NCBI GenBank assembly: GCA_019119995.1
Contig: DWVY01000046.1
Location: forward strand, 1 to 37,688
Source: Candidatus Mediterraneibacter faecavium
Lineage (GTDB): Bacteria; Bacillota; Clostridia; Lachnospirales; Lachnospiraceae
Length of the DNA: 37,688 bases
Reading direction: 5' to 3'
Below, piece after piece: positions 1-37,688 of this stretch; the first letter of the stretch is position 1, and each line of letters starts with the position of its first letter. The translations under genes and the position numbers were made by a program. The notes under the pieces are model-generated. The model had not been told where the DNA came from. It was given only the letters and a program-made list of their open reading frames with translations, and did no database searches.

Positions 1-130
1 CTATACTAATTTTTGAGTTTGGCTTGCGACACCATTCTCATTTTAGCATAGGAGGCTTTTTATTCATATCCTACACGCTCCTGCTTACTCCATTCTCCCC
101 AGCATAGCTGGGGGATTAGACCTTTCATTT
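1..130. mobile_element. possible insertion-sequence end at left edge
   Basis: This stretch has no coding relation to the MFS fragment that starts at about 132. It contains a perfect 7-bp hairpin with a 3-nt loop at 97-113 (CCCCAGC, ATA, GCTGGGG). The frame of the MFS fragment meets a stop at 117-119, so the MFS gene has been cut here and joined to foreign DNA. A short hairpin close to an element end is typical of IS200/IS605-type elements, but no transposase is visible and the family is a guess. A genomic deletion junction would look the same. Confidence 0.35.
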
Positions 131-131
131 A

Positions 132-776
132 AAAAAGAACCGCGGGATACTGGATCTGATCCTGTTCCTCGCGGCCATTAATCTTGTAGCGTCCGTCTAC
201 AACGCGGCGCTGCCTGCCATGCTCCTCTCCCGCGAAGGAGGAAGCCAGACCGCACTGGCTCTTGTCAATACGTGCACCGGTCTGGCGAACGTCATCGGGA
301 GCGCTGCCGTCACACTTCTCCCGGCTCCGAAAAACCGGGTAAAGGTGATCTGCCGTTCCCTTCTGTTTTCCATGAGCACAGAGAATTTTCTGCTCGCTCT
401 GGGACGCAGCACGCCGGTGTGGTGTTTTGGTGCTGTCCTGGGCTGGCTGTTCATACCGGTCATGAACACAAATATGGACGCCCTCTTCCGCTTGCGCATC
501 CCTGTGGAAATGCAGGGGAGGGTTTACTCAGCAAGGAACACGTTTCAGTTTTTTACCATCCCGCTCGGATATCTGCTGGGCGGATTTCTGGTAGACCGAG
601 TGTTTGAACCATTTATGCAGATACAGGATGCAGACAGCATTTTCACCCTCGCATTCGGTTCGGGCAAGGGTTCCGGCGCGGCACTTCTGTTCTTCGTGAT
701 CGCGTTTGCCGGCATACTCGTCTGCCTGTATTTCCAGAGAGACCGGTATATCAGGGAATTGGATAACGATAAGTAA
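132..776 (+). pseudogene. MFS permease, C-terminal fragment
   Basis: The frame is open from 120 and reads as an MFS drug/macrolide-efflux type permease from about 132. About 214 residues remain, roughly half of the usual 400-430. Several hydrophobic helices are visible, with the charged loop motif MQGRVYSARN between helices and a soluble tail ending in RELDNDK. The first ATG is at 219, but the residues before it (KKNRGILDLILFLAAINLV) already read as a membrane helix, so 219 is not the natural start. The N-terminal half is missing at the junction with the DNA at 1-130. I take it as a remnant with no transport function; substrate unknown. Confidence 0.7.
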
Positions 777-806
777 TGAGCATAAACAATAGGATGAAGA
801 TACTCT

Positions 807-875
807 GATTCCCTTACTCAATGAGGAGGCGTACTTTCCTGCGCCTCCTCTTTCTGCTTTACAAGTAAGGGAATC
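807..875. terminator. nested inverted repeats between convergent genes
   Basis: An outer 12-bp arm pair (GATTCCCTTACT at 807-818 with AGTAAGGGAATC at 864-875) encloses an inner 9-bp pair (GAGGAGGCG at 823-831 with CGCCTCCTC at 842-850). The structure lies between the end of the MFS fragment and the convergent end of the GH30 gene, so it probably terminates transcription from both sides. It lacks a good T-run, so a short palindromic repeat is an alternative. Confidence 0.55.
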
Positions 876-914
876 GTTCTTACATCAATGATAAAGGGTT
901 ACGTAACGTCAATG

Positions 915-2258
915 TCAAGCGGTAATTTCTCCCGTGCATATTTCTCTGCTGCCGATCACAAATTCTACTGTCTGGCCCCCCAGGCGAAGCACGACTTTTT
1001 TCTCTTTTTCATCCCGGTTAAGAAGCACGAATACAACGTTCCCATCCGGATTCACAAATGCGGTTACATCTAACATCTCAGTATAACGGCTCAGTGCGAT
1101 CCGCTTTGCTCCGGGCTTTATGAAATGAGAAAAATGCCACAAATGTTTCTGAATGGTCTGCGCTTGCAGCTCTTTTTTCTCTGTATCGTATAAAAACGGC
1201 GCCAGGCAGTAATTGCCGGCATGGTTCGGCCCTCCTTTTTCATCCAGGAGAACATTCCAGTCATAAAAAGCGGTAATCCCGTGGCTCAGATCCCCGATTA
1301 TCTCGTGCGAGAGACAGAGGGCGCTCTCAGACATATTTTCAGGACCGAATTTCCTATACTCGATCGCACTCTCGGAAAGGATCAGTTTCAACTCCGGATA
1401 AAAGCGCCGCAGCAGATCCAGGTTTTCAAAATGATCCCCGCTGTACCAGTGGCACGCCACGCCGGATACCATTTCCGCCGCTTTTCCCTTTACGATCTCC
1501 TCCGCACGCTCAAAGGCTCTCTCTTTGTTGTGATCCCAGATAAATACTTCTATGTCCTTAAATCCATGTTTTATTAACGCGGGATACATAAATTCTTCGA
1601 GAAATTTCTTCTCTTCACCGGCTGTGTAAACACAGGAATCCCATGTCTGCACAGCCTTGGCCTCATTTTGAAGGCTGATCCTCTGCACCCGGAACCCTCT
1701 TTTCTTAAATTCATCAATATACCGGCAGATATAGTCCGCCCACAGGCCGGCATATTCCCACTTTAATTTCCCGCCGTATCTTCGTTCTCCGTTTGTCTTC
1801 ATAAAGGCCGGAGGCGACCAGGGTGAGAGCATGAGTTCCACTCGGTTTCCCGTCATTTTCTGAATGTCCTGCAGCATGGGGAGAATATACTTTTCTGTTC
1901 TCTCAAAAGAAAATGTCTTCAGACTTCTGTCGTTTTCGTCTGACATCGCCTCGTACATCTCTGTAGAGAAATCGCAGCTGTCCATATGGACGCGTATCAG
2001 TCGGTAATTCATCTCCTTCTCAGAAAAATACGCGGTCAGCAAAGCCTGTTTATCAGCCTGGCTCATCAGGGAATAGACATATGCGGACGAGTCTGTGACC
2101 GCTCCCCCAAATCCTTCAAATTCCTCGAATTTCCTGTCCGGATATAAATTAACCACTTCATTTTCTATTCCGTTTATATCCTCCGCAAATTCCATCTCGC
2201 GCTGATCCGTCTCCAGATGCCGATTTTTTTCTTTTGTTGTCGTCAGTTTTAATTTCAT
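915..2258 (-). CDS. GH30 family glycoside hydrolase
   Basis: A protein of 447 residues of the GH30 family (glucosylceramidase / endo-beta-1,6-glucanase relatives). Near the N-terminus it has the family signature GFGGAVTDSSAY (about 49-60). The likely acid/base is E199 in SLQNEAKAV and the likely nucleophile E296 in LILSESAIEY, followed by a beta-sandwich tail. I chose the ATG at 2258 because GGAGG stands 6 nt upstream; an upstream TTG at 2273 would absorb that site. No signal peptide is seen, so it should act in the cytoplasm on imported oligosaccharides. It is the last gene of the ABC sugar operon, 39 nt after the GH5 gene. The family is clear; substrate (beta-1,6-glucan or gluco-oligosaccharides) is inferred. 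Confidence 0.85.
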   Translation of the reverse strand: MKLKLTTTKEKNRHLETDQREMEFAEDINGIENEVVNLYPDRKFEEFEGFGGAVTDSSAYVYSLMSQADKQALLTAYFSEKEMNYRLIRVHMDSCDFSTEMYEAMSDENDRSLKTFSFERTEKYILPMLQDIQKMTGNRVELMLSPWSPPAFMKTNGERRYGGKLKWEYAGLWADYICRYIDEFKKRGFRVQRISLQNEAKAVQTWDSCVYTAGEEKKFLEEFMYPALIKHGFKDIEVFIWDHNKERAFERAEEIVKGKAAEMVSGVACHWYSGDHFENLDLLRRFYPELKLILSESAIEYRKFGPENMSESALCLSHEIIGDLSHGITAFYDWNVLLDEKGGPNHAGNYCLAPFLYDTEKKELQAQTIQKHLWHFSHFIKPGAKRIALSRYTEMLDVTAFVNPDGNVVFVLLNRDEKEKKVVLRLGGQTVEFVIGSREICTGEITA

Positions 2259-2297
2259 TCCAATCCTCCACAAACATGTTGTCGCCTTACAGGCCGC

Positions 2298-3881
2298 CTA
2301 AACTTCTGCAAATTCAAGCCGCTTCATACATATGTCGCCGCTTACTGCCCGGATTGAGACCGTGGTATGTCCGCTGTCGGATAATTTTATGTTTCCTTCG
2401 ATCTTCTTATCTGTGCTTTTCACAGAAAAACGGTAAGAACTCTCTGCGTCTGACACCTCGATACGCGCCCCTTTTTCCGTTTCGCAATCTATTGTCAGGA
2501 TCATATCTTTTTCCCCGTTTACCGTATATCTTACCTGTTCTCCCTCGCGCAGGAGCAGTGCATATCGCTCCCACTGGCAGTCGAACGGGAACTCCTTTTC
2601 TCCTTCTTTTCGTTGCTCGATCAGATAGCGTCCGCAGCCCTTCCTATATTCCACCTCCGGATTCTCCGTGCTGTAAGTGTATTCCTTTTCTGCAGGCTCG
2701 TCAAAATCTATCGCTAACAGAGAAAAACTCTTTCTTCTCTGGATATGGTTCGTCACTTCGGGATGAAGATCGCAGTTCTCCAGGCGGATATGCTCCAGAT
2801 ATTCATCGAAAATTTTTCTCGCAGCTTCATATCCCGGGTGCGCGCCTCCTCTGACATAATCTAAAATTTTTTCATAGTCTTCCGGCGCTTTGACAGAGCA
2901 GGGAGAATTGGTGCATTCCATCTTTTTCCATGGCCACAGATTATAGCCGATCCCCAGAGACTCGGCCAGAGGATACAGAGCTGCGTACCATTCATTACGG
3001 TTTTCTCCGGTCTCTCCCATCCACAGGGGAACGTCAAGCTGTTCCGCCTTTTCTATAAAAAGCTCCAGACATTTTTTCTCCGGTTTTTCCGCGTACCTGT
3101 GGAAATGAAGCACCATATTGTCGTCCAGTTTCCTGGTCAGGCAATCGAAATCTGTCGCCCAGTGTGCTCCTTCGATACTGATCATATGTTTCTTGTCCTT
3201 TTTGCGGATGCGGCTGATAGCGTCTTCGTAAAACCTGTAAATTTCCGGAATCAGGCAGTCATATTCTCCCGGTGCGACCGGTTCGTTCAGAAGGTCATAT
3301 CCGCCCACCGCTTCGCGATCCGCATATTCTTCAGCCAGTCTTTCCCACAAAGCCAGCGCCTTTTCCCGCGGATCCTGATCGGTAAACAGCCTCGGCACAT
3401 CGTCAATACTGTCGTCGATGTTTGCCCCCGTCTGTCCGCCCGGGGCTGCATGAAGGTCGATAAACGCATATATGTCGGCTTCTTCACACCAGTCGATACA
3501 TCTCCTCAGAAGATCAAATCCTTCCTGTTTCCACCTTATGCCTTCGTCTTCCTCCATAAAAAGACGCCAGTTCAGCGGGATCCGCACAGAATTGTACCCC
3601 AGCTTTGCCATATATAAAATATCTTCCCTGCAGATATACTCTTCTCTGAATCTGCGCCAGAACATTTCTCCGTATGCTTTTCCGCAAAGTTCTTCCACTA
3701 CTCTTTCGATCCTTCGCGGACGGTCAAACCGTTCGGCTCCGTCAGCCAGCCACATATACCCTTCCGGAACCATCCAGTTCCCCAGGCCCCAGCCGGATAA
3801 GATCACTTCGCCCCGATCGTTTACGATCTTACGTCCGGCCGCTCTTAAAAATCCGTTTATCGTTTTTGCTCTTCTTTCCAT
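2298..3881 (-). CDS. GH5-family glycosidase with C-terminal beta domain
   Basis: This 527-residue protein has an N-terminal GH5 (cellulase/exo-glucanase superfamily) TIM barrel at about 8-360 and a C-terminal domain of about 150 residues that looks like a beta-sandwich or carbohydrate-binding module. Catalytic glutamates are probably E200 in DLLNEPVAPGE and E290 in LWMGETGENRNEW; HF-HRY at 259-263 and NSVRIPLNW at 97-105 are also GH5-like. There is no signal peptide, so it is cytoplasmic. It starts with ATG behind AAGGAG, and that ribosome binding site lies inside a 17-bp tandem duplication. It sits between the permease genes and the GH30 gene in one operon. Exo-beta-1,3-glucanase-like activity is the best guess; the substrate is not proven. 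Confidence 0.83.
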   Translation of the reverse strand: MERRAKTINGFLRAAGRKIVNDRGEVILSGWGLGNWMVPEGYMWLADGAERFDRPRRIERVVEELCGKAYGEMFWRRFREEYICREDILYMAKLGYNSVRIPLNWRLFMEEDEGIRWKQEGFDLLRRCIDWCEEADIYAFIDLHAAPGGQTGANIDDSIDDVPRLFTDQDPREKALALWERLAEEYADREAVGGYDLLNEPVAPGEYDCLIPEIYRFYEDAISRIRKKDKKHMISIEGAHWATDFDCLTRKLDDNMVLHFHRYAEKPEKKCLELFIEKAEQLDVPLWMGETGENRNEWYAALYPLAESLGIGYNLWPWKKMECTNSPCSVKAPEDYEKILDYVRGGAHPGYEAARKIFDEYLEHIRLENCDLHPEVTNHIQRRKSFSLLAIDFDEPAEKEYTYSTENPEVEYRKGCGRYLIEQRKEGEKEFPFDCQWERYALLLREGEQVRYTVNGEKDMILTIDCETEKGARIEVSDAESSYRFSVKSTDKKIEGNIKLSDSGHTTVSIRAVSGDICMKRLEFAEV

Positions 3882-3887
3882 CCTGTT

Positions 3888-3921
3888 TCTCCTTCGCTCT
3901 GTTGTCTCCTTCGCTCTGTTG
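3888..3921. repeat. 17-bp perfect tandem repeat carrying an RBS
   Basis: TCTCCTTCGCTCTGTTG occurs twice in tandem (3888-3904 and 3905-3921), followed by a partial third copy. On the minus strand each copy contains GAAGGAG, so the Shine-Dalgarno site of the GH5 gene is present twice, at two distances from the start codon. Confidence 0.9.
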
Positions 3922-3927
3922 TCTCTT

Positions 3928-4758
3928 TTATCCTTTGACGGCTCCGTCTGCGATTCCCCGCATGATCTGTTTCTGGAATACGATATACAGCACGATAGCC
4001 GGAAGAGCCGCCAGGATCAGCGCGCTCAAAATTGCCGTCCAGTCGCTGCTGTACTGGCCGAACAGAGTATTCGTCGAGAGCAGCAAAGTATATTTTTCAT
4101 TATCCGAAAGCACGATCAACGGCAGGAGGAAATCATTCCATACCCATAACATATTTGTAATGCACACTGTCGCTGTAGTTGCCTTCAGCATCGGGAACAC
4201 TATCAGGAAAAATGTCTTGATAGACGAGCATCCGTCGATCGCAGCCGCTTCTTCCAGCTCGATCGGAATGCTTTTTACAAAGCCGTAATAAATAAAGATC
4301 GCCATACTTGTTCCTGTTCCTGCATAGATCAGTGATAATCCGGCAAGTGAATTTTTCAATCCCAGGCTGAGCACTACTTTGTAGAGCGGAATCATGATCG
4401 AGCTGAACGGAATCAGCATGGAAAAGACAAACAGTCCGTAGATCACTTTAGCCAGCTTCGTCTTTGTCCGGCATAGTTTCCAACCTGCCATCGCAGAGAA
4501 AAGGCAGATGAGGATCACTGAGAAAGCTGCCAGAAACACTGTATTTCCAAGGCTTCTCCAATATGACATCTTGTCAAAGGTACGAATATAATTTTCAAGA
4601 TCCAGAGCTTTTGGCAGAGCGATCACATTACTTAAAAGCTCTCCATTTGTTTTAAATGAGTTCATCAAAGCCAGGAGGATAGGCGCCATCGTAAACAGTC
4701 CGACTATTCCGAGCAGCACCTTGATCGTAATCTGATAAGCGCGCTTACGTCTTTTCAT
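3928..4758 (-). CDS. ABC sugar transporter permease (MalG type)
   Basis: A 276-residue inner-membrane permease with about six transmembrane helices and the cytoplasmic EAA loop (IELEEAAAIDGCSSIKTFF, followed by the conserved FP) that docks the ATPase. It begins with a helix near 12-33. It is the second permease of a carbohydrate-uptake ABC transporter (CUT1 family) and pairs with the gene at 4755-5633, which it overlaps by an ATGA. No ATPase gene lies in the locus; CUT1 systems of Firmicutes often share a general MsmK-type ATPase encoded elsewhere, which I infer here. The length is normal. Confidence 0.92.
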   Translation of the reverse strand: MKRRKRAYQITIKVLLGIVGLFTMAPILLALMNSFKTNGELLSNVIALPKALDLENYIRTFDKMSYWRSLGNTVFLAAFSVILICLFSAMAGWKLCRTKTKLAKVIYGLFVFSMLIPFSSIMIPLYKVVLSLGLKNSLAGLSLIYAGTGTSMAIFIYYGFVKSIPIELEEAAAIDGCSSIKTFFLIVFPMLKATTATVCITNMLWVWNDFLLPLIVLSDNEKYTLLLSTNTLFGQYSSDWTAILSALILAALPAIVLYIVFQKQIMRGIADGAVKG

Positions 4759-5633
4759 AATTCTTCCTCCTTCTTCTGCATGATCTTTAACTGTACCGCA
4801 GTAATGACAAAAATGATCAGGAAGAGCACGGTTGATTTAGCTGTAGCGTATCCGTACCGGATATTTCCCTGAAAAGCTTCCTCATAAATGTTGATCGCAA
4901 CGGATTGCGTACTTCTTCCCGGGCCGCCCCCTGTCAGTGAATAGATCACGTCAAATACCTGGAACGCGGAGTTTAACGTCCAGAAAATGCAGATCGTCAA
5001 CGCCGGCCTGATCATCGGGAATGTGACGTTCCAAAACTTCTGCCATCCGTTCGCCCCGTCAAGCGCCGCCGCTTCCAAAAGATGGGCAGGCACTCCCTGC
5101 AGGCCTGCCATATAGATGATCATCAGATATCCGATGCATCCCCACGCCGCCACGATAACAATCGAAAGGAACGCGTATTTACTGTCTCCCGCCCAGGATT
5201 TGTCCAGGAATTTCCAGCCGAAATTATCCGCCATGTAATAGAATACCTTATAGAAAATAAACTGCCACATATAACCGCCGATGATCATACTTATCATATT
5301 CGGGAGGCAGAATATCGTCCTGAAAACGCCCTTTCCTTTTTTAACAGACTCAACCGCGACCGCAAGTATAAGCGCAGCTGCATTTGCAACAAGCAGCAGG
5401 GCGATCACATATAACGTCGTAAACTTAAGCGAATCCCAAAAATATGTATCTGTCAGCAGCTCCACGAAATTTTCCATACCGACAAAATCATATTCCCGGC
5501 TTAATCCGTTCCAGTTCGTCAGTGAATAGAAAATACCGCTCACCGCGGGATAAAGTTTAAATATGATATATACTGCCAATGCCGGCAATGTAAATAAAAG
5601 AAGACTGACATTACCGTTTCTTTTATATTTCAT
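4755..5633 (-). CDS. ABC sugar transporter permease (MalF type)
   Basis: A permease of about 292 residues with six predicted transmembrane helices and the EAA loop (HLLEAAALDGANGWQKFW, followed by VTFPMIRP). The motif SLTGGGPGRSTQ before the last helices is typical of MalF/UgpA-type subunits. I placed the start at the ATG at 5633, where AGAGG is 8 nt upstream; a TTG at 5663 in the same frame has no better site. The stop overlaps the next permease's start (ATGA), which suggests translational coupling and equal amounts of the two proteins. It forms the membrane channel with the MalG-type partner and receives sugar from the lipoprotein at 5765-7027. Confidence 0.92.
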   Translation of the reverse strand: MKYKRNGNVSLLLFTLPALAVYIIFKLYPAVSGIFYSLTNWNGLSREYDFVGMENFVELLTDTYFWDSLKFTTLYVIALLLVANAAALILAVAVESVKKGKGVFRTIFCLPNMISMIIGGYMWQFIFYKVFYYMADNFGWKFLDKSWAGDSKYAFLSIVIVAAWGCIGYLMIIYMAGLQGVPAHLLEAAALDGANGWQKFWNVTFPMIRPALTICIFWTLNSAFQVFDVIYSLTGGGPGRSTQSVAINIYEEAFQGNIRYGYATAKSTVLFLIIFVITAVQLKIMQKKEEEL

Positions 5634-5709
5634 TCCTGTTCCTCTCTTTCCTGTACGTTCCAAAACCTGTAACGCTTATCTTTGCTCCTGATTTTTATAA
5701 GAGTTAAAG

Positions 5710-5740
5710 ATAGCAGAACACTTTTCTCATGTTCTGCTAT
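5710..5740. terminator. hairpin between binding protein and permease genes
   Basis: An 11-bp perfect stem (ATAGCAGAACA at 5710-5720, TGTTCTGCTAT at 5730-5740) with a 9-nt loop. On the minus (operon) strand it follows the binding-protein stop and is not followed by a strong U-tract. It may be a leaky terminator or an RNA-stabilising 3' hairpin that leaves more binding protein than permease, as is common in ABC operons. Confidence 0.7.
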
Positions 5741-5764
5741 TTTTATCTCTTTTAAAATATCTGT

Positions 5765-7027
5765 TTACTGCGCAAGTTTATTTGCTTCCTGGAACGCCTG
5801 GTCCAGTCTCGGAATAATGTCGTCTACCGTAACATTCCCCACATAAAGCTCCTGGAGCAGTTTCCCCTGCTCGTCGGTTACTGCTGACGGAAGTACCAGA
5901 TCCTGATAGGATCTTCCCTCTTCCACATATTTATAAGCTTCCTGCACCCACGGAGTCGTCTCATAGTCATGGCACGGAGCGATCGGGTTAAAGCCGCAGT
6001 CCTGGAATAACTGAGAAGAATCTTCATCGTCCAATACATAATCTGCGAATTTCATCGCCAGTTCTTTCTGCTCGCCGCCTTCATATACTCCGAGCACGGT
6101 TGATGTAGACAGATTGATCTTCGTACACTCTTCATTGTCATTTACCGGGAGCGGGAACATTCCTATCTGAAGATCCGGATTGGTTTCCATCATTGTCGCG
6201 GTGGAGAATCCGTTCACATACATCGCAGCCTTTCCGTTTGCAAAATCGGCCGCGCCCATTTCCGCGCCTTCTTCCATCGCACGGTCTGTACCGTTCTCCA
6301 TGATCAGATCGATCACATCGAAAATTTCTTTTACTTCCTCGTAAGAACCCTGATCCTCATACATGCGGTCCAGCCAGTCTGTCTTTTCTCCGGAGACAAG
6401 GCCGCCCAGAGTCAGTGCTGTCATAAGCTGAGGAACCCACTGCTCCTGGAAAGCAAGCATAAACGGCGTATATCCTTTTGCTTTCAGTTTTTCACATACC
6501 TGCCTGAGATCATCTAAAGTTTCCGGAAGCTCGATCCCCGCGTCTTCAAACATCTCTTTGTTGTATACAACGCCCCATGCGGTACTCTCGATCGGAACCG
6601 CCATCACTTTTTCGTCAACCATCACCGTCTTTTTAACATCGTCATATACTTTTGACACTCCTTCTGAGCCTGTAAGATCAGCCAGATATCCGGCCTCCGT
6701 ATATTTTGCGATATTATTTGCGTGGATCGTGAAAAGATCCGGTGCGTCGTCCCCGGTGAGCCTTGTCTGCAAGACGCTGTCATACTGGTCGGAACTTGGC
6801 ATTTCCAGATTTACTTTTACCTTGATGTTCTCTTCCTCCAGCATTTTTTCCTCAAACTGCCTGCAGTAACCTTCCCACTGTTCCATATACTGAGGGAAAC
6901 TCATCAAAATATTCAGTTCCGCCTCCTCAGGTTTTTCTCCGTTGTCCTCTGAGCCTCCGCTGCCGCATCCGACCGCAGATGCCGTCAGGGCCAGGCACAA
7001 CATGATTGACAATACTTTCTTTTTCAT
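5765..7027 (-). CDS. sugar-binding lipoprotein of ABC transporter
   Basis: A 420-residue family-1 extracellular solute-binding protein. It has a lipoprotein signal peptide (MKKK, then a hydrophobic stretch) with the lipobox SAVGC, so C21 should be the lipidated first residue and the protein is held on the outer face of the membrane. A Gly/Ser/Glu-rich linker follows. The body shows the fold expected of the class, with DAPDLFTIHANN, the NGFSTATM region and a C-terminal helical end. AAAGGAGG stands upstream of the ATG. It is the first gene of the transporter operon, directly downstream of the YesN-type regulator gene. The ligand is probably an oligosaccharide cleaved by the GH5/GH30 enzymes of the operon; that is inference from context. 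Confidence 0.92.
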   Translation of the reverse strand: MKKKVLSIMLCLALTASAVGCGSGGSEDNGEKPEEAELNILMSFPQYMEQWEGYCRQFEEKMLEEENIKVKVNLEMPSSDQYDSVLQTRLTGDDAPDLFTIHANNIAKYTEAGYLADLTGSEGVSKVYDDVKKTVMVDEKVMAVPIESTAWGVVYNKEMFEDAGIELPETLDDLRQVCEKLKAKGYTPFMLAFQEQWVPQLMTALTLGGLVSGEKTDWLDRMYEDQGSYEEVKEIFDVIDLIMENGTDRAMEEGAEMGAADFANGKAAMYVNGFSTATMMETNPDLQIGMFPLPVNDNEECTKINLSTSTVLGVYEGGEQKELAMKFADYVLDDEDSSQLFQDCGFNPIAPCHDYETTPWVQEAYKYVEEGRSYQDLVLPSAVTDEQGKLLQELYVGNVTVDDIIPRLDQAFQEANKLAQ

Positions 7028-7128
7028 ACCCTTTCTCCTCCTTTTGTCAGGTGTTTGTTGTTGTCCTTATTATATGGATGATCAGGGTCTTATTCTTTGT
7101 CCGGATTTAAGAATTCTTATTGTATTTT
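7028..7128 (-). promoter_or_regulatory. promoter region of the sugar-uptake operon
   Basis: On the minus strand a good -10 hexamer TATAAT lies at 7069-7074, but no convincing -35 is found 16-18 bp upstream. A promoter with a weak -35 fits activation by the AraC-type response regulator encoded just upstream. The mapping is from sequence only. Confidence 0.45.
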
Positions 7129-8253
7129 TTAATCTTTTTTCTGCTCGTGCGCTATCTTTTGTAACATTTCACTAGGCGCTGTGCCGTAATATTTTTTAAA
7201 CGCCCGGTAAAAACCTCCAAGCTCCTGATATCCCACTGTCTCGGCTACGTCTTTGATGGCCATCTTTTCAACCAAAAGCAGTTCTTTGGCTTTTTTCATT
7301 TTCAGATCTGTCAAATACCGGGAAAAATTGATCCCCACTTTATCTTTAAACCATTTGCTCAGATACTCCCTTGTCACGCAAAAATAATCCGCGGTTTCTT
7401 CCAGCGTGATCCCCCGCAGATAATTTTCCCTGATGTAACGCTCCGCCTCTTCCAGATTGATCCTGTGTTTCTCCGCCGCCTTTTGTCCAATGGTTCCGGA
7501 AACCGTATCAGCCAGCCTCTCCATCGCTATGACCATATCGTCAAGTGAAAAATCTGTTCCAAATACAAAATTTGCATTTTGAGGCTGCTGGATCTCCTCA
7601 TATGAGTATCCGTTATCCCGTATATATCTGTGGATCAGATTATACAGGTCATAATATATATACACCGAGACGTCTTTGGCAGGCTCTTTCCCCTCGTTTC
7701 TCCGTATGAGTTCCCGCACTTCCGCGAAGCACGCTTCGATCGCGCTCCTGTCGCTTTTCTGCATGGCTTTATAAATCTTCTCTTTTAATCCGGCATACTC
7801 GCCGATCCATGTTTTCTGCAGGACTTTGTCCATATTCAGCTCTGCGTTTTCTTCTCTCTTCCTCGCCTTTTTCTTCAATTCCTGTATGCATCTCTTAAGC
7901 TGTTCATTCAATTCGTCCGGTTTTACAGGTTTCAGGATGTAGTCTATCGCCTGATAACGAAGCGCAGTCCTGACATAGGCAAATTCATCATAGCCGCTGA
8001 TGTATAAGATTTCAGATGTGCAGTTTCTTTTCCTTAATTCCTCACCAAGCTTTAGCCCATCCATATTCGGCATTTTTACGTCTGTTATGATAATATCCGG
8101 ATTTAAACTCAGTGCGAGTTCCAGGCCATATTCTCCATCAGAGGCTTCCGCCACTATTTCAATGCCTAATTCTTTCCATTTTCCCACATAGCGCAGCACG
8201 TCCCTTGTCCAGCTTTCGTCATCTATAATAATCGCCGTATATGTTTCTTCCAT
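7129..8253 (-). CDS. YesN-type response regulator, AraC output domain
   Basis: A 374-residue two-component regulator. The receiver domain spans about 5-125: acidic pocket D11-D12, phospho-acceptor D58 in IIITDVKMPNMDG, and the conserved K in YILKPVKP. A middle region of about 130 residues links to a C-terminal AraC/XylS DNA-binding domain (about 270-370) with two helix-turn-helix units (ITLEETADYFCVTREYLSKW and IKDVAETVGYQELGGFYRAF). The gene starts 20 nt after the kinase gene stop. It most likely activates the adjacent ABC/glycosidase operon in response to an extracellular sugar. Family assignment is secure; the target is inferred from position. Confidence 0.93.
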   Translation of the reverse strand: MEETYTAIIIDDESWTRDVLRYVGKWKELGIEIVAEASDGEYGLELALSLNPDIIITDVKMPNMDGLKLGEELRKRNCTSEILYISGYDEFAYVRTALRYQAIDYILKPVKPDELNEQLKRCIQELKKKARKREENAELNMDKVLQKTWIGEYAGLKEKIYKAMQKSDRSAIEACFAEVRELIRRNEGKEPAKDVSVYIYYDLYNLIHRYIRDNGYSYEEIQQPQNANFVFGTDFSLDDMVIAMERLADTVSGTIGQKAAEKHRINLEEAERYIRENYLRGITLEETADYFCVTREYLSKWFKDKVGINFSRYLTDLKMKKAKELLLVEKMAIKDVAETVGYQELGGFYRAFKKYYGTAPSEMLQKIAHEQKKD

Positions 8254-8273
8254 TTTATTTCTTTCCTTTTCCG

Positions 8274-10013
8274 TCAGTTTTGTTCTTTCACTGCTTTTAG
8301 TTTAACAGTGATCTTTGTTCCTTCACCCTGTCTGCTCTCCACTTTTACTCCGAACTCTTTTCCGGACTGGATCCGGATCCTGGCATTCACATTTTTTAAT
8401 CCGATATGTGCCGAATCATTCAGAGACCCCCTGTCGTCGCCGCTCATCTCTCTTTGTATCTCTTTCATCTTTTCCGGGGCGATCCCCAGCCCATTATCTG
8501 TTATTTCGATGATCATAGTTTCTTCCTGCAGATATGCTTTTATACAGATCCTCCATTTCCCTTTTCTCTCCCGCAGCCCATGTTCAAAACAATTCTCCAC
8601 CAACGGCTGGAGGATCAATTTGGGAATATACGTTTTTAATGCTCCGTCGCTGATATCCATCTCGCGTTCCAACCGCTCGTCAAATCTGCAGTTCTGAATG
8701 AACATGTAGCTGTTCAGATACTGTAATTCCTTTTCCAGCGTGACGGTCTCTTCCGCAAAACTGATCGCATATCTCAGAATATCGCTTAAGGCCGTCACCA
8801 TCGAGTAGATCTCTTTTCCCTTTCCAGTGATGGCCATTCCGGCTATCATCTGCAGACTGTTATACAGAAAATGGGGATTGATCTGCGCCTGCAGAGCCCT
8901 TAACTGCGCGCTCTTCTTTTCAATCTCGCTTTGGTACTCTCTCTGAACAAGATCCTGGTTTTTGAGCATCATTTTGTCAAAGCTTCTCTGGAGAAGGCCG
9001 ATCTCATCATTCCTTTTTATCTCTTCAGTCACAGTAAAACTGCGGATATCCGTATTCTGCATCTTTTTTGTAAGCGATACAATAGGTTTGCTGATCACTT
9101 CAGACAGGATTGCAGATAAAATGATCACGGCAATAAAAGCACATGCCATGATCACAACAGAAAGGATAAGAGTCGCTCTTAACTGTTCTCTGATCAATTG
9201 ATCCGGAACGACATATGTCAGAGCCATTTTCCCGTTACTGATGGATTCATGAAAATAGAAGCAGCTTTGACCGTAAATATTTTCGGGCGTATCCCCTTTT
9301 TGCTCTCCGATCCGTAAATCTTCCATGATCTTCTCGTCAATCTCTCCGGTTCCATCCCCTATCTTTTTCAGGATCGCTCCTTCATCATTATAAAGGATCG
9401 CCGTTTCTCCGGGCATCATGTCTTTTTCGATCTGGTCTGCAAACGCATATTGATTCAGTCGGACTACGATTGCTGCAACAATCCTGTTTGTCGAAAATTC
9501 CCTGACCTGATGAAGTATCAGAAAATCTTCTCCGTCTTTACGGATCACACAGTTCGTCTGAAGATCCGCATCCCGCGTTTCCCAGATCTCTCTCAATTTC
9601 TCCCACCGCTGGGATACGAATTTGTCTCTGGTGGCGACATATCCGTTCTCTGTATTGTAATCATAGATCTCAATAGAAATGATCTCAGGATACATATTCA
9701 GCACTTCTTCAAAGTTCTCCCGGATGCTCCGCAGGATGCTTTCTTCCCATTCGCTCCCCATCGCAACGGAAATAAGATGATTTTTTATCTCCTTGTCAAC
9801 TTCTACATCATAAAAAACTTCCGAATAATTATTCAGCTCCACCGTGAGCTTGTCATTCATCCACTCCATCCCGATCTCACGATTTCTGATGAGCTGCTGC
9901 CTCATACTCCTCTGCGTGATATAAATCGAAAATATTGCCATCAATATGATCGGTATCAGCGAAATTAAAAACATAGCTCCGAAAATTTTCTTTCGGATGG
10001 AAATATTCTTCAT
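8274..10013 (-). CDS. YesM-type sensor histidine kinase
   Basis: A 579-residue membrane kinase. TM1 is at about 11-32 and TM2 at about 280-303, enclosing an extracellular sensor of some 245 residues (dCACHE-like in size). A HAMP region follows at about 304-355, then the His_kinase/YesM phospho-acceptor motif INPHFLYNSLQMI with H381. The ATPase has N-box NCFEHGLRER, DNGLGIAP and HIGLKNVNAR. It starts at ATG with GGGAGG 6 nt upstream and is followed by its cognate regulator. Such kinases often sense glycans or binding-protein/sugar complexes; the signal here is not known. It lies 53 nt downstream of yaaA, so it may have its own promoter in that gap or read through. Confidence 0.93.
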   Translation of the reverse strand: MKNISIRKKIFGAMFLISLIPIILMAIFSIYITQRSMRQQLIRNREIGMEWMNDKLTVELNNYSEVFYDVEVDKEIKNHLISVAMGSEWEESILRSIRENFEEVLNMYPEIISIEIYDYNTENGYVATRDKFVSQRWEKLREIWETRDADLQTNCVIRKDGEDFLILHQVREFSTNRIVAAIVVRLNQYAFADQIEKDMMPGETAILYNDEGAILKKIGDGTGEIDEKIMEDLRIGEQKGDTPENIYGQSCFYFHESISNGKMALTYVVPDQLIREQLRATLILSVVIMACAFIAVIILSAILSEVISKPIVSLTKKMQNTDIRSFTVTEEIKRNDEIGLLQRSFDKMMLKNQDLVQREYQSEIEKKSAQLRALQAQINPHFLYNSLQMIAGMAITGKGKEIYSMVTALSDILRYAISFAEETVTLEKELQYLNSYMFIQNCRFDERLEREMDISDGALKTYIPKLILQPLVENCFEHGLRERKGKWRICIKAYLQEETMIIEITDNGLGIAPEKMKEIQREMSGDDRGSLNDSAHIGLKNVNARIRIQSGKEFGVKVESRQGEGTKITVKLKAVKEQN

Positions 10014-10066
10014 ATTCTTCCTCCCGTTATTACTTTCTCACTATATCGCCCGTGCAGAGCGTAAAA

Positions 10067-10819
10067 TCAGCCTTTCTTCAGAAACACATATTCTTTTTCA
10101 CTGGACAGATTTTCTGCGAACTGATATCCCAGCCTGTCAAACCCTTTGATCCGCTCCGGCTCCTGCACGTCGTTCTCCGCCAGATAACGCACCATCTCGC
10201 CTCTCGCCATCTTGGCGAACGTTCCCTTCTGCTTTACTTTCCCGTCCGTCAGTTCTCCAAACACAATGGTCAGATATCTGTCTTCGGACGTCAGGTACTT
10301 CTCCACACATTTGGAGTACTCTTTCGACGCCAGATTGACGATAAGACTTCCTCCCCCCTGTTCTTCCCATGTCACTTCCCGGTACAGCTTATCGCCCCAG
10401 AATCTATACAGATCGCCGGCCTCGGATGCCTTTGCCTGCATCTCAAGTCTGTAGGGCGTTACACCGTCAAAAGGCTTAAGCACTCCGTAGAATCCCGACA
10501 GGACCCGCAGATGCTCCTGTATATAATCCGTCTGCGCACCGCCGAATACGGCAGGCGCCATATACTGGTACTGGATCCCCTCATAGGCGATCACCGCCGG
10601 CGTGAGATTCCGTTCCAGATCCATCTCCTGAAATCTTCTGTAATTCTGTTCTGCGATCTTATCATTGCACTTCCACAGATCCTTTGCCTGCGCAAATGTA
10701 AGATTCCTCATCCATGCAAGAAGCTCTGCCGTCTCATCGAGAAAAACAGGTACGCTCCTGCACGCCAGGGTATCTGTGTCAATATTCATCTTTTTCGCTG
10801 GTGAAATAATGATCTTCAT
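10067..10819 (-). CDS. yaaA: YaaA family peroxide-stress protein
   Basis: A 250-residue UPF0246/DUF328 protein. The N-terminus MKIIISPAKKM is the family hallmark, and it continues with NYRRFQEM, PAVIAYEGIQYQYM, the FYGVLKPFDGVTPYRLEM region, LASKEYSKCV and KMARGEMVRYLAEN. In E. coli YaaA lowers intracellular iron and limits Fenton damage after peroxide stress; that role is carried over from the family. The ATG overlaps the stop of the HAD gene (ATGA), so the two are translationally coupled, with GGAGAG 6 nt upstream. Length is normal. Confidence 0.95.
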   Translation of the reverse strand: MKIIISPAKKMNIDTDTLACRSVPVFLDETAELLAWMRNLTFAQAKDLWKCNDKIAEQNYRRFQEMDLERNLTPAVIAYEGIQYQYMAPAVFGGAQTDYIQEHLRVLSGFYGVLKPFDGVTPYRLEMQAKASEAGDLYRFWGDKLYREVTWEEQGGGSLIVNLASKEYSKCVEKYLTSEDRYLTIVFGELTDGKVKQKGTFAKMARGEMVRYLAENDVQEPERIKGFDRLGYQFAENLSSEKEYVFLKKG

Positions 10820-11730
10820 AGTATTCTCTCCATTGCCAGGATCTTTTGGATCCCCTGCGCCACACCGTTTTCATCATTTGAAGCGACAATTTCATCTGCG
10901 GCGTCTCTGCATTCCGGGGACGCATTTGCCACGGCAAAACCGATCCCGGCAAACTTGAGAAGCCCGCTGTCATTATCCCCGTCGCCGAAGGCGGCAAGTT
11001 CTTCTCTTATCAGTCCGAGATATTCCAGCAGGAACTTTGCGCCGGATTCCTTGCCCGCATCTCTGTGGGAGATCTCAAGAAGCTGTCTCACAGAAGATGT
11101 GATATACACATCCCTGACATTTTCCCGGAGATTTTTCCACAATCTGCGCTTCATATCCTCGCTTTTTACCACAAGGTCGATGCAGTCCAGTTCCGACCTA
11201 TGTGCCCGGATAAATGTCCTCATATCCTCAACCGGCATGCGGGTGCTCTGTATGTAGGGAACCGCCTGCGGCATAGCTCCGAAACGCACCGGATCCGCCA
11301 CATAACGGCTCTCTGCAAAAGCCCTGCCGTCGATAAACGCCTCGTAAGATATCTCTGTTTCATATATTTCTGTTTCAGGCACTTCTATTTCAGACATTTC
11401 TGCCGCTTCTCCATATGTAGCCTTTATCCGCTCCGTCTCTGTGTGCCGCAGGATATCCTCTACAGACTCCGGAGTCATCTTGAACTGCCGCAGACATTTT
11501 CTTTCACGCAGATCATAGACTGCCGCTCCGTTGGATGTAATTGCATATCGTACGCCTGTGATATCCGTGATCTCCGCCGGCAATGAATCCAGCGAACGTC
11601 CGCTCGCCACCACTACATGAACGCCGGCTGCGGCAGCGCTCTCGACCGCTGCTCTGTTTTCTTCACTCAGATGCCCCTGACTGTCCAGCGTCGTCCGGTC
11701 CAGATCAAGGGCGATACACTTTATCTTCAT
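10816..11730 (-). CDS. Cof-type HAD family phosphatase
   Basis: A 304-residue cytoplasmic HAD phosphatase of the Cof/YbiV type. Motif I is LDLDRTTLD with D9 and D11 (the usual Gly after the second Asp is Arg here), motif II is VVASGRS, motif III a Lys near VVKSED, and motif IV FGDGDNDSGLL. A C2-type cap lies between. The ATG at 11730 is preferred because AGAGG is 9 nt upstream; a longer TTG start at 11805 would run into the 40-bp tandem repeat and has no RBS. The cap carries a 5-residue tandem repeat (Glu/Thr/Ile-rich, about residues 112-127). It is coupled to yaaA. The physiological substrate cannot be read from sequence. Confidence 0.88.
   Translation of the reverse strand: MKIKCIALDLDRTTLDSQGHLSEENRAAVESAAAAGVHVVVASGRSLDSLPAEITDITGVRYAITSNGAAVYDLRERKCLRQFKMTPESVEDILRHTETERIKATYGEAAEMSEIEVPETEIYETEISYEAFIDGRAFAESRYVADPVRFGAMPQAVPYIQSTRMPVEDMRTFIRAHRSELDCIDLVVKSEDMKRRLWKNLRENVRDVYITSSVRQLLEISHRDAGKESGAKFLLEYLGLIREELAAFGDGDNDSGLLKFAGIGFAVANASPECRDAADEIVASNDENGVAQGIQKILAMERIL
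11351..11406. repeat. 15-bp in-frame tandem repeats in HAD gene
   Basis: Three degenerate 15-bp units (11351-11365, 11366-11380, 11381-11395) and a partial fourth share the core TTCTGTTTCA. They encode five-residue units rich in E, T and I in the cap domain. The period of 15 keeps the reading frame. Confidence 0.75.
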
Positions 11731-11770
11731 ATTCTTATACCTCTGCACCGGCAGCCCAGTCCGCGCAGAT

Positions 11771-11850
11771 AACTGAACTGCCTCTTTATATATCCTGCGC
11801 TTCAAATATTACCTGAGCTGCTGTTTTATATATCCTGCGCCTCAAACATC
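11771..11850. repeat. 40-bp imperfect tandem repeat at a gene 3' end
   Basis: Unit A at 11771-11810 and unit B at 11811-11850 share long identical blocks, including TTTATATATCCTGCGC. Unit B holds the last codons and stop of the alkyltransferase-like gene (EAQDI, stop); unit A is a second copy of that tail lying in the intergenic space before the HAD gene. This is a local tandem duplication that has drifted. Confidence 0.85.
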
Positions 11851-12197
11851 TCCTGAAATCGCAGTGCTTCCTCCATCGTATTGTGCCAGCCGTCCTTCTT
11901 AAGATCCACCTGCCAGCCTTCCGGAGTAAAACGGACTTCCACGCCCTCATTTTCCAGAAGCATCTTCTGCATATCCGCTGTCTCAAACGCCGCGGCTCCG
12001 CTTAAGATCCCTCGTGCATTTACGACCCGGTAGGCGGGAATATCATCTCCCAGCCGGTTCCGGTTCAAGGCATATCCCACCTGACGTGCATTCTTCGGTT
12101 TCCCGCAGAGGAGCGCGATCTGCCCGTATGTCGCAGCCTTTCCGTAAGGGATCGCACGGCAGACGATGGCAGCGCGTTTATAGAAATCGAAACTCAT
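11826..12197 (-). CDS. alkyltransferase-like (MGMT-fold) DNA-binding protein
   Basis: A 123-residue protein with the C-terminal DNA-binding fold of O6-alkylguanine-DNA alkyltransferase: PYGKAATYGQIA (about 17-28), the recognition stretch NARQVGYALNRN with the Arg finger at R38, then PAYRVVNARG. The alkyl-accepting Cys of the PCHR motif is Ala (A55), so it cannot transfer the alkyl group; ATL proteins of this type bind damaged bases and flag them for nucleotide excision repair. It starts at ATG behind AGAGG. The tail beyond residue 85 is short, and its last codons are duplicated downstream. It follows the alpha/beta hydrolase gene by 23 nt. Confidence 0.85.
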   Translation of the reverse strand: MSFDFYKRAAIVCRAIPYGKAATYGQIALLCGKPKNARQVGYALNRNRLGDDIPAYRVVNARGILSGAAAFETADMQKMLLENEGVEVRFTPEGWQVDLKKDGWHNTMEEALRFQEMFEAQDI

Positions 12198-12220
12198 TGT
12201 TATCCTCTTGTTTCCTTCTC

Positions 12221-12814
12221 TTATCTGAACTGTTTCTCACTGCCGATAGAGGCGGGAATTATCCCACATCTGATATACTTTTCTGTAGTCTGCATGATCT
12301 TCTGCAGATTTTCCAGATCTGTCATCGCATTGCCTGTCTCCAGCGAGTGGTTTGCATCCTCAATAATATACAACGGAAACCCGCCTTTTTCACAGCTTTC
12401 TTTTATAGCTTCATGTTCCACCCAAGAGTCTTTTGTGCCGGTAAATGCGATCCCCGGCTGTGTCATGAACTGAAAAGACGCCTCCACCGGCGTGTAATAG
12501 ATGTTTCTTGTTTTCAGGTGATGTTTTCCCGCATAAGCTGCGGATACCGCAGTCCCCACGCTCTTCGAGATAAGCAGAATGTCGTCATATGCAGAAAAAT
12601 CCACATCTTTTAAGATTTCTTCCGTCTGCTCCACCGCACTGAAAAACGCTTTTTCCATCTTTTCCCTGGAACCTTTTACTCCCTTGGGGAACTTTCCGTA
12701 GGGCACTTCTGCGATCTCGTATCCGTTCTGGGACGCGATCTTCTTGCTGTAGTAGAGAAGCGGCTTGTCCGTGTGGTATCCGACTCCCGGGAAAATGACT
12801 GCAAGTTTTTTCAT
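12221..12814 (-). CDS. small alpha/beta hydrolase
   Basis: A 197-residue cytoplasmic alpha/beta hydrolase of the KANL3/Tex30-like or dienelactone-hydrolase-like group. It starts with a beta strand and oxyanion-type loop (LAVIFPGVGYHTD). The probable catalytic triad is S85 in the nucleophile elbow ISKSVGTA, D129 in FTGTKDSWV and H156 in EDANHSLE. AGGAGG lies upstream of the ATG. It comes before the alkyltransferase-like gene, and the two probably share a transcript. The substrate is unknown; esterase or lipase-like activity would be the default guess. Confidence 0.75.
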   Translation of the reverse strand: MKKLAVIFPGVGYHTDKPLLYYSKKIASQNGYEIAEVPYGKFPKGVKGSREKMEKAFFSAVEQTEEILKDVDFSAYDDILLISKSVGTAVSAAYAGKHHLKTRNIYYTPVEASFQFMTQPGIAFTGTKDSWVEHEAIKESCEKGGFPLYIIEDANHSLETGNAMTDLENLQKIMQTTEKYIRCGIIPASIGSEKQFR

Positions 12815-12926
12815 AGGGAAATACCTCCTAATACCTATTATTCATGTTATGTCGTTATCAATTGAGATAAATAGTATCCTTCATCTTCCTCTTTCTCACG
12901 TTTTCAAAATTTTTACAATCTTTTAT

Positions 12927-14405
12927 TTATTTAATCGTAATATACTTCTGATTCTTGCTGTTTGGCTTATCTGGTATCGTCATAGATATCCGGCCTTGTT
13001 GAAGAAGCGGAGTTAAGTATTTACGCACGGTCTTTTTATCACGATAGCCAAGATGCTCCATAATTTCTTGTATATTTTTCGCCTCTACACAAAATCTTAA
13101 TATGCGTTCCCCCATATCTGGTTCTTTAACCATGGACTTCTCATTTCTATCTGGGGGAATTTTTGTGTCAACTGGGGGAATTTCTGTTCCAACTGAGGGA
13201 ATTTCTGTTCTATCTGGTACATTTTCATTACCAACTGGTGCATACACTTTTGTCTCTAATCGTTCAAAAGGAATCGTCACCACAATACTATTCTCCCTAA
13301 GTTCAATACAGTCTTCACCATAAAGTTCCGTTATTTTAGGTACACCACGTCCAGAACGTTCGCTTATATGAAGCTGAAGAAAAATATCTGACAGTTTCTG
13401 GTTGACTGGAACTGATTCTCCTGCAAAAAAGCCTTCAACTGTCTGCTTCGGCGGCAGGTGCCCCCGAGACAATATTTCAAGTCTGTCCCGGAATCCCGTA
13501 AACATTGGCGCATTTCCATCTATCCATAAATTATGCACAAATGCATTGATTACCGCCTCTCTATACGCCTCAGCATGGAACAGCGGCACTTCCTTACGTT
13601 CAACAATACGGTTTCTTTCATCTGCCTGTGGAATATTCAGTACTTCCCCATAACGAAGCACATCATCCAAAGAATACAACAGACAAGTATTTCCGAACTC
13701 TCTGACAGAATACATTGTTGTTGATTTTGACTCTCCTGAAAACAAGGAAAAACGGACTGGAATATGGCTATTGTCAGAAAGCAACTGTGCCATCAGATTA
13801 TATTTTCCATCTTTCGTTAAGAGCCCGAGATTCTTTTTAAATGTACGCTTATTCAGAGTAATACCTTTCGCCTCATAGTATACAAATAATTTATTAAAGG
13901 TCAGATCCTGAAATTCCGATTCAGTATTTTCAATTGTCGGAAAACCATTTTTTAGAATATCAAACAGCCTTGATTCCCTCTCCGGGTATTCCATCAAATT
14001 CACTTTACTGGATCCGATCCGAAGATATCTCACGCGATCAAAAGCGGTAGGCACCGTTTTAGCAGCAGGTATCACAAGTACTACAATTCGTTTGCCTTCC
14101 AGCTCCATTTCATGGAAATCAAAGCTTATATCCGGTTTGACCATCCGCGCCAGATAGTGTTTGAGCGGCTCATTTCTAACATCCTGATGGATGTCAAAGG
14201 TTGTTCCCTTTATTATGTGAGTATTATTCTCTACTCCCCATACAAAGTACGCATATTCCTCGCCCACCATTGCCGCCGCATTAGACATGCCGGAAATATA
14301 CTCTCCTAGCGCATGAGACTCAAACCAGTTTACTTTAAATTCAAACCATTCCTCCTCATGCTTATGGGAAATAAGGTTTTTTACAATAGATTTAAGTTCA
14401 TTCAT
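12927..14405 (-). CDS. Schlafen/AlbA_2-domain ATP-binding transcriptional regulator
   Basis: A 492-residue protein of the group often labelled RecG-related or AlbA_2 regulators. The N-terminal AlbA_2 domain (about 10-135) shows EWFEFKVNW, the small-residue run ISGMSNAAAMVGEEYAYFVWGV and RYLRIGSSKVNLME. The middle holds the HATPase_c_4-like region (REAVINAFVHNLWIDGNAP, GFRDRLEILSRGHLP, LHISERSGRGVPKI). A winged-helix-like tail is at about 425-492. Between ATPase and tail lies a linker of heptapeptide repeats rich in E, I and P. It is monocistronic between the alpha/beta hydrolase gene and the hydrogenase operon. Function as a transcription or defence regulator is family-level inference; no toxin or phage gene lies near. 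Confidence 0.82.
   Translation of the reverse strand: MNELKSIVKNLISHKHEEEWFEFKVNWFESHALGEYISGMSNAAAMVGEEYAYFVWGVENNTHIIKGTTFDIHQDVRNEPLKHYLARMVKPDISFDFHEMELEGKRIVVLVIPAAKTVPTAFDRVRYLRIGSSKVNLMEYPERESRLFDILKNGFPTIENTESEFQDLTFNKLFVYYEAKGITLNKRTFKKNLGLLTKDGKYNLMAQLLSDNSHIPVRFSLFSGESKSTTMYSVREFGNTCLLYSLDDVLRYGEVLNIPQADERNRIVERKEVPLFHAEAYREAVINAFVHNLWIDGNAPMFTGFRDRLEILSRGHLPPKQTVEGFFAGESVPVNQKLSDIFLQLHISERSGRGVPKITELYGEDCIELRENSIVVTIPFERLETKVYAPVGNENVPDRTEIPSVGTEIPPVDTKIPPDRNEKSMVKEPDMGERILRFCVEAKNIQEIMEHLGYRDKKTVRKYLTPLLQQGRISMTIPDKPNSKNQKYITIK
13149..13232. repeat. 21-bp in-frame tandem repeats in AlbA_2 gene
   Basis: Four units of 21 bp (13149-13169, 13170-13190, 13191-13211, 13212-13232), the first three with the core CTGNGGGAATTT. 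On the coding strand they encode heptads such as VGTEIPP and VDTKIPP in the linker before the winged helix. The last unit is the most diverged. Confidence 0.85.
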
Positions 14406-14626
14406 ATGATCCGCTCCACAACAATGATTAATTAAAAATAAAACATCTTCAGTCTGATTTGTCGATTTCTTTTATAGTATCACACCTCTCTTCAGAAAGA
14501 TACCAAAATCAAAAACCTCCCAAAGCATCTCTCGGCAATCGATGACACCTCACTTTTTCCCGGGTGCTAATAAGTATCCGGGGAATTATTTCAATTTTTC
14601 TAAGCACTTATAATTTCATAAACGCT

Positions 14627-14670
14627 AAAAACGGGAAGAACTCCGCAAATTTGAAATTCTTCCCGTTTTT
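14627..14670 (-). terminator. terminator of the ech operon
   Basis: A 14-bp perfect stem (AAAAACGGGAAGAA at 14627-14640, TTCTTCCCGTTTTT at 14657-14670) directly abuts the echF stop codon. On the minus strand the second arm ends in a T-run, so it should stop the hydrogenase transcript. By symmetry it may act from the other side too. The rest of 14406-14626 shows no gene. Confidence 0.88.
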
Positions 14671-15234
14671 TTATTCCTTCAGCTCTATCGCCTTCTTCGG
14701 ACATGCCCCCGCGCAGATGCCGCACTCCACGCATTTCTCTTCATCCAGTTTCCAGACTTTCTCTTTTCTTTCCACATGGATCGCTTCCTGCGGGCATTTC
14801 TTCGCGCAGAGCGTACAGTAAACGCACTTCTCTGCATCCATCACAGGCTTTCCGCCTGCCGCTGCCACATTCTCTTTCTTTTCTTCCTTCGGCCTGGTAA
14901 ATGTCTCGCTCTTCTTCAGGATATCCGGCTCCGTATACCCTTTCTCCATGAACAGGCATTTCTTCGGGCATGTCGCTACGCAGAACCCGCACTGCACGCA
15001 GTCGAACCGCTCGATCGTCCACGTCCCGGCTTTCCGGTCTACGCGGATCGCCTGGGAGGGACACGATCTCATGCACAGACCGCAGCTGATGCAGTTCTCG
15101 ATCTCGATACGGATATGTCCCCGCATCCGCTCCGGATATTCCACAGGCTCAAAAGGATACTGTGTTGTCGCCGGTTTTTTGAAGAGGTTCTTGATCACCC
15201 TTCCGGCAAATGTAAACATTCTCGTCTTTTTCAT
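14671..15234 (-). CDS. echF: Ech hydrogenase ferredoxin-like subunit, four [4Fe-4S] motifs
   Basis: A 187-residue polyferredoxin, last gene of the hydrogenase operon. It has four CxxCxxCxxxCP motifs: C48/51/54/58, C79/82/85/89, C137/140/143/147 and C168/171/174/178. The spacing within each pair is the same (31 residues), which points to internal duplication of a two-cluster NuoI/EchF module. A charged linker of about 45 residues separates the halves. Known EchF/NuoI-type subunits have two clusters, so this one is double. It should carry electrons from soluble ferredoxin to the small subunit on the cytoplasmic side of the membrane. AAAGGAG lies upstream of the ATG. The ech assignment comes from gene order. 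Confidence 0.88.
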   Translation of the reverse strand: MKKTRMFTFAGRVIKNLFKKPATTQYPFEPVEYPERMRGHIRIEIENCISCGLCMRSCPSQAIRVDRKAGTWTIERFDCVQCGFCVATCPKKCLFMEKGYTEPDILKKSETFTRPKEEKKENVAAAGGKPVMDAEKCVYCTLCAKKCPQEAIHVERKEKVWKLDEEKCVECGICAGACPKKAIELKE

Positions 15235-15252
15235 ACTGCTGCTCCTTTCCGC

Positions 15253-16332
15253 CTAACGCTCCGTACAGCTTATACACGGATCGATCGTCAGAACGAGGAT
15301 CGGGACATCCGCAAGCTGGCACCCCTTAAGCGTCTCCACCAGCGGCGGGATATTGCTCGTCGTCGGCGTGCGCAGCCGGAAACGATCCAGATATTTCGTT
15401 CCGTTTCCTTTCACATAATAGATTGCCTCTCCTCTGGGCTGCTCGATCCGCGCAAAATACTCTCCTGACGGATTTCCTTTTACCGGCACGCTGATATCTC
15501 CGGACGGTATTTTCCCGATTGCCTCCCGGATCAGGTCAAAGGACTGGAAAAGCTCCTGAAGTCTTACCTCGCACCGCCCGTAGGAATCTCCGTCATTCGA
15601 CGTGATCGGCTTTACTGTCAGATCCTTATAAGCCCCGTAGCCGAGCATGCGGACGTCATACTCCACGCCGCTGGCTCTGAGCATCGGTCCTACCGCGCCA
15701 AGCGCGACAGCTTCTTCTTTCTTCAGAACGCCTATCCCCTTCAGACGGCTCTGTACAGTGTAGTCCTGGAGGAATGTGGTCACTACGGGCTTTATGTCTT
15801 TTTCGATATCCTTGACCGCCTCCAGCAGATGATGCAGCATCATAGTGTCCATATCTTTCTGGACGCCGCCCACCTTATTGACCGAGTGGATGATCCTGCC
15901 GCCCGCTGTCTCGTCAAACATATCGAGTATCTTCTCACGGAGCCTCCAGCTCTCCATGAACAGGCTCTCAAAGCCCAGCGCATCTGCCAGGAGCCCCAGC
16001 CAGAGCAGATGGCTGTGGATACGGCTCATCTCCACCCAGATTGCACGCAGATAATTTGCTCTCTCCGGCACCTCGATGCCCATGACTTCCTCTACCGCCA
16101 TGCAGTAGCCCAGCCCGTGCCCGCAGCTGCAGATACCGCAGATCCGCTCCGCTATATAACAATACTGTTTAAAATCTCTTTTCTCTACAAGTTTCTCAAG
16201 TCCTCTGTGGATATAGCCGATACTCGGGACCGCCTGTACCACAGTCTCATCCTCCAGCACCAGATCCAGATGTACCGGCTCCGGCAGTACCGGATGCTGA
16301 GGACCGAAAGGTACGATACTTCTCTTTGCCAT
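15253..16332 (-). CDS. echE: Ech-type [NiFe] hydrogenase large subunit
   Basis: A 359-residue catalytic subunit (NuoD-related) that holds the NiFe(CN)2CO site and makes or oxidises H2. Metal ligands are C65 and C68 in RICGICSCGHG and C353 and C356 in DPCISCTER. PFGPQHPVL near the N-terminus and IGYIHRGLEKL are typical of the complex I/group 4 family. The protein ends at the Arg of the last motif, so there is no C-terminal peptide to be cut off. This matches the lack of a maturation-protease gene. It starts behind AGGAG, 6 nt after echD. Length agrees with group 4 Ech large subunits. Confidence 0.95.
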   Translation of the reverse strand: MAKRSIVPFGPQHPVLPEPVHLDLVLEDETVVQAVPSIGYIHRGLEKLVEKRDFKQYCYIAERICGICSCGHGLGYCMAVEEVMGIEVPERANYLRAIWVEMSRIHSHLLWLGLLADALGFESLFMESWRLREKILDMFDETAGGRIIHSVNKVGGVQKDMDTMMLHHLLEAVKDIEKDIKPVVTTFLQDYTVQSRLKGIGVLKKEEAVALGAVGPMLRASGVEYDVRMLGYGAYKDLTVKPITSNDGDSYGRCEVRLQELFQSFDLIREAIGKIPSGDISVPVKGNPSGEYFARIEQPRGEAIYYVKGNGTKYLDRFRLRTPTTSNIPPLVETLKGCQLADVPILVLTIDPCISCTER

Positions 16333-16338
16333 CTTTTC

Positions 16339-16683
16339 CTACTCCTTCTTAAACGGTGTTTCTACATCGATCCGGTATAATTTATCTTTATAATCCGGCT
16401 TGATCGTCCTGATCTTCACGCCGAACAACTGCTCCGCCTCATTTTCCTGAAGAAATGCACAGGGATAGATCTGCGTGATACTTGCGACTTCCTCGTCCTC
16501 CGCCACTTCCAGCCTGAGCGTCACCATATCGTATCTCAGACAGAAAGAATAGCTCATCTCATATCCTCCCTCGATGCAGGTGGCGCAGATCTGCACCAGA
16601 CGCCAGCATTCCGTCTTCATGTGTACAACGGCCGGGAAGAATTCCGCTGCAGTGATCTTTCTGATCTCGTTCTTGCCTTCCAT
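16339..16683 (-). CDS. echD: Ech hydrogenase NuoC-like subunit
   Basis: A 114-residue hydrophilic subunit related to the 30-kDa NuoC subunit of complex I. It has the motif YPCAFLQENEAEQLFGVKI, matching the NuoC-type segment that precedes the large-subunit contact region, and ends in a charged tail. I set the start at ATG 16683, with GGGAGG 8 nt upstream; the GTG at 16692 overlaps the echC stop and would remove the spacing. It has no metal ligands and is thought to support the interface of small and large subunits. Short genes of this kind are typical of echD. Confidence 0.88.
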   Translation of the reverse strand: MEGKNEIRKITAAEFFPAVVHMKTECWRLVQICATCIEGGYEMSYSFCLRYDMVTLRLEVAEDEEVASITQIYPCAFLQENEAEQLFGVKIRTIKPDYKDKLYRIDVETPFKKE

Positions 16684-16688
16684 CACCG

Positions 16689-17126
16689 TCACCTCCCGTC
16701 CTTCGCCATAGCCGCCTGTTTTGCATCCAGTATCTCCAACGCCTTGACAACTCCGTCGATAATGGATTCCGGGCGTGCGGCGCAGCCCGGCACATATACG
16801 TCCACCGGGATCACTGTGTCGATCCCGCCTTTGATATTATAACATTCTTTAAATACGCCGCCCGTACAGGCACAGATCCCGACCGCCACCACGACCTTCG
16901 GTTCCGGCATCTGGCTGTAGATCTGTTTTACCACACTCTCGGTCTGGCTGTTCACACCTCCTGTGATCAGCAGGATATCCGCCTGGAACGGGTCTCCTGT
17001 ATTGATGATCCCAAAGCGCTCGATGTCGTATTTCGGTGTGAGGCAGTCGAGGACCTCAATGTCACATCCGTTGCAGCTGCTGGCGTCATAGTGGAGCAGC
17101 CACGGTGATTTTGATACTTTATTCAT
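16689..17126 (-). CDS. echC: Ech hydrogenase small subunit (NuoB-like)
   Basis: A 145-residue electron-transfer subunit. The proximal [4Fe-4S] ligands are C18 and C21 (SSCNGCDIE), C85 (VGICACTGG) and C115 (VPGCAARPE), the standard NuoB/group 4 pattern. It has no signal peptide, as expected for a cytoplasm-facing group 4 enzyme. It joins EchF to the active site in EchE and docks on the membrane arm. ATG with AGGAGG upstream, 15 nt after the echB stop. Confidence 0.94.
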   Translation of the reverse strand: MNKVSKSPWLLHYDASSCNGCDIEVLDCLTPKYDIERFGIINTGDPFQADILLITGGVNSQTESVVKQIYSQMPEPKVVVAVGICACTGGVFKECYNIKGGIDTVIPVDVYVPGCAARPESIIDGVVKALEILDAKQAAMAKDGR

Positions 17127-17141
17127 AATTTAGCCTCCTGC

Positions 17142-18005
17142 TCACTTGTCCAACATAAGGATCAGTATATTCACTCCGCCGGCTACCAGAGTTACCACCC
17201 AGCAGCTGTAGAGAAGCGTCTTCCATTTTACACGCGCACTGATATTATCCCACAGCGTCTCCATGAAGAAGATCACGGCGCAGATCAGGACCGCAGCGAT
17301 CCAGCTCCACCATGTGCTGTTGATAAAGAAGAGACAGAAGATCCCGAGCAGCAGCACCATTTCATAGTATTCCGCTATGTTCATGATAGCGAGCGTGGTG
17401 CCGGACATCTCTGTCGTCAGTCCTTTCACCATCTCCTGATGCGCATGATGACTCGTGGAAAGGTCGAAAGGCGATTTTCTGAATTTGATCGCCGCCGTAA
17501 ACATAAAGCCGACCAGCAGTCCCGGCATCCACAGCACCGCGCTCGTATCGGCGCGGATGATATCGGACACCTGGAAAGAGCCTGTCGTCAGATAGAAGCC
17601 CACTGCAATGAGAAGCGTCAGCGGCTCATAGGCCATCATCTGCAGCATCTCCCTGCTGGCTCCCATGTTCGCATATGGCGAGGAGTCGCTGGACGCCGCC
17701 ATGATCAGGAACATATCCGCGGTACTTAAGATAAAGAGCACCATCAGAAGATCCGCCCCGTAGAAGAGCATACAGCCCGCGATCATCAGGATCACAAGGT
17801 AGCTCAGGTTCAGGAGGAGCTGCACATTATTGACCGCGATCATCTCTTTGGAGAAAAGTTTCCCCAGGTCATAAAACGGCTGGAGAAGGCTTGGCCCTTT
17901 CCTCCGCTGCATCCTCGCGCTGATGATACGGTCCACTCCGTCCAGAAGCGCCCCGAGGAACGGTGCCAGGATCAGATAAGCCAGTACAAATACGATTTTT
18001 ACCAT
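17142..18005 (-). CDS. echB: Ech hydrogenase membrane subunit (NuoH-like)
   Basis: A 287-residue membrane protein with about eight transmembrane helices, related to NuoH/HycD. Near the N-terminus GVDRIISARMQRRKGPS is the conserved cytoplasmic loop of the family, and the segment KFRKSPFDLSTSHHAHQE is the second family loop next to the hydrogenase module. It anchors the soluble arm and takes part in coupling H2 chemistry to ion translocation. It starts 7 nt before the echA stop (overlap), with GGAGG upstream. Confidence 0.93.
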   Translation of the reverse strand: MVKIVFVLAYLILAPFLGALLDGVDRIISARMQRRKGPSLLQPFYDLGKLFSKEMIAVNNVQLLLNLSYLVILMIAGCMLFYGADLLMVLFILSTADMFLIMAASSDSSPYANMGASREMLQMMAYEPLTLLIAVGFYLTTGSFQVSDIIRADTSAVLWMPGLLVGFMFTAAIKFRKSPFDLSTSHHAHQEMVKGLTTEMSGTTLAIMNIAEYYEMVLLLGIFCLFFINSTWWSWIAAVLICAVIFFMETLWDNISARVKWKTLLYSCWVVTLVAGGVNILILMLDK

Positions 18006-19888
18006 GACACACCTCCTATTACGAGACAGAATCCGACGACGAGCACAGCCGCCGCCATAATGAGCGACGGGATCCGCAGATGCCTGCGGCCGAACTCAAA
18101 ACGCAGATACCAGTTGCTTAAGTACAGATGTTCTTTCTTGCCGTAACTGTTCATAAAGAAACGGTTGTCTCCCTCGTTGATGCCGTTCATATAGATCGGC
18201 ACGATCTCCCTGTGGGATCTCCTGCTGATAAAGAACATGGCTGCCGGCACGATAAAGATAGAGACAAGCATGATCGCCATAGTCGTCAGCACGCTCATGG
18301 AGAGCACGTCTTTGGAATTGCCGAACAGTTCTCTTATGATCGGGTTCACCATCCACTTCGCCACCAGCGGCAGGAGCAGACAGAGCAGGAGCATGACCGC
18401 CGCATGGAAGAACATGGACACATATTCATCCTTCCGTGTCACGTCTTTTACTTTTTCCCTCGGTATGTGGAAGCACAGCAGCTTTGCCAGCCATTTCGTC
18501 CAGTAGAACATGGTCGTGGCGCTTCCGTATGCGATAAAGAGCACCAGCACCACGTTGCCAGAATCCACAAATGACTTAAGCGCCACCCATTTTGAAATGA
18601 GCATTCCGAACGGCGCCAGATACATGCCGGCGATCCCGATGCCCATTATGTAGGCAAGCCTCGGGACTGTGATGATCAGGCCGTGCATATTTTCGATATC
18701 CCGGGAGCCCAGCGTATTCTCAGTGGCTCCCACAGACTGGAACAGCATGGACTTGCTGACCGCATGGAAGATCATAAGGAAGACTGCCGCCCATACCGTC
18801 TCCTCCACACCGATACCGGAACATGCCACGATAAGTCCCAGATTAGATATAGTGGAAAATGCCAGTACCTTTTTCGCATCATTCTGCGCGATTGCCATCA
18901 TACTTGCCATGATAAATGTAAGTCCGCCGATACTGGACACGATGATCCCCACCAGATTTCCTTCAAGCGCCGGCGAAATACGGATCAGCAGGTACACGCC
19001 CGCTTTCACCATCGTCGCGCTGTGCAGCAATGCACTTGACGGCGTCGGAGCCACCATTGCGCCCAGCAGCCACGTAGAGAACGGCAGCTGCGCAGACTTG
19101 GTCAGCCCTGCAAGGGACAGGCACATCAGCGGCAGGAGCGCTCCGATATTTACTACTTCAAGCAGCTGGAGCGTCCCGTGCAGCTGTGCCATCAGCGCGA
19201 TGGCCACGGCAAAGCCAAGACCGCCCAGCAGGTTCATCCACAATGCGCAGAAGCTGTTGTTTACCGCTTCTTCGGACCGTGTATATCCGATCATCAAAAA
19301 CGAGATCACACTTGTGATCTCCCAGAAGAAATAGATCCAGACCAGGTTCTGGGACAGCACCAGACCGAACATCGCCGCAAGGAACAAAAACAGCATGGAG
19401 AAGAAGAACGGCTGTCTGTCCTTAACCTCCTTGTGGTGATTGTGGTATCCTTTCATATATCCGACCGTGTAGATACAGATAAAGCCTCCGATGAATGCGA
19501 TGATGATGCACATCAGGATCGTCAGCCAGTCCACCATCATATGCGGCCCCTCTTTCACATCCGCCGTAAACTCCGTATACAGCACGACCGCAGTCTGTAC
19601 CACAGACAGGATGATCGGAAGCACCTTTCCATATTTTATACTCAGATAGATGATCAGGCACATCAGGAACAGATCCCCCGCCACCATCAGATGATCGATC
19701 AGCTCAGTCTCCGGATAATACATCTGCACCCGGGCGCCGCCACCGATCCAGTTCACGATAAATATAACCGTCGTAAGCATAATAATACCGGCGCCTGCAT
19801 AAACGATGTATCCTCTCGCCTTCTCATTACGGATGAACTGAAATAACACCGCCAGCACCGCCGGGATCCCAATAAGCAATGGTATCAT
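17999..19888 (-). CDS. echA: Ech hydrogenase ion-pumping subunit (NuoL/HyfB-like)
   Basis: A 629-residue polytopic membrane protein with around fourteen or more transmembrane helices, an antiporter-like subunit related to NuoL/M/N. The core motif TKSAQLPFSTWLLGAM, then PTPSSALLHSATMVKAG with its conserved Lys, marks the ion-pumping fold; the Glu in IYFFWEITSVISF is the helix-5 acidic residue. I set the start at ATG 19888 with GGAGG 9 nt upstream; the longer frame start at 19912 is not needed. It is the first gene of the ech operon and likely pumps H+ or Na+ driven by ferredoxin oxidation. Length is close to that of known EchA proteins. Confidence 0.93.
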   Translation of the reverse strand: MIPLLIGIPAVLAVLFQFIRNEKARGYIVYAGAGIIMLTTVIFIVNWIGGGARVQMYYPETELIDHLMVAGDLFLMCLIIYLSIKYGKVLPIILSVVQTAVVLYTEFTADVKEGPHMMVDWLTILMCIIIAFIGGFICIYTVGYMKGYHNHHKEVKDRQPFFFSMLFLFLAAMFGLVLSQNLVWIYFFWEITSVISFLMIGYTRSEEAVNNSFCALWMNLLGGLGFAVAIALMAQLHGTLQLLEVVNIGALLPLMCLSLAGLTKSAQLPFSTWLLGAMVAPTPSSALLHSATMVKAGVYLLIRISPALEGNLVGIIVSSIGGLTFIMASMMAIAQNDAKKVLAFSTISNLGLIVACSGIGVEETVWAAVFLMIFHAVSKSMLFQSVGATENTLGSRDIENMHGLIITVPRLAYIMGIGIAGMYLAPFGMLISKWVALKSFVDSGNVVLVLFIAYGSATTMFYWTKWLAKLLCFHIPREKVKDVTRKDEYVSMFFHAAVMLLLCLLLPLVAKWMVNPIIRELFGNSKDVLSMSVLTTMAIMLVSIFIVPAAMFFISRRSHREIVPIYMNGINEGDNRFFMNSYGKKEHLYLSNWYLRFEFGRRHLRIPSLIMAAAVLVVGFCLVIGGVSW

Positions 19889-19922
19889 TATCGTAATCCT
19901 CCTTTCACACACTCTCCCTTTA

Positions 19923-19951
19923 TTTATAATCCTGATTCAGTATTTTTACAA
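19923..19951 (-). promoter_or_regulatory. promoter of the ech operon
   Basis: On the minus strand -35 TTGTAA (19946-19951) and -10 TATAAA (19923-19928) are separated by exactly 17 bp, 35 bp before the echA start. The match is good but not perfect. Confidence 0.6.
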
Positions 19952-19989
19952 TAGTTTCCGAGTGTTTTTTCTGTTTATTTTTGTAAAAA
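19943..19989. promoter_or_regulatory. inverted repeat in the divergent ech/hyp promoter region
   Basis: TTTTTACAA (19943-19951) and TTGTAAAAA (19981-19989) are perfect 9-bp inverted arms 29 bp apart. One arm overlaps the ech -35; the other lies just before a TAAAAT at 19995-20000 that could serve as -10 for hypA on the plus strand. A regulator looping or binding both arms could control both operons. Confidence 0.4.
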
Positions 19990-20087
19990 TGTGCTAAAAT
20001 GAGCTTTGGACATTGTGCTGTTTCAGACAGTATCCACAGAAAAAATCCATTCAATTTGAACATAATCACCAGACAGGAGGAACAGCC

Positions 20088-20471
20088 ATGCATGAGCTGA
20101 GCATAACCGAACATCTGCTGGAGGACTGCATCCGCGAGGCGCAGGCGCAGAACGCATCCAGGATCCGCGTCATACGGCTGTGCATCGGGCAGCTCCGCGG
20201 GATCGTCCCCGACTGTATCCAGATCTATCTCGACATGCTCGCAGAGGGCACGATCGCAGAAGGCGCCCGCATCGAATCAGAGACGCTTCCCGTCAAGGTT
20301 CACTGCATGGACTGCGGGAAAGACGGAGAGATCACTCCCCACCACCTGCAATGCCCACATTGCGGGAGTATGAAGCTTAAGCTCCTGTCCGGAAAAGAAT
20401 TCTATATCAAAAGCTTGGAGGTAGACATCGATGGAGATAAAAGTATTGCATCAGGTAATGGACTGGAATGA
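20088..20471 (+). CDS. hypA: hydrogenase maturation nickel chaperone HypA
   Basis: A 127-residue protein beginning MHELSIT, whose N-terminal amine, His2 and Glu3 bind Ni. The zinc site is C73/C76 and C89/C92 (CMDC, CPHC). It hands Ni to the large subunit together with HypB. The ATG at 20088 has AGGAGG 8 nt upstream; the frame is open further upstream but those residues have no family counterpart. It opens the hyp operon, divergent from ech. It overlaps hypB by 41 nt, so the last 13 codons are shared in another frame. Confidence 0.96.
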   Translation: MHELSITEHLLEDCIREAQAQNASRIRVIRLCIGQLRGIVPDCIQIYLDMLAEGTIAEGARIESETLPVKVHCMDCGKDGEITPHHLQCPHCGSMKLKLLSGKEFYIKSLEVDIDGDKSIASGNGLE

Positions 20472-21087
20472 AGATGTAAGCGAAGAAGTAAAGGAAACAC
20501 TTTCCTCTCATCACATCTGTATGATCAACGTAATGGGCAGCCCCGGAGCCGGAAAGACAAGCCTTATCACTTCTCTGATCGGTACATTAAGGAAAGACTG
20601 GCGCGCAGGCGTCATCGAAGGCGACATCGCGGGACAGATAGATGCGGAGCGCATTGCAGATCTGGGTATCCCCTCCGTCCAGCTCAACACAGACGGAGCA
20701 TGCCACATCGAGGCCATGAGCATCCAGCATATCCTGCCGGAGCTTCCGCTCGATGACCTGGACGTCATATTCGTCGAAAATATCGGAAATCTCGTATGCC
20801 CCGCAGAGTTCCGCATCGGGGAGTCTCTGCGGATCACGATCCTAAGCATCCCCGAGGGCGACGACAAAGTGGAGAAATACCCCCTCATGTTCACGGATAC
20901 GGACTGCCTTGTCCTGAACAAATACGATATGCTCCCGTACTTTGACTTTGATGAAGCAAGAGTCCAAGCCAACTATGAGACCGTAAATCCCGGCGCTCCT
21001 CTCTTCCGGATCAGCAGCCGGACCGGGGACGGCATACAGGAACTCGCTGACTTTATCTCGGAGCAGATCCGGAAAGCACAGTCATGA
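20431..21087 (+). CDS. hypB: hydrogenase nickel-insertion GTPase HypB
   Basis: A 218-residue GTPase. P-loop GSPGAGKTS at 36-44, the switch segment VIEGDIAGQIDAERI, the metal-site motif NTDGACHIEA and the guanine specificity motif NKYD are all present. It lacks the His-rich nickel-storage tail seen in some HypB proteins. It works with HypA to insert Ni into the apo large subunit. GGAGG lies 9 nt before the ATG inside hypA, and the stop overlaps the hypF start (ATGA). Confidence 0.96.
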   Translation: MEIKVLHQVMDWNEDVSEEVKETLSSHHICMINVMGSPGAGKTSLITSLIGTLRKDWRAGVIEGDIAGQIDAERIADLGIPSVQLNTDGACHIEAMSIQHILPELPLDDLDVIFVENIGNLVCPAEFRIGESLRITILSIPEGDDKVEKYPLMFTDTDCLVLNKYDMLPYFDFDEARVQANYETVNPGAPLFRISSRTGDGIQELADFISEQIRKAQS

Positions 21088-23603
21088 AGATCATTCGCAT
21101 TGAAGTGGAAGGGATCGTACAGGGCGTAGGCTTCCGCCCGTTTCTTCACCGGCTCGCGTCACGGCACCATATCTGCGGCTGGGTGCGCAACACCTCAGCA
21201 GGACTGGAAGGCATCCTTGAGGGTGAGCCGGAAGAGCTGGAGCGTTTCATCGAAGAACTGCGATCATCCCCGCCGCCCATGGCACAGATTGAAGCGGTCC
21301 GGGTGGAAAATGCAGATGCTGCTTCGGCAAATATGGATGCTGATCCGGCGCATGCCGGTGCGTCTTCTCCCACGGCACAGCCGTCCGGGACTTTCAAGCA
21401 TTTTACAATACGTGACAGCCGCATAAAGGCCGGCGCGACCCTCATTTCTCCGGATACCGCCATGTGTCCGGAATGTGAGGCAGAGCTCTATACCCCGTCA
21501 GACCGCAGATACCGTTACCCCTTTATCAACTGTACGAACTGCGGGCCCAGATATACCATCATCGAGGCGCTGCCCTATGACCGGGAACGGACAGTGATGA
21601 AAGAGTTCCCCATGTGCGGAGACTGTGAGAATGAATACAATGATATCAGCGACCGGCGGTATCATGCCCAGCCCGACTGCTGCCCGGAATGCGGACCGGA
21701 AGTCTTCTATATTAAATCTTCAGAGAAACCGGCTGATCCTTCTGCGGCGCCTGTCTCTTCTTCGCAGTCTGTCTCCTCTACGCTGCCTGTCAGCGGTGAC
21801 GATGCGTTCCGCCGCTCTCAGGAACTCCTCGCAGACGGCGGCATCCTTGCAGTCAAGGGAATCGGCGGCATCCATCTCGCCTGTGACGCGTTGGATCCCG
21901 ACGCAGTATACAGACTGCGCGGACGCAAGCACAGGGCTGAAAAACCTCTGGCGGTCATGTGCCGTTCTCTCGAAGCAGCACGCCGGATCTGCGAGATCAC
22001 GCCAGAAGAAGAGAAACTTCTGACAAGTCCCGCACGGCCGATCGTCCTTCTCGCAAAGCGGACGAACAGCTCGAGGGCGCTCGACGCTCTCAGCTTCAGC
22101 GCAAGGCTCGGTGTGATGCTGCCCTATACGCCTCTTCACACATTGCTTCTTGACAGCGCTTACGGCGGGCCGGACATCCTTGTCATGACGAGCGGAAATG
22201 TGCCGGGCTGTCCCGTACTCACAGATAACGATGCAGCTTTGGACGCGCTTTCAGGTGTCGCAGACGGTTTTCTCCTGCATAACCGCAGGATCGCAAACCG
22301 GTGCGATGACTCTTTAATAGCCGAATGGCAGGGGCGCCCCTATTTCCTGCGCAGGAGCCGGGGCTATGCTCCCCGCCCGCTGGAACTTCGCTTATCCGAT
22401 AGAACAGACGGATCACCGGCCGGTACTGTTTCCGGCAGTATTTCTGCCAGTATTTCTGCCAGTGTTCCGCCAGACGGCAGCCGTCCCCCTATATCTGCCG
22501 ACGGTATCTTTGCATTTGGCGCCGAGCAGAAGGCTTCCTTCGCACTGGGACGGGATTCGCATATATTCCTGAGTCCTTATATCGGGGATCTGAAGAATGC
22601 CGAGACATTTGAGCACTACACACAGGCTATGCAGACTTATGAAAGACTCTTCCGGCTGAAGCCCGCTCTCTATGTCTGCGACCTGCACCCGGACTATCTG
22701 TCCACCTGCGAAGCGAAACGGCGCGCCGCGTCAGATCACGTTCCGCTTCTCCAGGTCCAGCACCACTGGGCGCACATGACGTCCTGCATGGCGGATAATA
22801 ATCTGAGCGGGCCGTGCTTCGGGATCATCTGGGACGGCACCGGTCTGGGAACTGACGGAACGATATGGGGCGGAGAATTTTTTATCGGAGATTACGAAAA
22901 CTTTCAGCGTGCCGGCTCGATCCGCCCGATACTTCTGCCCGGCGGCGACCGCGCGGTCCGCGAGATCGGCAGGATCGCGCTCTCGCTCATAACAGACGCG
23001 GGGATCCGGGACTTTTCCCGCGTTCCTCTGACAGAGGAAAAATGCCGGATGTTATCCGGATTGATGGAGACATTGCCGCAGTCTGTGCCGGCAGCCAGCA
23101 GCATCGGGCGGCTGTTCGACGGAATCTGCGCTCTTCTTCTGGATCGTTCGGAAGTCGATTACGAGGGCGAGGGCGCCGCTCTTGTAGAAGCGCTCTCTCC
23201 GGCCGAGACGCCGGAACAGCTATCTGCCGGACTGCAGACACTTGCCTATCCGGTCACATTTTACGAGAAAGACGGAATCCGCATCTTCGATACGCGTCCG
23301 ATGATCCGCAGTCTTATAGACGAACTGGATCAGCACAGAGATAAGTGTCTTCTCGCCCTGCGCTTTATGTCAACGCTTGTCTACATGGCAGCGGATCAGT
23401 GCATGACGCTGAATCCTGACAGGTTTCCTGTCGTACTCTCCGGCGGAGTCTTCCAGAACCGTTTTCTCCTGCATGGTGTTGCTTCCCTGCTAGAAGAGAA
23501 AGGATTTGCGGTGTATACTCATCATCGGGTATCCGCAAATGATGAGGGGATTGCGCTGGGACAGCTCGCTATCGCCGGCTGCAGACGGAAAGCGACCGAA
23601 TAA
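21084..23603 (+). CDS. hypF: carbamoyltransferase HypF
   Basis: An 839-residue protein that makes the thiocarbamate on HypE, precursor of the cyanide ligands. Domains in order: acylphosphatase (1-90; VEGIVQGVGFRPF, WVRNTSAG), double zinc-finger (about 125-205; CPEC, CTNC, CGDC, CPEC), YrdC-like (about 245-420; KGIGGIHLACDA, MLPYTPLHTLLL), and Kae1-like carbamoyltransferase (about 470-835; QHHWAHMTS, VVLSGGVFQNRFLL). It is some 60-80 residues longer than most HypF because three low-complexity linkers (Ala/Asp, Ser/Pro, Ser/Gly-rich) lie between domains. One of them is a 12-bp tandem repeat. It follows hypB with ATGA overlap. Confidence 0.96.
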   Translation: MKIIRIEVEGIVQGVGFRPFLHRLASRHHICGWVRNTSAGLEGILEGEPEELERFIEELRSSPPPMAQIEAVRVENADAASANMDADPAHAGASSPTAQPSGTFKHFTIRDSRIKAGATLISPDTAMCPECEAELYTPSDRRYRYPFINCTNCGPRYTIIEALPYDRERTVMKEFPMCGDCENEYNDISDRRYHAQPDCCPECGPEVFYIKSSEKPADPSAAPVSSSQSVSSTLPVSGDDAFRRSQELLADGGILAVKGIGGIHLACDALDPDAVYRLRGRKHRAEKPLAVMCRSLEAARRICEITPEEEKLLTSPARPIVLLAKRTNSSRALDALSFSARLGVMLPYTPLHTLLLDSAYGGPDILVMTSGNVPGCPVLTDNDAALDALSGVADGFLLHNRRIANRCDDSLIAEWQGRPYFLRRSRGYAPRPLELRLSDRTDGSPAGTVSGSISASISASVPPDGSRPPISADGIFAFGAEQKASFALGRDSHIFLSPYIGDLKNAETFEHYTQAMQTYERLFRLKPALYVCDLHPDYLSTCEAKRRAASDHVPLLQVQHHWAHMTSCMADNNLSGPCFGIIWDGTGLGTDGTIWGGEFFIGDYENFQRAGSIRPILLPGGDRAVREIGRIALSLITDAGIRDFSRVPLTEEKCRMLSGLMETLPQSVPAASSIGRLFDGICALLLDRSEVDYEGEGAALVEALSPAETPEQLSAGLQTLAYPVTFYEKDGIRIFDTRPMIRSLIDELDQHRDKCLLALRFMSTLVYMAADQCMTLNPDRFPVVLSGGVFQNRFLLHGVASLLEEKGFAVYTHHRVSANDEGIALGQLAIAGCRRKATE
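22425..22472. repeat. 12-bp in-frame tandem repeats in hypF
   Basis: Units at 22425, 22437, 22449 and 22461; the middle two are the identical 12-mer AGTATTTCTGCC. They encode a Ser/Ala/Ile run between the YrdC-like and Kae1-like domains. Confidence 0.85.
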
Positions 23604-23639
23604 AGAAAGAGTTTTCTGAAGAAAAGAGGATTATATTAT

Positions 23640-23858
23640 ATGTGTTTAGCAATGCCTATGAAGATCAGTAAAATAGACGGCGCTCTGGCGCAGTGTGAAG
23701 CAGGCGGCCTCACGCAGGATATCCGAATTGACTTCATCACAGACGCACAGCCGGGCGATTACGTTATGGTGCACGCCGGATTTGCCATCGAAAAGATGTC
23801 TGAAAAAGAAGCTCTTGAAAATATGGAACTTCTGGAGGAGATCAAAAATGCTCTATAA
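23640..23858 (+). CDS. hypC: hydrogenase assembly chaperone HypC
   Basis: A 72-residue HypC/HybG chaperone. It starts MCLAMP; after Met removal C2 binds HypD and then the large subunit during assembly of Fe(CN)2CO. The segment PGDYVMVHAGFAIEKM is the conserved beta-barrel strand and helix start. Its end overlaps the hypD start by 11 nt. A weak AGAGG lies upstream. Confidence 0.96.
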   Translation: MCLAMPMKISKIDGALAQCEAGGLTQDIRIDFITDAQPGDYVMVHAGFAIEKMSEKEALENMELLEEIKNAL

Positions 23859-24939
23859 CAGCTATTTTAAAAAGCCGAAAGACGTACCTCTGCTTCTTGA
23901 TAAGATAAGGGAGTACAGCGACAAGACCGGCCCGATCCGCCTGATGGAAATCTGCGGGACGCACACCATGGCGATCGCCCGCAGCGGGATCCGGAGCATA
24001 CTGCCGGAAAACGTACAGCTCCTCTCCGGCCCCGGGTGTCCGGTCTGCGTTACTCCTTCAAATATGATCGACATGGTCCTTGACCTGTCACAGAGACCGG
24101 GCGTGCTGATCACAAGTTACGGTGATCTCCTGCGCGTTCCCGGGGCAGCGCAGGGAGACAGTCTTCTGGCGCGCAGAGCGGACGGCGGCAAAGTCGAATC
24201 CGTCTACTCGCCTGTGGATGCTATTAAGATCGCAGAAGAGCATCCCGACACAGAAGTCATTTTCCTCGGAGTCGGTTTCGAGACAACCGCGCCCGGAACC
24301 GCCGCCTGTATCCTTGAGGCGGCATCCCGGAAGCTTGATAATTTTTCCGTGCTGTGTCTGTTAAAACGGACAGAGCCTGCCATCCGCTCCCTCATCGAGT
24401 CTGATGACTTCGCAGTAAACGGCTTTCTCTGCCCCGGGCATGTGGCCGCTGTCATCGGAGCTGACGGCTTTTCCTTTCTCCCGAAAGATTACCGCCTGCC
24501 GGGTGTGGTAAGCGGTTTCGAGCCCGGAGATCTCCTGTATTCCATACTGGAGCTGACAGAAATGCTCGCAAAGGGGACGCCGGAATTAAAAAATGAATAT
24601 ACCCGTCTTGTGCGGCAGAATGGGAATCCTGCCGCCCTAGCATTAATGGACAAGGTATTCTGCCCCTGCGCATCAGACTGGAGAGGGCTCGGACAGATTC
24701 CGGGCAGCGGCTATAAGATCAGGGAAGAATATGCGAAGTGGGACGCCGTGAAGAAATTTTCTCTCACTCCCGCAGAAGCAAAGGAAATACCCGGCTGCCG
24801 CTGCGCCCAGATCATACGCGGCGTCATGCGGCCGACAGAGTGCCCGCTGTTCAGAAAAGTCTGCTCTCCGGATAATCCCGTGGGACCGTGCATGGTTTCC
24901 GGCGAGGGTGCCTGTGCAGCAGCATACCAGTACGGATAA
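23848..24939 (+). CDS. hypD: hydrogenase Fe-cofactor assembly protein HypD
   Basis: A 363-residue [4Fe-4S] scaffold on which, with HypC, the Fe(CN)2CO unit is assembled. The signatures are EICGTHTMAI (C36), GPGCPVCVTP (C64, C67), the GFETTAPGTAA motif and a C-terminal cysteine set (FCPCASDWRG, PGCRCAQIIRG, CPLFRKVCSP) that binds the cluster. The start is the ATG at 23848, inside the end of hypC, with GGAGG upstream. An open frame extends to 23695, but it overlaps hypC out of frame and has no family residues. Confidence 0.96.
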   Translation: MLYNSYFKKPKDVPLLLDKIREYSDKTGPIRLMEICGTHTMAIARSGIRSILPENVQLLSGPGCPVCVTPSNMIDMVLDLSQRPGVLITSYGDLLRVPGAAQGDSLLARRADGGKVESVYSPVDAIKIAEEHPDTEVIFLGVGFETTAPGTAACILEAASRKLDNFSVLCLLKRTEPAIRSLIESDDFAVNGFLCPGHVAAVIGADGFSFLPKDYRLPGVVSGFEPGDLLYSILELTEMLAKGTPELKNEYTRLVRQNGNPAALALMDKVFCPCASDWRGLGQIPGSGYKIREEYAKWDAVKKFSLTPAEAKEIPGCRCAQIIRGVMRPTECPLFRKVCSPDNPVGPCMVSGEGACAAAYQYG

Positions 24940-25054
24940 AAAACAAACTTATTTGACCCTTGCGACAGCCGCCAAATGGACATGCAGGTATGTCCGCCGG
25001 ACTCGCTGCCCGCGGGAATAAAACACGAACAATAGGGAAACAGAGGTAATGACC

Positions 25055-26146
25055 ATGAATGACAGAATAAAAGATGACAGAATTACTCTTGATTACGGAA
25101 GCGGTGGCTTAAAGACCTCGGAACTGATCGAGTCGATCCTACTGCCCGCATTTGACAATGCAATGCTCTCTCAGCTTGGTGACGGCGCCATCCTTGGCGG
25201 CAGTGACAAGCTGGTATTCTCAACAGACAGCTTTGTCGTTTCTCCGTGGAAATTCCCGGGCGGAGATATCGGCAAGCTTTCTGTCTGCGGAACAGTAAAT
25301 GATCTGTGTATGGCCGGCGGAATCCCGAAATACCTGAGTCTGTCTTTTATATTAGAAGAAGGCTTTTCTTTCTCTGATTTTAAAAGTATCGTCTCCTCGA
25401 TCGCAGATGAAGCGAAAGAGGCCGGCGTATCCATCGTGACCGGCGACACCAAAGTCGTGGACTCCGGCAAAGGCGACGGGATCTATATCAACACTGCCGG
25501 TATCGGTTTCCAGAGAGCCGTCCTTCCCGGGAAGTCTGCCCTCCGTCCGGGGGACGCTGTTCTCGTCAGCGGAACCATCGGCTGCCACGGCGCCGCCGTT
25601 ATGATGGCCCGCTCCGGTCTGCTCCGCGAAGACAGTCCGCTCGTCTCCGACTGCCAGCCGCTGAACAGGATCAGCGCGGCTGCCCTTGAAGCCGCCGGTA
25701 TGACTGCCGATATGCCTGTGCATCTGCCCGACAGTTCTGCACCTGTCCGTACTGCGCCCGTCCGTACTGCGCCTGTCCGGATCCTGCGCGACCCGACCAG
25801 AGGCGGAGTCGCCACCACGCTCAATGAGTTCACAGAACAGATGCCGTTCTCCATCGAACTGGATGAAACAGCGCTCCCCGTCGATCCCGCGGTAGAAGCC
25901 GCCTGCGATATGCTCGGCCTCGATCCGCTCTACTGCGCCTGTGAAGGACGGATGCTCGCGGTCTGCGCACCGGAAGCCGCCGATGCAGTCCTCGATGCAA
26001 TAAAAAAAGTCCCCGGCGGCGAGAACGCTGCCCGGATTGGCACCGTAACCGAAGACATGCCCGGCAGAGCCCTCCTCAAAACCCCCATCGGCGGCAGAAG
26101 GATCCTCGCCAAACTAACCGGCATGCAATTACCGAGGATATGTTAA
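25055..26146 (+). CDS. hypE: hydrogenase cyanide-forming protein HypE
   Basis: A 363-residue PurM-like ATPase. It dehydrates the HypF-made thiocarbamate on its C-terminal Cys to thiocyanate, and its last residues are PRIC as required. ITLDYGSGGLKTSELI, FSTDSFVVSPWKFPGGDIGKL and RDPTRGGVATTLNEF are family motifs. ATG 25055 is favoured over 25049 because AGAGG then sits 8 nt away. A 15-bp tandem repeat (APVRT units) has expanded just before RDPTRGG. It lies 115 nt after hypD; the gap holds a small hairpin around GGACAT/ATGTCC but no gene. Confidence 0.95.
   Translation: MNDRIKDDRITLDYGSGGLKTSELIESILLPAFDNAMLSQLGDGAILGGSDKLVFSTDSFVVSPWKFPGGDIGKLSVCGTVNDLCMAGGIPKYLSLSFILEEGFSFSDFKSIVSSIADEAKEAGVSIVTGDTKVVDSGKGDGIYINTAGIGFQRAVLPGKSALRPGDAVLVSGTIGCHGAAVMMARSGLLREDSPLVSDCQPLNRISAAALEAAGMTADMPVHLPDSSAPVRTAPVRTAPVRILRDPTRGGVATTLNEFTEQMPFSIELDETALPVDPAVEAACDMLGLDPLYCACEGRMLAVCAPEAADAVLDAIKKVPGGENAARIGTVTEDMPGRALLKTPIGGRRILAKLTGMQLPRIC
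25739..25783. repeat. 15-bp in-frame tandem repeats in hypE
   Basis: Three units (25739-25753, 25754-25768, 25769-25783) with the pattern GCNCCNGTCCGTACT encode APVRT, APVRT and APVRI. The last leads directly into the conserved LRDPTRGG motif. Confidence 0.92.
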
Positions 26147-26362
26147 CAGTCTGCCATGCAGTAAGAATTAACGATAGGTGTCACGCAAGCTCGCTTGTAA
26201 GTGACAACTAGCGGTAATTCTGCTATATGGCGGACGCCATACAGTGAGAAACGTCCCGCAGGGGCGGTTCGAACTGCTGCATGGCTTAGTTCGTCATTCA
26301 TCGCAAGCTTGCTTGTAGATAGCGACTGATGATAATTCTGTCATATGGCGGATGCTATACAA
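26147..26362. repeat. structured non-coding repeat region
   Basis: No gene is seen here. A direct repeat of about 68 bp occurs twice (about 26181-26247 and 26298-26365), each beginning with a hairpin around GCAAGC and ending near ATATGGCGGA. Inside the first unit lie hairpins at 26179-26206 (TGTCAC/GTGACA) and 26226-26241 (TATGGCG/CGCCATA); another is at 26252-26266 (CGTCCC/GGGGCG). GCCATGC (26153-26159) and GCATGGC (26279-26285) form longer inverted arms. This could be a repeat family, a small RNA or terminators of the hyp operon. Confidence 0.6.
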
Positions 26363-26696
26363 CGAGCTTTTACAAGAGCTTTTATTGCCTGTTGCGCCAC
26401 AGGAAATAACTGCACTTCATCAAAAATGATCCATGATCTTCGCTCAACAAGATCTGGCCTGTAGAGAAGCTGAAGCTGAAGAAAAAGAAATTCAGATTGG
26501 AAAGATCATCAAAAGGTCTTTTACCGTCTGAGACGCAATTGAAAAATCAATGAGGATATAGCTGTCATACTCATTTTTTCCAAATGTCTCTGCTACCGTA
26601 AACTTTCCGACACGTCTGGCACCCTCGATCATCAATGCTGTTCTGCCCTGCGTTTTTTTCTTCCATTGTAACAGCCTGTCATAAAATTTCCTACAA
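26363..26696 (-). pseudogene. decayed DUF4143-type AAA ATPase, N-terminal fragment
   Basis: On the minus strand from about 26696 one frame reads RKFYDRLLQWKKK and then the P-loop region ALMIEGARRVGKFTVAETF, with NEYDSYILIDFS after it, typical of the ATP-binding proteins with a C-terminal DUF4143 domain. The P-loop has Phe where Ser/Thr should follow GK. The frame stops near 26502. The match continues in other frames (LQLQLLYRPDLVERR, then WIIFDEVQLF, the Walker B) until ALVKA at about 26363. No start codon is visible, and everything after about 110 residues is gone. The fragment is cut where the repeat region begins. Confidence 0.8.
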
Positions 26697-26858
26697 AATC
26701 GTCATTTTCAAATAATTCTCCCCAGAAATAACCAACCGATAGTATACTTCCTGATATATCAGTAAGATTTCGGATCTGTATATTGAGATTTAAGACAAAA
26801 CAAATGTCGCGTTTCCGAAGTCTCATTCGTTTATCATACAGAAGGGAGGTGAACGCCG

Positions 26859-27314
26859 GTGGATGAAAATCTGGTCTACAGTTGGTACGAGCAGTATAAA
26901 AACGGAATTTTCCGATATATCCTGTCAATGACACATGATCCTCATCTGGCAGAAGACGTACTGCAGGATACATTTGTACAACTGCTCATAAGCAATGTCC
27001 ATCTTGCCGCCGGAAAAGAACAGGCATGGCTCTATAAAGTGGCACGGAACAGGTGTCTGGACATATTAAAGAAGGACAGGAAACAGAATGAACTGCCGCC
27101 GGACGTACCTGCCGAACCTGACTGGAACCGGACATTTATTGAAATGATCTCTCCGCTGCCAAAACGGGAACAGGAAATCATTTCACTGAAATTCATAGGT
27201 GGTTTTTCTCATAAAGAAATTGCACACATCACCGGAACAACCGTCGCAGCGTCCAAGAAACGTTACGAACGCGCAATCAAAAAACTCCGGGCAGAAATGG
27301 AGGTATCGTCATGA
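26859..27314 (+). CDS. RNA polymerase sigma factor, ECF-like
   Basis: A 151-residue sigma-70 family factor. Region 2 is at about 7-55 (WYEQYKNGIFRYIL, AEDVLQDTFVQLL) and region 4 at about 98-148 (LPKREQEIISLKFIGGFSHKEIAHITG, within the helix-turn-helix). There is no region 1 or 3, as in ECF factors. The start is GTG behind GGGAGGTG. Its stop overlaps the ATG of the next gene (ATGA), which fits a sigma/anti-sigma pair. A 12-bp palindrome (CTGATATATCAG, 26751-26762) lies upstream. The regulon is unknown. Confidence 0.88.
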   Translation: MDENLVYSWYEQYKNGIFRYILSMTHDPHLAEDVLQDTFVQLLISNVHLAAGKEQAWLYKVARNRCLDILKKDRKQNELPPDVPAEPDWNRTFIEMISPLPKREQEIISLKFIGGFSHKEIAHITGTTVAASKKRYERAIKKLRAEMEVSS

Positions 27315-28060
27315 TCGAAGACAGATTATATGAAGCCGCACAGGAACTGCCTGTGCCAACATGCAGCTTTACTACTATTAAAGAAAGAGCAGCGTGGCAG
27401 GGAACCGGCAGCGGATTCCAATTTATCCATCACAGAAAAATTGCCGGTATATTCGCCGGCGTCTTCCTGCTGGCAGGCTGTACCGTGATCGCCGCCACAA
27501 CAGCAGCGGATTACGGAGCCTGGGCTTCTCACTCCGTAGACTTCAGCAAGGCAGAGACTGTATCCGGAGATCTGGGGATTACCATTCCGGAATCTCTGGA
27601 CGGGAACGCCTTCTGTAACATTACCACCGGATATGTTGTCCCGGACGGCACCAGTTATCTTGAAGCGCTCATCACGCCGGCTTACCGATGGTATTCCGTG
27701 GACTATGGGACTGACAGAACCTGGTCACTGACGTTTGGAACTACAAAAGACGATCTGTACCACTACTGCTTTGACCTGGATTCGGAAAATGTCTGGTCGC
27801 CCGGGCGTCTTCTGCCCGGCAGCCGCCGGACTGAAGAATACAAAGGGATTACCATGCAGGTCGGAACAGTTATCAATTATAACGGCAAAGGCGATGGCCG
27901 TACTTCCGGCTTTATTCCGCAGGTGATCTGGGTCGATGCGGAAAACAGCACCGTCTTCTCACTCAGTGCACCTGCCTGTGATGAGAGTGACATGGATCAG
28001 ATCACAGACCATCTGACCAAAACTGCGAAAGAGATCATTGATATAAATACAGACGGTTAG
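27311..28060 (+). CDS. putative membrane anti-sigma factor
   Basis: A 249-residue protein with a short cytoplasmic N-terminus (1-43), one transmembrane helix (about 44-64; IAGIFAGVFLLAGCTVIAA) and an extracytoplasmic domain of about 185 residues. The extracytoplasmic part is rich in aromatic and beta-strand segments and ends NTDG. I do not recognise the outer domain. Coupled by ATGA to the sigma gene, it is most easily read as an anti-sigma that holds the sigma factor at the membrane until a surface signal acts. The N-terminal part lacks a clear zinc-binding anti-sigma motif, so the role is inference from topology and position. Confidence 0.6.
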   Translation: MIEDRLYEAAQELPVPTCSFTTIKERAAWQGTGSGFQFIHHRKIAGIFAGVFLLAGCTVIAATTAADYGAWASHSVDFSKAETVSGDLGITIPESLDGNAFCNITTGYVVPDGTSYLEALITPAYRWYSVDYGTDRTWSLTFGTTKDDLYHYCFDLDSENVWSPGRLLPGSRRTEEYKGITMQVGTVINYNGKGDGRTSGFIPQVIWVDAENSTVFSLSAPACDESDMDQITDHLTKTAKEIIDINTDG

Positions 28061-28100
28061 TCTTTGTACACTGCCTAATAACAGAAATAGCACTTCTTAA

Positions 28101-28118
28101 AGACAGGCAGCCTGTTTT
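28101..28118 (+). terminator. weak terminator after anti-sigma gene
   Basis: A 5-bp hairpin (ACAGG at 28103-28107, CCTGT at 28111-28115) with a 3-nt loop is followed by TTTTCC. The short stem makes it uncertain. Confidence 0.35.
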
Positions 28119-28120
28119 CC

Positions 28121-28149
28121 TTGAAATACCAATTCTGCTGATGTATAAT
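28121..28149 (+). promoter_or_regulatory. promoter of the MarR gene
   Basis: -35 TTGAAA (28121-28126) and -10 TATAAT (28144-28149) with a 17-bp spacer. Just downstream, at about 28158-28172, TTTACTAATTAAG resembles one orientation of the operator in the clp promoter (TTAACTATTAAG) with one extra base, suggesting self-control. Confidence 0.7.
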
Positions 28150-28181
28150 TTATTAAAGATTTACTAATTAAGGAGTTAATC

Positions 28182-28637
28182 ATGAGCAGTGAATTGAGAG
28201 AAGAGTTTTTTACATCCATCGTTCATTTCAGGAAATTAGAGTCGACTTTCTCGTCAGAATGTGAGATGCAGATGAACGAAATGGTCATCCTGCAGAGTAT
28301 TGCGGGCACATGCTGTCAGGAGTGTCCGTGCATGAATCTCGACGTACCGAAGATACAGAAGAAGCTCAATATCTCAAAACCTGCCATCTCTTACATATTG
28401 AATACGCTGGAGAAGAAGAAATATATCACCCGTGAGATCGATCCGAAAGACCGGCGCAAAGTATCCATCAGCGCCACGCCGGAAGGAAAGGCTGCGGCTG
28501 AACAGTCGCAGAAGAAATTCGATGAGCTGTGGAATGAGATCCTCACCCGGTTCGGCGAAGACAATATGCGCCAGCTTCTGCGGTTGATGCATGATCTGGA
28601 CGACCTGTATGCGGCAATGGGCCAGAAAAGGACTTAA
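28182..28637 (+). CDS. MarR family regulator with Cys cluster
   Basis: A 151-residue winged-helix repressor. The DNA-binding part is at about 55-105 (DVPKIQKKLNISKPAISYILNTLEKKKYI, then the wing REIDPKDRRKVSISATPEG with the conserved D-R-R). The flanking helices form the dimer interface. Before the helix-turn-helix it has CCQECPC (C44, C45, C48, C50) plus C27, an unusual density suggesting redox or metal sensing. AAGGAG lies upstream of the ATG. It converges with the clpC gene across a shared terminator; its possible operator resembles that in front of the mcsA-like/clpC operon. The regulated signal is inferred. Confidence 0.85.
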   Translation: MSSELREEFFTSIVHFRKLESTFSSECEMQMNEMVILQSIAGTCCQECPCMNLDVPKIQKKLNISKPAISYILNTLEKKKYITREIDPKDRRKVSISATPEGKAAAEQSQKKFDELWNEILTRFGEDNMRQLLRLMHDLDDLYAAMGQKRT

Positions 28638-28664
28638 AAAGATATAGAAATGATGTATCAAAAG

Positions 28665-28699
28665 CGGGACTGACAGTAACCTCTGTCAGCCCCGTTTTT
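28665..28699. terminator. bidirectional terminator between marR and clpC
   Basis: CGGGACTGACAG (28665-28676) pairs with CTGTCAGCCCCG (28683-28694), with one mismatch, around a 6-nt loop, followed by TTTTT on the plus strand. The minus strand has the same stem for the convergent clpC gene. Confidence 0.88.
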
Positions 28700-28702
28700 C
28701 AA

Positions 28703-31282
28703 TTACGTCAGCGCATATTCTCTTTTCTCTTCTGCCAGAGCCTTCCGATCCACTTTGATCTTCTCTCCGTCCGCGAATGCCGTCAGTTCTTCTTTCTCAC
28801 CCGGCTTTCCGTCCAGGATACTGTCTGCCACTGCATTCTGCAGCATGGACTGGATCGTCCGCTTCAGCGGCCTTGCACCAAATGCCGGATCATATCCTTT
28901 CTCAGCCAGCAGCTCCACGGCGCTCTCGTCCACGCGGAGAACAATCCCCTGTTTCTTCATCCGCTCTGTCAGTTTCGCGATCTGAAGGTCTGCGATCCTT
29001 CTCACATCCTCCTGTTTCAGCGGATGGAACACGATCACTTCATCCAGCCGGTTGATAAACTCCGGGCGGAATGTCATCTTCACAGCTTCCATGACACGGC
29101 TGCGGATGTTTTCTTCGCGGCGCTCTTCCGCACTTTCATCATTTCTCGCGAATCCAAGCGAGCTCTTGCCCGTGATCTCCCGCGCTCCAATATTGGAAGT
29201 CATGACAATTATTGTATTTTTAAAGCTTACCGTCCGCCCCTGAGCGTCCGTAAGCCTGCCGTCATCCAGGATCTGGAGCAGCGTATTCCACACATCCGGA
29301 TGTGCTTTCTCGATCTCGTCGAGCAGTATGATACTGTACGGTTTCCTGCGCACCATTTCGGTAAGCTGTCCGCCTTCGTCATATCCCACGTATCCCGGCG
29401 GGGATCCGATCAGTTTGGACACGGTATACTGCTCCATATATTCCGACATATCCAGACGGATCATCGCATTTTCATCGTGGAACATCACCTCAGCCATGGC
29501 CCGGCACAACTCTGTCTTTCCTACGCCTGTAGGCCCCAGGAACAGGAATGACCCCACCGGACGGTTCGGATCTGCCACTCCGGTCCTGCCGCGGCGGATT
29601 GCCTTTGCCACAGCATTCACCGCATCGTCCTGTCCGATCACACGACTGTGCAGCGAGGGCTCTAACAAGCGCAGCTGTTCCGTCTCATCTTCTGTAAGCA
29701 TAGTGACCGGGATCTTCGTCCAGGAAGCCACGACCTGCGCAATATCTTCTGCTTCCACACTCCTGCACTGTTTTTTCTGCCAGTCTGCCTGTTTTGCCGT
29801 CAGTTCTTTCACAAGAGCATTCTGGCTGTCTCTCAGGACTGCCGCCCGCTCGTATTCCTGCGCATCGGCAGCCTTCTTCTTCTCTTTTCCCATCCGCTTG
29901 ATCTCACGTTCCAGATCCATCAGATAAGACGGTGTGGTCAGGCTCCGTGTTTTAATCCGGGACGCCGCCTCATCCATCAGATCCACTGCCTTATCCGGCA
30001 GAAATCTGTCCTGTATGTAACGGGACGACAGGTTCACTGCCGCCCGGACCGCATCATCCGTAATGGTAAGGCCGTGATAGGATTCATATTTCCCTTTCAG
30101 TCCCATCAGGATACGCACGGCGTCCTCCTGGTCCGGCTCCTCCACTGCCACCGGCTGGAAACGGCGTTCAAATGCGGCATCTTTCTCAATATGCCGCCGG
30201 TATTCCTTGAGTGTTGTGGCGCCGATCACCTGAAGGCCGCCTCTTGCAAGAATGGGTTTCAGGATATTTGCGGCATCCATTGTCTCACTTGCACCTGCGC
30301 CTGCTCCCATGATCATATGTAACTCATCGATGAAGAGGATCACATTTCCATCGGCTTCCGCCTCTTCGAGAAATGTCTTCATCCTCTCTTCAAAATCACC
30401 CCGGAACCTTGCACCTGAGAGCATTCCCACCAGATCCATGGCCACGATGCGTTTGTTTCTTAAGTTTGCAGGGATTTCGCCGTCCGCGATCCGCTGTGCC
30501 AGACCTTCCACCACGGCGGTCTTACCGACGCCCGGTTCGCCTGTGAGCACCGGATTATTCTTTGTACGTCTGGACAACACCTGGATCACACGTTCCAGCA
30601 CATCTTCACGTCCGATCATCGGATCGTATGCGTCTTTGGAAGCTTTTGCTGTCATGTCAGTTCCGAATTTTTCCAGTGCAGACACTGCCTCCTCTTCCGT
30701 CTGGACGTCCTCCTCCGGATTACCTGCCGTCCGGCTGCCCTGCGAAGAATTCTCATTATATGCAGATTTCCCGTCTGACTCTCCCTGCATGTTCTCTCCT
30801 GCCACCACATCTCCCGGCGATGCATTTCTCACAAGCATCGGCGGCTGCTGACTGCTGTTCATATCTCTGCGCACCTCATCCGGGTCTGCTTCCAGCGAGA
30901 CGATAAGCTGGGACGCCGCACAGTCTCCTGCATCCAGGATCGCCTGCAGCAGATCCTCCGGCTCTACCTGATGGTGTCCATGGTTACGGGCCCTTCTCTC
31001 CGCAAGATGGAGCACCTGCTCCGCTTCTTCCGAAATCTGTACCGCCTGATAACTTCCTTCTGCTTTTGCGTCAAAATCATACTGATGAAGATATTCCTCT
31101 AACAGCTTCTGATCAAGCCCGCTCCGTCTCAGCGCCCTGCCCGCCGCGCCCCGGTCCGATGCCAGCGCCCACAGCAGATGCTCGCTTCCGATAAAGCCGT
31201 GCTCCATATGTGTGACAAAGCGCAGCGCTGACTGGAAAATCTTCATGGTTCGCTGACTGAAGATACTCAGATTAATTTCCAT
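28703..31282 (-). CDS. clpC: ClpC-type AAA+ unfoldase
   Basis: An 859-residue Clp ATPase. The double Clp_N domain spans 1-145, followed by an acidic low-complexity linker (about 145-205). AAA1 has Walker A GEPGVGKT at 248-255 and Walker B with D319/E320. A middle domain of UVR type (about 455-505, EIKRMGKEKKK, YERAAVLRD) marks ClpC rather than ClpB. AAA2 has Walker A GPTGVGKT at 583-590 and LLDEIEKAHP. The ClpP-binding loop LGF is at 709-711. The start is ATG 31282 with AAGAGG 9 nt upstream; a GTG two codons earlier is less likely. It unfolds proteins for ClpP and is co-transcribed with the McsA-like gene by an 11-nt overlap. Confidence 0.93.
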   Translation of the reverse strand: MEINLSIFSQRTMKIFQSALRFVTHMEHGFIGSEHLLWALASDRGAAGRALRRSGLDQKLLEEYLHQYDFDAKAEGSYQAVQISEEAEQVLHLAERRARNHGHHQVEPEDLLQAILDAGDCAASQLIVSLEADPDEVRRDMNSSQQPPMLVRNASPGDVVAGENMQGESDGKSAYNENSSQGSRTAGNPEEDVQTEEEAVSALEKFGTDMTAKASKDAYDPMIGREDVLERVIQVLSRRTKNNPVLTGEPGVGKTAVVEGLAQRIADGEIPANLRNKRIVAMDLVGMLSGARFRGDFEERMKTFLEEAEADGNVILFIDELHMIMGAGAGASETMDAANILKPILARGGLQVIGATTLKEYRRHIEKDAAFERRFQPVAVEEPDQEDAVRILMGLKGKYESYHGLTITDDAVRAAVNLSSRYIQDRFLPDKAVDLMDEAASRIKTRSLTTPSYLMDLEREIKRMGKEKKKAADAQEYERAAVLRDSQNALVKELTAKQADWQKKQCRSVEAEDIAQVVASWTKIPVTMLTEDETEQLRLLEPSLHSRVIGQDDAVNAVAKAIRRGRTGVADPNRPVGSFLFLGPTGVGKTELCRAMAEVMFHDENAMIRLDMSEYMEQYTVSKLIGSPPGYVGYDEGGQLTEMVRRKPYSIILLDEIEKAHPDVWNTLLQILDDGRLTDAQGRTVSFKNTIIVMTSNIGAREITGKSSLGFARNDESAEERREENIRSRVMEAVKMTFRPEFINRLDEVIVFHPLKQEDVRRIADLQIAKLTERMKKQGIVLRVDESAVELLAEKGYDPAFGARPLKRTIQSMLQNAVADSILDGKPGEKEELTAFADGEKIKVDRKALAEEKREYALT

Positions 31283-31640
31283 GTGCACACACCTCTTTCT
31301 CTATCATAGCGATATCATCCCGCAGTTTTGCCGCTTCCTCATAATTCTCCGTCTCTGCCGCCTCGGTCAGACGTATCTTCAGAGCCGCGATCCTGCGTCT
31401 CTTGATCAGTCCCGGCACTGCCGTCTCAGGGAACGCGCGGTCTCCCATATGCCTCGGATCCCGTTTCCCCGGCCACCATCCCGTGTAGTTCTTAAATTCC
31501 TTCGTCTTGCCCGATGCAGCAGCCTGATCCCACATTTTCTGCAGGCAGTCTGCGCAGACCGGAACCTGATAGACTGTTCCCATCCAGTTTATGTAAAAAA
31601 CTCTGTCTACCCTCTCTTTATTACAAAATTGGCATCTCAT
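31272..31640 (-). CDS. McsA-like UVR-motif zinc protein
   Basis: A 122-residue protein with a four-Cys zinc knuckle at the N-terminus (C3/C6 and C29/C32; CQFC, CADC) and a C-terminal UVR coiled-coil (about 85-120, EAAETENYEEAAKLRDDIAMIE). McsA proteins activate the arginine kinase McsB and link it to ClpC. Here the gene precedes clpC, but neither mcsB nor ctsR is present, so it may serve as a ClpC adaptor on its own. It is shorter than typical McsA and has two Cys pairs rather than the usual larger set. Confidence 0.8.
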   Translation of the reverse strand: MRCQFCNKERVDRVFYINWMGTVYQVPVCADCLQKMWDQAAASGKTKEFKNYTGWWPGKRDPRHMGDRAFPETAVPGLIKRRRIAALKIRLTEAAETENYEEAAKLRDDIAMIEKEVCAHGN

Positions 31641-31680
31641 TTCTGTTCACCTCTTTTTTAAAACTCACTCGCTGGTATTA

Positions 31681-31765
31681 CAACAGCGCCGGCGGGGAGC
31701 CGACGTTGTTTAAAACTTAATAGTTAAGTTTTTAATAATATAGTATATAAATTTTAAAAAGTCAA
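31681..31765 (-). promoter_or_regulatory. clp operon promoter with palindromic operator
   Basis: On the minus strand -35 TTGACT (31760-31765) and -10 TATATT (31737-31742) have a 17-bp spacer. The predicted start is near 31730. A perfect palindrome covers it: AAAACTTAA at 31712-31720, a 3-nt centre, TTAAGTTTT at 31724-31732. This is the classic position for a repressor. It does not resemble the CtsR heptad repeats; its shape suits a MarR dimer. A GC-rich hairpin lies further into the leader at about 31681-31708. Confidence 0.75.
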
Positions 31766-31814
31766 TAGTTCCGGGGGAAAAGATAGAAATACAGCTTCTC
31801 TCCGATGGAAACCG

Positions 31815-31823
31815 TGGTATAAT
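31815..31823 (+). promoter_or_regulatory. promoter of the degV gene
   Basis: TATAAT at 31818-31823 is preceded by TG one base away (extended -10). No good -35 is found. The distance to the start codon is about 100 nt. Confidence 0.5.
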
Positions 31824-31926
31824 ACATGATATGACAATTACACAAACTGCTGCTCCCTTTTCTGTGCGCGAAGTATGATACAAGCAAGATCAGGCGGCCC
31901 GGATTCACACATATGGAGGAATGATC

Positions 31927-32808
31927 ATGTCGGACACACTCAATTCTCAGAGAATAATCCTGAGCGCGGACAGTACATGCGATCTGGATGAAGAATTAAA
32001 AGAACGTTATCATGTCAAATATTTTCCGCTTCACATCAATTTAAACGGGAAGGATTACCTGGACAATGTCACGATCACACCGGAGGAAATCTATCAGGAA
32101 TACTACGATCACAAAGTGCTCCCGAAAACTGCTGCGGTAAATGTCCAGGAATATATCGAACATTTCCGTCCATGGGTTGAGGATGGATACGAAGTCATCC
32201 ATGTCAATCTCGGACATGCACTCTCCAGTTCCTATCAGAACTGCTGCCTTGCAGCCCAGGAGCTGGGGCACGTCCATGTGGTAGACAGCTGCAACCTCTC
32301 CACGGGAACCGGGCTGACTGTCGTTGCCGCCGGGAAACTGATCGAAAAAGGGCTGGATGCCGAAACGATCGCCGAAAGGCTCCGGGCCGGAACTTCCAGA
32401 CGCCACGCAAGCTTTATCCTTGATACACTTACATTCTTAAGCGCAGGCGGACGCTGCTCGTCCGTAACTGCATTCGGCGCGAATATGCTGAAGCTCAAGC
32501 CCTGTATCCAGGTGGATAACCGGGATGGGAGCATGGCAGTGGGGAAGAAATACCGCGGTTCACTTGACAAAGTGCTTGTAAAATATGTAAAGGATGAACT
32601 GGCAAGATATCCTGACGTCAATACGGATCTGCTGTTTATCACGCACTCCGGGATCCCGCAGGATTATATCGACCTGGTGAAGAAAACCGTAGAAGATACG
32701 ATCACATTCAAGGAGATCCATATCACAAAGGCAAGCTGTACCATCTCCTGCCACTGCGGGCCGAACACACTTGGGATATTGTTTGAGACGGACAGTCCGG
32801 CTCTCTGA
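31927..32808 (+). CDS. DegV family fatty-acid-binding protein
   Basis: A 293-residue DegV protein. The N-terminal strand with SADSTCDL and the central lobe (VIHVNLGHALSSSYQN, DSCNLSTGTG) are family signatures; the C-terminal lobe shows RYHPD-like segments and FITHSG. Proteins of this family (such as FakB) bind a fatty acid and present it to the FakA kinase, but no fakA is nearby, so the ligand is only inferred. ATG 31927 is preferred since GGAGG is then 7 nt away; the ATG at 31921 would leave 1 nt. It is followed after 72 nt by the aminotransferase gene, probably on the same transcript. Confidence 0.9.
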   Translation: MSDTLNSQRIILSADSTCDLDEELKERYHVKYFPLHINLNGKDYLDNVTITPEEIYQEYYDHKVLPKTAAVNVQEYIEHFRPWVEDGYEVIHVNLGHALSSSYQNCCLAAQELGHVHVVDSCNLSTGTGLTVVAAGKLIEKGLDAETIAERLRAGTSRRHASFILDTLTFLSAGGRCSSVTAFGANMLKLKPCIQVDNRDGSMAVGKKYRGSLDKVLVKYVKDELARYPDVNTDLLFITHSGIPQDYIDLVKKTVEDTITFKEIHITKASCTISCHCGPNTLGILFETDSPAL

Positions 32809-32880
32809 TAACAAGCACAGGCTGAACTGTTATATATGCCCCCTGCACAGACAGACCGATAAAAGGAAGGAGCAAGATCC

Positions 32881-33969
32881 ATGGACATCAAACCTGTTTT
32901 CCACGGAAGCGACATTGAAAAAATCTGCGAATACTATCATTTAAGGAAAGAAGACATTACCAACTTCGGAGCCAACGTCAATCCCCTCGGATTGTCAGAG
33001 CATGTGAAGGAAGTCATCGCCGGACATCTGGATCTGCTCTCCTCCTACCCGGACCGGGAGTACACATCCCTGCGGGATACGATTTCCGCATACTGCCAGA
33101 TTCCTGCGGAATACATCCTGCCCGGCAACGGCTCCAGTGAGCTGATCTCACTGCTGATCGAGACACTCGCTCCAAAACATACGCTTATCCTCGGTCCGAC
33201 TTACTCCGAATATTCCAGAGAACTTTCTTTCTCCGGAAGCACACAGGAATACTATCACCTGAGAGAAGAAGATAATTTTCATCTGGATGTGGAGGATCTC
33301 TGCCGTGCACTGAAAGACGGTTATGACTTCCTCATCCTCTGCAACCCGAATAATCCGACATCCTCCGCGATCCTGCGTGAAGATATGGAGCAGCTCCTCA
33401 CATTTTGCTCCGGACACAATATCTTCGTCATGATCGATGAGACTTATGTGGAATTCGCGCCGGATATCAACGCAGTGACAGCCGTCCCGTTCACCCGGAA
33501 GTATTCCAACCTCATGGTACTGCGGGGCGTCTCCAAATTCTTCGCGGCTCCGGGCATGCGGTTCGGATACGGAATCACCGGCAATGCAGAATTTCTCAGA
33601 AAAATGAAAGAAAAACAGATTCCCTGGTCGTTAAACAGCATCGGTGCATTTGCCGGGGAAGAGATGTTTAAAGATCAGGAATATATCAGCCGGACAAGAG
33701 AACTGATCCTGCCAGAACGGGAACGGATGTATCGGGCGGTATCTCAGATGCCGGCTTACAAAACTTACGAACCATACGCTAATTTCCTGCTCGTAAAGAT
33801 CATAAAGGACGGTGTCACGTCTTATGACGTGTTTGAGCGGTGTATCAAAGCGGGACTGATGATACGGGACTGCTCGTCATTCCAGTGTCTGGATGGGGAA
33901 TTCATACGGTTCTGTGTTATGATGCCGGAAGATAATACACGGCTGCTGCACGAATTAGGGACAGGGTAA
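32881..33969 (+). CDS. HisC/CobD-type PLP aminotransferase
   Basis: A 362-residue fold-type I PLP enzyme. The Schiff-base Lys is probably K219 (LRGVSKFFAAPGMRFGYG); N155 (CNPNNPTS) and D186 (MIDETYVEF) contact the cofactor, and the N-terminal FGANVNPLG is a HisC/CobD feature. It may be a histidinol-phosphate aminotransferase or an L-threonine-O-3-phosphate decarboxylase relative; no histidine or cobalamin genes lie nearby to choose. AGGAG stands 8 nt upstream of the ATG. The last codons and stop are part of the palindromic repeat at 33958-34034. Confidence 0.85.
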   Translation: MDIKPVFHGSDIEKICEYYHLRKEDITNFGANVNPLGLSEHVKEVIAGHLDLLSSYPDREYTSLRDTISAYCQIPAEYILPGNGSSELISLLIETLAPKHTLILGPTYSEYSRELSFSGSTQEYYHLREEDNFHLDVEDLCRALKDGYDFLILCNPNNPTSSAILREDMEQLLTFCSGHNIFVMIDETYVEFAPDINAVTAVPFTRKYSNLMVLRGVSKFFAAPGMRFGYGITGNAEFLRKMKEKQIPWSLNSIGAFAGEEMFKDQEYISRTRELILPERERMYRAVSQMPAYKTYEPYANFLLVKIIKDGVTSYDVFERCIKAGLMIRDCSSFQCLDGEFIRFCVMMPEDNTRLLHELGTG

Positions 33970-34038
33970 ATCTTGATTTGGGACGTAGTGAAATCGCATT
34001 TTACTACGTCCCAAATCGAAGTTTGCCCTGTCCCTTTT
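33958..34038 (+). terminator. long palindromic element acting as terminator (copy 1)
   Basis: A near-perfect 77-nt hairpin: GGGACAGGGTAAA (33958-33970) pairs with TTTGCCCTGTCCC (34022-34034); inside it GATTTGGGACGTAGT (33975-33989) pairs with ACTACGTCCCAAATC (34003-34017); then TTTT. It contains the stop codon of the aminotransferase gene. A related, shorter copy is at 36021-36053 on the other side of metG. Confidence 0.85.
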
Positions 34039-34065
34039 CTTACCGTTTTAGTATTTCATCTCATA

Positions 34066-36006
34066 TCAGCAGATTTCCGCTCCCGCCGGCATATCTTTCT
34101 CCGGCACCATGAGCGACAGATTGCCGTCCGCGTCTTCCGCGCACAGAAGCATTCCCTCGGAGAGCACTCCCGCCAGCTTTGCCGGTTTCAGGTTGACGAG
34201 CACCATAACTTTCTTGCCAACCATCTCTTCCGGTGTATAGTGAGCCTTGATACCGGACACGATCTGTTTTACCTGGCTTCCGATCTTCACCTGAGAGCAG
34301 AGAAGTTTTTTGGACTTCTTCACTTCCTCGCACGCGATGATCTCACCCACCTGGAACTGCATCGCCCCGAACTGGTCAAATGTGATCTCGTCTTTCGGCT
34401 CGATATCGATGACTGCCTCTTCTTTCGCATCATTGTCCGCAGAATCAGCAGGTCCGTCTGCTGCTTCTTCCTTATGCGGATGAAGCTCTTCGACTTTCTT
34501 CATGACTTCCTCAAGGTCAAGTCTCTGGAAGAGGATCTCCGGCTTGTCTGTCACATGACCGCCGCCCAGCTGCTCGAGGATCTTCTTGCTCGTTGACGGC
34601 ATAAAGGATTCCAGAAGCCCGGCTCCCGCGGAAATGCCCTGGATCAGATTCCACAGTACTGTCTCCAGACGGTCTTTCTTCGCTTCGTCTTTCGCAAGCG
34701 CCCACGGCATTGTCTCATCAATATATTTATTGCAGCGCTTGAAGAGATTGAAGATCTCCGTGATCGCATCAGCCACTCTTAAGCCGTCCATCTTCTCATC
34801 TACAACTTTCGGCGTATTCTCGATCACAGCCTTAAGATCCGCATCTACATCCTCTGCAATTCCCTTGTCTGTCACTGTGCCGCCGAAGTATTTATTTGTC
34901 ATGGAAACTGTACGGTTTACAAGGTTGCCCAGTGTATTTGCAAGATCGGAATTCAGACGCTCCACCATCAGCTCCCATGTGATCACACCGTCATTTTCAA
35001 ACGGCATCTCATGGAGCACGAAATAACGCACCGCGTCCACGCCGAAGAAATCAACCAGCTCGTCTGCGTAGAGTACATTTCCTTTGGACTTGCTCATCTT
35101 GCCGTCGCCCTGAAGCAGCCACGGATGTCCGAACACCTGCTTCGGAAGCGGCAGCCCCAGAGCCATCAGGAAGATCGGCCAGTAGATCGTATGGAAACGG
35201 ATAATGTCCTTTCCGATCAGATGCAGATCCGCCGGCCACAGCTTCTCAAACTGCTCTGTACTGTTGCCGTCCGCATCATAGCCAATCCCCGTGATATAGT
35301 TGGTAAGAGCGTCCAGCCACACATAGGTTACATGCTTCGGATCAAAGTCGACCGGGATTCCCCATTTAAATGATGTTCTGGACACACACAGGTCCTGCAG
35401 TCCCGGAAGCAGGAAGTTGTTCATCATCTCATTTTTCCTGGACACCGGCTGAATAAATTCCGGATGCGTATTGATATGTTCAATCAGGCGGTCCGCATAT
35501 TTGCTCATCTTGAAGAAATATGCTTCCTCTTTCGCCGGCTGTACTTCGCGTCCACAGTCCGGACATTTTCCGTCTACAAGCTGTGACTCCGTAAAGAAAG
35601 ACTCACACGGAGTACAGTACATTCCTTCATAATACCCTTTGTAAATATCTCCCTGATCGTACAGCTTCTTAAAGATCTTCTGCACCTGTTTCTCATGGTC
35701 AGCGTCCGTCGTGCGGATGAACTTGTCATAAGATGTATCCATCAGATCCCATATCCTCTTGATCTCCGCGGATAAATTGTCCACGAACTCTTTCGGCGTG
35801 ATCCCCGCCTCATTCGCTTTCAGCTCGATCTTCTGACCGTGCTCGTCCGTACCGGTCTGGAAGAATACGTCGTATCCCTTGCTTCTCTTGTAACGCGCGA
35901 TTGCGTCCGCTAGGACGATCTCATACGTGTTCCCGATGTGCGGCTTGCCCGATGTGTAGGCGATCGCAGTGGTAATGTAATACTTTGGTTTCTGATTTTC
36001 TGACAT
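34066..36006 (-). CDS. metG: methionyl-tRNA synthetase
   Basis: A 646-residue class I aminoacyl-tRNA synthetase charging tRNA-Met. The signature HIGN (HIGH class) is at 23-26, the zinc site C131/C134/C148/C151 (CTPC, CPDC), and KMSKS at 303-307. The anticodon-binding helical domain follows, then a charged linker and a C-terminal tRNA-binding EMAP/Arc1-type domain (about 545-646, with FQVGEIIACEEV and SGIKAHYTPEEMVGK). The start at 36006 has AGGAGG 5 nt upstream; the frame is open for nine more codons but those lie in repeat sequence. It is controlled by the T-box leader upstream. Confidence 0.96.
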   Translation of the reverse strand: MSENQKPKYYITTAIAYTSGKPHIGNTYEIVLADAIARYKRSKGYDVFFQTGTDEHGQKIELKANEAGITPKEFVDNLSAEIKRIWDLMDTSYDKFIRTTDADHEKQVQKIFKKLYDQGDIYKGYYEGMYCTPCESFFTESQLVDGKCPDCGREVQPAKEEAYFFKMSKYADRLIEHINTHPEFIQPVSRKNEMMNNFLLPGLQDLCVSRTSFKWGIPVDFDPKHVTYVWLDALTNYITGIGYDADGNSTEQFEKLWPADLHLIGKDIIRFHTIYWPIFLMALGLPLPKQVFGHPWLLQGDGKMSKSKGNVLYADELVDFFGVDAVRYFVLHEMPFENDGVITWELMVERLNSDLANTLGNLVNRTVSMTNKYFGGTVTDKGIAEDVDADLKAVIENTPKVVDEKMDGLRVADAITEIFNLFKRCNKYIDETMPWALAKDEAKKDRLETVLWNLIQGISAGAGLLESFMPSTSKKILEQLGGGHVTDKPEILFQRLDLEEVMKKVEELHPHKEEAADGPADSADNDAKEEAVIDIEPKDEITFDQFGAMQFQVGEIIACEEVKKSKKLLCSQVKIGSQVKQIVSGIKAHYTPEEMVGKKVMVLVNLKPAKLAGVLSEGMLLCAEDADGNLSLMVPEKDMPAGAEIC

Positions 36007-36020
36007 AATAACCTCCTTTG

Positions 36021-36053
36021 GGGACGTAGTCAATTCAGGATTTACTACGTCCC
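36021..36053. repeat. palindromic element, degenerate copy 2
   Basis: GGGACGTAGT (36021-36030) and ACTACGTCCC (36044-36053) form the inner stem of the same element as at 33958-34034. Traces of the outer arms follow up to about 36107 (CAGGGTG, CCTGTCCC). It lies between the T-box terminator and the metG ribosome binding site. Confidence 0.8.
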
Positions 36054-36126
36054 GAATCGCACTTCAGGGTGTCCCAAATTAAGTTTCCCCCCTGTCCCTT
36101 TATTCTAATCTTTTCCAGTAACACTC

Positions 36127-36573
36127 AAAAAAACCGCCTTCCTGCTCTCTCATGAGAACAAGAAGACGGATATTAACCGTGTTACCACTTCTCTTCGTCC
36201 TTCCCTCGCGGGATAAGACCTCAGCAAGTGCCTGTCAGCACTTCTCCGCTGTAATGGGCGGTCCCATCGCAGTCTCGCTATGAGCACTTAGCATCCGTCT
36301 TTTGGATGCTTACGTGCGATGCATGTCGCCGCCGTTGATGAGGTTCTTTCGAATCTACAAGGCGACGCGCTATGAGCTCTCAGCATCCGTCTTTGTAGAT
36401 GCTTCCATAGTTCGGTGCGCTGCTCGGAAGCCATGTTCATCTGCTTTCCGTCTATCCCTCTCAGCACAAGCGCCGGAAATACTGCCGCCGCTCTACGGGA
36501 ATTCTCTGTAAGACATCCGCCAGATTACTCTCTTCGTCATCGCTTTTATGGATCATTTCAATTTTTTGACCTG
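36127..36573 (-). promoter_or_regulatory. methionine T-box leader of metG
   Basis: A T-box riboswitch on the minus strand. The conserved T-box sequence AGAAGTGGTAACACGG is at 36177-36192. It is followed by a Rho-independent terminator at 36127-36169 (16-nt arms and a U7 run). In stem I, AGTA is at 36526-36529 and the specifier lies in GAACATGG, giving ATG (36432-36434), the Met codon. Uncharged tRNA-Met should pair here and prevent termination. The leader is about 450 nt, longer than usual, because a module with a hairpin (AGCATC/GATGCT) occurs twice, 92 nt apart. Confidence 0.9.
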
Positions 36574-36579
36574 TAGAAA

Positions 36580-36608
36580 AGGGTAGCACACAGAGTGATG
36601 ATTGTCAA
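36580..36608 (-). promoter_or_regulatory. promoter of the T-box/metG transcript
   Basis: On the minus strand -35 TTGACA (36603-36608), a 17-bp spacer and -10 TACCCT (36580-36585). Transcription would begin near 36573, just before the T-box stem I. Confidence 0.75.
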
Positions 36609-36619
36609 GAGTGCCGCTT

Positions 36620-37688
36620 CCTACAACCACGACAAACGCATGAATGTGTTTCCCAACTAAACCTATCGATTTTCGTTTTTTTACAAATTCATAAGTTCAT
36701 CCAGATATTTTTCCGGATTTGTTCCGATCGCATACCTTTTCTTTTTCATACTTAATGGACGGCGTCCCACTTCTGCTATCTTTAAAATATTCAGTGCCAG
36801 CTTCCTGATAATATTCAGATTATAAGCCGCCTGCTTCTCTAATGTGTGATTCCCATCTTCCCGAAATGTCACATCTAAATGCCAGTGATAACTTTCTACC
36901 ATCCAGTGCCCCCTCACTGCTCTTTCTGCCTCTTCTATATCTGTTGGCAGGCTGCTGATAAAATATCTCTCCTCTACGGTCTCTTTTCCATCTGCTTCCT
37001 TTATAGTATTCCGTGTCAGGATTATGCTCTTTAACCCCGCCCACTCTTTCTTCTGGCTCAGCCACGAGATATCTTCTGTCTGCCAGTATTCCCGTTTCTC
37101 TATTTTCCCCCGCGCTTTTTCTACTTTCTGTTTATATGCGCATTTTTCCAGCAACTTTTCATCCGAAAAGTACTCTCTCACATCTTCCAGCAGGCTTCCC
37201 TGGTTCCCTTTTAATGCCAGCACATAATCCGCACGTTTCCTCCGGATCTTCTTTACTATGGCTGTCTGTGTTCCCATGGCATCGGTTGTTATGATGGTCC
37301 CTTTTATATTCAGGCTGTCTAATAATTCAGGTATTGCTGTGATCTCATTCGTTTTCTCTTCTACACGTTTTTGTCCCAGGCAAAAACCTCTTTCATCTAC
37401 TGCACTGACGATATGGTTGCCCTTCTGATCTTTCTTTCCATTTCCCCTCTGGGTTTTTCCATCGATCGCAAGCAGGCGCTTTACTTTTTCCCCCTCTTCG
37501 CTGTTTAACATTTCATTCCATCTTGTCTGGAAATTCTCCAAAAATTCAGAGGGTACCATGGCAAATACTCTCTGGAGCGTATCATGCGAAGGGATTCCAT
37601 AAGGAAGCTCCAGATAATTGCGCAGAAAATCCTCATGTTCTTTCCCAAACACTTCGATCTCTACCCAGTCATCCGCATTAGCAAGTGT
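36620..37688 (-). mobile_element. ISAs1-family insertion sequence, cut by window edge
   Basis: The transposase gene plus about 60 bp of 3' flank. The end that lies towards metG should be near 36620-36655, where CATGAATGTGTTTCCC resembles the ends of ISAs1/H-repeat elements. Neither the exact inverted repeat nor a target duplication could be fixed because the other end is outside the window. Confidence 0.65.
36681..37688 (-). CDS. ISAs1-family transposase (partial)
   Basis: The C-terminal 335 residues of a DDE transposase; the start lies beyond the right edge. The visible frame is open to the last base (it reads LANADDWVEIEVFGKEHE upstream of the in-frame GTG at 37652). Family motifs in order: PYGIPSHDTLQRVFA, LLAIDGKTQRG (first Asp), IITTDAMGTQ (second Asp), VLALKGNQGSL, and HWMVESYHWHLDVTFREDGN (Glu). 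The catalytic triad seems intact, with no frameshift, so it may be active. It sits directly upstream of the metG promoter, on the same strand. Confidence 0.92.
   Translation of the reverse strand, partial: TLANADDWVEIEVFGKEHEDFLRNYLELPYGIPSHDTLQRVFAMVPSEFLENFQTRWNEMLNSEEGEKVKRLLAIDGKTQRGNGKKDQKGNHIVSAVDERGFCLGQKRVEEKTNEITAIPELLDSLNIKGTIITTDAMGTQTAIVKKIRRKRADYVLALKGNQGSLLEDVREYFSDEKLLEKCAYKQKVEKARGKIEKREYWQTEDISWLSQKKEWAGLKSIILTRNTIKEADGKETVEERYFISSLPTDIEEAERAVRGHWMVESYHWHLDVTFREDGNHTLEKQAAYNLNIIRKLALNILKIAEVGRRPLSMKKKRYAIGTNPEKYLDELMNL

Follow-up and report, generated by a model that had tools for sequence, protein, structure and literature searches.

A second EchF-like dicluster domain predicted in the EchF subunit of an Ech-type hydrogenase operon from a likely gut bacterium

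Described Ech systems and the operon in the window

EchF of Methanosarcina barkeri is a known Ech hydrogenase subunit with two predicted clusters. In E. coli FHL, HycB lies beside HycF, and the methanogen hydrogenases Eha and Ehb have polyferredoxins. In solved structures HycF and MbhN sit beside the small subunit. Two clusters are predicted for Ech1F of T. kivui (PMC4320612), which agrees with an earlier note on this DNA that gave two as the content of known EchF subunits. The Ech2 complex of T. kivui has seven predicted clusters and a separate HycB2 subunit (PMC9356269). CooF is a polyferredoxin of a CODH-linked hydrogenase (PMC5861303), and the C-terminal 2[4Fe-4S] domain of HydB in the bifurcating HydABC was reported to be mobile (PMC9499530). 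The echF of Moorella thermoacetica is 555 bp long (PMC13040438), about the length of the gene described below; some Butyrivibrio and Pseudobutyrivibrio genomes lack EchF by the count of one survey (PMC4478896); and gut group 4e hydrogenases are named among those still needing characterisation (PMC12578642).

We analyzed a stretch of 37,688 nucleotides (the window) from Candidatus Mediterraneibacter faecavium, likely a gut bacterium. Judged by its genes, the window carries a complete operon for an Ech-type [NiFe] hydrogenase, with echA to echF on the minus strand (14671-19912), echF last, and divergent maturation genes on the plus strand. The features are as follows.

14627..14670, minus strand: hairpin and T run, likely terminator of the ech operon (-24.8 kcal/mol, z -6.69)
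14671..15234, minus strand: echF, 187 aa, four CxxCxxCxxxCP motifs, Pfam Fer4 families
15253..16332, minus strand: echE, [NiFe] large subunit, both CxxC pairs (CGIC at 65, CISC at 353)
16339..16692, minus strand: echD, 30 kDa subunit family
16689..17126, minus strand: echC, small subunit, NuoB family
17142..18005, minus strand: echB, membrane subunit, NuoH family
17999..19912, minus strand: echA, antiporter-like membrane subunit, by family match
20088..26146, plus strand: maturation genes hypA, hypB, hypF, hypC, hypD, and hypE, by family matches except hypC
20088-20471, plus strand: hypA
20431-21087, plus strand: hypB
21084-23603, plus strand: hypF
23640-23858, plus strand: frame with an MCLAMP start, which we take to be hypC
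about 23848-24939, plus strand: hypD
25049-26146, plus strand: hypE

The start of echF lies 18 nt past echE and is preceded by AAAGGAG. The hairpin with its T run directly follows the echF stop; it was absent from the output of a separate scan of the window. Because of the AAAGGAG upstream and the terminator-like hairpin downstream, we regard echF as intact and as closing the operon. Its earlier identification as EchF is supported. All 131 Ech loci whose EchE is at least 50% identical have echE and echF on one strand and no more than 1200 nt apart, many of these EchFs having been chosen by their nearness to echE. The window EchF is the sole full-length match in its own genome. A motif scan found exactly four cysteine motifs, at C48, C79, C137, and C168, with both pairs spaced 31 residues apart, just as the earlier note had counted them; the charged linker that it placed between the pairs spans about residues 99-129. 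The first gene beyond the ech terminator encodes a Schlafen/AlbA_2-domain protein (12927-14405, minus strand), and an ISAs1-family transposase lies close to the window end (36681-37652, minus strand).

The best NCBIfam matches of EchF are MbhN-like, NuoI, and HycF-like models, all under their cut-offs: 102.3 bits for the NuoI model TIGR01971 (cut-off 113.05) and 108.5 bits for the MbhN-like model NF006221 (cut-off 124), neither of which is named for Ech. No HycB model was among the 25 of 116 NCBIfam matches listed. That the second module is in a single chain with EchF argues against a separate four-cluster subunit of the HycB type. Members of the EchF/NuoI family (MbhN, HycF) are expected to have exactly two [4Fe-4S] motifs, and the window EchF, since it has four, is best described as a variant of that family.

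The window EchF resembles M. barkeri EchF and T. kivui Ech1F in its N half, in its gene being part of an ech cluster, and, as predicted, in its place in the complex; however, a second dicluster domain is unreported for those two proteins, and the window EchF has one. HycB-type subunits, as in T. kivui Ech2 and E. coli FHL, likewise add clusters upstream of those of EchF or HycF, but HycB is a separate subunit, whereas the window EchF is one chain with an EchF-type second module. The C-terminal domain of HydB is tethered and similar in fold to the C half of the window EchF; HydB belongs to a different enzyme, however, and by sequence profile the C half is EchF-like. CooF and the Eha and Ehb polyferredoxins provide many clusters that feed an energy-converting [NiFe] hydrogenase, as the window EchF may do, but they are separate proteins rather than repeats of the EchF module on EchF. 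We found no description of an EchF with four or more clusters in the parts available of the open-licence literature searched.

Relation and predicted fold of the two halves of EchF

The protein divides into three parts.

14941..15114, minus strand: N module (residues 41-98), EchF/NuoI-type dicluster domain with the VDR....W signature
14848..14940, minus strand: linker (residues 99-129), conserved part first, then variable tether
14674..14847, minus strand: C module (residues 130-187), second EchF-like dicluster domain, CVYCTLCAKKCPQEAI.V[DE]R..K.W

The conserved first part of the linker reads GYTEPD..KKSETFTRP, and its later part is a variable tether, rich in A, G, P, K, and E across relatives. 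In an ungapped alignment, the N and C halves are identical at 22 of 57 positions, 14 of them non-cysteine. Without the cysteine columns the BLOSUM62 score of the halves was 76, compared to a shuffled mean of -42.3 (z 8.4), and none of 100,000 shuffles scored as high. A profile built solely from 49 distinct modules of two-motif EchFs gave 65.3-83.5 bits (median 75.5) on 143 distinct C modules and 11.7-47.3 bits on 23 other dicluster modules; the reverse profile scored N modules at medians of about 70 bits and the remaining modules no higher than 43.5 bits, the control in both directions being the dicluster modules of the window's genome only. Given these profile scores, the alignment of the halves, and the VDR....W signature common to N and C modules, the C half descends from an EchF-type module, and on these comparisons the two halves of EchF are paralogues. 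The earlier note had proposed a doubled module and had named unrelated halves as the contrary case. Profiles and trees show related modules, so the relationship between the halves stands, but a fresh doubling in the window protein does not.

We modeled EchF as a single chain with AlphaFold2, using an 83-sequence alignment. The model (mean pLDDT 77.1, pTM 0.54) has two folded halves, with pLDDT below 50 at residues 117-126 and from 58 to 70 at residues 1-40; the linker is predicted to be a flexible tether between the halves. Residues 31-114 match the fold of HycF, residues 1-113 that of several NuoI-type chains, and residues 4-117 that of MbhN; the prediction thus has the N-terminal helix and NuoI-fold dicluster domain of the EchF/NuoI family. 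For residues 124-186 the match is the C-terminal domain of HydB, and the C-half model also aligns with sulfite reductase and 2-oxoacid oxidoreductase domains. Compared with the ferredoxins of HydB and the 2-oxoacid oxidoreductases, the C half is nearer to EchF by sequence.

Both modules are under purifying selection. Median pairwise dN/dS values were 0.098 (C module), 0.112 (N module), 0.102 (alignable part of the linker), and 0.152 (residues 1-40), calculated from pairs with dS of 0.1-1.5; the 33 loci compared retain all four motifs and have an EchE at least 80% identical. Picking rows with intact motifs biases the N- and C-module values equally. Because the two values are similarly low, the constraint on the C module is about as strong as that on the N module. 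The cysteines, R156, and W161 are invariant in 83 sequences, which had been chosen for four motifs.

Distribution and history of the modules

In the family sample, the EchE search matched 20 of 200 genomes, and 19 of the 20 carried an Ech whose EchE is at least 58% identical; EchF had two motifs in 16 of these loci and four in 3, the window included. The same search matched 51 of 391 genomes in the class sample, where 33 further Ech loci (EchE at least 55% identical) had two motifs in 32 cases and six in one (L035). An EchF profile made from four-cluster proteins matched 52 of the 397 genomes of a family census at E 1e-30 or better; 41 of these carry two motifs, 6 carry four, 3 carry six, one carries eight, and one carries fourteen. 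In G688, which is from the same genus as the window, the profile matched nothing. In the class search, 34 of 391 genomes matched the EchF profile.

Four-cluster proteins were the queries for the named loci, which are the best 80 of 261; one (L082) was unscored, its stretch being without echE. The other 79 had four motifs in 73 cases, six in 2, two in 3, and three in 1, in a search that favors four. Four-motif records are named Mediterraneibacter, Gemmiger, Faecalibacterium, Anaeromassilibacillus, Faecalicoccus, Faecalitalea, and Merdibacter. Among the 120 listed of 437 hits of a further search, 86 had four motifs, 22 six, 7 two, and 5 three. The earlier note had asked whether four clusters are already usual in related genera. 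Locally they are: from the sequences, a four-motif EchF is common in close relatives of the window. More widely they are not, as the family and class Ech loci show, and the four-motif variant is patchy in the family.

The EchE tree comprised 98 of 129 EchE rows after removal of near-copies; partial rows (L133, L136, L151) were left out, and loci with EchE below 46% identity were unused. Nine motif labels were assigned by hand from reading frames; L128, with only three strict motifs, was labeled four, and L134, whose frame ends after the first module, was unscored. The window falls in a supported 44-row clade, in which several families are represented, with 40 four-motif, 3 two-motif, and 1 unscored rows. 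With the labels two, four, and six, this tree needs 9 changes (10 if the unscored row is counted), and for the four-cluster label no fewer than 5 changes are imposed by supported branches. In L150 (6971-7351, plus strand) and L153 (6935-7381, plus strand), where the adjacent EchE is 87% identical to that of the window, EchF stops within the linker, and no remnant of a second module was seen in about 500 nt downstream; by parsimony, their C half was probably lost. The EchFs of L150 and L153 are a natural version without the C half. L010 also has an EchF without the C module, beside an EchE 78% identical to the window's. Six motifs occur in Ech proper in L233 (G630), L035, L149, and L154.

Both module trees are short and resolved in part only. 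In the first (167 rows, 57 columns, 12 of 163 inner branches starred), all C-type modules of EchF proteins fall on one side of a branch with SH-aLRT 92. The second (146 rows) added further modules, including those of another hydrogenase, and is weaker than the first, with 57 columns, an unsettled bootstrap, and a split outgroup. In it the C modules of four-cluster EchFs cluster apart from the N modules with support 96/96; outside this group lie the Mbh-like modules and part of the second and third modules from six-cluster proteins, some of them between the N and C groups. With the Mbh-like modules added, C-type modules are no longer on one side of a branch (4 changes), and because of this a simple single origin of C-type modules is weakened. 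The second and third modules of P0055 are mutual nearest relatives, as are those of L231, and those of P0058 and P0087 fall within the same small groups. We read the trees as suggesting one old divergence of N from C modules, after which C modules were copied. A fresh duplication in the window lineage alone was rejected: C modules from several families cluster with each other and not with their own N modules. The C half belongs to a module lineage of its own, shared across families, absent in some proteins and multiplied in others.

Longer series occur on a different operon. Its subunit has 14, 8, 6, and 6 motifs in L229, L230, L231, and L232, respectively, and its EchC is 46-48% identical to the window's; the EchE of L229 (partial) and L230 is 38-39% identical to the window's, and that of L231 and L232 lies outside the stretch read. 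In L230 an MnhB-type gene lies upstream, and the large subunit keeps CGIC and CFSC. The extra modules of these four census genomes are on a different hydrogenase, Mrp/Mbh-like where checked. Scored with the EchF-module profile, the first module, which has a spacing of 37 residues, reaches only 21.8-41.4 bits; 12 of the 13 others reach 69.7-82.0 bits and the remaining one 66.6 bits. Because these others score this high, EchF-like modules occur on another hydrogenase type as well. The genomes with long series are drafts, in which repeats may be misassembled. The longest subunit is a 686-aa frame of L229 (6565-8622, plus strand) in an Mbh-like hydrogenase operon, with 14 CxxCxxCxxxC motifs in a NuoI-like first module and then six EchF-like modules; a 1410-aa frame with a VWA domain adjoins it. 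The L230 operon (3-8449, plus strand), from the same bacterial family as the window, is Mrp/Mbh-like, with MnhB, antiporter, and NuoH-, NuoB-, and NuoD-like genes and an entry subunit with eight motifs. We tentatively raise the possibility, which we would put at somewhat under even, that the C module is a portable EchF-derived wire-extension cassette, present in one to six copies on Ech and Mrp/Mbh-like entry subunits of gut Firmicutes, by which wire length and electron capacity are tunable and evolving, up to a built-in polyferredoxin of fourteen clusters.

Proposed electron path and alternatives

On balance, EchF probably consists of a two-motif domain and a tethered second EchF-like domain, with four predicted [4Fe-4S] clusters, that takes ferredoxin electrons at the second domain and passes them through the first to EchC and the NiFe site. 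The N half would sit next to EchC and EchE, as HycF, NuoI, and MbhN do in their complexes; this is likely because its predicted fold, with the N-terminal helix, is that of HycF, NuoI, and MbhN, and contact with EchC is proposed by analogy. The C half would form the far end of the wire, swinging as a relay and picking up ferredoxin at a distance from the membrane. Electrons would flow from ferredoxin to the C half, the N half, EchC, and the NiFe site, an order suggested by the tether and by the N half being homologous to HycF and MbhN. The extra domain likely lengthens the electron path from ferredoxin to the H2-making site, and the complex would gain reach towards ferredoxin and hold more electrons. 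We infer the cluster content of EchF, the entry of ferredoxin at the C half, and the order of electron flow from these data, and we likewise infer the role of the C half, be it longer wire or docking site. A two-cluster EchF evidently serves without the C module in L150, L153, and L010, which counts against the proposed relay. So does the net charge, which gave no sign of ferredoxin docking (median +2 for C modules, +1 and +2 for N modules, +1 for other diclusters); with C and N modules alike, charge was dropped as an indicator of such docking.

In the window genome a group A6 [FeFe] hydrogenase, RnfC, and a pyruvate:ferredoxin oxidoreductase exceed their cut-offs, and two further proteins resembling [FeFe] hydrogenases fall short of the cut-off. 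Because these enzymes are encoded, reduced ferredoxin has likely makers and users in this genome. RnfC was over cut-off in 3 of 7 genomes with multi-cluster Ech versus 36 of 41 with two-cluster Ech, few, related, and partly incomplete genomes compared with no correction for relatedness or completeness; the rarity of RnfC with multi-cluster Ech is only a lead, and the window genome itself has RnfC.

The C half could instead be a docking site for one partner enzyme, such as pyruvate:ferredoxin oxidoreductase or an [FeFe] hydrogenase, and provide a direct electron channel without free ferredoxin. We consider this unlikely. In its favor, the fold also matches the built-in ferredoxin domains of 2-oxoacid oxidoreductases, and CVYCTLCAKKCPQ in the C half is strongly conserved, with every position common to at least 80% of 82 C modules (of 87) that were compared; however, no such partner gene was recognized within the window's ech operon, and the group A6 [FeFe] hydrogenase is not linked to multi-cluster Ech (over cut-off in 2 of 7 genomes versus 8 of 41 with two-cluster Ech).

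That the C half is a dispensable by-product of module recombination, electrically connected and of little functional effect, seems to us quite improbable. It would fit the coming and going of the C half in many lineages (the 9-10 changes on the EchE tree, at least 5 of them forced) and the EchFs of L150 and L153 that stop in the linker with no remnant seen downstream. The low dN/dS of the C module (0.098), the invariance of its cysteines, R156, and W161 among sequences selected for four motifs, and the retention of four motifs in 40 of the 44 rows of the main EchE clade speak against it.

An unrelated PorD- or HydB-type ferredoxin fused to EchF, which the fold matches to HydB and oxidoreductase ferredoxin domains might suggest, was discarded as extremely improbable on profile, VDR....W signature, and trees, and a search with the C half alone gave 21 proteins, among which 6 of the 10 examined are apparent EchF pieces. 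The other 4 of the 10 are one with a C-type module alone and three more distant ferredoxins. The former (P0133) is a 109-aa protein from a contig of 30,880 bases; it begins much like the linker of the Mbh-like subunits and may be wrongly started or a split gene.

The natural series of energy-converting hydrogenases with 2, 4, 6, 8, and 14 motifs in the entry subunit is a ready-made wire-length experiment, which could inform on rate, ferredoxin affinity, electron storage, and direction of flow. For the number of clusters per Ech, the model enzymes are an unsafe guide.
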